64,000 nt of DNA from Cyrtodaria siliqua. Its lineage: Eukaryota > Mollusca > Bivalvia > Adapedonta > Hiatellidae. Within the stretch, counting starts at the first letter, position 1, and the number at the start of each line of letters is the position of its first letter. Below the pieces are notes generated by a model, which was not told where the DNA came from, did not search any database, and saw only the letters and a program-made list of their open reading frames with translations. This document shows, in pieces, positions 1-64,000 of this stretch. The stretch spans positions 1-64,000 of the forward strand of contig JAWPHD010004497.1 of assembly GCA_037043455.1 (NCBI GenBank). Reading direction: 5' to 3'. Made by a program: the position numbers and the translations under genes.

Positions 1-570
1 TAACCCTTGCATATATTTAAAAATTGACCTGTAACTTTCGGTGGAACTAAGTTGACTATGATTTATTAGGTCCGTAGATATTCTCAGGGATAGTGCAAAA
101 CTGCGACCAATGGGTCCGGCAGCTTCATGTTTCTGACAGTAATTGATTACATTGAAGTTCTTAGAGTATAAACATTTATACAATATCACTTTTTGGCTGA
201 CCACTTGATATATAAGTGAGAAACTCAGAGGATGGCCGTTCATAGTTAAACTATATGTAAAGAGGATTGACTTAATATTAATTACCGCTGCATATTTGCA
301 ACTAACGCTTTAACCATAGATAAACTACAGTTAACAAGAATCAAATTCTAACGACTATATATATGTAAATAAAAATACAAAATTAAACAACTGAAAACAG
401 AAACGAAATATGCACAGAATAAACTATTAATAAACTATTAATTATTGCTGGGTAACAATGTCCCAGTCCCAGCGTATCATTCAGAATTCTTGCCTGTTGT
501 GTAATTAGTGTTGCATGATAAAAATAAAGCAGTTTATATATAGGTTTATGTAAAATAAGTGCAATTATTT

Positions 571-830
571 TGATTTGTTTGTTGGTTTGTTTGTTTGTAT
601 GGTGTTTTACGTCATTTCAACACATTTAGGGTTATATATGACGATTGATTTTTTGTGGTGGAGGCAGACCACCCACTTTTCCTAGGTAGAACCAGTACTG
701 TACACCTCCAGCCATCCATAAAAATCGACACTTCCTAATTTACAAGTCGAGCTCTCAGTGAGATCGAACCCGCAGCGGTGAGAGGCGAAGGTTTACAAAG
801 CACCGTCGTTAACCATTCGGCCACGGAGAC
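571..830 (-). mobile_element. tRNA-derived SINE with TSD, array copy 1
   Basis: Read on the minus strand, the element starts with a tRNA-like head: A-box tggccgaatggttaac and B-box gggttcgatctc. A central region with ggttctacctagg and cctccacca follows, then a tail gacgtaaaacaccat plus ACAA repeats. A 10-bp target-site duplication, gcaattattt, lies at 561-570 and 831-840. Head, core and tail resemble molluscan V-SINE/RUDI-like elements; that family name is from memory and tentative. The SINE at 56877-57150 shares the core. Confidence 0.9.
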
Positions 831-2219
831 GCAATTATTTCGAGTGCATGGGTTTACTGTTATATAAATCATATGAGTTGAAAGTAAATTTTTCTGACAG
901 CAGTAAGAAAAACTATTCACAGATTGATTTGCTTACATTGTCAGGATGACATCTCATATACATGTATTAAAAGAATGTTTCAGGTTTTCTTAAGACTTCG
1001 GCGGACACGTATAAGGTTAGACTTGTAATAAACTTTATTGGAAAAAGGTAGGTTCATATTTTATCAATTGTTTGTTCTTTATATTCTAAATTTGAAGCTG
1101 AGTAATCCCATCACAAGATATTTTTCCAACTGTTCAATGTCGTTAGTCAAAATTGTGTTTTTCATCTAAATATTGCTCGGAAGAAATGCATTCGTTTATC
1201 TTATGACTGATGACTGGGAACAAGTTTTTCTTTTCTTGACCAGTAATATTGTAACTAACATCATGTCTTATTCAATACCAAACACATAATCGTCAATAAA
1301 TATTGGAAGCATTTATAACTTGGAATAATTAGAATAATAAAATAGACAAATATGTTAACATTGATATTAAAAATATATCATTTATATACATTTTTTAATA
1401 GTTGGATGAAAATGTACCGTTATTGTATGGGATTAGGTACTCGGGTGATCACTTCTGTGGGGCCTGAGAAAATAATCTATTCAGGATGCAGAACAACTTT
1501 CTTTTAATGTACCACGTTGAGGTTAAAATGAACAAGTAATATTTAATATAGAAGTTTTATGCGGTTATTTCTCAGAGTGGTTGTCATCGTGAAGTGGACA
1601 CTTTGACCAATGAAATCTGTCCATGTCATTTGCTGATCTATAACCCTTGCATATATTTAAATATTGACCTGTAACTTTCGGTGGAACTAAGTTGACTATG
1701 ATTTATTAGGTCCGTAGATATTCTCAGGGATAGTGCAAAACTGCGACCAATGGGTCCGGCAGCTTCATGTTTTCTGACAGGGAATGGTTAATTGATTACA
1801 TTGAAGTTCTTAGAGTATAAACATTTATACAATATCACTTTTTGGCTGACCACTTGATATATAAGTGAGAAACTCAGAGGATGGCCGTTCATAGTTAAAC
1901 TATATGTAAAGAGGATTGACTTAATATTAATTACCGCTGCATATTTGCAACTAACGCTTTAACCATAGATAAACTACAGTTAACAAGAATCAAATTCTAA
2001 CGACTATATATATGTAAATAAAAATACAAAATTAAACAACTGAAACAGAAACGAAATATGCACAGAATAAACTATTAATAAACTATTAATTATTGCTGGG
2101 TAACAATGTCCCAGTCCCAGCGTATTCATTCAGAATTCTTGCCTGTTGTGTAATTAGTGTTGCATGATAAAAATAAAGCAGTTTATATATAGGTTTATGT
2201 AAAATAAGTGCAATTATTT

Positions 2220-2479
2220 TGATTTGTTTGTTGGTTTGTTTGTTTGTATGGTGTTTTACGTCATTTCAACACATTTAGGGTTATATATGACGATTGATTT
2301 TTTGTGGTGGAGGCAGACCACCCACTTTTCCTAGGTAGAACCAGTACTGTACACCTCCAGCCATCCATAAAAATCGACACTTTCTAATTTACAAGTCGAG
2401 CTCTCAGTGAGATCGAACCCGCAGCGGTGAGAGGCGAAGGTTTACAAAGCACCGTCGTTAACCATTCGGCCACGGAGAC
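2220..2479 (-). mobile_element. Same SINE, array copy 2
   Basis: 260 bp with the same gcaattattt duplication at 2210-2219 and 2480-2489. Confidence 0.9.
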
Positions 2480-3866
2480 GCAATTATTTCGAGTGCATGG
2501 GTTTACTGTTATGTAATCATATGAGTTGAAAGTAAATTTTTCTGACAGCAGTAAGAAAAACTATTCACAGATTGATTTGCTTACATTGTCAGGATGACAT
2601 CTCATATACATGTATTAAAAGAATGTTTCAGGTTTTCTTAAGACTTCGGCGGACACGTATAAGGTTAGACTTGTAATAAACTTTATTGGAAAAAGGTAGG
2701 TTCATATTTTATCAATTGTTTGTTCTTTATATTTTAAATTTGAAGCTGAGTAATCCCATCACAAGATATTTTTCCAACTGTTCAATGTCGTTAGTCAAAA
2801 TTGTGTTTTTATCTAAATATTGCTCGGAAGAAATGCATTCGTTTATCTTATGACTGATGACTGGGAACAAGTTTTTCTTTTCTTGACCAGTAATATTGTA
2901 ACTAACATCATGTCTTATTCAATACCAAACACATAATCGTCAATAAATATTGGAAGCATTTATAACTTGGAATAATTAGAATAATAAAATAGACAAATAT
3001 GTTAACATTGATATTAAAAATATATCATTTATATACATTTTTTAATAGTTGGATGAAAATGTACCGTTATTGTATGGGATTAGGTACTCGGGTGATCACT
3101 TCTGTGGGGCCTGAGAAAATAATCTATTCAGGATGCAGAACAACTTTCTTTTAATGTACCACGTTGAGGTTAAAATGAACAAGTAATATTTAATATAGAA
3201 GTTTTATGCGGTTATTTCTCAGAGTGGTTGTCATCGTGAAGTGGACACTTTGACCAATGAAATCTGTCCATGTCATTTGCTGATCTATAACCCTTGCATA
3301 TATTTAAATATTGACCTGTAACTTTCGGTGGAACTAAGTTGACTATGATTTATTAGGTCCGTAGATATTCTCAGGGATAGTGCAAAACTGCGACCAATGG
3401 GTCCGGCAGCTTCATGTTTTCTGACAGGGAATGGTTAATTGATTACATTGAAGTTCTTAGAGTATAAACATTTATACAATATCACTTTTTGGCTGACCAC
3501 TTGATATATAAGTGAGAAACTCAGAGGATGGCCGTTCATAGTTAAACTATATGTAAAGAGGATTGACTTAATATTAATTACCGCTGCATATTTGCAACTA
3601 ACGCTTTAACAATAGATAAACTACAGTTAACAAGAATCAAATTCTAACGACTATATATATGTAAATAAAAATACAAAATTAAACAACTGAAACAGAAACG
3701 AAATATGCACAGAATAAACTATTAATAAACTATTAATTATTGCTGGGTAACAATGTCCCAGTCCCAGCGTATTCATTCAGAATTCTTGCCTGTTGTGTAA
3801 TTAGTGTTGCATGATAAAAATAAAGCAGTTTATATATAGGTTTATGTAAAATAAGTGCAATTATTT

Positions 3867-4126
3867 TGATTTGTTTGTTGGTTTGTTTGTTTGTATGGTG
3901 TTTTACGTCATTTCAACACATTTAGGGTTATATATGACGATTGATTTTTTGTGGTGGAGGCAGACCACCCACTTTTCCTAGGTAGAACCAGTACTGTACA
4001 CCTCCAGCCATCCATAAAAATCGACACTTTCTAATTTACAAGTCGAGCTCTCAGTGAGATCGAACCCGCAGCGGTGAGAGGCGAAGGTTTACAAAGCACC
4101 GTCGTTAACCATTCGGCCACGGAGAC
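3867..4126 (-). mobile_element. Same SINE, array copy 3
   Basis: 260 bp; duplication at 3857-3866 and 4127-4136. Confidence 0.9.
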
Positions 4127-5513
4127 GCAATTATTTCGAGTGCATGGGTTTACTGTTATGTAATCATATGAGTTGAAAGTAAATTTTTCTGACAGCAGTA
4201 AGAAAAACTATTCACAGATTGATTTGCTTACATTGTCAGGATGACATCTCATATACATGTATTAAAAGAATGTTTCAGGTTTTCTTAAGACTTCGGCGGA
4301 CACGTATAAGGTTAGACTTGTAATAAACTTTATTGGAAAAAGGTAGGTTCATATTTTATCAATTGTTTGTTCTTTATATTCTAAATTTGAAGCTGAGTAA
4401 TCCCATCACAAGATATTTTTCCAACTGTTCAATGTCGTTAGTCAAAATTGTGTTTTTATCTAAATATTGCTCGGAAGAAATGCATTCGTTTATCTTATGA
4501 CAGATGACTGGGAACAAGTTTTTCTTTTCTTGACCAGTAATATTGTAACTAACATCATGTCTTATTCAATACCAAACACATAATCGTCAATAAATATTGG
4601 AAGCATTTATAACTTGGAATAATTAGAATAATAAAATAGACAAATATGTTAACATTGATATTAAAAATATATCATTTATATACATTTTTTAATAGTTGGA
4701 TGAAAATGTACCGTTATTGTATGGGATTAGGTACTCGGGTGATCACTTCTGTGGGGCCTGAGAAAATAATCTATTCAGGATGCAGAACAACTTTCTTTTA
4801 ATGTACCACGTTGAGGTTAAAATGAACAAGTAATATTTAATATAGAAGTTTTATGCGGTTATTTCTCAGAGTGGTTGTCATCGTGAAGTGGACACTTTGA
4901 CCAATGAAATCTGTCCATGTCATTTGCTGATCTATAACCCTTGCATATATTTAAATATTGACCTGTAACTTTCGGTGGAACTAAGTTGACTATGATTTAT
5001 TAGGTCCGTAGATATTCTCAGGGATAGTGCAAAACTGCGACCAATGGGTCCGGCAGCTTCATGTTTTCTGACAGGGAATGGTTAATTGATTACATTGAAG
5101 TTCTTAGAGTATAAACATTTATACAATATCACTTTTTGGCTGACCACTTGATATATAAGTGAGAAACTCAGAGGATGGCCGTTCATAGTTAAACTATATG
5201 TAAAGAGGATTGACTTAATATTAATTACCGCTGCATATTTGCAACTAACGCTTTAACCATAGATAAACTACAGTTAACAAGAATCAAATTCTAACGACTA
5301 TATATATGTAAATAAAAATACAAAATTAAACAACTGAAACAGAAACGAAATATGCACAGAATAAACTATTAATAAACTATTAATTATTGCTGGGTAACAA
5401 TGTCCCAGTCCCAGCGTATTCATTCAGAATTCTTGCCTGTTGTGTAATTAGTGTTGCATGATAAAAATAAAGCAGTTTATATATAGGTTTATGTAAAATA
5501 AGTGCAATTATTT

Positions 5514-5773
5514 TGATTTGTTTGTTGGTTTGTTTGTTTGTATGGTGTTTTACGTCATTTCAACACATTTAGGGTTATATATGACGATTGATTTTTTGTG
5601 GTGGAGGCAGACCACCCACTTTTCCTAGGTAGAACCAGTACTGTACACCTCCAGCCATCCATAAAAATCGACACTTCCTAATTTACAAGTCGAGCTCTCA
5701 GTGAGATCGAACCCGCAGCGGTGAGAGGCGAAGGTTTACAAAGCACCGTCGTTAACCATTCGGCCACGGAGAC
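5514..5773 (-). mobile_element. Same SINE, array copy 4
   Basis: 260 bp; duplication at 5504-5513 and 5774-5783. Confidence 0.9.
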
Positions 5774-7160
5774 GCAATTATTTCGAGTGCATGGGTTTAC
5801 TGTTATGTAATCATATGAGTTGAAAGTAAAATTTTCTGACAGCAGTAAGAAAAACTATTCACAGATTGATTTGCTTACATTGTCAGGAAGACATCTCATA
5901 TACATGTATTAAAAGAATGTTTCAGGTTTTCTTAAGACTTCGGCGGACACGTATAAGGTTAGACTTGTAATAAACTTTATTGGAAAAAGGTAGGTTCATA
6001 TTTTATCAATTGTTTGTTCTTTATATTCTAAATTTGAAGCTGAGTAATCCCATCACAAGATATTTTTCCAACTGTTCAATGTCGTTAGTCAAAATTGTGT
6101 TTTTATCTAAATATTGCTCGGAAGAAATGCATTCGTTTATCTTATGACTGATGACTGGGAACAAGTTTTTCTTTTCTTGACCAGTAATATTGTAACTAAC
6201 ATCATGTCTTATTCAATACCAAACACATAATCGTCAATAAATATTGGAAGCATTTATAACTTGGAATAATTAGAATAATAAAATAGACAAATATGTTAAC
6301 ATTGATATTAAAAATATATCATTTATATACATTTTTTAATAGTTGGATGAAAATGTACCGTTATTGTATGGGATTAGGTACTCGGGTGATCACTTCTGTG
6401 GGGCCTGAGAAAATAATCTATTCAGGATGCAGAACAACTTTCTTTTAATGTACCACGTTGAGGTTAAAATGAACAAGTAATATTTAATATAGAAGTTTTA
6501 TGCGGTTATTTCTCAGAGTGGTTGTCATCGTGAAGTGGACATTTTGACCAATGAAATCTGTCCATGTCATTTGCTGATCTATAACCCTTGCATATATTTA
6601 AATATTGACCTGTAACTTTCGGTGGAACTAAGTTGACTATGATTTATTAGGTCCGTAGATATTCTCAGGGATAGTGCAAAACTGCGACCAATGGGTCCGG
6701 CAACTTCATGTTTTCTGACAGGGAATGGTTAATTGATTACATTGAAGTTCTTAGAGTATAAACATTTATACAATATCACTTTTTGGCTGACCACTTGATA
6801 TATAAGTGAGAAACTCAAAGGATGGCCGTTCATAGTTAAACTATATGTAAAGAGGATTGACTTAATATTAATTACCGCTGCATATTTGCAACTAACGCTT
6901 TAACCATAGATAAACTACAGTTAACAAGAATCAAATTCTAACGACTATATATATGTAAATAAAAATACAAAATTAAACAACTGAAACAGAAACGAAATAT
7001 GCACAGAATAAACTATTAATAAACTATTAATTATTGCTGGGTAACAATGTCCCAGTCCCAGCGTATTCATTCAGAATTCTTGCCTATTGTGTAATTAGTG
7101 TTGCATGATAAAAATAAAGCAGTTTATATATAGGTTTATGTAAAATAAGTGCAATTATTT

Positions 7161-7420
7161 TGATTTGTTTGTTGGTTTGTTTGTCTGTATGGTGTTTTAC
7201 GTCATTTCAACACATTTAGGGTTATATATGACGATTGATTTTTTGTGGTGGAGGCAGACCACCCACTTTTCCTAGGTAGAACCAGTACTGTTCACCTCCA
7301 GCCATCCATAAAAATCGACACTTCCTAATTTACAAGTCGAGCTCTCAGTGAGATCGAACCCGCAGCGGTGAGAGGCGAAGGTTTACAAAGCACCGTCGTT
7401 AACCATTCGGCCACGGAGAC
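7161..7420 (-). mobile_element. Same SINE, array copy 5
   Basis: 260 bp; duplication at 7151-7160 and 7421-7430. A tttgtttgtctg variant in the tail separates it from copies 1-4. Confidence 0.9.
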
Positions 7421-8817
7421 GCAATTATTTCGAGTGCATGGGTTTACTGTTATGTAATCATATGAGTTGAAAGTAAATTTTTCTGACAGCAGTAAGAAAA
7501 ACTATTCACAGATTGATTTGCTTACATTGTCAGGATGACATCTCATATACATGTATTAAAAGAATGTTTCAGGTTTTCTTAAGACTTCGACGGACACGTA
7601 TAAGGTTAGACTTGTAATAAACTTTATTGGAAAAAGGTAGGTTCATATTTTATCAATTGTTTGTTCTTTATATTCTAAATTTGAAGCTGAGTAATCCCAT
7701 CACAAGATATTTTTCCAACTGTTCAATGTCGTTAGTCAAAATTGTGTTTTTATCTAAATATTGCTCGGAAGAAATGCATTCGTTTATCTTATGACTGATG
7801 ACTGGGAACAAGTTTTTCTTTTCTTGACCAGTAATATTGTAACTAACATCATGTCTTATTCAATACCAAACACATAATCGTCAATAAATATTGGAAGCAT
7901 TTATAACTTGGAATAATTAGAATAATAAAATAGACAAATATGTTAACATTGATATTAAAAATATATCATTTATATACATTTTTTAATAGTTGGATGAAAA
8001 TGTACCGTTATTGTATGGGATTAGGTACTCGGGTGATCACTTCTGTGGGGCCTGAGAAAATAATCTATTCAGGATGCAGAACAACTTTCTTGTAATGTAC
8101 CACGTTGAGGTTAAAATGAGCAAGTAATCTTTAGATAGAAGTATGCCATTTTATGTGATTGTTTTTCAGAGTGGTTGTCATGGTGAAATGGACACTTTGA
8201 CCAAGAAAATCTGTTCAGGTCATTTGCTGACCTGTAACCCATGCATGTATTTTAGTATTGACCAGTCAATTTCGGTGGAACTAAGTTGACTATGATTTAT
8301 TAGGTCCGTAGATATTCTCAGGAATAGTGCAAAACTGCGACCAATGGGTTCGGCAGCTTCATGTTTTCTGACAGGGAATGGTTAATTGATTACATTGAAG
8401 TTCTTAGAGTATACACATTTATACAATATCACTTTTTGGCTGACCACTTGATATATAAGTGAGAAACTCAGAGGATGGCCGTTCATAGTTAAACTATATG
8501 TAAAGAGGATTGACAGTCTTAATATTAATTACCGCTGCATATTTGCAACTAACGCTTTAACCATAGATAAACTACAGTTAACAAGAATCAAATTCTAACG
8601 ACTATATATATGTAAATAAAAATACAAAATTAAACAACTGAAACAAAAAAGAAATATGCACAGAATAAACTATTAATAAACTATTAATTATTGCTGGGTA
8701 ACAATGTCCCAGTCCCAGCGTATTCATTCAGAATGCTTGCCTGTTGTGTAATTAGTGTTGCATGATAAAAATAAAGCAGTTTATATATAGGTTTATGTAA
8801 AATAAGTGCAATTATTT

Positions 8818-9077
8818 TGATTTGTTTGTCTGTTTGTTTGTTTGTATGGTGTTCTACGTCATTTCAACACATTTAGGGTTATATATGACGATTGATTTTT
8901 TGTGGTGGAGGCAGACCACCCACTTTTCCTATGTAGAACCAGTACTGTACACCTCCAGCCATCCATAAAAATCGACACGTCCTAATTTACAAGTCGAGCT
9001 CTCAGTGAGATCGAACCCGCAGCGGTGAGAGGCGAAGGTTTACAAAGCACCGTCGTTAACCATTCGGCCACGGAGAC
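8818..9077 (-). mobile_element. Same SINE, array copy 6
   Basis: 260 bp; duplication at 8808-8817 and 9078-9087. Slightly more diverged, like the rest of copy 6. Confidence 0.9.
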
Positions 9078-9210
9078 GCAATTATTTCGAGTGCATGGGT
9101 TTACTGTTATGTAATCATATGAGTTGAAAGTAAATTTTTCTGACAGCAGTAAGAAAAACTATTCAAAGATTGATTTGCTTACATTGTCAGGATGACATCT
9201 CATTGCATGC

Positions 9211-9945
9211 ATAAAACCATCTATAATTCTGTCAATGATATAAGGTTAGTATATATTTGTCTTCAAAACCATCTATAATGGTGCTGTCAATGATATAAGG
9301 TTAGTACATATCTGTGTCTTCAAAACCATCTATAATGGTGCTGTCAATGATATAAGGTTAGTACATAGCTTTGCCTTCAAAACCATCTATAACGATGCTG
9401 TCAATGATATAAGGTTAGTACATATCTTTGTCTTCAAAACCATCTATAATGGTGCTGTCAATGATATAAGGTTAGTACATATCTTTGTCTTCAAAACCAT
9501 CTATAACGGTGCTGTCAATGATATAAGGTTAGTACATATATGTGTCTTCAAAACCATCTATAATGGTGCTGTCAATGATATAAGGTTAGTACATATCTTT
9601 GTCTTCAAAACCATCTATAATGGTGCTGTCAATGGTATAAGGTTAGTACATGTATATCTTTGTCTTCAAAACCATCTATAATGGTGCTGTCAATGATATA
9701 AGGTTAGTACATATCTTTGTCTTCAAAACCATCTATAATGGTGCTGTCAATGATATAAGGTTAGTACATATCTTTGTCTTCAAAACCATCTATAATGGTG
9801 CTGTCAATGATATAAGGTTAGTACCTATATTTGTCTTCAAAACCATCTATAATGGTGCTGTTAGTGATATAAGGTTAGTACATAGCTTTGCCTTCAAAAC
9901 CAATATATAAGGCTAGTACATATATTTGTCTTCAAAAGCAGATAT
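9211..9945. repeat. 57-bp minisatellite, ~12-13 copies
   Basis: The unit contains ataaggttagtacatat, cttcaaaaccatctataa and ggtgctgtcaatgat. The period of 57 is a multiple of three, so an 86-codon frame stays open (9650-9910) with a 19-residue repeat. I regard that frame as a by-product. The last copies are truncated and diverged. Confidence 0.95.
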
Positions 9946-10520
9946 AATAGTTTAGGAACATAAATGCTTCCTTTTTGCATGCTAATCGAACCGGCTTATC
10001 GAACTACAGGTAATTATATTCAAAAGTTATTCGTCTGCCGTCAGGAATGAAATGTTTCTTTTAGTTGTTCATGTTTATATACGCAATATTACACACGGTA
10101 GAAGTGAACAGTTTATTTGAATTGTAATGCGAATGCACCCGCATCCCTAGCATGTGAACAATTGTGCTGGAAGAAAAAAATGTTTTATACCGTATTTATT
10201 TAACTTTTAATGAATCGATTGATTTGGTGAGCATTTTAGGCAATTGAATTATTTTACTAAAATCAATATATTTTTTTTTCTAGCGCATATTAAGTAAAAT
10301 GAGATTATACATTGCATCAAAGTTTTTCGATACCGTGTGTTTTATATCCACTAACTATATTTATAAAATGTGTGTGCTGTGTTGTATCCACATTTGTTTC
10401 ACTATATGCTAAGAGCTAACTGGGCAAAAGAAGCATTGTGATTCACCTCTAGTTACATATACTGAACCAAACAGCTAACACACAAGTAGACAATACCTTT
10501 AATGTATGAACTTATTATAC
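9946..10520. other. Intergenic, nothing recognised
   Basis: AT-rich sequence with no repeat, open frame or splice-bounded exon that I can support. Confidence 0.5.
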
Positions 10521-10529
10521 GCAGACTGG

Positions 10530-13500
10530 TACCGTTGGAAACAGGTGATTTGAATGATTTTTAATTTACAGTCGTTATTGACAAGATATTTGTCTCGTTC
10601 AGAATGAAATTTGTTTTGATTTATTGATTGTTATTATTGAGATATTAAAGGTATTGTCTACTGGCGCGTTAGTATATGGACAACCATGGTGTAATGCAAT
10701 CAGTGTAAAGAATCATATTATACAGAAACGTTGCAGAGTAATTATCAAGTCTAATAAAGGACTAGTTTTCTTCGGAATTAGAAATAAAAATAATCGAATC
10801 ACCTCAACTGTGTTATTATTCAAGTTTAAATAAAACAATCAGCTTGTGTTAGTCGTATGAAATTTTCAAATATATTGCCATTCGAAGTGTAATCGTTTGA
10901 CTTTATTCAATTTCATAATAATTGGAACTTGTTACGACAATGTATTGACAATACACTGAAAATATTCACAGTGACACATTGATTTACTGGGGACAATTCG
11001 AAGCCGAGTCTTAAACAAGCACTTCGTTACATGTAGCATTTCTAAATGATTTACGTGCGTTGACGAAGATCCAGACGATTTCCTCTTAACTCCAGACTTT
11101 GGAGATGAAGTAGTACACATGTCCATTAATAATTGTGGTTGCTTGAAGCATTCTTGCATTCATCAAAATATAGAGTTGCAGATAAATTAGTTAAGCAACC
11201 GTAGTCTGTACTGCTATGACGGTATTATTTATAAAATATGGGACATTTAAAAAGTTTTAAAAGTGTAGTGTAGTGTTTTGTCCTGAAAATGGACAAACGT
11301 CCACTGACAAATTCGCAAACTCATCCTCTATAAAAGACAAATAAAAAAAAGAATAGGTGTGTAGCAAAGAAACTGCATCTTATTTTCTGGATTAAATTAA
11401 ACATGTAGTAATAATAAGTTATCAACTTCGATATACCCTATTTAATGTGTTGTATTAATATATTGCGAAATAACCGGTTCGTATTCTATGTATTCTGTCC
11501 TTCTGTCATATGCCTACTATAGTTATTGATATATTCGTTATTTGTCGCCAACAAATGTCTCTTTCCATCTAACTATGTCTCGAAAGAAATGAATCGGTAA
11601 TTTCTTTTACTGCCATTCGGAAGACGATCCTTCCTGTTGTTATTGATGAACCAGTGTCAGTTGTGCTTAGAGTTAATATGTGACCTACTTACAGAATAGA
11701 TCCGCTATCGTAGACAGAGAGAGACCGACTTTATGTGCTCGTATTTTTAGATAGGTATAGTGTATGATGCTGCTTTGATTGTAATGCAGTCGCACACTTC
11801 ATAGACAGGTTGTTTATGTTGCGCGAATAGTTAACCGAAATTAACGGTGTCTGCTATAAACGTAATGTATGGGTACTGATGCGTTGTAATCTTTTGTTTT
11901 AATTGTATTTACGTTCCTTTCGAGTTATAGTTTTTTTTCTTATATTGTCTGTAAATACCATGTTGTAAAATGAATGAGAACAAGTGTGTTTATAAATACT
12001 GTTCATACAGGTTTACCTTGAAAGCAACAAACCAAAACAAGAGATAACATTTATCAGGCTCGGTTTTATTGAATTAGTTCATAAGATGTAATATAAGGTG
12101 CAACACCTCTCATGCCCACTAGCAATGCCGTAAGCGGTATTATACGTTAAAGCCAAAAGCATTGGGCTTGATAATCCCAAATGATCCTTAAGCAAAAACC
12201 CTACTGACTTGCAATCGGTGCAACACAGCGCTTAACAAAGACCAGTGTGAATGTCAATAAATACTGAAACGGAGATCCCAGCAATTCTAACTGCCAACTA
12301 TATTTTGACGAAATCTGAAAAATGCGTTTTAAATATTTTGCAAGATTTGTACAGCAAGGTTAACTTCATATAACTATTTATGAAAGTATCTAATGACTTA
12401 TTAGCGCAGTCGTATTGCGTTATAAGTGTTTACACCTTAAGTATTACCTGTTGATACAATTATATGAACAGGCATAACAGGAGTTTCTGGTCGGAAAGAT
12501 TGACAGTTTACAGTTATATATCGTAGAATTTAACTGTACATATTAAATTAGTTTAGGAAGTAAATTGTTTTGGAGTTTACATTATTCCATTTGGAATTAA
12601 CAAAATATTAATTTTTCAGTTTCACGAAGGCGATGCTGAATATGAAATACTAGATAATTATATGTGATAAACATCAATAAATATTAAAAACATTATATCG
12701 TTTCTGAATAGTTTTGTTGATTTTCGAGTGGAAATAATATCTCAGCAGCGTCATACATGCTCGATGTTAGAAGGTATGTTTTCAACATTTAAAGCAACAT
12801 TTGCAAACTAATAAAATACTGTCTATAGAGGTGAACTGACTACTGTTGAATAACTACACATTGTCTGAATCTGTGTACTTTCTATTCTCAAATATCAAAA
12901 TATTACATGTTGTCTGAATAATAATAATAATAATAATAATGTATTCTACATCAATATTTTCAACTTAGTTACATATCTGTATGGGTGTCCTAATTCAATG
13001 CTTTCAAAATAATTGTATCGTGATGGTGTCTGAACAGAATTGTTACATAGTCAAGACTACGACAGAAAGTACAAGTAAATCACATTCTATGTTTTGACGG
13101 CGGCATGATAAGTAAATATAAAAGTCAAACAGGAAATGTAGCATACAAGGACCACAGTCAACCAAACCCACGCATCGAATCTAACACTAATTACAAAGAT
13201 GAATAAAAGGCAAGACACGACATCACAAACATAAAAGGGCTGACAATAGTGACACCGCCTTGGAACGGTATGTGTCGAAAAATGCCGATGGGGGTCTAGG
13301 GTGTTAAACCGGGTTATATATTTGTTTGCGAAGTTAGTTGGATCTCCTGAATGCGTTAAATTATGTTGGGATGACGTCTCCAAACTGTTTGGCGTATTTT
13401 CCACACTTGTAACCAATTTTCTACACGACTGTCTTTTGTTATAAACGAAACCAAAGGATGAATATATGTCATATTTCACATCGTTAGGCAGCTATATGTC

Positions 13501-14480
13501 ATGCAAAAAACAATCACTGAAAAAAATGTCAGGCTGAGAGGGAATCCTTATTCAAGCGAAGGTCGAATAAGGCAGTATAATATAACCTTTGAGATATTAC
13601 AGATATATGGACAAATGCTATAACCAGATAATAAAAAGTTCCTGGCAACAGGCAATCAAGCCATAACATGCTCACACTTCTTAGTATAGTCGATCATCAT
13701 CGTATTTGATTCAGTTTTTCTACAAAATGTATAAACATCTGCCAGGAATCACACATGTTCGTTTTCACACGTTCGACTGTGTTATTTGATTGTTACCTTT
13801 CCTGTTAGACTTTTGAACCTTCTTTTTTAGTAATATGCCATCATTGCACGAAGATTACCAGTAACACCCATTGTAAGGTAAATGGGCGAAAATAATCAGT
13901 TGCCTATCCTAACAACTCTTTAAAATAGCCTGGTCCTTTATTTAGAACAGCTTGTTTTATGCATGTGATTACCATAGATTGTTAGATTTTTATTGATGCT
14001 CCATTTGATTGAGAGGTTAGGAGGAAATGAAAAACACAGTACCTGTTGAAACTAACTTTTGTTTCAGAACAAATGCATGCAAAGGAATTAAATTTTGATA
14101 ACCGTTTTTGTTGTTGTTGTTTTTATAAAAATACAACATAATTTCATGGTTGATATTAAAACCATTAAAGTCCAAGTAATCATGTCGTCCATATTTGCAG
14201 GATCTTACCCGAGGCTAAATAAACTCACGTTACCTTAATAATCCAATTTTAACGGTTAATCTTATAACTGTGTTGTGATTCGGGAAATTCCTGTAATCTT
14301 ATAAATATCAATGCATCTATAATTACTTTAGCTAGAGCTTCGGCAGATATAATCAGTCTTCCCGAAGATGAATATGCAAAGTTGGCTTTTAATGATATAC
14401 TAGTTGTGATCGGCATGCACTGTCGTTGTATTTTGGTCGTTACAAACTTTATTGTTACGTATTCACTCACACTGATGTTT
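10530..14480. repeat. Segmental duplication, copy 1
   Basis: This stretch aligns in direct orientation and in order with 55.0-63.6 kb, at an eye-estimated 70-75 percent identity with indels. Anchors: 10780-10830 with 55050-55100; 10890-11130 with 55180-55410; 11280-11330 with 55510-55570; 11520-11640 with 56300-56420; 11740-11980 with 56680-57170; 12770-13020 with 57440-57700; 13500-13760 with 59390-59680; 13790-14270 with 62380-62860; 14340-14400 with 63500-63570. Short open frames inside it are not shared by the partner and look fortuitous. Confidence 0.85.
13085..13335. repeat. Dispersed repeat family R1, copy 1
   Basis: Shares agtcaaacaggaaatgtagc, cacagtcaacc and a following region with the copies near 17.7, 48.2 and 49.6 kb. 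A 130-codon minus-strand frame (13087-13479) overlaps it. Its hydrophobic stretch comes from this repeat and is not conserved as a frame in the other copies, so I do not call a gene. Confidence 0.6.
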
Positions 14481-14489
14481 GTCAAGCAA

Positions 14490-15825
14490 TGTATTCAAAA
14501 CGTATTTAGTAATTCATCCTTCACATGGTCTTTTCTTGGTGTTTTAACTGTCATACCGTACACAAAATAGAAATCACCCACTGGTAACTGGAAACTAAAG
14601 ACTGTGGTTTTGAGTTGAATGGGATCTAGAACATAATAATCATTTTCAGCAGTTATCTTCATCTCCATTATTGCCATACTTTTCTCATCTTCATTTCAAT
14701 ACGATATGACATAAGCGGCTAAAGGTTTCTAGGCGAAATATCAAGCTGCTTGTGTTTGTGATGTCACATGCCTTACCTCTTTTTTAAGGTTGTAATTGTT
14801 GTTTGTGTTAATGTGTGTTTTCGGTTGACTGTATTCAGTGAAAGATTCATTTCCTGTTCAACGTTTATATGTACCTCTGTAAAGCAACTGTCAGTCATTC
14901 AGTGATCGATTTTTCTCAGTCGTGATTATCAGTTAATCGGATATCAATATATTCCGTAAATCATTGTTTCTATTGATTGAAACTGAACAGAAAACAACAA
15001 ATTCCCCTTCTTTATATTTCTTTAGGGGCATTGTCCTAACTCACGCTTTGGTATCGTTTTAGATAATTTCGTCACATCCACAAATGCTTAATATACGAAA
15101 TGGGAATCCTCTTTGACAGAGACCTGAAGCAATGTATATAACTTAATATTCGTGAATTCTCTTTGAGGCATACTTTTTGTCGTCAATTGTTGGTGTTAAT
15201 ACTGCAATTATATAACCATGTTGACAAATCCGCTTTGCACTTTTATTACCACTGAAACGTGTAAGAGCATTTTAGAGAAAATCAAATAAAAATGCGTTCA
15301 AATGTATTGTTACTTCACAAGCATGCATTCAGATTCCGGTGAATTTCACAGAAAGATTATTGGGAATTAAACTACTGACTATGACTCATAGTGAACCGTA
15401 AACACAAGAAACGCGTTCAGACAAAGAAACTATTCGATATGTCATTGCTCTACAATTCCAGCCGAATAGTGTTCACTACAACCTCAATGGTATAATGCAG
15501 CATTTAATGATTCTCTTATAATAACATATACTCGTATATAATATATTAATATACAATGGCACATAACATAGTCATTGTCATCAGTATGCAACTATTTCGT
15601 CTCTACCGGCATCATCATCAGCGTCTACATCACCAACTTAACCACCAATATCACCACTACATCCTACATAATACTCCTTATTATTCCAAAATAATAGGAC
15701 GAAAGCTCCAGGTTATGGTTATCTTTCAGAATATTTGATGTATGCCTTTAAACAGTTAAGAAATTGATAAAAAAATACCATTATTAACATCACACAATTA
15801 ACCATCACCACCACCGCCTACATCG
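14490..15825. other. Intergenic, nothing recognised
   Basis: No exon or known repeat is visible. One short piece at 14790-14870 (ttgtaattgttgtttgtg, then ggttgactg and tttcctgttc) resembles part of the R1 family in reverse orientation. Confidence 0.5.
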
Positions 15826-15827
15826 TT

Positions 15828-16015
15828 AATAATAGTAGTAGCAGTGGTAGTAGTATTAGTATTAGTAGTAGTAGTACTAGTCGTAGTAGTACTAGTAGTA
15901 GTAATAGTAGTACTAGTAGTAGTAGTAGTAGTAGTAGTAGCAGCAGCAGCAGCAGGAGTAGCAGCAACAGTAGTAGTAGTAGTAGTAGTAATAGTAGTAT
16001 CGCTAGCATCATTAA
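15828..16015. repeat. (TAG)n trinucleotide microsatellite with CAG interruption
   Basis: Imperfect gta/tag repeats with a short cagcagcagcagcagg run near 15940. Open frames on both strands here (poly-Val, poly-Leu, poly-Thr) are microsatellite artefacts. Confidence 0.95.
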
Positions 16016-16189
16016 CAATACCATCGTCTGTGATCATCACTTGATCAGCGGCATCGGTGACTAAGTGGATAATAGCTGCAGACATCTGACCACGAGTGTT
16101 CAAGTTCCGACGGAGACATGTATCATGGGAATATTCGTACTTTGTCTTATCTCCCTCTGAGGTTGTTTAAGTATATTAACCCGAATTCA

Positions 16190-16570
16190 TAAAAAGAGTA
16201 TGAGAGTGGATCTTTGGAAACGGCTGAACACCATACATACGAAATATTACAGTCTCGGTTTGATTTGGACTGTTCATGAACGGCAGTGAAATATGCTTTC
16301 TACCGCTCACGCCCACTAGCCCCAGGTTGAGAAAAACTCAATATTCATAAACTCAATAGTATAGAATTTTAACCATCACGAAGATGGCATACATATGTCG
16401 GTGGACATAGCGACATTTATACTTATTACACTCCCAATGTCCAGCGGCTTATGGTCCCAGTATCTAACAAAATTGTATGCCCTGAAGAGCGAAATAAACA
16501 AAATAGAATTTAGTTGGGAGCAGCGGTTATGAAGCTTGCACAGGTAACAGCATAAACCTCGATTTCCTTT
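16190..16570 (+). repeat. Dispersed repeat family R2, copy 1
   Basis: The reverse complement of 58720-59055. Shared parts include agtatgagagtggatctttg, cagtctcggtttgat, cccactagccccaggttgag, the block around gatactgggaccatacgccg in its inverse, and ggagcagcggttatgaagc. A partial copy with gactgttcatgaacggtagt lies at 35613-35655. No coding potential seen. Probably a non-autonomous element, class unknown. Confidence 0.85.
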
Positions 16571-16619
16571 CAAAATAGAATCATGAAAACCATTCATTAA
16601 CAATACAAATATATTAATC

Positions 16620-17390
16620 TAAGCGAAGTGTAATCATTTGGAGTTTTATATTGTCACTTTATAAGCGATTTGGAATCACAAACTAAGTCATTTGAACTCA
16701 GAAAGATCATTATATGTTCTGAAGATGTTATCTTATCAATTCATTGTAAGGATTATATTAAATATTACAAACAAAATGTGTCTTAACGAATGCCGCCATG
16801 CTATGTCAAAATGATTGAACATATTGCAAACACGTGTCCAATTATGTCTGAACTAGGATTTCAACAATTAGATCATTATTGCATAAATACATTGTCCATG
16901 CATCTCAAGGACCTCTATTGTTCATGGTTCAAGTTCCTACTGTGCTCACATGTCTTTAGAGTTGTTCTTGTCATTAGAGTTATTTGTGCCTACCATTGTT
17001 TTTTCCTTTGCGGTATAAATAAATATTGCCTATTTATACCTTTTGACCTTCAATTGACTCTTATCTCTGTTGCACACAAGCTTGATTTGCAAATTTGATT
17101 TTGCTCAAGGAAAAACATTATGAAAGCTGCCCAGTTGTTCGGCGTATCCCGATGTTGTTAGTCATTTTTTTGGTGCTATTATGTAAGGTGAAAATGCAGA
17201 GGAAATCATCCACATTATAGATGCATTTGCCCTCTGAATATTATGCAACTGATTTGTTGCAGACAGTTCACGACTGAGCAATGTCTCTTATTTGCAATAT
17301 TACGCCGTGTCTGTTCATAATGGAGATAAAACGTTTATAAAATACACTGACAAAAAATGCTCAGGAAATCTCATTATATTTATAGATTTT
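16620..17390. other. Intergenic, nothing recognised
   Basis: A 102-codon plus-strand frame at 16790-17098 has no recognisable domain or supporting splice signals. Confidence 0.45.
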
Positions 17391-17394
17391 TCTC

Positions 17395-17800
17395 TATTGA
17401 ATGTTTTGATTAGAAAAGTATTTTTGTTGACAATTTCAATATTATTATATGACGGCGTGTGTGTAGAGTGTTTGTGTAAAACACGTGCATATTTAAGTAG
17501 AGAGTCGCACACAGAATATTAGAAATATGTTATAGGACCGTGATTTCGTCAAATCGTTTTATATGGATATGTTTATGTATATTGTCGCTGACATCATGAA
17601 CTAATGTATATTAAACCTGTCCACAAAATATATAAATATCAATAACTTATCCAGAAAACGACGTATTACCAGGATGCTCATATTGGAAGAAAAGCTCTGA
17701 CATTAGAAAAAGTGTGACATGACAAACACAGGGGGCTAACTATCATACACCGCATAGAACCCGCAGCTTTAAATACCAAAAGTAGATGTAGAAGTCGAAT
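17395..17800. repeat. Local duplication, copy 1 (partner 19310-19640)
   Basis: gattagaaaagtatttttgt, gagtgtttgtgtaa, tattggaagaaaa and ctt/caaataccaaaag occur in the same order in both stretches, ~1.9 kb apart in direct orientation. Confidence 0.8.
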
Positions 17801-18000
17801 AGGAATTGTAGCACTCACAAAACACAGTCAACCAATTTAAAACAAACAACAATTACAAATCTCCGACTAGCTATATCCTCTAACAAACAAGGCAGCGTTA
17901 ATAGGCAAACTTAAAAAAACACAAATACGATCGTGTAAATATGATTATAAAAGTCATAGAAAGCCACAACGCCTTGTGCTAACTGACTTGGCAGCAGAGA
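17700..18000. repeat. Dispersed repeat family R1, copy 2
   Basis: Contains agtcgaataggaattgtagc, cacagtcaacc, tatcctctaacaaacaaggc, gttaataggcaa and gaaagccacaa, shared in order with 48.2-48.76 and 49.64-49.9 kb. Confidence 0.75.
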
Positions 18001-18047
18001 ATACACCGTTAGAGACAGGACAGAAGACATACATTAAAAGGAAACAT

Positions 18048-18129
18048 TTGTGTATAGAAATTCACAGATTGTATGTCAGATATCTATAATATAAATATCT
18101 GACGTACATCTGTGAATTTCTAGACACAA
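18048..18129. repeat. Near-perfect hairpin, ~35-nt arms, 11-nt loop
   Basis: Left arm 18048-18083 (tagaaattcacagatt...gtcagatat) pairs with right arm 18095-18129 with about three mismatches or bulges. Arm and loop sizes fit a pre-miRNA-like fold but also a small foldback element. Confidence 0.8.
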
Positions 18130-18477
18130 TCTATCTATGGTTGGGAAATTCACAAGATAAATTTAAAGATCTGAATTAAACAGTGCATCTTCATTTGTAA
18201 TGCGATTTACAAATTGCGTACTGTAGGAATGATTTCTCGGACATGCGTAGATCGTCGAAGAACACATTTTGGAAATAGACATTTTGATTAATTGGCTAGC
18301 ACATGACATTCCTCGATTTTTGAAAAAAAAATCAAAAAAAATTGTATACAATGTTTGGTATTCCAATGCTGGCTGTGCGATTCCCGGGCGTGTAGTAGAA
18401 CCTTTGCAAAGACATTTAGCAAACACAGAGTTGAATATAGGATTGGTCGGTCCGGTGTCAACATAATGGGACTAGGT

Positions 18478-18581
18478 GGGGTATCATAGCATGTGTCTAC
18501 GGCGTGGTATTCCAGTGTGGCAGCACTGGTTCGGGTATCATGTCATGTGTCTACGGCGTCGTATTCCAGTGTGGCAGCACT
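18478..18581. repeat. Two-copy tandem duplication, 55-bp spacing
   Basis: gggtatcat..catgtgtctacggcgt and gtattccagtgtggcagcact occur twice, at 18478-18527 and 18533-18581. Confidence 0.9.
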
Positions 18582-19305
18582 AAAAAGCTGAGAAATGAGC
18601 TCACTGTTACAAGTAGAATCGGTCGTGATATGACTGAATGATTGCTAAAAATGATATTAAGCCCTATTCATACATTGACTGACAGAGTTTTGTAAACAGT
18701 ACAATTCGACGTTTCCATTTAAATGTACCAACAAAACAACTACTTTTACATCTATTTTTATACAAAATGTAAATACGCAAACAACAAATACTCGTTAAAT
18801 GGCTTTAACAAAATGGAAATGTCAATTAAAGACAAGTTTAATATTTTACGACATTTTGCTGCTACAAACCTAAGTACTGGTGGTGTCCTATGATAGATAC
18901 GTGTAGATCAACGAGGGTCAGGTATCAATGTTGAATTTTATAAAAATTACAAACATTATACGTTAACTCAATTATCACAGGTTATACTTACGAAATTACA
19001 ATAGGATCCATTGTGAACCTATTGTAACCAATACTGCAAATATTGTGTGATTCAACACTATCTGATATTTGAGATTAACAATAATAAAACACTCACCATC
19101 GAATTCTCATTATGCCCGAACTCTGAATTATGCCATTAGATTGTGAATTACATAAGTTAAGTGTGATTGGATATGCTAGGATAAGTTATATAAAAGCAGT
19201 CTGATTTGGTGCACCATGATCTTGTTATTCTTTAATGTAGCTTCTGTATGGGATACAAGTAAATTCTCGGGCAATCACTTCAGATGTATGGATTTTTGCT
19301 TTTGA
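18582..19305. other. Intergenic; possible relic of a stalk exon
   Basis: Around 18875-18910 the minus strand contains acacgtatctatcataggac, resembling the stalk-exon copy at 34246-34307. No usable frame is left. The rest shows nothing recognisable. Confidence 0.25.
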
Positions 19306-19309
19306 GATT

Positions 19310-19640
19310 TCGATTAGAAAAGTATTTTTGTTGGCAATTTCAAGATTATGATATGACAGCGTGTGCGGCGAGTGTTTGTGTAACAGAAGAGTCGTCGCAC
19401 ATAGTAAATTAGAAATATATTATTGTACCTTGCTTTCGCCTAATTCTTTTACATGGTTATGTTCAAGCAAATTTGCGATGACATCAACTGATATCAGTTT
19501 ATCATGTCCACAATATATAGAAAAATCTAGAAATATCTATAATTTTACCAGATTATCAAGCATGCACGTATTGGAAGAAAATGTTGCATATAAACCTCAG
19601 CTTCAAATACCAAAAGATTCGACGTTTATGCGAGGTTTGT
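19310..19640. repeat. Local duplication, copy 2 (partner 17395-17800)
   Basis: Direct-orientation partner of 17395-17800. A 93-codon frame here (19361-19642) is not shared with the partner. Confidence 0.8.
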
Positions 19641-19644
19641 AGCT

Positions 19645-20535
19645 TTTGTACCGGCGTTCAAATCCGTATAATTTCCGAAACTTTGCGAATCAATTCGTAT
19701 ATGTATATTATTTACATAATTTTCCCGTTGTCAACGAGACGCGCATTTAATCACTTTAATCTTTGCAGCTGTCAATGTTTTATAATTAAAACTGAAAATG
19801 TAGGTCACAGTGACCTAAATTACATTCTTATTTACATTTCATATGCAGTTTACATCGATTAAGTTTCAAATTTATATCAAATTTATATCTTTAAACAATG
19901 ATGAAGAATGTAACTAGACCATGTGTGGTAGTTTCAAGTTCATTCTCCTCTTAAAACACTAGGTTATGTAACTTAAACATTGTCGTTTTACTACTAGTTT
20001 AATATGTGTTTTCGAACTTACAACTGGTTTGAGATTTAAGCAAAAGTATACACTTTTCAACATTTTGAGGTCAGCGTATTGAGTTTTCCAAGTGATTATT
20101 TTTATTAGCGTATAGTAGTACGTATATGCAAAATTAATATGAAAGAACGTAAGGGTGTTACAATAATAAGTCATGAATATTGTTCATTATATTACTTTAA
20201 AATCAGTGACATATGACATAATATAGCACTCAACTCATTGCTGCCTAACATTTACAGAGTCAGTATCAAATCAATATCAAATCAACATTAGGAATCATAG
20301 ATTACAACATGGCGTAATAAAGACAACCCATGAAAGGTACGATATATCTCTAAACGACTAGCTACGCATTAAGTGTGAACATTTAGTAAATAGTGTATTT
20401 CCCGGTTTGATTCAAAGACTATTGTTTTTCTTGCTTTGCGGTTATGTACACAAAGTGTACCGAACTGGAAAATCTAAACATTATGTAAAATTGCTAGTTT
20501 ATAATAATATATTATATCGTAACGTTACATATTGC
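19645..20535. other. Intergenic, nothing recognised
   Basis: No feature supported. Confidence 0.5.
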
Positions 20536-20539
20536 AACA

Positions 20540-20970
20540 GTTTAAAGTTCCCCGGACATGTTTTGTTTCATGAACATGTTTATGTTTATTTAAATCGAAA
20601 TCAATACACAACAATAGATATTTACAATTCCCACATTGCAATATCTGTGAAAAGCGACACTAAGATTTTATTTGATGGCGTAGAAAACGTTGAACAGATA
20701 AATTAATCCACAGGCAATTGTATTTATCAATTATCTGGCAATAGTTGTACAAATATGCAATTCAGATTTACCTCATTACCCCGTGCAGTCACGCAGTAGT
20801 AAAAGTAGTATCTACGTCATGCAAATAATACTTATTTTTACATACAACTTAGTAGCGGTTTTCAATATATGTTTCTCTCCGAGACTATCAATAAATTTTC
20901 ATATGGTGCTTAAGAGTTAAATTTGTAATTGTTAATACTACAAAAAGGGTGGCCATTCATCTTTTACTAT
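20540..20970. repeat. Dispersed repeat family R3, copy 1
   Basis: A ~430-bp block beginning near ggacatgttttgtttcatga and ending near ctacaaaaagggtggccatt. Direct copies lie at 33075-33490 and, split by a LINE insertion, at 29535-29675 plus 30691-30955. The latter two lie in introns of the Ig receptor gene. Confidence 0.9.
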
Positions 20971-20974
20971 CGTG

Positions 20975-22030
20975 GCTCATTTAGAAATACTTGATTGGAT
21001 CTGTTTTTAAGTTACATGTATGATGCGACATAATGCACAAAGACAGTGATACAACCTTTGTTATTGCAAATTAAGATGAGTCAGATCAAAAAAATGATAT
21101 CATTTTCTAATTACATGTACTTCAGTTTTGCTGCGCGTTTACCTTTATCAGCTCATGGTAAATTTATTTATCATGATTGGGGTTTCGCCTCACGGGAAGC
21201 TCAATAGCAAACGAGCTCTCTTTGCACGTTTGTAATTGTTTTCACGGCTAACGTTCAATTTTCGGTTTATGGCTATGTTTTCGCTAATCGCCATTATAGA
21301 AAAAGCCTTCCACTTCAGTTTATTGCAGAATTCTTTAAAAAATCGGCAATGAACTTAATCGGGAAATAAATGACCTCTGATTGGATGTAAAATGGAGTTC
21401 TTAGGCCAATTTGTGTTTCATTGTTATTTTCACACGAAATCTGTATTTTATGTATTAACATTGTGACGGTGGGTGGATTTAATTGTCAGTTAAATCTTTA
21501 GATATGACATTGTGTTTTTGCTCGTTTTAATCCATGATTAGTCTAAAACGCACATACATATATTTCCATTTAAGAATGTCTGATCGAGTTCCATATCACC
21601 TTCAAGGATGGTCGCATTAGGTCAACAAGCCTTCCATTTATATTCACGAATAAAATACCTTACTTCATATCACGAAACATATTCAGACATGTTTTTTATT
21701 AAGGATATTATGAGAGAACCGTGTTCTTGAAATAGACAGTTAATGACTGAGAATCCCAAATCCCAATTTGGTCTGTATTCATTGTAGCATAAGGGAGTAA
21801 TCAACATATGTCATGGCTAATACGATATACTGGAAGATCGGATACCCATGTACTGTGGCTTATGTGGACTCGTAATAAGTATGTACATATACTGCTTGAT
21901 TGGCAACATTATTCGTATGATACCTGAGTTTTCGTTTAAATATTACAATTTCATTTTGTCATGCAGACGCTTTGCTTTAGCTACATATTGCTCTTAATAA
22001 TGGAGAAATGATTTGTAATGAATGATTTAA
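20975..22030. other. Intergenic, nothing recognised
   Basis: No exon, repeat partner or structured element seen. Confidence 0.5.
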
Positions 22031-22035
22031 AATGT

Positions 22036-22123
22036 GTGGGTGGTTGGGGTGGGTGGGGGTGGGGGAGTGGGTGGGGTGGGGGAGGGTTGGGGTGGGAGAG
22101 GGATGCGCGTGTGAGTGTGTGTG
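22036..22123 (+). repeat. G-rich tract, (GGGGT)n-like, then (GT)n
   Basis: Runs of 3-5 G separated by one or two bases (gggtggttggggtgggtggg and so on) continue for ~65 bp, then gtgtgagtgtgtgtgt. Many possible G-quadruplexes on the plus strand. Confidence 0.95.
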
Positions 22124-22239
22124 TTTAACAGCCATTAATTGGCAGTTAAGAAACTATCACTCCTGATCGGTTTCGATTATTTCAGTCATAACTTAGCTTG
22201 GTACTGATTATCTCTGCAAAGTTTCGTTAAAATCTGGCA

Positions 22240-22465
22240 AGGGGTTAAGAAGAACTATTTTGAACAAAGTCTGTGTACTAAAACCTTTAAAGGGCCATAA
22301 TTCTGCCAAAAATCATTCACCCGGAACACGGCGATAATATGCATTGCATAACTATGTTTCTTTGAAAATACTCCAAGAGGTTAAGGAGAACTAGTCAGGA
22401 CAATGTCTGTGTACTAAAGCATTTAAAGGGCCATACCTCTGCCAAAAAACCTTCAACCGAAGCTC
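22240..22465 (+). repeat. Two tandem copies of a ~115-bp 'gggccat' repeat
   Basis: gttaagaagaact, gtctgtgtactaaa, tttaaagggccata and tctgccaaaaa occur in the same order at 22240-22310 and 22378-22450. I recall this motif set as common in bivalve genomes. Probably the decayed edge of a dispersed element containing the adjacent 40-bp minisatellite. Confidence 0.7.
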
Positions 22466-22496
22466 CATGATACCGGTACACCGCGGCATAGACCGG

Positions 22497-22876
22497 GCAG
22501 CTCAATAAAATTCGCCTGCATGTGATACGGTCTACCCAGCAGCTCCAACATGTGCCTACATATGGTACGGTCTACACAGCAGCTCCAACATTCGCCTACA
22601 TGTGAAACGGTCTACCCAGCAGCTCCAATATTCGCCTACATGTGGTACGGTCTACCTAGCAGCTCCAACATTCGCCTACATATGATACGGTCTACCCAGC
22701 AGCTCCAACATTCGCCTACATATGGTACGGTCTACCCAGCAGCTCCAACATTTGCCTACATGTGGTACGGTCTACCCAGCAGATCCAACATTCGCCTACA
22801 TGTGAATCGGTCTACCAAGCAGCTCCAATATTCGCCTACATGTGGTACGGTCTACCTAGCAGCTCCAACATTCGCT
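22497..22876. repeat. 40-bp minisatellite, ~9.5 copies
   Basis: The unit contains agctccaacattcgcctaca then tgtggtacggtctacccagc. A 109-codon frame stays open across it; three units give 40 codons. I treat that frame as an artefact. Confidence 0.95.
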
Positions 22877-22879
22877 TAG

Positions 22880-23195
22880 TTTCATCGCGATAAACAGCAT
22901 TCGAATGTAATATTTATTTGCTTTTTCCTCCATCTTGCTGCAGAAACCCATATTTTTAATTTAGACATTTTATCTCTTATTATTTATTTATGAAACATAA
23001 CGTCAGTTTATTTTCATTTGATATGGGCGCATTTTAAAATATTTTAGGGACACTCTGCAATCTTGAAATATTTATCAAGCATTTAATTTTGAATCTCGTT
23101 TTATAAATCCAGTATTGTGTCGAGTTTTAAAATGTTTTAACGTATTTAAATAAAAAGCTGTTCTCTTGTTTCTTTTAATATTTCAAATTTTCATC
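22880..23195. other. Intergenic, nothing recognised
   Basis: AT-rich sequence between the minisatellite and the transposase remnant. No upstream part of the transposase is readable. Confidence 0.45.
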
Positions 23196-23205
23196 GTTGT
23201 TCTAC

Positions 23206-23466
23206 TATATGTGTAAATATGTTACACCAGAGGAGTCGATGCCCAAGAGTCCTGATGCCGCCCCTGTGGATTTTGGCATCTGGGGTATTCTAAAACGGCG
23301 ACTTCAGAAAACAAAAATATTTACTCTGGCTGGGCTTAAACGAGCGTTAAAAGACGAATGGAACAAACTGGAGCAATCCATTCATAAGACATTAAAAGGC
23401 TGGCCAAAAAGATGTAGTCTTATCTACAACCTCCATGGTTCTCAAATTGAGCATTTATTAGAGTAA
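23206..23466 (+). pseudogene. Tc1/mariner-type transposase, C-terminal remnant
   Basis: The frame includes MPKSPDAAPVDFGIWG, the conserved region around the third catalytic acidic residue of DDE transposases of the Tc1/mariner (IS630) superfamily (pattern SPDxxPxD). After it come a basic helix, a W-containing segment and a stop. Roughly 85 residues survive of a family usually 300-350 long. The first two catalytic Asp regions and both terminal inverted repeats are absent, so this is a dead 5'-truncated copy. Members with Asp at the third position are called DDxD mariners; the exact subgroup is not decidable here. Confidence 0.8.
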
Positions 23467-23989
23467 AATAGATAAAGTTATTAACATTCAGACAGATAGA
23501 AAGTGTTTAAAAATTCATGAATCACCTCTCGTAGTAATATGTAAACACAGTTTGCTTTGAGCTATTTTAATACATAACAATTGTTTATGTAGAAAAACTA
23601 TCAGGCCGCAAGATTTAAAGCAATGAAGGGTGCCGTGTGTACCTTTTAATTAAATTAAATGGTTATTTATTTGCTCAACACATCATTTTAAATTACAAAA
23701 AAATATAACTCAAATACAACTACATTGTTTATGAAATAAGATCTATACAGCAACAAGATAATAAATTAAAAATAACAATGGTCCCGTAAACGACCGGATA
23801 TGTGTAAGGGGTTCGTAAGAATAACTTTTTTAAACAGTTGTTGCCTCTAAAATATAAGACGTTTATCGAAGTGTATCAAATCACTACTCAGAAAAGATAT
23901 TATATAAATTCAACTGTTATATCCAAGTATTTATATTTCATTATTTATTTAAATAATACAAATACTAGTTCCTAGTTTCTGCTTTATTC

Positions 23990-24475
23990 TGTAATCTTAG
24001 AACTGTACATATATTTTATTTGACTTGTACATACGTACATCGTTATATATATATACACACACACATATGTATGCATACTAATCAAGTGTTTTTATACAAA
24101 AGTACATTTTATATGAGCAATATTAACATTAAATAACTGATACACCAGGATGAAAATACAACAGATTGTTTAACTAATCACGATTAAATACCTTACAGCC
24201 AAAGCTGTAAATATATACTTTGCTAACGTTAAAACAATAGTCTTATCCCCTGTCTGTGGTAATTCTAACAGTTTAAACATACTAGGTATATTATAATAAT
24301 CAACACAATACTATGAAATCATTGGCAATATCTCTTATTTCTATGTATTCTATTACGATAGTATCTACTAGTCTGTGTTCTTAACGAATGTTCTGATATT
24401 CGAATTTTGTCAAAAATAATCTCAGATGGCATATTAAAAACTCAAGCAATGATTCAAGATTAAATAGGACAAATG
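23990..24475. repeat. Duplicated block, copy 1 (partner 44420-44880)
   Basis: acttgtacatacgtacat, aaaagtacattttatatgagcaatat, gtttaaacatac, aggtatattata and the tail around agtatctactagtctgtgtt are shared in order and orientation with 44.42-44.88 kb, ~20 kb away. No frame is conserved. Confidence 0.85.
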
Positions 24476-24479
24476 GTGT

Positions 24480-26215
24480 GATAACATTGAACAAACTCAA
24501 GAAAGTATAACAACAATTAATGCTAGAATATAGAAGATCCGTAGAGACAAATAAATACACAAGCAATTAAAAGAACGGTGTTTACATCGCTTATTCCTCC
24601 AGTGACTCAATAAAGCACGGTTGTCATTGCCACTATCTTGAACTTGTTCAACACAACATCACAACATAGAATGTGAACTATCTTATAGTGTATATGTGTC
24701 ACAGTGCAATAATGATTAATTATACAAATCTTTAGCGTTCCAGGAGAGAGTTATGTGTTATTTCACTATGAAAAGCTAAATTTAAATCTAATATATAGGC
24801 CGAGGTAACACGCTGGAAGCTCTGAACATTTCATTACTGATATTTAGCGCTAAAACAACATAAAATGGCATACAATTACAATTAAACAATACAATTAAAA
24901 CATACTAAATAAGGTATGAATAAATTTTGAGAACGTTCTGACAAATAGTTCCAAATTCACGATCCCGCTGGAATCCGCCGATTAAACCGTTCTCATTCGC
25001 AATTGTTGTAGTTCATTCTCGTACCGAAAATCAGTTTCATATAAGTGTGTACGTTACTTTACAATGACGTTGGTATGTGTGGATAATGACTGCTTCATGC
25101 AAAGAAGCTCATTCACGAGCATGTCAATTGGTCTAGCATAAACATATTAGTTAAACTGTGTCGATAAGAACTTGAATACGCATAGTATGGATGTATTATA
25201 TTTTAAATGAAGAGCCGTAGATTAAAATTGCAATAAGAAGTGGTAAACAATTGTAATTCACGCGTGCTAAATAAAGCCGAAACGCACTGATGAATCAGGA
25301 TTTAAATTTAAAAATGTATTAATTGACCTGCAACATTATTTAACACTAATGTCTCGTTGCAAGGTTTTTTTATCGTGGAAGATCAAATTCTGTCTGCGTC
25401 GAATAATTGTTCATAACCGATATCTATAATTGCTTGATAAATTACACATTTACTTATATAAATAAATAAATATATATATAACAATAAACCATAAACAATA
25501 TTAACATGTAATGAATAAAAAGGTACAATAGTATAATAGGTATACTAGACAAGCAACGATCCATTCTTTTACTAAAACAATACAGAAGTTATGACCGGAA
25601 AATCTATGAGAAATTCATCAGATAATAATACGGAAATAAAAGTCCTAACTATATCGTCCTTAACCTACTTTTACACAATGATGGGAAATTAAATTGTTGT
25701 AGTTATCAAGTCCATTATTTAACACAAATGCATTCTTGAAAGCAGTGTGATAGCAATGGGACACAGTTAGAACGCCTTTTAAATATTGCTTTTTTCTACA
25801 GGTTAATTAAACAAAATGGCACATAGATCACTCACATAACTGATATATTCTCCAAACAAGAAGCAAACGAATATTTAAAAAGTCAAAGATGTTCTGTCAA
25901 CCAAATATTAAACTAGCTAATATGTCGCTGCATTTAATCAATCTATCAAATGATTTACAATACAATGTAAACAAAATACGTGAATATGGTATAAATTGAC
26001 AGTAATACTAATAATGTGTCCTTAAAGCTACACAATCCCTATGTTAGCTTTAATATCACATGAATATGAAATGAGTCACGTGTGAAGTAGTTTCAAATCG
26101 ACGAACACCCTAAAAGTCGGTATATTAGGCAAAAATCGATGAGTAAAATTTCAATTTGTTTAGCCTTCGTACAGGTAACATCGATACAGATGCGGCTTCA
26201 GAATATACGTGATAA
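24480..26215. other. Intergenic; weak duplicate of 42.65 kb
   Basis: 25620-25720 (cggaaataaaagt.. and acacaatgatgggaaatt) resembles 42665-42755. Nothing else recognised. Confidence 0.45.
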
Positions 26216-26226
26216 AATAAATAGTT

Positions 26227-26309
26227 GCCCTGAACGGGATTTGAACCACCGCCTTGCACTTTTAAGTTGTGAAGGATGTACGCTAAACCACTAGACCACG
26301 GCCATCTAT
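26227..26309 (-). repeat. tRNA-like pseudogene or SINE head
   Basis: Minus strand atggccgtggtctagtggtt (A-box region) and ggtggttcaaatcccgttc (B-box and T arm), ~83 nt, with a plausible acceptor-like end. The anticodon arm is not convincing. No tail or target duplication seen. Confidence 0.6.
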
Positions 26310-26544
26310 TGGTATGGTGTAGCATTTTTAACACAAAATAGGCATTACGTAATAACTAGCGCGCACACAAATCTCATCAAGCACTAAATAACTAGTCGAG
26401 ATATGGTTGTTTTGAGGCAAAGTATTAGTTTCATATTGATAATATACTGTATTACACAAGGCAATGTTAATTTACACGTGCGACAAGATGGACTGCATAT
26501 GTATATTTCCATTTTGAGTTGCGTTCAAACAAAAGGTATTTTGC

Positions 26545-26625
26545 TTTTCTCAAGTAGCGTTGTACTTCAGTGGATAGAGTACCTGGAGTATCAGACGGTT
26601 GTGTGTTCGAGCCCCGAAATAAGCA
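26545..26625 (+). repeat. tRNA-like pseudogene or SINE head
   Basis: Plus strand acttcagtggatagagtacc (A-box region) and tgtgtgttcgagccccgaaa (B-box and T arm). It resembles an Arg/Lys-type tRNA body, but the acceptor stem does not pair well. Confidence 0.5.
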
Positions 26626-26639
26626 AACTTTTTTTTCTG

Positions 26640-28315
26640 TAAAAAATATTGTTACCTGAATATAGATACGATATGCACTGGTCGATGTCTACACAGTAAA
26701 TGATTTCCTGCGCTATATTTGCTCGCTTAAATATCTGATTTCGACATGAGCTGGAGAACATGAAGATACAAATTAGGACACGCCTACAAAGAAGAAATCA
26801 ATTGATATAGGGACTGTGTAGCTTTAAATGCGCCTAAATGATGTCTTCGTTGCCTAAGGATTTATATTCATCAATATGTTTGAGTTTGCAAGTCAGACAT
26901 AAATCTAAGTTCAGGATTAGGACAAATGAATCAAATCTGTTCATCAAACATCTGAATCTGTTTTCTTGCTTACCACTTTGTCTGAGTTCAACATTTTGAG
27001 TCTACTGTCAAACAATCTCAAAAGTCGAATTTTAGTCTGATACTTAGACTCATACCTATTGATGAATTTATTTAAATCCAGGACGTATTTCAACATCAAC
27101 AATCATAGGCTGTGCTGGATTGTGCTACAGTATATATCTTCAACGTGTTTTTGATATTGTAACGTACATTACATAATGTAACATATCTAGTTTGTATCAA
27201 ATTGGTATCAAATTGGTGAAAATTAATGTCATTATAGAATTACTTGTATGTAGTCCATTACAAAATAAGATGTATGTGTGCAACCTAATTTGTGGAGCAA
27301 AATCACTCATCAGTAATCAACGCACGTTTATTTTTAAAATGACATGGCTCAAAGCAGCAACGGTTGATCACATTTTCGCAAAACAACCGCCATGACGCAT
27401 ACTTAACAAACATATCTGAAATTATATTGAAACGTGAAGATTCAAATCGTTTGTATAGAGTGGTTTTAGACAATCTAACCCAATTCAGTGTTGACTATAT
27501 TTGATTTAAATATATTTACGCTTTAATGTGTCTGTGAATGCCATGATATTCAGCAGTATAACAAAGCAATTTTATTATTTCATCTGTGTAATGTTGCCAG
27601 TAAAGCTTGTATTTCAAAATATGTCTCGAAACAAATTAATCGAATATTCACATTACAGTTATTTGGAACACGCTTATTCCCATGTTGTAGCTTAAGGCTA
27701 CAAAGCTTTATCGAAAAACAGTGTTAAGCGTCGTCCTGAATTCATATGACTCAATTGTAAAAGCGGAATGACCTCGTGTACATATCTGTAATAACGAAAG
27801 GTAAAATTAAACCGGTAGAACTTGAATATGCTTCTGACATACAAATGTTAGACGTTTAATCAAACATATGCATAAATAAATTTAAACAACAACACATAAA
27901 CACACTCCATGCATTTGTTATCATGCATTTAGAAAGGACATTCGGTTAATTTTTTCAAAACAGGATATGAAAATAATACTTTTTTTGTGGTGGGCATGTG
28001 TTTGGGGAGGTATATATGGGTGAGTATTCCGTTCCCTACCAAGAATAGGTTCTTTCTTCATGCTAAGCATGTGTTTTGGGGAGGTATATATGGGTGAACC
28101 ACATTCCTATACATACAGTTGGAATAAAAAATGATCTTTTCTTAAACTGTGTATATATATCATATAAATATCGCCGTTTAACATGTTTAAAACTGTAAAA
28201 CTTAACCCAAATAATCCGTTAGGATAACCCTATTGCACAAAATGCAATACTGGAACTACCCGGAAACTTGACAAATGTCTGATTTCGTCAGTAAAACAAG
28301 TATATAGTGGATTAA
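26640..28315. other. Intergenic region 3' of the Ig receptor gene
   Basis: No coding exon supported. A 30-bp phrase, catgtgttt(t)ggggaggtatatatgggtga, occurs twice at 27994-28023 and 28067-28097. No close AATAAA was found just downstream of the receptor stop; the nearest on that strand is near 27571. Confidence 0.45.
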
Positions 28316-28320
28316 AACCA

Positions 28321-28416
28321 TTAGTCGGTTGCAACGTTATTGTTAGGTTCTAATTTATAATATTCTCGATCTGGTGCTTCTTCGTCAGCTGGAGTTGTGT
28401 TATTTTGAGATTTGGG
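28321..28416 (-). CDS. Ig receptor exon 9: terminal tail
   Basis: 96 bp coding, phase 0. Acceptor ttcaactgtatag. Encodes PKSQNNTTPADEEAPD then REYYKLEPNNNVATD and TAA. YYKL after an acidic run is a typical kinase/SH2 site and also fits a YxxL endocytic signal. Confidence 0.68.
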   Translation of the reverse strand, partial: PKSQNNTTPADEEAPDREYYKLEPNNNVATD

Positions 28417-31400
28417 CTATACAGTTGAAATTGCCATAATTTAGGATGCCTGGTGTATTTCCTATACGACAATTATGCGACATTGTTTGGTACCACTGTC
28501 AGTCAAGAGATATGTCACGTGACAGTCGATTTTGTTGCAAACTTGCATCTGCGTAATACATTTCAGACATTACTGATGTGTCGATGTCGATTTCATTGTA
28601 AACAGGTTCTGAAATATGAAGCATTTATTTAGATTTGTGTATACAATAGTTTGTATGTACATGCATCTGTCCCTCATGTTGTAACCCAAGTTACCCTAAT
28701 CGTGAAAAATCGGCCAATCCCGTCATTCTTCAGGATCACGCCTCTTGTGTGTATCGACGCATCGGTATGTTCAAAATCTAGACATTTTGTTAGCCGGAAG
28801 ACAACGGAACAAACAACAGTGCACCGTTGCTTAGCTGTTGCTATGAAAATAATTCAGCCGTTAGTCACACGTGTTGATTTATAATTTACGTTGCATTTCT
28901 ACTATTTATAATACAAATGAAGGTTTTATCACAGCATTCATGTAAAATAAATTATAGATCGAGCAATCGGTTAATTGACATTGCAAAACATTGATGATAA
29001 CTTTGATTTTGAACACAAATTCGTTTTGGCGGGAATCTAAAGAGCGTCATGCTAGGATGACGTGTGCGTCATGCTATGATGACGTAACATATATGGACAC
29101 CGTCGAGTTACCTTCGAGTTATGCTTAGAAGAAGTATACGAGATATTGCGAATGAAGCTACCCGAGATAATAAATAATGAAATATTTGCTCTGTTTGTTC
29201 CGTTTATATTTGATTTATATGATTAACATAAACTGAAAACTAAACAAACTGTTAGTAACTGTATATAGTGTATTCAGAATCGTTGTTTATTTATTAAAAT
29301 TAAATCACCCAAGTTACTGTTTATATAGTGAATGGTGACGTAATCGATATAGAAAATATATTAAAGGAATTAACTAAAATACCCTCCACAGTTTTACACT
29401 AATCAATAAACACAATCTTACCGTCAACCTCTTCTCCTTGAATATACCTGAAACGTGTAAATACATATCTACATGACTGTATAAAGACTTTATGGTTAGG
29501 TAAAGACACTAAACATACTATACATGCAGTACAGTTAAATTCACCGGCCATGTTTTGTTTCATGAACATGTTTATGTTTATTCAATCAAATCAATACACA
29601 ACAATAGATATTTACAATTCACACATTGCAATATCTATGAAAAGCGAGAATACGATTTTATTTGATGACGTAGATCACCATTATCTGCTTGTTTGTAAAC
29701 TCTTTAAAGAAGAAAGAAAAAAAAATATACAGTCATACTATTTGAAACGGCCAAATATAATTAAATTCGAGGAAGTGATGAATACAAATAATGAACAAAA
29801 ACCTAAGAAATTAAGTGTGTTTATAGATATTGTTTTGAAAAGTGTAAAGACCTAGATATAAAACGATTGTGTTGAAGTTACAAATTATGTCATACCAGGA
29901 GTTAACCATAATATTATATTTTTGACGCTGAAAGTACAAATAATTGGTAATTGGAAACTTTTGATGTAAACCTTTATTATTATGTCTATGCTGAATGATC
30001 GAGTTATTATATTACACTAGCCTTTCTCTCGTCGTCTGATATGTTTCATTTTACTTAGAAACGTTTTCTGGTGAAGAATGCTATCACATTGGTAATACGG
30101 ACCGTCTGTAAAGTGTTTTCATTTACTGGGACTGCGTGTCTTGTAGTTTGACTGTCAGTGAAGTGTTTTCATTTACTGGGTTAAAACTTGCCTTCACTCA
30201 ACAACGTGTATGTATGCCAATGTTTATTTATCTAAAGTCTGTGGTAGACAAACTATGTTAAAGTAGTCATCAATTGAATTGCAAATATTAATAACTATTA
30301 AAATTCCGTGGTGGATTAATTGTTTGACGCCTTTTAACTTAAAAAACACATACTATAAATCATAATGTCAAAATAACGTATGACAATTGTAACTATTTCG
30401 ATAAACTTAATCTGACTTTATAGGCACTATATAACGGTGCTCAAATTTAGATAATAAACAACTAAGTGTTAACTTAGTTGGATAGTAATATTATCTATAT
30501 TTATCCTTTTTGTCATACATATGAAAGTACTTGTATAACTTTATCTCATCGCAGACTGACATGAATTATCTCTCTTCATCTTTTCTGTCGCTTACTCGCC
30601 ATAATGATTGTTAAATATGATGTATTTTTTTTATATCCGTTGCTGTTTACATATGTAAATCTTGGAACAAACATTTTTGAATTGAATTGAGAAAACTTTG
30701 AACAGGTAAATTAATCAACGGGTAAATGTATTTATCAATTATCTTTCAATAGTTTTGCAGCTATACAATTCATATTTACCTATTTGTCCCAGTGCAGTCA
30801 AGTAGTGATAAAAGTAATATCTACGTCATACATTTACATACAACTTAGTAGCGGTTTTAAATATATGTTGGACTATCAAAAACAATTCATATGATGTTTA
30901 AGAGTTAAATTTGTTAATTGATAATACTACAAAAAGGGCGGCCATTCATCTTTAATCAAAGCCTAGACACCGATGCTTAACTTACAAGCAAACTTACCTT
31001 ACAAGTTACAGTACGAGATAACAGGTTACTAGTCATGAATACATTATTATAGCCAACCAATTCATAAAGCTATATAACTTTAAAAATAACGCAACATCAG
31101 GCTGGGTATACACTAGGCGACACTTATAAATACCTTAGTTACATGTTTTTTCATACGTTTTAAATTAAATGTACAATTTTGACAAAACAATTAATTTGAT
31201 GATCGCATTACATTTAGTCACCGTTTAAAAGGACGTGTTCAAACAATGAGCAAATTGTGATGAAAAATAAATGATGTATTAGCATTTCAAATAGGGACAT
31301 TTAAAAGTGTCGTCCAGTGTACATGAGCTGCTAACTGTTCAGTGTTTCTTCCAGCAAAGACTTGATTTTAGATAAACTAATTTACTGAAGATAAGAAATA

Positions 31401-34400
31401 ATTCATTTTCGCTCAGTAATGAATCATGTCTCGTTAGATGGGACTAAGTAGCAGATCATGCATATACACTATTTGATACAGTTGAATCATTTACTAAGTA
31501 TAAAACATTCGACATCGACATTTGCTTACCATGATACTAGAATGTTGACGTAGTTATCCCATGACTTTTAAACTGTTCACCTTTTAATTTTTTAACTGAA
31601 AAACGTGGGTTATAAAGTTACTTAAAGTTCAAATTCATTTTGCCAATATTGAATTTCAGAATGCAGTTTTAACATATAGCATAATATTTAAAATTTCAAC
31701 ATAATAACCTATTTTTTCCGCGCGATTGATATATATTGTAAAGGTATTGAAAAAAGGTTTCGTCTTTGAAAACAATATGGAAGCAAACAATTAATTGATA
31801 TAATAATAAGCGACACACGGTTCCCTCTCCTGAGGAAGTGCAACTGACAGATTTAACATAAATTACTTTAATATAGTCTAATGCCATTTGGGTGGGAACA
31901 ATATCAGAGCTGAAGACGATATTGAGATAAAAACTTACCTAACGGAGATTTCATTGTTGTTTGCTTGTTTATTATTTTCTGAAAAGACAGAAATTACATC
32001 TGGTAAGTTTAACAGTTCAAAGTCCCCCATTTAACCACTACTAATTGTGTTGGATACCTTTCTTTACAAGTGTTTTCTAGGGGGATTACACCCAAGGAAA
32101 TAGGTCTGAGATACTCGTGAACATGTCTAGCAATGAATGAATGTCGATTCTAAAGGAAGTTTGTATGGATGAGTTCACAGTTCTGTGATAGGCAACGAAG
32201 AGTATTAGACTACAATAATTGTAATATCCTGCACTGGCGCATGACAAGATACTTTCAAAATTGAGTTACTTATTTTACCATAGAAATGGACACACCGAGG
32301 TACAAATATGATCAGTTGATACTCGTACAAAATGCATGTCACTATAAACAATTGTGTTCACCTTACGATAATGAAAATAGTCAATAATAGTGAGGCAGGG
32401 TTTCCATGTTTTACTTTAATTATGTAAAACGTTAACGGTAGATCTATATTTGTAAAAAATATCTATTTAAATAGAGACAAGCTTTAGAAAGGGATAAGTA
32501 TCTTACTCTTATGCATCATCTGATTCCTTTTAACCCATATAACGGTCACGGCAACCACAACAATAACGAAAACCACACAAAGCGAAACCGCAATCACGGA
32601 CACATCGTTGGTTCTATTGTTATTGGTGTCTTTATCTAAACATGTGGAATTACTTAACTGTGGCGTTGTCTCTGAAATATAATACGTACGTCAATATCAT
32701 ATTATTGTCAGGATATGATAAACCCCCTGTGCAAGTCACGCCCCCTAGATTATAATAAAAGAAAAGCAATCTGCCTAATAGCGTTTACTACCACCGGTCC
32801 GTCAGTCGTTACTGTCGAAATGGGAATACATACCAATCAACCAGTCGACACGTCCGGTTACCGAGGTATAACTGAATATTGCCGCCAATAATAACATAAA
32901 TAAGGACTACACGTCTGTTTCAAAGTTGTTTTGACTGTATAATTATGTTGATTTTGCACATGAAATCAATCTCTGTTGATCCGAAGGAAGTGGTAGTCGA
33001 TGCCTTCTTTAATGAGATGCTTAACTAAGTAAAAGTGCTAGGTATATTAGTACTGCGAGAAATATGCTTAAAGTTCTCGAGCCATGTTTTGTGTCATGAA
33101 CATGTTTATGTTTATCTAAATCGAAATCAATAAACAACAATAGATATTTACAATTCACACATTGTGAAAAGTGAGAATAAGATTTTATTTGATGACGTAG
33201 AAAACTTTGAACAGGTAAATAATTCCACAGGTAAATGTATTTTTTAATTATCTGGCAATAGTTGTGTAGCCATACAATTCAGATTTACTTCATTTTCCCG
33301 GGCAGTCACGCAGTGGTAAAATTAGTATCTACGTCATGCAAATAATACTTATTTTTACATACAACTTAGTAGCGGTTTTCAATATATGTTTCTCTCCGAG
33401 ACTATCAGGAAATGTTCATATGATGTTTAAGAGTTAAATTTGTTTATTGATAATACTACAAAAAGGGTGACCATACATCTTTAACTAGTATGTGTATATA
33501 GTGAATCCAGTGGTAAACCAAAATTACCGAAGTTATTATGTCTACTTATATCAAATATTTAACAATATGGTCGACATATTGTCTTTGTCTTTGATGCATA
33601 TAGTTGTATATGTAAGAAGATGTATTATTTCGAACACAATATTAAGGCAAGCATTTGCATATGAATAAACGAAAGGTAAAAAGTAGTCCAATGCTGTTAC
33701 AACAGGATGTATTAAATTACTTAATATCTTCTAATAAAAACGTCAATCCCATCCCTCCATACCCGAATATTCATAATAATGTTGATATAGATTCTACATA
33801 TAACGCCGTTTTTATGATTGAAATAATTATTGGTGTTTATTCACTTGGATCCAATATTCGAACGTTTATATGCAACACAATACAGCAAGAAAGTGGAAAA
33901 GGAAAACGTCTATAAAACTATTCTGAATTGCTTTTTAAGATACGATTATGTAATGCTTATACGTGATTTATCCCCTGGGTAATTTTGTGAAAGTATTAAT
34001 TCATATCATGCTTTGTGTTGCTGTATTCAAAGATGAAATTGATTATTAGTTATTCTATTAGATATGTCGACATGTGGTTAACACATCTCGATATGTTTTA
34101 TACTAGTTGTCTTTCACGTGCCGCATCTATAAAATCGAAATGCAATACTTTTCCCAACACATGTTTCATAACATATTGGGACTTTTAATTTCCACAATTC
34201 TCCGACCACAAACAGAATAGTCAAAAGCATCTATGGTTGCATGGTTTAATCTATAGTGGTGTCCTCTTCTAGATACGTGGGCCAACTTAACTGGACTGTT
34301 GTTTTGTCTAAATTATAAGTTTATACACGTATCACAGTATGATATTCCAGGGTATAAAAATCTCGAGTCTAGGTCTCGTTTGTCAGATGTATAGTATCTC

Positions 34401-37400
34401 AAACCTGAGTAAAGTAAATCATTATCGCGCCTATCAATTCCAGCTAAAAGTTTCCATAACAGAGGCAATCAATGTCATGTATAACAATATATATTGTGCA
34501 TAACAAATCCAACTACAAGTGTATAACAATAGCAAAGTAAAAGCAACTATATTTACTTTTACATACCAGAGTAAAACAATTCCGCCAAATAAGGTACACA
34601 TTATTATCTACCAGTCATCACTTAATTCCCTTCTAAAGGAGAATAATTACTCGTTGTCGCCGCCTGCAATAACAGAAATACTGACGAAACATTTAGTTTC
34701 ATTTTTTTCTTGAATTACCGAAGTGATTATATATGATAATATCAAAACGTCAAGAACATGGTCGATTTGCCTTTTCAGATACGGTTATATATACATACCA
34801 AATGTATGTCAAACATAATGGTAAAGCACAAGTTTGTACGTGAATAAACGAAAAGCAAAAGCTTGCTTACGCAGTAAAATGCATATTAATTTACGTAATA
34901 TCCATCTAAAATAGTCACCCACCCCTGCCAACCTCTCTAATCTAAATAATAATAATAATAATGTTAATATGGCTCTGTTTAGCTATTTCAGTTTGTCTTA
35001 CACCGCTGTGTGTGTTGATTAATACATGCATTGGGTCTTTATACATTTGGATCAAACCAACGTTCATATATGCAACGCAACACATCTAGTGTTTGTATCA
35101 GGAAAACGTCTATAAACTATTCGGAATTGCTGTTTAATATAGGTGTATATTTTGGAGGAACAATACGTTTTCTTTACTAGTGAGTTTCCCTTTGCAATGT
35201 GTCTTTGTAATTCTCGAAGTTATTAATCTGTATCATGTAGTGTTGCTACCTTCAGAGATGAACATATATAAGGTATTTAAACATATTTAAATAAGTAACA
35301 TTTGCGCTTGCCGCTTAGTTTTGATAACCATTTCGTGACTTCAAATTCAAAGGAAATTGTTTACTAGTTAGTCTATGATAAATGTCGAAATTACGACGAT
35401 ATGTTTTATGTTATTTGGCTTCCACGTACCACAACAATATAATACATAGAGGATCTTACATGCCTGTTTAATATTGAATGAAAGAAGCTGGATCAAACCG
35501 ATATGATACGAGGCTGCCTCGTATCCATTTTATCCAACGATTTTAATAAAAGCAATATTATAAGGAGAAATTTTAATATAGTCGAACACGATAATACAAA
35601 AATATTGCTTTCTTGGTTTGATTGAGACTGTTCATGAACGGTAGTGAAAATTCAATATAATATAGGCACGAATGCTAAATTGTATTATCACATTATCACA
35701 ACTCCAATAATGCCTCATCATACAGTACATTTATTATTGTAGCTGCCTATATATTATATATAACAGTGTCGTAGGATGACGTCGTATGTTTGTATGATGA
35801 CGTCGTATGTTGATTCGGTCTTCTCCGTACGGCCCCGAACAAATGAATTACCTCGTCGATTTCCGTAAGCCAGTATTTTAAATGGTTACGGAAATTCCGA
35901 TGCACACCGAGCTGAACGGAACAACCGAACAATAATTCGGACTTTATTTGCATATTTATTAAACTAGTGCAATATGATAAATATATCATTGCTTTATTAT
36001 TTTCTCACACTGCCAGTCATGTGATAAATATACTATGCTAACCACAGAGCCATCACAATAATGAACAAACCTTTGCTTCCGTCGTTAGTGGTTTCCTCAT
36101 CTAAATATGTGGGACTACTGAACTGAACTGGTGTTGTCCCTGGAAAACAACAAGTTTATCAACGTATAACAATAACGTTAACCAGTGCATGACAATCCTG
36201 AGATCACGCCTCCCAGGGCATAACAATACAGCCAACCGTAAATGTGAAACAATATCGCCTACCAGTTTCGCCTTGTATTGTTTAAATCAGTCTCGTATGA
36301 TTAACAACCCTACTAATGTGTGACAATTCTGTCTACCGGAGTACATGATTGTATAAATGGACGTCGCAGCCTACAAAAACAGCAATAACGACAACAAATT
36401 GTGTCATTGTACATGTTATATACAGTTATTTTCACCATTGTATATTTGTTAATCAGCATGCATAATGTAAAAGCAAGACAGTGTACATAAATAAATGGAC
36501 CTTATTTTGTTTATTTATTTTAGTATGATGCATATGAACAAAACACTCTGTGAAAACTAGTGTCATGCACACGTCCTATACAACAACGGACAAATACTAA
36601 TACTATACCTATTTGGGTTTAATTTGGTCTTGTGTTTTCAGCTGTTACTCATTTATCAACACTAAGTTGCTAAATGTAGGTATAACAGTTTCCAGGAAAC
36701 TCATCAACAATAACGAAATATCGTATTCGTTTCAATATTTAAACAACGTCTACTTTATACATTCTAATAATATTCAATAAGATGGCATTTCATTAACAAA
36801 AACACACTAAACAATACCTGATGTGGTTGTTTCGGGTAAGAAGATATGCACTTCAGTTAGTCCAATGTATGATTCGCCTGTGACCGTCCTGCAGTCGATG
36901 CCGTTAGTCCCTTCGTCTTCTCTTGTTAAACCGTGTATATGCAAAGTCAAATTACTCTCATTATATTTCTGGGGATTTTTGTTGAAATTTCTTTCCTTAT
37001 CAATTAACACAAATCCTGCAGAAGAGCTGTAGTCACGTATCCATCGGTACATATTGTTTCTGATGTACGGTGACATATGAGTACTGGGTATCAACCGAAT
37101 ATCACAGTTAATTATTTTACCAGAGTATCTGCACGCTGTGTGGAGCTTACCACATGATGGCAATGCTGCAACGAAAGAATAGTATATTAGTTAAATAGTG
37201 TTTTGCTAAATATAAAATATACCCATCTCGATGACTTTCGCCTGTCTCCTTTATAAGCCTCCCAATATTCAAAAAGAAATCAGACTGTGATAACCCTCCG
37301 CATAATTAAAACCACCCTTCTAATGAAGCTGTGTTTCCAGAATTGAATATTTGGCATTTACTTTGATTTAACACCCATTCTTATATTTAATACAATAAAT

Positions 37401-40400
37401 CAAGATTTAGGTAGGGATAGGAAAGAATCTACTTATTATTATGTCACCTTTGGCATATAGTAGTCGTCCCGTCCGTCAGTCCGTCCGTTCGTTCGTTCAT
37501 CCGTACAATCGTGTCCGAGTGCGTTTAATAAATCTGACAATAATGGACACATTTTCAAATAACTTGGCACAATTGCTCACCACAACAAGACGACGTATCG
37601 CGTACAAAAACCAGGTCCGTGGCTTCAAAGTCAAGGTCACACTTAGAGGTGAAAGGTCAAAATGAAGTGCTTTCGTGTCCGGTTAATAACACTGACATTC
37701 ATGGACAGATTTTCAAATAAATTGGCACATGTGCTCATCACAACAAGCCGACATGTCGCGCAGAAAATCCAGGTCCGTGGTCCAAGGTCAAGGTCACACT
37801 TCGAGGTCAAATTTCACTTCCAGTGACATTTCTTGTTTTAAATTATATTTTTATACCTGTTTATATTTGGAAGGCGTAGTATTTTTCCATTATTTGTGAT
37901 TCCCCTTGCCATTTATTGTGTGTTATTACATTGTGTTAATGTAATCCATGAAGGTGTTAATTCGAGAATGGTTTGTCTAGATGAACATACAATCATAAGG
38001 TATACTTAAATGTAGATTATAAAACTGTGATGTTAGTAATTGCAGTAACGATCGGCATTTCAATTTAAAAAAATATAATAATAACTTCAGCATTAAACTT
38101 TCAGTACAACGTTTATAGCCTACTCACCATACATATACAATACAGTGAGAACAAGAACAACAAAGAAAATCAAAACAAAACATGGTAAGCAAATCTACAT
38201 TGAAGTTTACAGAGAAGCGTTATAGCTTTTTTTACCATTCTTTTCTTTTTTAAAAAGGAAAACAGGTTGAAATGTGGTAAAGAAATTTAAAATTGCATTT
38301 CATTTCGAAGTTTAAATGCAATATTAACATATTATGATAAGTTTATAACTGTTCTGTTCGAGTTAGTTTAAACTTATTTATTTTACATCGATATTAACGA
38401 AAGCTCTATGAACTTATTTGGATCACACTCGATGTCTTTCTGGGTAGAACCATTACTAAGCAATGCAGATAAAGTGTCTTGCTCAGGGACACAACTCATT
38501 TGGCAATGGCGGGAATCGAACCCACGAGCTTCGGATCCTGGGTCCAACGCTCTACCACTAGACCACAGTGCTCCAGTCTGTTCGAGTTATTAGACATTAA
38601 CGCATCACATTTGTTTATCGCGGGCCATCTGCAAAAGTAAGGTTTGGAATATTTCTGTCTTAAGTGCCTATATATTGGACATACAAGCAAAAAATGGTAT
38701 TCGTTTAAAAATATATTTTGGGTACAATGTATACATTTTCTATTTTCTCGCGGAATATTAAGATATCTTACCATTTTCAATGGCTAAATTGTGAGAGGAG
38801 AGTCTAAATCTAACCAATGCTATTCGGAATTAATTATCATATAATAGGTTTAAATAGTTTTCCATATCAAAGCTGTGTTTATAGCGGCAGTATGATTCTA
38901 ACCTGTTAGAGTTATTGATATTTGAGTACAAACTTTGGTGGTATGAGCCAATCAAGCGTTGTTTTATTAATTTATGTGGAATATCTGCTTCACATTGATA
39001 TAACCAAACATCCGAAAATCCAAGGTTGTCAAGGATGTCTTTAATTTGATATGCCCAAATGGAACCGTTAATATAATAATTATGATTATCAACATCGTTT
39101 TTCAACATCATGTATATTCTTTTTGCCAATAGATTTTCATTAAGATACAATATTTTAACCAATATCTGAGCATATTAAGTTTTCTCTTTATAATTAGTGG
39201 TACTCGGTCTAATTCATCGTATAAACCTGTGAGATTGGTAGACTTCTTGACCACTAAAATTCTTCTAACAAAATTTCGTATAGATTATTTCAATATCGTT
39301 AGCCTCGTCAATTCCGCAAACTTTTGAGATATAGTTTAATACAGAGGCAACTAGTGTGTCGAAAGGTCTACATTTGTCTGATATTGGTGAGTTTATTTGA
39401 TTGAATGTGGAAAATAAATTATGCAGTGCGAATGAAGCATGTTGTGCCAACCTATTTTGCGTTCTTAACTAAATTCCATTTTTGAAGAAGAAAAAGCACA
39501 TCTAATTAAAACAGGTGACAACTTCTATTATGCTATCATGAAGGTAAAACTTATATTGTGAGTGACGACCTCTTTCGAATATCATTCATTTTGTTTGTTT
39601 CTGTATTTATATTTAGGCCCCAGGTCCTACAATATACTTGAATGTCATTTAGTAACGACTGTAAAGAAGCGGGGGACGAAGCAAATACAACCTCATCATC
39701 GACATATAACATCATAAATAAACTCAGATTGTCGGTACTAAATATGTCATCAAGTTCTGAATTTACATATTCCGAGATTTCATTAATGAACATCATAAAT
39801 AGGATGGGCGAACTTGGGTCCCCTTGCTTTAGGCCGACATATGAACTTATGGGTTCTGATAATGTTGATTTATATCTAATGCTCGATTTGACAACATTAT
39901 ACATTGCCTTAAGTGCTCTAACAATGTTTGAGCATCGCTAAATTAAAAAAAGTATGTGTGCGGGGTGTGGGGGCATTGCCCCGGACCCGCTAGGTTATCG
40001 GGCCTATCTATGCATTTCAGGTCAGCTACGCCCCTACATACATTATGCTAGTATGTGCGAGAAGAATAAAAACACCCTAAACTATACCTGGTGTGGTTAT
40101 AACGGGCAAGGATATATACACTTCGGTACGTCCGACGTATGATTCGCTTGTGAACCTCCTGCAATCGACGGAGTACGTGCCTTCGTCGTCTCCTGTTAAA
40201 CCGTCTATATGTAAAGTGAAATTACTCTCAGTGTATTTATAGGGATGTTTGTTGAAGTTTGTTTCTTTATTTATTATCTCTATCCTTCCATGTGCTCTTC
40301 CGTAATGAATCCATCGGTACATGTTGTTTCTGATGTATGGTGACATGTTCGTACTGGGTATCAATCGAATATCACAGTTTATTGCTGTACCTGAGTAGCT

Positions 40401-41159
40401 GAAGGCTGTGTGGAGCTCACCACATGATATCGATGCTACAAAGACACAATATGATACTAGCCTAATATAAGTATGCGTTATCTACACCCGCTGACTTTCG
40501 CCTTGACGTTGCGTTAGCTCTCTCCCAATATTTAAAACGGTATTTTTAACGGCGCTCTGTCTGTTTGCATGACCATTGGGACTTTTTTTATCAAACAGTC
40601 GCTATTATATTCAGTACAATAATACAGATTTAGAATGCGGAAAATGTATAACCTATTTATTATTTTGAATATATATGGTGTACCACGAGTGTTACTGCAT
40701 GTTTTTATCGGTGAAGGTATTCAGTTCGAGAATGATTTGTGGTGATGTTTTAAAGCATAGACCTGTCTCAGCTATATTTAAATATAGATTCTGAAAGTGT
40801 AAATTAAATGTTCATGCTTGCAATCATGATACGCATTACATCATGATACGCATTACATGGTTTTATTTTTAAAATAAAAACAGTATTAAATAATATTTTA
40901 TAAGATGCATCGTACGGTGATAACTACATTATGTTTAATGTTTGTATACTAGTTCTGACGAGTTGTTGGTTTCCATCTTTATCACTATAATCATGATAAT
41001 GAAAAGATGCACCAAATCTCCAAACACATGTTGATTGCCACATTGTAACCTACCATTTCCAGCAAATTTATAGTAAAATAGTATCAGGTACTCACCCTGT
41101 GCGAATACGTATATTCTGTGTACGAATAACGATACACATATTAAAGACAGTTTCTCCAT
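28321..41159 (-). CDS. Two-Ig-domain type I transmembrane receptor, 9 exons
   Basis: Predicted single-pass surface receptor. Minus-strand exons: 41096-41159, 40088-40435, 36818-37165, 36071-36139, 32507-32671, 31939-31978, 29422-29447, 28574-28608 and 28321-28416. Every inner junction has AG/GT borders. Phases run 1,1,1,1,1,2,1,0 and the total is 1191 nt (397 codons with stop). Order: signal peptide, two ~116-residue Ig-like domains, 23-residue stalk, TM helix, tail with YIQG, VYNEI and YYKL. Tyrosine motifs with hydrophobic +3 residues are typical SH2 docking sites, so a signalling role is inferred. I do not recognise a named orthologue. A TATA box precedes the start. Uncertain points: whether Ig A and Ig B share one transcript (a dead signal exon lies between them), the weak donor of the 28574 exon, and alternative stalk exons. 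Confidence 0.72.
28574..28608 (-). CDS. Ig receptor exon 8: VYNEI motif
   Basis: 35 bp, phase 1-0. Acceptor gcttcatatttcag, donor ATCA|GTAATG (weak at +5). Encodes EPVYNEIDIDTS, with Tyr followed by Ile at +3, an ITIM-like or generic SH2 site. If the donor is ignored the frame runs 24 codons further, past MYYADASL, to a stop at 28499-28501. Confidence 0.68.
29422..29447 (-). CDS. Ig receptor exon 7: 26-bp micro-exon
   Basis: Acceptor tttacacgtttcag, donor GACG|GTAAGA, phase 2-1. Encodes RYIQGEEVD with the split codons, giving the first tail tyrosine. Its size would hide it from most gene finders; the joint frame with exons 6 and 8 is the support. Confidence 0.68.
29676..30690 (+). mobile_element. 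5'-truncated non-LTR retrotransposon, 3' end
   Basis: Inserted inside an R3 repeat copy, whose halves end at 29675 and resume at 30691. The first ~180 bp encode HHYLLVCKLFKEERKKNIQS and onwards to a stop near 29855. This matches the C-terminal segment of the LINE at 38.6 kb (EYHFLLVCPIYRHLRQKYSK). The 3' end is ttgaattgaattga, a typical short LINE tail repeat. It sits in the intron between receptor exons 6 and 7. No clear target duplication. Confidence 0.75.
30691..30955. repeat. R3 repeat copy 2, right half (left half 29535-29675)
   Basis: Continues the R3 block from gaaaactttgaacaggtaaa to ctacaaaaagggcggccatt. Confidence 0.9.
30960..31930. other. Intron of the Ig receptor gene
   Basis: An alternative cytoplasmic exon is possible on the minus strand: acceptor gttaaatctgtcag, exon from 31843 in the exon-6 frame, encoding CTSSGEGTVCRLLLYQL... 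to a stop at 31696. Its content is less convincing than exons 7-9. Confidence 0.35.
31939..31978 (-). CDS. Ig receptor exon 6: cytoplasmic
   Basis: 40 bp, phase 1-2. Acceptor tttctgtcttttcag, donor GTTAG|GTAAGT (near-perfect). Encodes NNKQANNNEISV, an Asn-rich linker after the membrane-proximal basic cluster. Confidence 0.75.
32507..32671 (-). CDS. Ig receptor exon 5: stalk, TM helix, stop-transfer
   Basis: 165 bp, 55 residues, phase 1-1. Acceptor attatatttcag, donor AAGA|GTAAGA. The stalk has NST and NRT glycosylation sites. Residues ~24-47 form a helix (VIAVSLCVVFVIVVVAV...IWV), followed at once by KRNQMMHK, a basic stop-transfer. This orients the protein with its Ig domains outside. Confidence 0.85.
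33075..33490. repeat. R3 repeat copy 3, uninterrupted
   Basis: Lies in the receptor intron between exons 4 and 5. Direct copy of 20540-20970. Confidence 0.9.
33510..34145. repeat. Tandem intronic duplication, copy 1 (partner 34712-35455)
   Basis: aattaccgaag, gaataaacgaaa, atatgcaac, ggaaaacgtctataaa, gaattgct and the end tttcacgtgcc are shared in order with 34.71-35.45 kb. Related pieces recur at 37.86, 40.68 and 47.75 kb, each between a signal-type and an Ig-type exon, so this is the first intron of the receptor unit copied several times. Confidence 0.75.
34246..34307 (-). pseudogene. Extra stalk exon copy ending in a stop
   Basis: After a phase-1-compatible acceptor (taaacttataatttag) the frame reads KTTVQLSWPTYLEEDTTID then stop. 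It matches the exon 4 stalk in content and register but has no donor. Either a dead exon or an alternative terminal exon giving a soluble receptor. Confidence 0.6.
34712..35455. repeat. Tandem intronic duplication, copy 2
   Basis: Direct partner of 33510-34145. Includes a small (aat)n run at 34947-34962. Confidence 0.75.
35460..36030. repeat. Duplicated block, partner 41470-41745
   Basis: tagaggatcttacatg, gatacgaggct, acggaaattccgatg, attcgg, atttgcat and gctttatta are shared in order with the region just upstream of receptor exon 1. It suggests that the sequence upstream of exon 1 is the old 3' end of a neighbouring receptor copy. Contains a partial R2 copy (35613-35655) and two gatgacgtcgtatg motifs (35776-35812). 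Confidence 0.75.
35993..35998 (-). terminator. Candidate poly(A) signal after unspliced exon 4
   Basis: AATAAA on the minus strand, ~35 nt beyond the read-through stop at 36033-36035. It could end a short transcript that keeps exon 4 unspliced. Confidence 0.4.
36071..36139 (-). CDS. Ig receptor exon 4: extracellular stalk
   Basis: 69 bp, phase 1-1, acceptor tgttgttttccag, donor AAAG|GTTTGT. Encodes GTTPVQFSSPTYLDEETTN... The same stalk sequence begins the transmembrane exon (ETTPQLSNSTCLDKDTNNN), so the exon is a shortened duplicate of it. Read past its donor, the frame continues as a short hydrophobic stretch, LFIIVMALWLA, to a stop at 36033-36035. Confidence 0.65.
36818..37165 (-). CDS. 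Ig receptor exon 3: Ig domain B
   Basis: 348 bp, the same length and phase as exon 2. Acceptor ctattctttcgttgcag, donor ATCAG|GTATTG. It keeps INCDIRLIPST, MYRWI, an NLT glycosylation site and GLTREDEGTNGIDC. The Tyr of the DxGxY motif is Asn here, and an extra Cys appears near residue 12. Clearly a tandem duplicate of exon 2. It is open throughout despite divergence, which argues for constraint. Confidence 0.8.
37455..37840 (+). repeat. Bivalve-type dispersed repeat with (GTCC)n and AAGGTCAAGGTCA
   Basis: cgtccgtcagtccgtccgtt followed by two ~140-bp copies of a unit containing cattttcaaataa.ttggcac, ctca.cacaacaag, ccaggtccgtgg and caaggtcaaggtcac. The motif set is one I associate with bivalve genomes. 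In the receptor intron upstream of Ig exon B. Confidence 0.8.
38128..38182 (-). pseudogene. Decayed second signal-peptide exon
   Basis: Ends at an excellent donor, TATG|GTGAGT. In phase 1 the frame reads CFVLIFFVVLVLTVLYMYG, strongly hydrophobic, but no in-frame ATG precedes it before a stop. The only nearby ATG (38182) gives the wrong phase. Its spacing to Ig exon B (~1 kb) mirrors that of exon 1 to Ig exon A (~0.7 kb). Together these indicate a tandem copy of signal-plus-Ig whose signal exon died. Confidence 0.6.
38250..39945 (-). pseudogene. Non-LTR retrotransposon reverse transcriptase, broken
   Basis: Reading leftwards on the minus strand: RT core GLKQGDPSSPILFMMFINE with catalytic LYVDDEVVFAS (39551-39904), then AQHASFALHNLFSTFNQI (39265-39450), a connection-type domain (38830-39162), and the Cys-rich C-terminus CIHCTQNIFLNEYHFLLVC (near 38700). 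The element lacks its endonuclease and RT N-terminus and carries frameshifts and stops. A SINE (38366-38576) is inserted near its end, and the last residues continue beyond it to ~38285. Clade not assignable with confidence. Confidence 0.85.
38366..38576 (-). mobile_element. tRNA-headed SINE (second family) nested in the LINE
   Basis: Minus strand: head ggagcactgtggtctagtgg, B-box gtgggttcgattcccgcc, then gtgtccctgagcaagacact, ggttctacccag, and tail aataaataagtttaaact. A perfect 13-bp target duplication, tctgttcgagtta, lies at 38353-38365 and 38577-38589. The copy at 51757-51964 is the same family. Confidence 0.93.
40088..40435 (-). CDS. Ig receptor exon 2: Ig domain A
   Basis: 348 bp, 116 residues, phase 1-1 (a shuffling-competent module). 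Acceptor ttgtgtctttgtag, donor CCAG|GTATAG. Likely B-strand Cys at residue 21 (AINCDI), core Trp at 42 (YRWI), an NFT glycosylation site at 72, then LHIDGLTGDDEGTYSVDC ending at Cys 92. That is the L-x-I-x-x-L...DxGxY...C signature of Ig folds. A further Cys lies at residue 5. Closely similar to exon 3 (SPYIRNNMYRWI is identical in both). Confidence 0.82.
41096..41159 (-). CDS. Ig receptor exon 1: signal peptide
   Basis: 64 bp. ATG at 41157-41159 gives MEKLSLICVSLF..., a Lys after the first residues and a hydrophobic core, ending in ...FAQ plus one base. Donor G|GTGAGT at 41090-41095. The core contains His-Arg, so signal strength is moderate. Phase 1 matches the next exon, which completes an Ala codon, giving a plausible cleavage site near FAQ-A. 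Confidence 0.75.
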
Positions 41160-41316
41160 CTCACATGTATAATTTCAAATGTTTAAATTTCTGCTTAAAA
41201 TGTTATATCATGCAAGTTACTCTGAATCAGGTTAAATAACACGTCATACAAGAAATTAATCAGTAACATTTCTTAAAGACACGTGATCATCAATAAATAG
41301 TGGATAACAATAGGTA

Positions 41317-41324
41317 CTTATATA
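41317..41324 (-). promoter_or_regulatory. TATA box of the Ig receptor gene
   Basis: TATATAAG on the minus strand inside ggctatataagtacc, ~158 nt upstream of the exon 1 ATG. That implies a leader of ~125-130 nt. A CACGTG E-box sits ~35 bp downstream (41280-41285). Confidence 0.6.
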
Positions 41325-41469
41325 GCCGGAAGCTATCATTTTATGCGAACATATTGGTTTCCCAGGCTTACAAGTACGAGTACATATGAATGAATTACAC
41401 AATGAAAGAGAAACTCATTCTATAATTCCTCAACTAATAAAATGTGTTAAGTTTATGTGTTATTATAAA

Positions 41470-41745
41470 TTATAAATAAATAGAGGATCTTACATGAGTG
41501 CCTGTTTATTATTGAATTTATTAAACGAGTTGGATAAAATCAGATGATGCGAGGCTATGTCGTATTTTAAACGGTCACGGAAATCGACAGGAAATTCCGA
41601 TGAACACCTAGATAAACGGAAAGGACCGAACGATGATTCGGCATTCATTTGCATGTTTATTTCACTAGTGTAGTGTAATATGAACTATACATCATGGCTT
41701 TATTACACTCCTACACCACAAGTTATGTGATAAAATGCAGATACC
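41470..41745. repeat. Duplicated block upstream of receptor exon 1
   Basis: Partner of 35460-36030; contains the same gctttatta (AATAAA-like on minus) near 41697. Confidence 0.75.
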
Positions 41746-41749
41746 TTTT

Positions 41750-42260
41750 TTATTTCTATAAATATTTCAAAATGAGTACTGCATGCAAGCATTCTTATAC
41801 ATACTGATCACATACTATGACAATGTTGGTCTCTTAGTTATCAATACCCTGAGACATTAAATATTTACTCATACAACTATACATATAGATGAAAATAATA
41901 TCCATACATGAAAATTTGACCGATATTTACCTATGTTCTAAACCGATACTCAAAGTAGGTCATAACCATTTATTTTGACCTCATCAATTCCGGTCAAGGT
42001 TATCAGTAAAACCTGTTTTTGAGAATAATTTCAATCAGTTAAACCTGCTGTTACTAATAATGTCTTTGTTGCTGCCTCGATAGAAACAGACAGACGTCAT
42101 GCGGGATTTAAGATTCGAAATGTACCTGGAACATAATACAAAATTCCTTTGCTATAATGTAAGGGTGTTGTTGTTGTTTTTTTGGAAAATTAAATACTTT
42201 ATTCTTATATTTAAGTATTTGTTTAATGAATGCCTCATTGACAATATTTTTATAGTAAAC
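41750..42260. other. Intergenic, nothing recognised
   Basis: No exon or repeat partner seen. Confidence 0.45.
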
Positions 42261-42267
42261 ATCTCAG

Positions 42268-42538
42268 TGTTTAGTTTATATCTTAGTCTTTACTTTACAT
42301 CTCAATGTTTACTTTACATCTCAGTGTTTACTTTACATCTCAGTGTTTACTTTACATCTCAGTGTTTACTTTACATCTCAATGTTTACTTTACATCTCAG
42401 TGTTTACTTTACGTTTACTTTACATCTCAATGTTTACTTTACATCTCAGTGTTTACTTTACATCTCAATGTTTACCTTACATCTCAGTGTTTACTTTACA
42501 TTTCAATGTTTACTTTACATCTCAGTGTTTACTTTATT
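42268..42538. repeat. 19-bp minisatellite, ~14 copies
   Basis: Unit tttacatctcagtgtttac with a/g variation. Because 19 leaves remainder 1 on division by 3, three units make 19 codons and all three plus-strand frames stay open with the same rotated peptide. The 180-codon frame covering it is an artefact. Confidence 0.96.
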
Positions 42539-42544
42539 AATTAA

Positions 42545-43985
42545 AGTGTGGACACACGTTCATTTAATAAAAGTCAAAGCAGTACAATTTATGATCAGTA
42601 ATAGAGAGTCAGCCATTAATTTAGTAGATAAGCTGAGCTAATGAAAATAGCAATATGACATCCTCCGAACAAATACTAGACGGAAGTAAAAGTAATAAGT
42701 ACGTTCAAGTGTGTTATTACACATCGATGGGAAGTTTAATGTAGTGATTATACAACACTACCAGGTTCATTGAAACGGAATTGCCCTTTTTGAATGTCAT
42801 GGGAGAAGACACATCTTTAAATAATTTTAAAACGTGTAAACGTTTAAAAGAGGTCCACACAAATATTTCCGGTTTCTCAGTTCCGGTTCCGGTTTCTATC
42901 AAGAAGGACGTCATTTAAAATAACTATCTCGAAATCGTCGAATATATGAACGCAGAATCCAACCATCTTAGCTCGAAAGCATCTATAATATATTCAGCAT
43001 CGATCAACAAACATTCAGGATGACGTCTAAATGTTCATTTTTTGTCAAAATAGCGAACTGTTGTTTTTTTAACTTTTGTTAGGGTGTGTCGACTATTTTC
43101 AATACTGGATGACTGTTTACTTGTTTCTCTTCTAATGCATTCATTACATCTATTTTAGCAATGGTAAAACTGTGCTAGTGACTTAGTCGGTATTTAGTGT
43201 ACTAATTCAAAAAAGACAATTTCATAAATTAAATCGGAACCGGGAGTAAATTACCAGAAAATTTAAAAGACTATCAAAATGGATTCTACGACGGTAGGTC
43301 TCGAATTTGTTCGCTAAATCTATACTATAGTACAGTGGCGTACCACTAGATGGGGAAAACATTTCCAAAAGCGCTCAAGAAACCAACGGTTTGAAATTGC
43401 CTCGAAGACAGTATGAACAGTATGAACAGTATGAAATAATTTCTTAAGAGCTTAATTGTGTTCATAAAACAAAAATAACACCTATTTTTACGAGAAAACA
43501 GTTTTTTTAAGTAACTAGACTATATTAGCTGCGTTTTACTAGAAACTCTACACATAATACGATACAAACTCGGCCAATACGAACCGGAAGTCGACGAATA
43601 TGAAAACAACAAGGCCATTATGAAAAAAATCGCCAATACGAGCTTTAAGTGACGTCATTCACGTTAAGTAAGGTCATTCACGCTCGCTTATCAAATTAAC
43701 GCTACTATAAATAAACGCAAATCATGTAAAAAATATTTTATTAAAATAAGATTCTACTGCAGTGGAAGCTAATTAATAAAATTGTCATTAATTAAGTGTT
43801 TTCATATTGTCCGAATTATTGGTCTTCGGACTGTCCTATTGCCCCGCGGCCTTCGGCCTTGTGCCAGTGCAAATAACTGGACAAATATGAAATCATTTAA
43901 TTAATAACATCATAATATTGTATATCGTACAATAGGAAATGTCTTTTTAAAACCAATATAGAAGTATAAACGTATCAAGTATGGG
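42545..43985. other. Intergenic, nothing recognised
   Basis: Contains a 10-bp triplicate agtatgaaca at 43411-43433 and a short similarity to 25.6 kb at 42665-42755. No gene supported. Confidence 0.45.
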
Positions 43986-44004
43986 TTTGACGTTAAACTA
44001 AACT

Positions 44005-44220
44005 GTGTGTATAAGCGTTTATTTATCCTCGCTGTATTGCACGAAGCATTTTAGCGAGCAGACCTCGGTTTAAAGTCTCATCCGAAGGACTGGTAAGGTA
44101 GGAAATACTCTTATGAAATATTTCGTTAATTAACCCAAATTCGGTCCTGGCTGGGATTGAACGCACGATCCCTGGGTTACTAAGCCGCGATGCTAACCAT
44201 TACACCACGGCGCTACCTTA
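44005..44220 (-). mobile_element. tRNA-headed SINE (third family)
   Basis: Minus strand: head gtagcgccgtggtgtaatgg, B-box gtgcgttcaatcccagcc, then ggatgagactttaaaccgag. A perfect 11-bp target duplication, taaactaaact, lies at 43994-44004 and 44221-44231. Confidence 0.9.
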
Positions 44221-44419
44221 TAAACTAAACTTCATTATACTGTTTTAAGACGTGTCTTGGCTAGACTCAGAAAGTATGGGGGCGTGTCTAAAACATTTGA
44301 AACACTTAACATAGTTTACCACCACAAATACTTATATGCTACATAGTGTTTTACTGCTAGAGTACATACAACTACGACTTGTTCTAGTCAGTATTAAATA
44401 GATGAAGATGACTGGACAT

Positions 44420-44880
44420 GTATATTATTTGGTGATACTAGAACAGAACAGAACATATATTGTATTTAACTTGTACACACGTACATAGTTATATATACAT
44501 ACATAACATTTCATGAATAATATTTCAAGTATTATTAAACAAAAGTATATTTTCTATGAGCAATATCAACATCAAATAAATGCATGAGGATGAAATACCA
44601 AAGAACTAAAGTTATTTAACTTATCGTGAGTGAATTCCTTACAGATAAACACTGCACTTATCTATTTTGCTAACTTTATAACAATATTCGTATCCTGTGT
44701 CCTGTGTCTGTAGTAAGTCTAAGAGTTTAAACATACAAGATATATTATAATATTTTTTTTCATTTCTAGGTATTATATTACGAGAGTATCTACCAGTCTA
44801 TATTCTTAAAGTATGTGCTGATATTCTGAATTTCGTTGAATACTGTCTGACTTAACATGGTAAAATATCAAAGTATGATT
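44420..44880. repeat. Duplicated block, copy 2 (partner 23990-24475)
   Basis: Direct copy of the 24-kb block. Confidence 0.85.
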
Positions 44881-45249
44881 CATAATTAAAACTCAGTTAA
44901 CGACTAATTAAATACACCACTTGATTCCGTATCTGCAAACAAAAACAAACAACACGTCTTTGTCTAAACGTTTTTTTTTATAATTTAAAAGTATATACCA
45001 TTAACAGAATTTGGTTCATTCCAGACATGTGTAAAGCATATTCTTTTAATACACTTTTTAGATCGATGCCCAATTTAGTGACAATATTTAAATGATTTTT
45101 TAGGTATTATGTCGTCTGTTTTCTATAATTTAAACCAGTATTCATGTATTCTTACACTACGCGTTATAATTAAAGGATATCTACCTAATTCACCATATTT
45201 CTCACTTTTAAAATTTGCTTACAACATTTTAAATGTATTCTTTCAATTT

Positions 45250-45850
45250 GCTTTGATTTTGTGTATCCTCAAAATTTCGAAGAATAATTCAAAATTGACT
45301 CAAATTGAATCAAATAATCGACATTATAGTTTTGGTTTCAGTCTTATTTTTCTACAGTTTATTATGAAAACATTCAATGCTTTCAAAGCTTTTCCAATAC
45401 TTTTTTCTTTGTTCAATGCAAAAAGTCTAGTATAATTTACAACTGTACATAACAGTTGAAATAATTTACTACCTATATATAATCATCATTACAATTCCAA
45501 GATTCATTGTTTAATATACCACCTCTTTTTCTTAAAGAACATACGTTTTGTTTTAACAGTATTCATCTCTAATCCCCATTTGTTACAATAGTCATAAAGT
45601 AAATTTATATTTTCTTTTAATTCTTCAGATGATTTCTCCATGTTGACCATATCGTCCGCAAATAATAGTAATATTAGTACAATATTATCCACTTGTAAAC
45701 CAGTATTATTACCATTTCGTGAATATAGTTCTAGGTCCTCAATAAAAAGAGAAAAATATTTCGGAGTATTTATTTCCCCTTGCCTTAATCCAATCGCATA
45801 TTCGACAATTTACAATTTTCACCATTTCTTACACGTGATTTGACTTTTTA
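45250..45850 (-). pseudogene. Second non-LTR reverse transcriptase fragment
   Basis: Minus strand: VEYAIGLRQGEINTPKYFS and FIEDLELY (45721-45810), then ILLLFADDMVNMEKSSEEL and CNKWGLEMNTVKTKRMFFKK (45504-45692). These carry RT motifs, including catalytic FADD. A frameshifted continuation (LFALNKEKSIGKALKALN) reaches ~45300. A different subfamily from the 38-kb element (FADD against YVDD). Truncated at both ends. Confidence 0.88.
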
Positions 45851-45859
45851 TATATATCT

Positions 45860-46670
45860 TTAATTAGTCTTAACAATTTACTCCGTATTCTCATTTTGTA
45901 AAGTTTCACCCACGTAATTGTAGACAAATACATGTTCACATATGCCAAGGGTTATACTGCAATTATACAGAAATAACTACATTATCAATAACAGTGCATC
46001 GAATAAAACAAAATTGAACTAGGTTTACTAGGTATTTCATTTCTAAAATTTATATAAATAATAAAACATGTTCATCTTTGAAAAACAACCGAAAACACTT
46101 TTTACAATATAAGGCTAAAACAAACAACAGTATTTATGCTCAAATCATATTTTATCGTCTAACGCTCCGTCATCAATGCAGAAATATCACCAACTCAGTT
46201 ATTATTTTCTCTGTCGAATAATGTCGTTAAATTGGTCTTTTCAGTTAAATGTGTCTCGAAATATCGTGAAACATAGTATTACATTCATTCATGTTTTGCC
46301 GTGCCATGAAACCATATCGAAACTCCTGTAAATATGCTCAATGAATAACTCAAGTTAAATCCTAGGCTACTAGAATGAACATATTGGAATATGGTGATTG
46401 TTTGGATATAATGATCTACCGTTAAAAGAAGGAATTAAAGCGGATAAGAAATTGTAATATTTACAGAAAACAGTCGTCAACAAGATCATGCATACAAAAC
46501 AAACAACAAGCTGTGAAGTGAAACGAATAAAACGGATATTTCGCTTATCATTGCGTTTCTATAGATATGTCATTGTTAGTTTCTCGTGTATCAGAAGCAG
46601 TGTGCTTCCTCTTGTATTTCAGAATGGCATACATATTAAACGTAATTGATACATTCTTATTATACAATAT
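45860..46670. other. Intergenic, nothing recognised
   Basis: No feature supported. Confidence 0.45.
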
Positions 46671-46677
46671 TGCCTAG

Positions 46678-46683
46678 TTTATT
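46678..46683 (-). terminator. Candidate poly(A) signal of the 46.8-kb terminal exon
   Basis: AATAAA in caataataaactagg on the minus strand, ~49 nt beyond the stop of the YxNM exon. Confidence 0.5.
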
Positions 46684-46731
46684 ATTGTATGTTGAATATA
46701 CTTTCCCTTTTTGGTTTGCCTTAGCAACTTT

Positions 46732-46864
46732 CTACATCACAGTTATGACAAAATCGTCATTGCCGCTTTCCATATTGACATAATCGTCACTGCCGCTTTC
46801 CATATTGTCATAATCGTCATTGCCGCTTTCCATATTGACATAATGGCCACTGCCGCATTCCATA
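46732..46864 (-). CDS. Terminal exon with three tandem YxNM motifs
   Basis: After a strong acceptor (caaatctgaaatttgcag) the exon starts with one base completing a codon, then reads MECGSGHYVNMESGND, DYDNMESGSD, DYVNMESGND, DFVITVM and stop. This is a 10-residue, 30-bp repeat (46746-46864). YVNM/YDNM combine YxxM (PI3K p85 SH2 site) with YxN (Grb2 SH2 site), as in the CD28 tail. It lies 220 bp past the truncated Ig exon at 47.2 kb and accepts phase 2, the phase leaving receptor exon 6. The partner exons, including any TM exon, were not found. It could instead be a minisatellite with a chance frame. Confidence 0.5.
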
Positions 46865-47084
46865 CTGCAAATTTCAGATTTGAAAGATGAAGCATGTACG
46901 TAAATAACTGAATTATTTGTGGATAATACGTGTTTTATATGGCTGCATGAATAAATAAATGGAAGAGTGGCTGCGTGTATAGCATAAATGGAAGTTATCA
47001 ATTCTTAATTGCTGTACAGGTGCTAAGAAACATGTTTGTTTATTTGGTATTTTATGGTGAAGCTTTCCTCCTTCTCACTTACCA

Positions 47085-47231
47085 CAAATCTTCTTAGTGC
47101 TGTCTATAATGAGCCCATCGATACATGTTGCTTCCTATAGACAGTAACGTTTCAGTACTCTGTATCAACCAAATATCACAGTGTTTTGTTGTACTTGGAG
47201 TACACTGTGCGGAGTTTACCACATGCCGAGG
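47085..47231 (-). pseudogene. Third Ig exon, truncated and frameshifted
   Basis: Acceptor taggtcttttcag, then SACGKLRTVYS aligned to the start of Ig exons A and B. After a small frame shift, HCDIWLIQSTE and NMYRWAHYRQH follow. The second half of the domain is gone, and a strong donor-like GTAAGTGAG stands near the break (47075-47083). Confidence 0.75.
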
Positions 47232-47279
47232 CTGAAAAGACCTAGTACTTGAAATATTCAGAAAACATGCTACTGCAAA

Positions 47280-47365
47280 AATTGGCTTGCCGCAGCCTGG
47301 AATCGCACCACGGACCTCTTGCTTTCCGGATAAGCACGCTAACCATTACTCCACCACGCCATCTG
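47280..47365 (-). repeat. tRNA-like SINE head
   Basis: Minus strand gatggcgtggtggagtaatgg (head), gtggtgcgattccaggctgc (B-box and T arm). No tail or target duplication seen. Adjacent to the broken Ig exon. Confidence 0.6.
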
Positions 47366-47464
47366 ATATTTGAATGACAATTAAGCCGTTATATAATGTT
47401 TCAGTTATTCAGTTAATTTACTTTTTTTTTACAGTCACCCAACACCTGCCTCCCTTCCTAACCA

Positions 47465-47640
47465 GAATATTTCCTCTTCTTCTTTTTCTTCTTCTTCTTC
47501 TTCTTCTACTTCTTATTCTTCTACTACTACTTCTTCTTCTTCTCTTTCTTTTTTATTCTTCTTCTTCATATTCTTCTTTTTCCTATTTTTCTCTTTCTTC
47601 TTCATTTTCTTCTTCTTCTTCATCTTCTCGATATACAACA
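47465..47640. repeat. (TTC)n polypyrimidine tract
   Basis: Imperfect cttcttctt runs with cta interruptions. The Ser/Leu-rich frame over it is an artefact. Confidence 0.95.
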
Positions 47641-47739
47641 TTCCTTTAGTTACTGTGTTGATTGCCATTATGTGGTGTTTTTATTCATGTATATTTAATA
47701 CTACACATCCAGATTACGGGATGAGCAAAAGTCTATAAC

Positions 47740-48100
47740 CTATTTTGAATGGCTATTTCATATCCGTCTGTAGTTTCAAGGCACATATTTGAATTCCTCT
47801 GGGTTATTTTGCATTATGCTTTTGTAATCCATGAATATATTTAATTCTAGCATCAGCTGGCTTTCTGTCTTTAAATATTTCAATTTTGACATCAAATTAA
47901 AAGGAAATATATTCAATTATATTCTGTTAGATATATCACGCCATGTGGTACATACATAATGTCGTCTAATGATATTTTTTGATGTGGGTTTACTTCCACA
48001 AGCCGCAGTTGTATGTACTTACTGACCCAAGCCATGTTGTTTGACACACATTTAGACCTATCACATTTAAGCAAAACTTTAACAAACATTAACATCAAAT
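47740..48100. repeat. Copy of the receptor first-intron block
   Basis: ataacctattttgaatggct, gtaatccatgaat, attctgttagatat and ggtttacttccac correspond in order to 33.92-34.11, 35.11-35.41 and 37.86-37.98 kb. Confidence 0.6.
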
Positions 48101-48116
48101 ATGAACAGGTACTCAC

Positions 48117-48169
48117 AATGTTATACATACATTCCCTGTAAGAACACTAAAACAAATAGTAAAGGTCAT
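48117..48169 (-). pseudogene. Signal-type exon of the third receptor copy
   Basis: ATG at 48169, MTFTICFSVLTGNVCIT, donor ATT|GTGAGTACC. The intron start (gtgagtacctg) and following ~60 bp match those of receptor exon 1. It ends in phase 2, not phase 1, so it no longer fits the Ig exon. Confidence 0.5.
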
Positions 48170-48194
48170 TCTGTATACTTTACTAAACTTAACC

Positions 48195-48760
48195 GTCCTA
48201 CTTACAAGTGGGTATACAAGTCGAACTGAAAATGTCGCATTCACAGAACCCAGTCAGATTGCTAAATAGCATCCGTTTAATACTGAATGATATACATTAG
48301 CTACACAACCACCACTATATGCTTAAAAATTCTCGTATTTCGAGTAAACATGTATCACCTTGTAAATCCAATTACCAAAGTCAGTAATAAAATATAAAGT
48401 ACTTTTACAGACAGAAACCATAGACTGTCTTTAGATCATATTTAGTGACAATTACAAGGTGAAAGCAAGTATGCGACGCCACAAACATCAAAAGGATTAA
48501 CGCGGGGGTTCTAAACCAGGTTCTAGGGTGCAACAAACTTCACTCTTATCCTATTGTCATCCCAATAAAACGGGAAACAATGTAAATCAAGAAATTCCCG
48601 CCAGACTATATTCTCTAACAAAATAGGCGACATTAATAGGCAATATGAGTATAACACAATGGTGCTCATGTATATATGAATATGAAAAAAACAACACTAG
48701 AAAACCACAATGCAAGTACTCTTTGATTGATAGAAGTCAGTGCAACATGAAAGTATACAT
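48195..48760. repeat. Dispersed repeat family R1, copy 3
   Basis: agtcgaactgaaaatgtcgc, cacagaacccagtca, tatcctattgtcatcccaat, attctctaacaaaatagg, attaataggcaat and gaaaaccacaatgc match the other copies. Confidence 0.75.
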
Positions 48761-48764
48761 CACC

Positions 48765-49130
48765 ATAAGGTCAATAATTAAAGATAAGAACTTTCTTCAG
48801 TTTTAGATGGTTACTATTACCTACAATTTGGTCTTATTTTACCCGATGTCTGAATTCTTTGATCCAATAATTCAAATGAAATATGTTTCTCTTTAAATAC
48901 TGCAAAGCAAGTACAAGAGCTGTTTTACATCTACTTGTTATGGTAACAGTACCCGTGTTTAAACATACCATCCTGCCTACTAGTTTCCAGGAATAACCGA
49001 AGTGCAGCCTGTACTGAGACACGAAGTAATTATGCATGTCTTTTATACGAGTTTTCAATATATTTTAATATAATTATGCAGTGTGTATATATAATTATTC
49101 GTCCGAAAGTACTCTGTCCTTGGTAGTTCG
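48765..49130. other. Intergenic, nothing recognised
   Basis: A 74-codon minus-strand frame (48834-49058) has no recognisable features. Confidence 0.4.
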
Positions 49131-49137
49131 CAAATAT

Positions 49138-49196
49138 TTCTCGAAATATATATTTAAATATATAAATTTAAATATATAAATATATATATATATAGT
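49138..49196. repeat. AT palindromic tract
   Basis: gaaatatatatttaaatata and variants, largely self-complementary, ending in (ta)n. Confidence 0.9.
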
Positions 49197-49514
49197 TTTT
49201 TATGTTGGGTAAACTGAGTAAGCTTTTATGTTTTTTTACGTACCCAAGTCACCGAGAATCAACTCTGAAGTCCGTAAATGCTGCATTTTTTATTCGAATT
49301 TTATATCTACCTTAAGTTTACTGTCACAGTAGTATTGATTGTAAGGAATTTCGAGTGCTAGCTTGAAAACTTAATTTTCTTCGGCTTATCATGTTCGTAG
49401 TAAACTTGAATTGTGGTTTAACGGGCTATCTATTATAATATGAGTATCGCTGCATATAGTCTGGCAACTGTACATAGTATCCAGCTATAGCGTCTTGCAT
49501 CACGACGGAATGCA

Positions 49515-49603
49515 GTAACACAGTGGGCCGCTAAGGCTCGAATCCGTGATCTCCGCAGTCCATGATAAATCAACCGTGCTATTTACTGAGATACGACGGC
49601 TTC
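49515..49603 (-). repeat. tRNA-like SINE head
   Basis: Minus strand gaagccgtcgtatctcagta (A-box region) and cacggattcgagccttagcg (B-box). Confidence 0.55.
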
Positions 49604-49639
49604 CCAATTCTACGTGAAGATAATTATTATAATAAGTAG

Positions 49640-49900
49640 TTTAACATTGAAGGTGTCAGTGGCAAAAAAGCAGTGTGGGTTTAAACCAGTTTTTATAGAA
49701 ACCTAACCATTACCTTATTGTTATCCCAATTAAACGGGACAGTGTACATAATGAAATCCTCACCAGCCTATATCCTCTAACAAACTAAGTATAACACAAA
49801 GATGATCATGTATATATGCATACAAAGTTAAAGCCTAGAAAGCCACAAAGCATGTGCTCAACATCTAGGCAAAAGTAAGTGCAAACAAGAGACAGTTACA
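49640..49900. repeat. Dispersed repeat family R1, copy 4
   Basis: ttattgttatcccaattaaa, ctatatcctctaacaaacta, gatcatgtatatatg and gaaagccacaa match copies 2 and 3. Confidence 0.75.
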
Positions 49901-50137
49901 CTTAAATACATAAGCATATCTATTTGTACAGCCTTTTTCATTAAATCTCAAAACATTACTCATATTAACTATCGTCTACTATGCAAATATAGATATAAAA
50001 ATCTAACAGGAAAATTCTACAGATTGTATACTCGGAATTGTGTCTGACGCGTATTTTCTGTTAGAGGACATACAATTGCTAGACAGAGTTAAATAAATAG
50101 AGACGTTTTGAAGAGTTGTGTGTGATTTAGTACTTAC

Positions 50138-50165
50138 ATGATGTGAAGACAAGTTTCTCTTTCAT
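50138..50165 (-). other. Possible relic of a fourth signal exon
   Basis: ATG-led MKEKLVFTS plus one base, then T|GTAAGTACT donor, phase 1 as in receptor exon 1 (MEKLSL...). Too short for a signal peptide and with no Ig exon downstream; weak evidence. Confidence 0.25.
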
Positions 50166-50286
50166 CTATGCCAATCGTTAAATTTTCAAAAGACGCGGTT
50201 TCCTGCTATTTTCTGCGTCTAGAATTCATGTATTAGAAGTAAACCAATTACGTTCGTATGTAATGTTTACATATTATAAATAAACG

Positions 50287-50368
50287 GGCTCTGTAGATCA
50301 CTGGATACGTTGCTGCTTTAGAGCTGCAGACCCATGTACCGCATGGGTTAGCTCTCCGTTGGTAAAAT
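50287..50368 (+). repeat. tRNA-like SINE head, degenerate
   Basis: gggctctgtagatcactgga (A-box region) and catgggttagctctccg (decayed B-box). Confidence 0.4.
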
Positions 50369-50857
50369 ATCTAATGGGAACGTCATATTTCACGTAATGC
50401 CCCTCTGAGTTCGATGTCCGAAAATAACCATACGTCGAATGTTAACATAATTTATTTCATTTCAGATTGCTTATTGTTTTAACACGAAACGTTCCCATCA
50501 ACAAATATAATTTAATGTGTTGGTAATTTTGTGGTTACACGAAACAAAATAATTACTCTGTCCTTATGCACACTGTTTAGTAACGATTTAATTGTTTATT
50601 GCTGTCTTTATGTTTACAGAATTGCATGTCACCATTCCTACGATTTAATTAAAACGTTGTGATAGACGTAAAAATAAAAGGCAACACAAAATAATTACAC
50701 TGTTTATTGAAGTTTTATTATTTACTTTCGAGATTTTATTTTGCTTAATTTAATGTCACCACTGGTAGACGTAAACATAAATAAATCACAAATTAAATAT
50801 AAAAAAAAGTATCAAACTGTAGTAATGAAAAGGATAACCAAATACAAACATATATAA

Positions 50858-50926
50858 ACGAAAACGAACACAGATAACCTAAAACGAACACAGATACACG
50901 AAAACGAACACAGATAACCGAAAACG
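50858..50926. repeat. ~20-bp tandem repeat, 3-4 copies
   Basis: aaaacgaacacagata with acc or cacg endings. Confidence 0.85.
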
Positions 50927-50929
50927 GTG

Positions 50930-51750
50930 ACGACTGGTGACAGGAGATCTAAAGGTTTCGACGAGTATTGTTTGAACCAATGACAACACACTGCATTCAG
51001 ACTTGCGGGAGTAATCTAAAACATATCCTGCCAAATAATTCACAGAAATTCCAGTCAATCATCGTTAATCTTCATATGGTTATATCTGATTGTGTCGTGT
51101 TTTAATTCATCTCGCTTCTGTTGTTTGTTTAACAGAAAAACCTGGCAGGAGTTTGCAAAAACAAAACCAACACCAGATTAACATTCTTAAAACTGTATAT
51201 GATATTTCAGTTTCTAAATATTATAGGCTGTTTCAATTGTTAAAGCAAATGTTATCACGACAAAAATGGTCATGTCTTCCTCAAATTCATTGTTTTAATA
51301 TTTCAATCTCTTAAAATAAAGTTGTTGTTTTTTTCCAATGACAAAGACAAAACCACGCCTACCAAACGCTGTTTGTTAGGCGTAAAAGCGAGAACACTTT
51401 TGACAAGGTTACTAAGCTTGTAATAAGCTATATTGCAACACAATATGTTCATATCTTATTCTGTTATTAGTCTTTGTATTCCAAAGTATGAAGCATAACA
51501 AATTATTGTTCTGTCTGTTCAATGTTCAAAAAGTGTGTCTCCATCGGAATGCCCGTAACAAATGTATCCGTTTATCATATGACTGATGTTTGAAGACAGT
51601 TTTTCCTTTTTATCTAACATTTGTGTCTTGCTGTAGGCTGAACACGCATGCCTTATTCAAAACAAAAACGAATAATCATCGATGACTATTGGAAGTACTG
51701 ATTATTGAGACAAAAACATTATATGGTTCTAAAATATAGTTTTATAGTTA
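50930..51750. other. Intergenic, nothing recognised
   Basis: 51460-51640 (actgatg, tcttattc and nearby words) weakly recalls part of the 1.65-kb array unit (1080-1290). No gene supported. Confidence 0.35.
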
Positions 51751-51756
51751 TGATGT

Positions 51757-51964
51757 GGAGCGCTGTGGTCTTGTGGTAGAGGATTGGACCCATGATCACA
51801 CATGGGTTAGATCCCCGCCATTACCATAGGGGTTGTGTCCCTGAGCTAGACACTTTAATTGCACTTGCTTAGTACTCGTTCTACCCAGGAAGACATCGAG
51901 AGTGATTCCAATAGGTTCATAGAGCTTTCTATTACAATCGTTGTAAAATAAATAAGTTTAAACT
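51757..51964 (+). mobile_element. tRNA-headed SINE, same family as 38366-38576
   Basis: Plus strand: head ggagcgctgtggtcttgtgg, decayed B-box gggttagatccccgcc, gtgtccctgagctagacact, gttctacccagg, aagacatcgagagtgattcc, tail aataaataagtttaaac. No clean target duplication, so older than its 38-kb relative. Confidence 0.9.
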
Positions 51965-51969
51965 TAAAT

Positions 51970-53415
51970 TTAGTTGCTATTATGCCTCTCCGGAAGTTAG
52001 AACTTAAATAAAATAGCTGTGATATTAACATAAATGCCATACGATATCTAGTGTTTTGCTATATATCACATGTGTTTCATAGTGTTACCGGTCAACTCAT
52101 ACCAATGTTAGATTACGGAACAAATCTTCACAATATGTTCCAATACACTGCCATCGTTTTCAAGTGCGCAAACGTCGAGAGGAATGTCTACCATATGTAT
52201 CATGCTACACCTGTACTATTCTATAAAACCACGTAACTGGTAATCGACATTTAAGCACACGTTTTCACAGTATGTAGCATGTTTGTATCAGTTCTGCTGA
52301 CTTTAGCACTCTAACAAATTATTTCTGTTTGAAATTCACAGGATGTTTCACGCATGCTCGACTGCTGTGCGTCTAACAAACTCGATCAGTGGCGTACAAC
52401 TACTGTAAATCAATTTTTTCAAAATAATTACATCTTCCCGGAATGGGATATTCACTTGAATAAAATCGATATCTTACATCATGATTCACTTGAATGCAAT
52501 CGAAAGCATGTTAGAGGGGGAAGTGATTTTCTTCGCAAATCATTTGTTTGTCCTTTCTATCAGTTTTGTTGTATACGTCTATCTAGCGCTATTGACTAAT
52601 TGTTTGCAGTTTTAACATGCTGTTCATACATTTATTTACTGTTTACATCAAATATATATATTTTTTATTTAAAAAAGTACGTTTGCATAAATGCTAAAAT
52701 GAGTTTGCAAAATGAAAAAGAACAGTAAACACATTATTATAACGCACTTGACAAACATCTGGCAATCCGATTGGTTGATGTTCAAATTTGCAACCATTGA
52801 ATAGTGCATAACCTGTCGCAGAACCAGTCATATGACGTTAACCACCAAAACGTGATGTCATTTAGTTTTATTTCAAAGCGTTTAAGAGTAAAACTTTTAA
52901 GAGTAAAACTGTCAACAACACTAAAATGCGTAGAAACGGATTAACAAGTATTGAAATGTTGACATTTGAAAAAGTATATAAGTCGTTTAACGGTCGCAAA
53001 GCATGTTTAACGCGTCCCCATTAAACAAAAGTGGCGTCCATTAAATGACAGTTTATCCTATTGCATGATACTACTAAAAGTTCAGTGTGCGGATATGAAA
53101 TATTGAAGATTATATTAAAATATGCTTTTACATATTTTCTAATATTTTCGTCCTAAGGGCTATTGTGCTGTTGTGATTCAGTAGCATGATGCTACTACGC
53201 TCAGTGTGTTAGTTGTTTTCCAGATATTTCCATCTTCGCTAACTAAAGTAGTAGATTGGCAAATTATTGAGACATTGGAGTAATGAAATTATGTTCAATT
53301 CCCGAGTTTACATTATCAAGTATGCAGATAGTTTTATAATATTTTATTGCAGATATGTTACAACATCACAATATTCATAGAAATATATGCAAATGGATTG
53401 AACAACAAGTTATTA
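51970..53415. other. Intergenic, nothing recognised
   Basis: An 81-codon plus-strand frame at 52354-52599 is the most protein-like, but I see no domain, signal or convincing splice borders. Left uncalled. Confidence 0.4.
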
Positions 53416-53421
53416 CAACTT

Positions 53422-53818
53422 TAGTTACAGTTCTCTCCATAGTTACAGTTCTCTCCATAGTTACAGTTCTCTCCATAGTCACAGTTCTTTCCATAGTTAC
53501 AGTTCTCTCCATAGTTACAGTTCTCTCCATAGTTACAGTTCTCTCCATAGTCACAGTTCTCTCCATAGTTACAGTTCTCTCCATAGTTACTGTTCTCTCC
53601 ATAGTCACAGTTCACTCCATAGTTATAGTTCTCTCCATAGTTACAGTTCTCTCTATAGTAACAGTTCTCCCCATAGTCACAGTTCTCTCCATAGTTACAG
53701 TTCTCTCCATAGTAACAGTTCTCTCCATGGTTACAGTTCTCTCCATAGTTACAGTTCTCTCCATAGTTACAGTTCTCTCCATAGTTACAGTTCTCTCCAA
53801 AGTTACAGTTCTCTCCAT
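53422..53818. repeat. 18-bp minisatellite, ~22 copies
   Basis: Unit ttacagttctctccatag with t/c variants. Period 18 keeps several frames open on both strands (VTVLSI on plus; MERTVT and GENCNY on minus). Confidence 0.97.
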
Positions 53819-53829
53819 GAAGTATGCTG

Positions 53830-54300
53830 ATAATTATTTTTTCCAACAATAGGTTGATTTGAAAAACGATTTTACGAAGATTAATTTGATAATTTGCCTG
53901 AGTTACATTTGTTTTCAATTGTATCAAGGTGACATGCTATATCATGCATGAAACCAATACTTTTGTGTTATAACGGTAAAATGATGAACGACTCAATTTG
54001 CATGTCATTCTATAATCTTGCTGTTAATGTTTTAAAATAAAATGAAGCAATTTGAGCGAATTGGTTTCCTTTTTTTTTGGCTTTACCAAACTACTGGTAA
54101 ATATATTAAAATGTTATTGTCAAATGAAACTTGAAACGCTCTTGTTCGAAGTCGCATATGCATTCCAATAAATGAAGCACAATTCGGTGTTGCAAAATAT
54201 TTAACTTGCCTCTTACTGCCTTATCAAGCCTTTTATGCGAAAATATAAAATACAAAGTTATATCCTAATAAAAAATAATGAACGAACGAACAAATAAATA
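53830..54300. other. Intergenic, nothing recognised
   Basis: AT-rich; no feature supported. Confidence 0.45.
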
Positions 54301-54304
54301 AACG

Positions 54305-54475
<171 letters not shown>

Positions 54476-54479
54476 AAAT

Positions 54480-54990
54480 AATGAACTAATGAAATGTGTT
54501 GTACAACCTGTTTTAATAACATATTTTAAATCGGGTTGGAATGAACACTGGTAATGAGCAGAAAGCCACGATATTGGAAACGAAGATGACTAGGGAAATT
54601 AATATGCTCGATACCCATTCAATCGAAAACTATGGCAATCAGTTTCCAGTTCCCATGGGAGGTTCTTAATCCTGTTGAGGCAGTTATCTACATACTTCTC
54701 GTGCTCCGGCCAACTGGGGTCGACTACGTTAATCCACACTCTAAAAGAAACGTAAACAAACGTTTGTCAATTCGACAGTTCTATTTTTCACTTATCTTTT
54801 TTGTAACAAATGGAATGAAAATATTATGTTTATTTTTACAATTTCCACTATCTCAAAACAAAGACAAATAATATCCCTATATAGGACTTTATATTGATTT
54901 TGTTTTGTTTATGGTAAAGGGTGTTTAAGTATGTACACCGGTTTAAATAATACGCTCGTATATATGTGGACAAAAACAAATGCATTAAAT
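54480..54990. other. Intergenic, nothing recognised
   Basis: A 79-codon frame at 54632-54871 shows no recognisable domain. Confidence 0.4.
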
Positions 54991-56876
54991 CAGTTTAAGG
55001 AAACATTAAACCGAAACATTAAACAGGAACTATGACTATCCCCGGAACTGGAAATAGAAATACTGGAAACACCTCATCTGTATTATTATTCAAGTTTCAA
55101 AAACAAAGATGCAGTCTGTATTGAACTTTGTCTATTTAATTTAAAAATGTATTACACTTCTTAGAGATCAGTTTGCAAGTCACCGTTTGTCTTTATTCCA
55201 TTTCAAAATAATTGGAACTTGCTGTCGAAAATAGTCTGAGAGTATTCTCAGTGACAAATTGATATACACGGGACATGTTGAGGAAGACTCGATAGTATCC
55301 CATTTATAACTAATTATCCGCATTTAAAGAAAAGTCCAGACGAAATCCTCTTAACTCGAGACGTTGGAGACGAAGTAGAACGCATGCGCATTAATAAGGT
55401 GGTTGGTTGAAGCCCGCTGTCATTCATCACTACTTATTGTTAAAGTTGTAGAAAAATCTTCTTATCCTTTCATAAAAACATGGATATTAAAACAGTCATT
55501 AAAATGTATGTGTTTCGCGTTGAAAATGGACAAACGTCTCGCACAAATTCAAACACTCATCATCTACAACAGGAAACGCAAAACATGATGGTGTAAGTAT
55601 GGAAAACGTACTCATCACTTTTCACATTTGCCATGAACGTATAATGGTATACAAGTATTTGCAGACGTTCTATATTCTATATCCTTCATGTTTACACACA
55701 TACTGGGGAAATGGTCATAAATAAACATGTACTTCCGGTCAAACATAATTAATATTTGTTCCCTGATAAGTACCCCGTTTATGATGTTACTATTGTCGCC
55801 ATTTTCACTGGCGTACACGCTTGTTCATACATGTCCTTATTACATAGATATATTGCATTTATACAGATTGTAATTGTATCTATTAAGTATGAGCTTTATA
55901 TTTTCCTTTGTTTGTGTGTTATATCGGATGCCTTGAAATACAATGATTGATTGTTGTTCAAATGTATGCCTTTGAATGTTGCGTATTATAATTTTATTGA
56001 ATATGTGTATTGGATGTTTCCATCCATGAGATTTTGCTATCATGACTATTTTCCGCTATAAACTGTTCCCTATACATAACCGTATTTTATATACACATAA
56101 TATTTTTTATTTAAATGGGACCCTTTTATAGAATATATCACTTAGACACAAACGTAAAGTATGGATACCGCCTGGACTCAATTACGAAAATTGAGTGTGT
56201 TTTTGTCGTGTCAATAATTATTTTTCAAACGTTCAAACATTGCTCGTTTATTTCACGACGTTTTGTACGTTTTGTCCGTTCATTATAGCAATCTGACATT
56301 TGCCAACATAGATGATTGATATGTTCGTTATCTGTCACCAACACAATTCTGATTATATCTCTAAGCAAATGACTCGGTAAATTATTTTACCGCCATTTGG
56401 AAGACGCTTCTTCTTATTCTTTTTGGTCTATCCTCGGAATCTATTCGATAATAAGAGTAGGGCAGGTTCCCGGATTCCTATGTATCTTTCTCCTCTCTCT
56501 GGGGCGGCTCTAAATAACCTATACTGTGTTGATGAGCCGTTAAACAACATTCAATTATTCGTCTTGGTGAGCAAGTGTCTATTTGGCTAATACGTAATAT
56601 GACCTTTCGACAGAAAATATACGCTATTGTAGACAGCGAACCTGACCTACACTTAGTATAATAATTGCTAAAACAGCGGTAGGTTCTTTAATAGGAATAG
56701 TGTAGGATGTTGCATTAGAGAATTACACGGCAAAGTTGTATTATGTTGCCGTAAAAGCGGAGCAATGTTTGCGGTTTCTGCTATATACGTATTAAATGTT
56801 GTTGTTGATGCGCTAAAATGTACTTTTAGGTTCTTTTGCCATTCTTTCTATTGTATAAATGTCATGCTGTAAATAG

Positions 56877-57150
56877 ATTGATTGAATTGGATTTTATAGT
56901 CGCACCAACAGCTATGGTCATATGGCGACTTTCCAGCTTCCACTGGTGGAGGAAAACCCCAGGTGCCCCTCCGGGCTATTTTCGTGCACGGGCGGGCACC
57001 TGGGTAGAACCACCGACGTTCCGCAGGCCAGCTGGATAGCTTCCTCACATAAAGATTCCTAGGCCCCTGAGGGATCGAACCTACAGCGGTGAGGGTCAAG
57101 CGATTTCAAGTCAGAGACGTTAACCACTCGGCCACGGACGCCTCACCCCC
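56877..57150 (-). mobile_element. tRNA-derived SINE with TSD, same family as the array SINE
   Basis: Minus strand: head gtccgtggccgagtggttaa, B-box gtaggttcgatccctcagg, core ggttctacccaggtgcccg and ttttcctccaccag, then catatgaccatagctgttgg and a short tail. A perfect 11-bp duplication, gctgtaaatag, lies at 56866-56876 and 57151-57161. The partner duplication near 11963-11971 lacks the element. Confidence 0.94.
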
Positions 57151-58654
57151 GCTGTAAATAGAATAAGTAATAATTATGTTAAGTGAAACTGCCAATTAAA
57201 ATTGATAGAAACTGAAATAGGCGTCTTTTAGTATGTTGCAATGTATGTACAGTAATGTTTAATTTATAGCAGTATTTTTGAACGAATGTAATGTCAAATT
57301 CGCCCAACAATCGTATTAAGAAGTGTTTTAAAAATTCAAGCTGAACTATTATCTATTTCTGATAATGAGTAATATGTGCCGAATAATTACATCATTAGTA
57401 TCATTTGTCCCGTAGAAGTAATATCTGTAGTGTCAAACATCCTCGATGGTTGAATGATTTACAAGTATGTTTTCAATATATAAATCAACATTTGCAAAAT
57501 AATTACATATGTCTAAATGTTAAATCTTTTAAAATAAGTACACGTATTGTCTGAAAATGTGTACTAATGATCTATTCTCAACATATTACAAAGGTCTTAT
57601 TAACGTGTATACTAACTTTTATTTTTTCAAATTAGTTTACTAGTATCTATATAAGTGTCCTAAATAGATACTTTCAAAATAATTATATCCTGAAGTTGCC
57701 TAAATAGAAATACTGAATTGAACGTGAAGTATTCCTACACTCAGTACATTAGAAAACGCAACACTTGGTAATTTCTGGATATTGATGACGTTAAATTTAA
57801 ATGTGCTTTAACTGAAAGCAGTTGGGCAAATATTATGCATTTGTTTATCGCCATATGTTAACCGCTTTGACAAAGAGTCTCTTGTACTAACATAAAATAC
57901 AATTTCGATTTGAACAAAAACACAGCGGCCTAGAAACATTCGAAAGTCAAAAAGGTGCGTTTTAAAATGTACTTAGCGTATAACAAGTAAGGTCTTAAAT
58001 AAATAAAGTTGCGACAACCAATGTAAGGTTAACCAAAACGGTTACCTAAACCATGACGATTGGTCGACAGGAGATCAAAGATTTCGACTAGAAAAATCTG
58101 AACCAAAGACATTACTCTTATTCAGGCTGTGATACAACGCAACGGATCAGAATTCCATCTATCAATTTTTTAGTATCACATATTTTCATAGAATTTAAAA
58201 GGAAAACGTTGACTTTATATATGTTTTTGAAAAAGCATCATTAACCTGCCAAATCATAGTTTTGTCGTCGAATTACAAGTTTTCAGCTTTTAATCTCATG
58301 TTTACGTACGGTCCAGACGATATCCTCTTAAATCGAGACGTTGGAAATGAAGTAATACGCATGCCCCGTGTTTATCTACACACATTTGTTTTTTATTATA
58401 TTTAAATGGGAACCTCTTATGACCTTATACATGGTATATATATTTAGAACTTAGACAAAACGTGAAGTAAGGCTACCAACTGCTCTCGATTACGAACAAG
58501 TTATTTTCCATTTGTCGTGTCTATAATTATTTCTCTAAACGTTCAAACAATAGATGAACATGTACTTCCGGGCAAACACATTTAATATGTGTTCCCCGAT
58601 AGATACCCCGTTTATGATGTCACTATTGTCTCATTACGTGTTCCGCGTATAAAC

Positions 58655-59155
58655 TTTCATACCCCATCCAACCCCTTCTCCAAGAAGCGAAAGCGTGGTT
58701 GGCTGGGCTATGAAATTAAACCTTAATGGCAGGCTTCATAACCGCTGCTCCCAAATAAATTCCATTTTGTTTATTTCGCTCTTCGGAGCATAGTATTTTG
58801 TTAGATACTGGGACCATACGCCGCTGAACATGGGGGAGGAAAATGTCCACCGCCATATGCATGCCATCTTCGGGATGGTTAAACTTATGTACTATTGTTT
58901 TATGAATTTGAGTTCAGCTCAACCCGGGGCTAGAGGGCGTGAGAGGTAGCTTACATATATCACTATTGTCTCAATCAAACCGAGACTGCAATAGTTTGTA
59001 TGTGGTGTGTTCGGCCGTTTCCAAAGGTCCATTATCATACTCTTTTAATCATTTGCGTATTGTAAAATTCTCAAAAAATCCGTTATAAAATCCTGCTAGT
59101 ACAGGCTTTCACATCACTTAATGCAATTAAGACGGGACCACGTAATGTGACGTAC
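58655..59155. repeat. Local duplication with 61549-61800, carrying R2 copy 2
   Basis: ataccccatccaaccccttctcc, tggttggct, aaaccttaat, tcctgcta, ctttc.c.tc.cttaatg and cgtaatgt are shared with 61549-61800. Between aaaccttaat and the ttgc.tattgtaa anchor this copy holds ~320 bp of R2 (58725-59045, inverse of 16190-16570) that is missing at 61.6 kb. Confidence 0.82.
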
Positions 59156-59897
59156 AAGCTTATACATACATGTGTTATCAAATAGATTTATTGTTTTTGT
59201 ACGGATTGTAATTGTAACTATTAGATTACATTCTATGTTCTGTCGAAGGCATGGAAACATGTTTTGGGGAAGTTTATTTTTGTCTTCCATAGTGAGTTAA
59301 ATTAAAATCTTAATCCACCGTACCCCGTAGTTTGTCATTAACGAAATTTACGAATGAACTTTGTGTTTACATCGCTAGGAAATTACACCTAATGCAAGTA
59401 CATTGCGCAAGCAACAGTCACTGAAAAACGTCAATCTGAAAAGGGAATCCTTATACAAACAAAGGAGGAATCTGACAGTTTGATACAGGGTTTGAATCAT
59501 GGCAAATATAGGGAATATTTCCTTTCATAAAAGCTATAACTTGGTAATAAAACGTTCATGACGACAGAAAATGAAGCCATAAAATGCTCACACTCACGTG
59601 TTATTATAGTTTATCATCATCGTCTCTGTTTTCGTTATTCAATAAAAAGGATATATGTCTGCCAGAAAATCAAACGTTCATTTTGGTCCACATGCGAATG
59701 AGAATAATACAAGTTATGATTCAGATATGTCTCAATTTTCTTTTAAAGAGTGTCTATGCACTAGGCAAATAGTTAGGATTGGAGCACTGTAGCACACGTT
59801 CCCTTGGTTCAATGGCCATACTTATCTGGTACCCATCAGTTTAATATGTTTTTGATTGTGATGTCATACGCTTGTTTTTGTTTTCAATTATAAATGT

Positions 59898-59945
59898 ATT
59901 ATGTGTGTGTGTGTGTGTGTGTGTGTGTATGGGTGTGTGTGTATT
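59898..59945. repeat. (TG)n microsatellite
   Basis: gtgtgtgtgtgtgtgtgtgt with a short interruption, followed by gtgcgtgcgt. Confidence 0.97.
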
Positions 59946-59999
59946 TGTACGTGCGTGCGTATATGCGAGCGTGTTTGATAACGGCGTTCTGTGACTGCT

Positions 60000-60495
60000 A
60001 CACTGTAGACATTAGTCTCTTACGCTTTTATGCTACAGTGTGTGTTTATAAATACGTGATTGATTAAGATGTAGCCACTATAACAGTATTATGCTGCTTG
60101 CTTAAATTGTACCATAGCTATAATGGTTTTCCTTTGTTCTTTCTTACGATATCATTTTCATAAACCTGTGCTATAAATGCCGGTATATTTCAGCCCTGCT
60201 ATAAATGACAGGTTCGGCAGTTATACCATGGTCTGCTCAAATTAACACGCGCATAGTTGTATGTTTACACACAACCTGTCATTCAAATATGTAAAATACG
60301 ACACAGCACTACTTGACATTGGATTTTCCCCCATAATACACACAGGCGATTGGCTGCAATTATCAAAACATGAGTCATGCTCATGTCGCGTGATAATGCT
60401 ATTTCTTGACTCGATCGAGCTGTTATATTTACTGAAAACTGCAACGCCCTAAAACTTCTTTTACGCGCGTACTTGGATAAATGGCTATGATACAA
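60000..60495. other. Intergenic, nothing recognised
   Basis: No exon supported. Confidence 0.4.
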
Positions 60496-60499
60496 AACA

Positions 60500-60607
60500 T
60501 TTATAGCATATTTTGCTCGTATACGATTTATTCCGCACTCCCTGGGCCTGCGACCCTCGAGAAGCAGTATAAATCGCATATACTCGACAAAATGTATGCT
60601 ATAAATA
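60500..60607. repeat. Inverted repeat, ~33-39-bp arms
   Basis: Left arm 60500-60532 (tttatagcatattttgctcg...) and right arm 60569-60607 pair imperfectly around a GC-rich ~36-nt loop (cctgggcctgcgaccctcga). Confidence 0.8.
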
Positions 60608-61548
60608 CTACTTAGTGTAAAACACAACTCGCATGTTTCCCAATAACTACATAACCACCAATATATTCACCTTCGTCATTATTGATGTTTGTTTCAGTAA
60701 TTGTCTTCGATATTATACCGTTATTACGCTATACACGCACATGAACTATCATATAGCGCTAACGTATATAATTAGAATTTCACTATACCGCAAAATAGTT
60801 TATTAAGCGTAATATTACTGGGGGTAATTCAATTTAACAAAACGTGAATTATTTACGGAACGTTGATAAACAAAGTAGTCTGCCTGTCTGCAATAAGTTT
60901 CTCGGCAAAATTGCTGGGGCGAAATTAAATTCTAAAGAGAAATAGGTCATATGTTTGCTAAAACGTACTACAAAACACAGATTTATGAAAGTGTGTGTCT
61001 GAGTGGTTTGGATAATGCTGAATATAATACATTTAAAACCAGTATTGAAGATATTAGAATGAGAAAATCTGTAATGCAATGTAGATGTTGACGCCGTCAC
61101 CGTCAACGTCACCGCCACCAAAGTGGCAAATATGTCTCGTCACTCTCGCCACCGTCTTCAAATGCGAGACGAAAAACGTTTCACGTGTTTTCACGTAGAT
61201 GAATCCATAGTCACTTTCCATATTATCGGGTATCCACTACCGGCCTTTTATTTTAGAATATATTGCTGGTGTCGTTACATTAGATGATATATGTATTACG
61301 ATTATTTCTTTATGACACTCTCGCGTCATTTTATCTGTGTAGCGTATGAATTGAAGTGTCAAATTCATGTATAAGTATAACTAGTGTAAGGTTAACGGCT
61401 AGTTATATACCCACGACCTTTCAAACAGCCTGGTTTGACTTTAACGGTTCAGACATTTAATTTTATATTCGTATATACATGATCATCTTTCTGTTCTATT
61501 TATTGTATGATGTCCAGTTTGTTACATTACGTGGTCCGAGTATTAACA

Positions 61549-61800
61549 TGCATACCCCATCCAACCCCTTCTCCAAGAAGAAAACATGTGGTTGGCTAGT
61601 GAATGAAATAAAACCTTAATTTTGGCTTAAACAATTTATTTGCATATTGTAATTTTAAAAAAGGGTTATCGCATTTTTTCAATAAACATATTTTTAAACG
61701 TGTTTTATTGTCCAAATATTCGTTATAGCATCCTGCTAATATAAGCTTTCGCGTCGCTTAATGAATAAAAAATTAAGGCGGGACAACGTAATGTCGGAAG
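61549..61800. repeat. Local duplication, R2-free copy
   Basis: Partner of 58655-59155 lacking the R2 element. Confidence 0.8.
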
Positions 61801-63004
61801 ATATAGCCTGGCGGGTATTTCTTTATTTACACTGTCCAGTTTTAAGCACGGCGGTCCATCGGATAATTTCAATTCGAATTCCGTTTTTCGGATAAGACCG
61901 TGAAACCGGTCCATTATGGGGTGAATACAGTGAAAACATCGTCTTCTAGAAAGTAAACACAGTGTTTTTCGAGGTATGTAGAAGGTTTGCGTGTTCTGGA
62001 TTTACTGTGTTCTGTTAAAGCTGCATTTTCTGTTCGACTTTTATACTTATATTTATCAGTTTATTTTAGGCAAACTGTTTCCATTTTCAAAAAAAAGCTT
62101 CACGTGTGTCCAAGGCAAAATATGTTTGCCTGCATTGTTGATATATGCCACCTGTCTGTGGTCTGTTCGCATTTCAGACTTCGACGTGAATAGGGTAAGA
62201 TTGAGGTTTGGAGCACTCTAGAACCTAGATATATCCCCATGCATCTGTTTGCCACTGACCGTTCCAAGGCGGCACCTCTATAGTCGGCCTTTATATGTTG
62301 GTGGTGTCGCATACTTCGTTTTTCCTTGTAATTGTTGTCTGTTGAATCTGTGTTTTTAATTTACTGTGCTCCTTGATTGGTACATTTCCTGTTCGAATTT
62401 TACACCATCTTTTTTAGTATTATACCAATATTGCATAAGGAGTACCAGTCGCATCCATAGATGGGCGAACATCCCTAGTGACTCTTAAACAGAACCTGGT
62501 CCTTATATTACAACTCTTTCTTTTATACATATGATTACATACGATGCTTGGTTTGTTATTTTTGATATATTTTACTGCGATATTTTAAACATGAAAAGAA
62601 AAGTCAATATACAAACTGGATTTTGTTTCAGAACAAATGCTTGATTAAAAAATAGTTTTTAATAACCGTTTGTTATATTAAAAAAGGCAACACATTTGCA
62701 TGGTTGTATAAAAAATATTAATATATTAAGTCCAAGTAATTCAATCTTCCATATGTGTGATCTTGCTCGAGGCTATATAGTCTCCCTTGGGATACTGGTG
62801 ACATTCTGAACACGTTACATTAATACTCCCATGGTATCGGTTAATCTTATAACCGTCATGCGGGACATATTTCTGTTCTTAACAGTGATTATGCGGTAAA
62901 CATAATCTTTTATTTGACGTAGTTATAGACAACTGTTATTTTTATCTCGCCCACGAAAGTGTGTTGCGAGACAAAGCAGTCACTTTTCCGGCGGCTTTAT
63001 ACGT

Positions 63005-63430
63005 TATGTGATTGCCTCAATTTATGTCTTTGATACGTGGTCGTATATATTGTTGGCATTGGTGGACATTGCTGGATGACAAGCAATACCAAGGTCAAGG
63101 TGATAGTGGTGGTTAGGTTCCCCAATCTTAACCCTGGTTAGGTAACTTAACCTTGGTTATGTAACTTAACCTCAGTTAACCGTAATTGATTGCCTGACTC
63201 TATGTCTTTGATACGTGGACATATGTATTGTTGGCATTGGTGGACATCGCTGAAAGACAAAAAAATACCAAGGTCAATGTCATAGTTTTCGTTATTTTCC
63301 AAAATCTACACACTGGTTAAACCACTTAACCTCAGTAACTTAACTTCGTATGATTACCTCGCTTTTATTTGTTTGATACATGGTCATTAGAAGTGTTGTG
63401 TTTGGTGGACATCACTTAAGCACAAATTTC
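63005..63430. repeat. ~185-bp tandem repeat, ~2.3 copies
   Basis: gattgcct, tatgtctttgatacgtgg, attgttggcattggtggaca, gacaa..aataccaaggtca and acttaacctcagt recur from ~63011, ~63187 and, decayed, ~63352. It sits inside the second segmental duplication and is absent from the first. Confidence 0.85.
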
Positions 63431-63597
63431 ATATGCCGTTTGTCGCGGTGGGCGAGAGACACCCTCAGACCGAGGTCTTGTTTAGATATAGCGAACATGG
63501 TATTACTTCAGCTTGAGCAACGGTCGATATAATTATTCTTCCCGAAAGTGAATATTGAAAGCTGAATTTTAATGCATTGTAAGTTCAAGTAATGCCC

Positions 63598-64000
63598 CTG
63601 TCACACTATAGCGCGTTTCAACTGCGTTGGCACGGCGTTGTTTAATTTTCCAGAACGCCGTGAGATCGCAAGAAAAATCTGATATTTTTCGTGAAGATGG
63701 AGATGTCACGGCGTCCTCACAGCGACCAATGCGTTGCTACGGAGCTCCCATGGCGTTCTATCGCGTTCCTACGGAGTTCTTGTTGGCGATTGTCTGCGCT
63801 CTCACGGCGCTTCCACTGCGTGCACTGCGCTTTCACGGCGCTCACACTGCGCTGACGGCGTGTTGAAGACGTTCGTTTGCACTACCTATAATTCATTTAT
63901 ACTATTTTGTTCGTTTTTGTCATGCAAACGCCGATGGACGCGGTAGAAGCGCCTTGGAAACGCAATGATCGCCGTGACAGCTCCGTACAGTCGTTGTAAG
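63598..64000. repeat. CpG-rich repeat with degenerate 'ACGGCGTT/CTGCGTT' words
   Basis: Starts at cctgtcacactatagcgcg and is filled with acggcgt, tgcgttg, gcgctt and cacactgcgct words. Near the window edge it shows the opposite orientation (aacgcaatgatcgccgtgacagc), suggesting a foldback element whose far arm begins. GC content is far above the surroundings. The two overlapping frames here (63627-63946) are not conserved genes as far as I can see. Confidence 0.6.

Follow-up and report, generated by a model that had tools for sequence, protein, structure and literature searches.

The minus strand of the window (the whole stretch of 64,000 nucleotides that was analysed) probably encodes a 389-residue type I receptor belonging to a clustered, germline-diversified family whose history includes rearrangement of V exons, flanks, and tails among its copies. 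The best reading of the gene is that it specifies a short-tailed, germline-diversified receptor with a putative role in innate recognition. The exons, the family, the concentration of replacement changes in loops, the mosaic structure, and the frameshift in the tail are the parts of this reading that the sequence provides.

Structure of the Gene

Eight exons, running from 41159 to 28499 on the minus strand, join in phase to give 1170 nt and 389 residues in the order signal, V-set Ig, V-set Ig, stalk, TM segment, and short tail (Table 1). An earlier note on this DNA had described a surface receptor with a signal, two Ig domains, a stalk, a TM segment, and a tail carrying VYNEI among its tyrosine motifs. 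The plan of a type I membrane protein with a YxxI site in its cytoplasmic tail is borne out, with the Ig domains now placed in the V-set. The domains encoded by exons 2 and 3 share 75 of 116 residues (79% identity in DNA), and among the three forward frames examined each exon is open in the coding frame alone. Together with the V-set match of the protein and the matches elsewhere in the genome, both given below, this marks the gene as more than a chance reading. Exon 1 resembles signal exons at 70692 and 108654 of C6707. Over 389 codons, comparison with a 490-residue relative gave a dN/dS of 0.60 (NG86) or 0.54 (YN00), which suggests mild constraint, of a degree also possible in a young pseudogene. 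Judged by its sequence, the eight-exon gene is real, and the nine-exon model of the earlier note needs one correction.

Table 1. Exons of the receptor gene and neighbouring features of the window
Feature	Position	Strand	Length	Remarks
Exon 1: start codon and signal peptide MEKLSLICVSLFVHRIYVFAQ	41096..41159	-	64 nt	ends in phase 1
Exon 2: first V-set Ig domain	40088..40435	-	348 nt	phase 1-1
Exon 3: second V-set Ig domain	36818..37165	-	348 nt	phase 1-1
Exon 4: stalk	36071..36139	-	69 nt	paralogous stalk exon at C6707:114768
Exon 5: membrane-proximal stalk, TM segment, basic stop-transfer	32507..32671	-	165 nt	
Exon 6: juxtamembrane tail NNKQANNNEISV	31939..31978	-	40 nt	
Exon 7: microexon RYIQGEEVD	29422..29447	-	26 nt	
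Exon 8, terminal: EPVYNEIDIDTSVMSEMYYADASLQQNRLSRDISLD	28499..28608	-		TGA stop at 28501-28499
Frameshifted tail-exon remnant	28321..28498	-		holds REYYKLEP; covers exon 9 and most of the last intron in the earlier model
Decayed second stalk exon	34249..34302	-		stop codons follow directly downstream; C6707:119268 has an open counterpart
Reverse transcriptase fragment	39551..39937	-		within the intron that separates exons 2 and 3; RVT_1 1.9e-15
Copy of second tail-exon type, with 30-nt repeats	46738..46878	-		probably a relic; open relatives of this exon at five further places
Decayed Ig exon	47046..47225	-		upstream of the gene

YVNM repeats at 46.7 kb were considered as part of the receptor gene and set aside: they lie upstream of it and match the second tail type.

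The V-Set Domains

In a profile search against Ig families, a check proposed in the earlier note, the whole eight-exon protein matched the V-set profile at 29.3 bits against a cut-off of 26; the single domains of the window scored 20.3 and 14.2 bits, both below it. Among the family exons, 23 of 24 matched the V-set at E up to 1 (best 7.1e-6). A profile of the family searched against the PDB gave matches, weak and often over part of the domain, to CEACAM1 (9.8e-06), CD2 (0.0012), CD48 (0.0029), and antibody light chains (from 0.0066), and a PDB search with the single protein returned two Nectin-2 chains at E of about 1. Sub-threshold Pfam matches in the TM region (TMEM154 and others) were attributed to composition.

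At position 90, where the canonical F-strand cysteine of the DxGxYxC motif would stand, we found V in 20 of 24 rows and I in the other four, and the profile alignment sets v against the canonical cysteine of CEACAM1. All 24 rows carry a cysteine at position 92, two residues past the canonical place. The exon 3 domain is the sole row without the F-strand tyrosine, having N instead.

In 23 exons, loops 43-54 and 94-105 had a dN/dS of 1.22 versus 0.44 elsewhere, a figure pooled over related pairs and with loop borders chosen after the alignment had been seen; this difference was reached by none of 115 circular shifts and none of 5000 permutations. The first residues of the V domain also stood at 0.95-1.21. 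The AlphaFold2 model of the two window Ig domains was poor (pLDDT 41.5), and so the placement of the loops and of the disulfides rests on sequence.

The Receptor Family and the Mosaic Origin of the Gene

Searching the same genome, we found 25 near-full-length V exons among 40 matches, spread over seven contigs; some of the 25 are perhaps alleles. A search with the TM region gave 34 matches, half of them (17) at E up to 1.2e-7. Complete reading frames were found in two relatives, one at C6707:108654-125376 (490 residues, two Ig domains) and one at C6707:92497-106191 (265 residues, one Ig domain, and a different tail).

The outer flank of C6707 is nearly identical to that of the window's contig (C4497), and the flank, the V exons, and the tail of the window gene match three different C6707 places. 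Sites held in common with one copy only numbered 59 versus 2 and 1 (of 125) in the 5' flank, 16 versus 2, 2, and 1 (of 145) in the first Ig exon, and 43 versus 0, 0, and 0 (of 74) in the tail, and the three-part match was reproduced with 500-base pieces. The flank match at 34 kb of C6707 closes a colinear block beginning at 8.2 kb. We considered it as the 5' end of gene g1 and rejected this, as the signal exon of g1 lies at 41702 and the one at 34881 ends early. A satellite covers the first 5.6 kb of C6707.

The full-length protein and two Ig alignments had no match, at E of 1 to 10, in a protein collection whose molluscan content is not established, and at the level of titles and abstract openings we found no report of the window's V-set receptor family in the literature; these results do not suffice to call the gene undescribed, as the earlier note did. 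A C1q search of the same genome gave 827 candidates, and all 150 that were scored lay above the cut-off. C1q expansion of such size marks bivalves, and the host is plausibly a bivalve.

The Terminal Exon

The earlier note proposed nine exons with AG/GT borders and agreeing phases; exons 1-7 and the start of exon 8 stand, and the eighth junction and exon 9 were not confirmed. Its total of 1191 nt is recovered only if the stop codon is left out: with a donor after 28543 and an acceptor before 28388, the exon lengths add up to 1060 + 66 + 68 = 1194 nt including the stop. A cut after 28546 also yields 1191 nt, but there is no GT donor there.

Grouping 28 of 31 tail matches in the same genome gave 20 tail places. 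The tail is open over residues 1-110 at 11 of them, the query's own included, and is broken or incomplete at nine, the window's among them. In the window a frameshift leads to the exon 8 stop, and YYKL lies beyond it. An alignment of five copies places the shift at small deletions common to the window and C6707:66149; a similar break is found at that copy, where it was aligned, and at C11684:59166, where it comes from the match listing. At 11 of the 20 places the homologous terminal exon reads unbroken to that C-terminus, which makes it very unlikely that the ninth exon is real.

In the nine-exon model this exon would be spliced on, the frameshift would be skipped, and the tail would end in REYYKLEPNNNVATD. 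Donors 28543 and 28519 are both in frame with the 28388 acceptor, whose AG all five aligned copies preserve, and shuffling that tail reaches two YxxI/L sites in just 109 of 2000 trials. However, such a fit is cheap: of the 56 GT-AG pairs tried, 13 leave the frame open as far as 28321, so that phase agreement at the eighth junction is weak evidence, and the unbroken frame at the 11 places argues that relatives have coding sequence here rather than an intron. Divergence from the C6707:66149 copy (3 of 110 before the window's stop and 6 of 178 after it) decides nothing. We consider the nine-exon model very unlikely. A frameshift in a terminal exon can pass for an intron if one copy is read alone.

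Tyrosine Motifs in the Tail

With eight exons, the window tail has one YxxI site and neither an ITAM pair nor an ITIM. Of the three tyrosine motifs listed in the earlier note, VYNEI is indeed such a site; YIQG lacks a hydrophobic +3 residue, and YYKL falls past the frameshift stop. VYNEI alone is at chance level for the composition of the tail (884 of 2000 shuffles), and the tail with both VYNEI and YYKL was the one matched in 109. No ITAM (YxxI/L x6-12 YxxI/L) was found in the window tail under either the eight- or the nine-exon model, and no ITIM ([SIVL]xYxx[IVL]) was found in it.

Two C6707 relatives have ITAM spacing, YNEI-x12-YAEI (reached by 61 and 39 of 2000 shuffles), and two relatives have one ITIM each, VHYAEI (487 and 448 of 2000). 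Each of the two full tails analysed holds four YxxI/L sites (8 and 4 of 2000), and the distant C10099 tail holds three ITIMs (5 of 2000). Signalling through SH2 proteins, as put forward in the earlier note, is likely for the full-tailed relatives and less so for the window copy.

Discussion

The window copy might be a pseudogene, with its frameshifted tail, relic stalk and Ig exons at the locus, and a second Ig domain that alone among the 24 rows has lost the F-strand tyrosine; broken or incomplete tails are also found at nearly half of the tail places. We regard this as somewhat unlikely, given intact splice sites at all eight exons and an open frame of 389 codons, and given that the like break at C6707:66149 and C11684:59166 suggests an inherited short-tail form rather than the decay of a lone copy. 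The family might also serve adhesion or allorecognition rather than pathogen recognition, a role compatible with the proposed anatomy and one that we think unlikely. Colony fusion is not known from bivalves, which counts against allorecognition; on the other side, cell-adhesion Ig domains are among the profile matches, and the Alr genes of Hydractinia (41 genes) are likewise clustered and have unusual V-set domains, according to the sections of PMC11999971 used here.

If the window gene is a short-tailed innate recognition receptor, the V domains of its family would bind variable ligands, microbial or self. Signalling by full-tailed members would follow phosphorylation of their paired YxxI sites and the binding of these sites to SH2 proteins. 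The window member, keeping VYNEI only, might signal weakly through that site or compete for ligand.

Vertebrates provide the best-known families of variable V-domain receptors with switchable tails. Tentatively, we suggest that a bivalve may possess a germline "V-receptor complex" of clustered V-set receptors with loops under diversifying selection and with reshuffled flanks, V exons, and tails. C4497 and C6707 would then be two versions of one locus that differ in the receptors they carry. Some receptors would be full-tailed and signal, others would have an alternative tail, and others again would be short-tailed and act as decoys or co-receptors; all would share a V domain whose F-strand cysteine is shifted. 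If so, an animal that lacks antibodies has a family of clustered, recombining receptors whose loops vary in an antibody-like way. Such a family would be a direct system for studying the origin of innate repertoires without somatic rearrangement, and would offer a way to ask whether tail loss makes decoy receptors.

With CEACAM, CD2, and CD48 the family shares the Ig signature, most strongly near strands E-F, but its F-strand cysteine comes two residues later and the profile matches are weak and often partial. Oyster CgIgIT2 and the IgIT receptors are, by description only, similar in being membrane IgSF receptors of molluscs whose tails carry tyrosine-based motifs; in the portions of PMC11999971 drawn on, CgIgIT2 has five Ig domains and an ITAM, whereas the window gene has two V-set domains and one YxxI site, and one title cited there calls CgIgIT2 inhibitory. 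In its overall plan the receptor resembles, by analogy, fish NILTs or Hydractinia Alr. The Alr genes, again by description only, are a clustered multigene IgSF family with unusual V-set domains, in another phylum and acting in self-recognition (PMC11999971). The NILTs of Atlantic salmon, as presented in the parts of PMC3022915 used here, have one or two V-type Ig domains and tyrosine-motif tails, and their genes are tightly clustered among pseudogenes and transposable elements, features that they share with the window's family. Their tails bear an ITAM or ITIMs, and one NILT has a CX6C cysteine spacing (PMC3022915). The window tail has neither motif. Of the NILT spacings, CX3C and CX7C occur in none of the 24 rows of the family; a CX6C stands at the domain start in four of the 24 rows, including the window's second domain.

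Gene model and tail

When the exons of the receptor gene were extracted from the window and spliced together, exons 1 to 7 (64, 348, 348, 69, 165, 40, and 26 nt) were all bordered by AG and GT and consistent in phase, and this part of the model in an earlier note, drawn up from the sequence alone, stands unchanged. From exon 8, the frame runs to a TGA at 28501–28499, giving 1170 nt; the other main endings involve splicing, from 28543 to 28388 (1194 nt) or from 28519 to 28388 (1218 nt). The total of 1191 nt proposed earlier for nine exons agrees, by arithmetic from the exon lengths, with the 28543 splice model, and only if the stop codon is left out.

With the 110-aa tail of the copy at C6707:48922 (C6707 being another contig of the same genome) as query, we found 31 matches in the genome, 28 of which were grouped into 20 places (three distant ones, on C5732, C10099, and C10181, were omitted). 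The frame is open over residues 1–110 at 11 of these places, the query's own counted, and broken or incomplete at nine, including the window's; C512:373105 is merely incomplete. In an alignment of five copies, the window and C6707:66149 (the 66-kb copy) have small deletions in common that shift the frame directly after LSRDIS. In the relatives, the stretch that had been taken for a last intron and a ninth exon reads through as coding sequence, and this comparison argues against both. Splicing may nevertheless join the ninth exon in the window copy: 13 of the 56 GT-AG pairs that we tried in the window tail leave an open frame. The nine-exon tail would have two tyrosine sites, a number reached by 109 of 2000 shuffles.

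Because of the frameshift, the window tail keeps YNEI alone (reached by 884 of 2000 shuffles). The motifs were read in two of the 11 open places, and both full tails contain YNEI, YAEI, YANI, and YYIL (reached by 8 and 4 of 2000 shuffles) and an ITAM-like YNEI-x12-YAEI (61 and 39 of 2000).

A family of V exons

In the 2.88-Gb assembly (26,948 contigs), the first Ig domain had 40 matches, of which 25 are nearly full-domain, one with an internal stop. These lie on C4497 (the window's contig; 2), C6707 (6), C93 (2), C4256 (5), C512 (6), C11684 (3), and C10099 (1), and a script that takes the first candidate pair found splice borders (AG and GT) in the same phase as the window's at all 25. Some pairs of exons are very close (C6707_42931 and C512_286073; C93_17862 and C4256_111568) and could represent alleles or duplications of recent origin, so the exon count does not fix the gene number. 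For the TM exon there were 34 matches; 17 have E of 1.2e-7 or lower, and one of these 17 is partial. In an exon tree of 23 rows, the window's Ig1 groups with C6707_109337 (support 98/97) and its Ig2 with C512_347487 (100/99), and a fork unites the two groups (82/84).

The whole window protein passed the V-set cut-off, which either Ig domain alone missed; among the 24 family exons without the stop, 23 had a V-set match with E no higher than 1 (best 7.1e-6). At the same limit, a family profile hit 285 sequences of the PDB (best 9.8e-06); the 60 matches listed include CEACAM1, MXRA8, NCAM, CD2, CD48, and antibody light chains, and several top matches span the E-F part only. C5 and C92 are present in 24 of 24 rows and C21 in 23, and the canonical F-strand cysteine is replaced by V in 20 rows and by I in the other four. 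Tyr 88 is absent only from the window's second Ig domain (23/24).

The dN/dS ratio between the window's two Ig exons is 0.44 (NG86). Across 23 exons (L022, a family exon without the B-strand Cys, was also left out), residues 43–54 and 94–105 gave dN 0.65 and dS 0.53 (ratio 1.22), vs 0.19 and 0.44 (ratio 0.44) for the remaining residues, a difference reached by none of 115 circular shifts and none of 5000 permutations. The first residues of the domain likewise have ratios of 0.95–1.21. As the pairs are non-independent and the loop borders were chosen with the alignment in view, the loop excess is a strong description rather than a formal test.

The two-Ig gene on C6707 (108654–125376) has a full frame of 1473 nt (490 aa) and a second stalk exon, without which it differs from the window gene by dN 0.139 and dS 0.23 (NG86, 389 codons). 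The one-Ig gene (C6707:92497–106191; 798 nt, 265 aa) has a different tail, in which we sought YxxI/L, ITIM, and YxxM and found none. Its last exon is of the same type as a copy in the window (see table), where YVNM stands in two repeats and YDNM in one, and where the acceptor looks altered. At E up to 9.2e-9, this second tail type is present at six places, and there are weaker matches elsewhere. In five of these six cases a second-type TM exon, itself only weakly matched (E 9.7e-4 to 1.7), precedes the tail exon by 5.5 to 12.8 kb.

Other features on the window's sequence
Feature	Position	Strand	Detail
Copy of second-type tail exon	46738–46878	-	four 30-nt repeats, units such as DDYVNMESGS
Reverse transcriptase fragment	39551–39937	-	RVT_1 1.9e-15; within Ig1-Ig2 intron
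Reverse transcriptase fragment	45504–45809	-	RVT_1 4.9e-09

C10099 carries a distant relative (59031–66600, handles L046–L047) with Ig about 50% identical and an open 238-aa tail frame containing three ITIM-like motifs. On C5732 (97037–99177), two weak matches about 2 kb apart, one to the tail (E 0.02, open 194 aa) and one to the TM exon (E 0.09), may represent another branch of the family.

Mosaic structure

Compared in 500-base pieces, the window's minus strand and C6707 correspond over three stretches. The first, from 63.6 to 41.1 kb, is largely colinear with C6707:8.2–34.9 kb; identity is 92–100% between 63.6 and 50 kb (96–100% for most pieces, one unmatched) and about 77–95% closer to the gene, where one piece matched elsewhere. 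The second covers the V exons, the stalk, and the approach to the TM exon (about 41 to 33 kb); most of its matched pieces fall in the two-Ig gene (C6707:108–121 kb, 74–91%). The third (31.5 to 27.7 kb, the tail) matches C6707:63.2–67.0 kb at 90–96%. Past 27.5 kb, no colinear run with C6707 was found.

Informative sites agree with this pattern. At 41960–41160, 59 of 125 are exclusive to C6707:34 kb vs 2 and 1 (66-kb copy left out). The first Ig exon has 16 in common with the two-Ig gene vs 2, 2, and 1 (of 145), and the TM exon gave 4 vs 1, 1, and 0 (of 58). Sites common with the 66-kb copy number 36 vs 1 (of 149) at 31749–31000 and 43 vs 0 (of 74) in the tail. The signal exon (1, 2, and 2 of 24) and 32499–31750 (5, 0, 1, and 1 of 160) are undecided. 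As the comparison covered the C6707 copies, the true donors may sit outside this contig.

The outer flank at 49882–63590 is nearly identical to C6707:8.2–27.3 kb (most pieces 96–100%) and the receptor part is rearranged, which suggests that the two contigs, C4497 and C6707, carry two versions of one locus with different receptors, either as haplotypes or through a recent duplication. Window 1–9216 is a tandem repeat of a 1647-base unit (copies mostly 99–100%, an outer one 81%), and a similar array (96–99%) occupies the first 5.6 kb of C6707.

Signalling and host

The gene's anatomy, its family, the variation, the mosaic, and the tail break are shown by the sequence; the signalling role is inferred. 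When both tyrosines of a YxxI/L pair are phosphorylated, they recruit tandem-SH2 kinases or phosphatases, and so the window copy would be a weak or non-signalling member of its family. A C1q search of the assembly gave 827 candidates, at least 150 of them over the cut-off (150 of 150 scored); a C1q expansion of such size is typical of bivalves.
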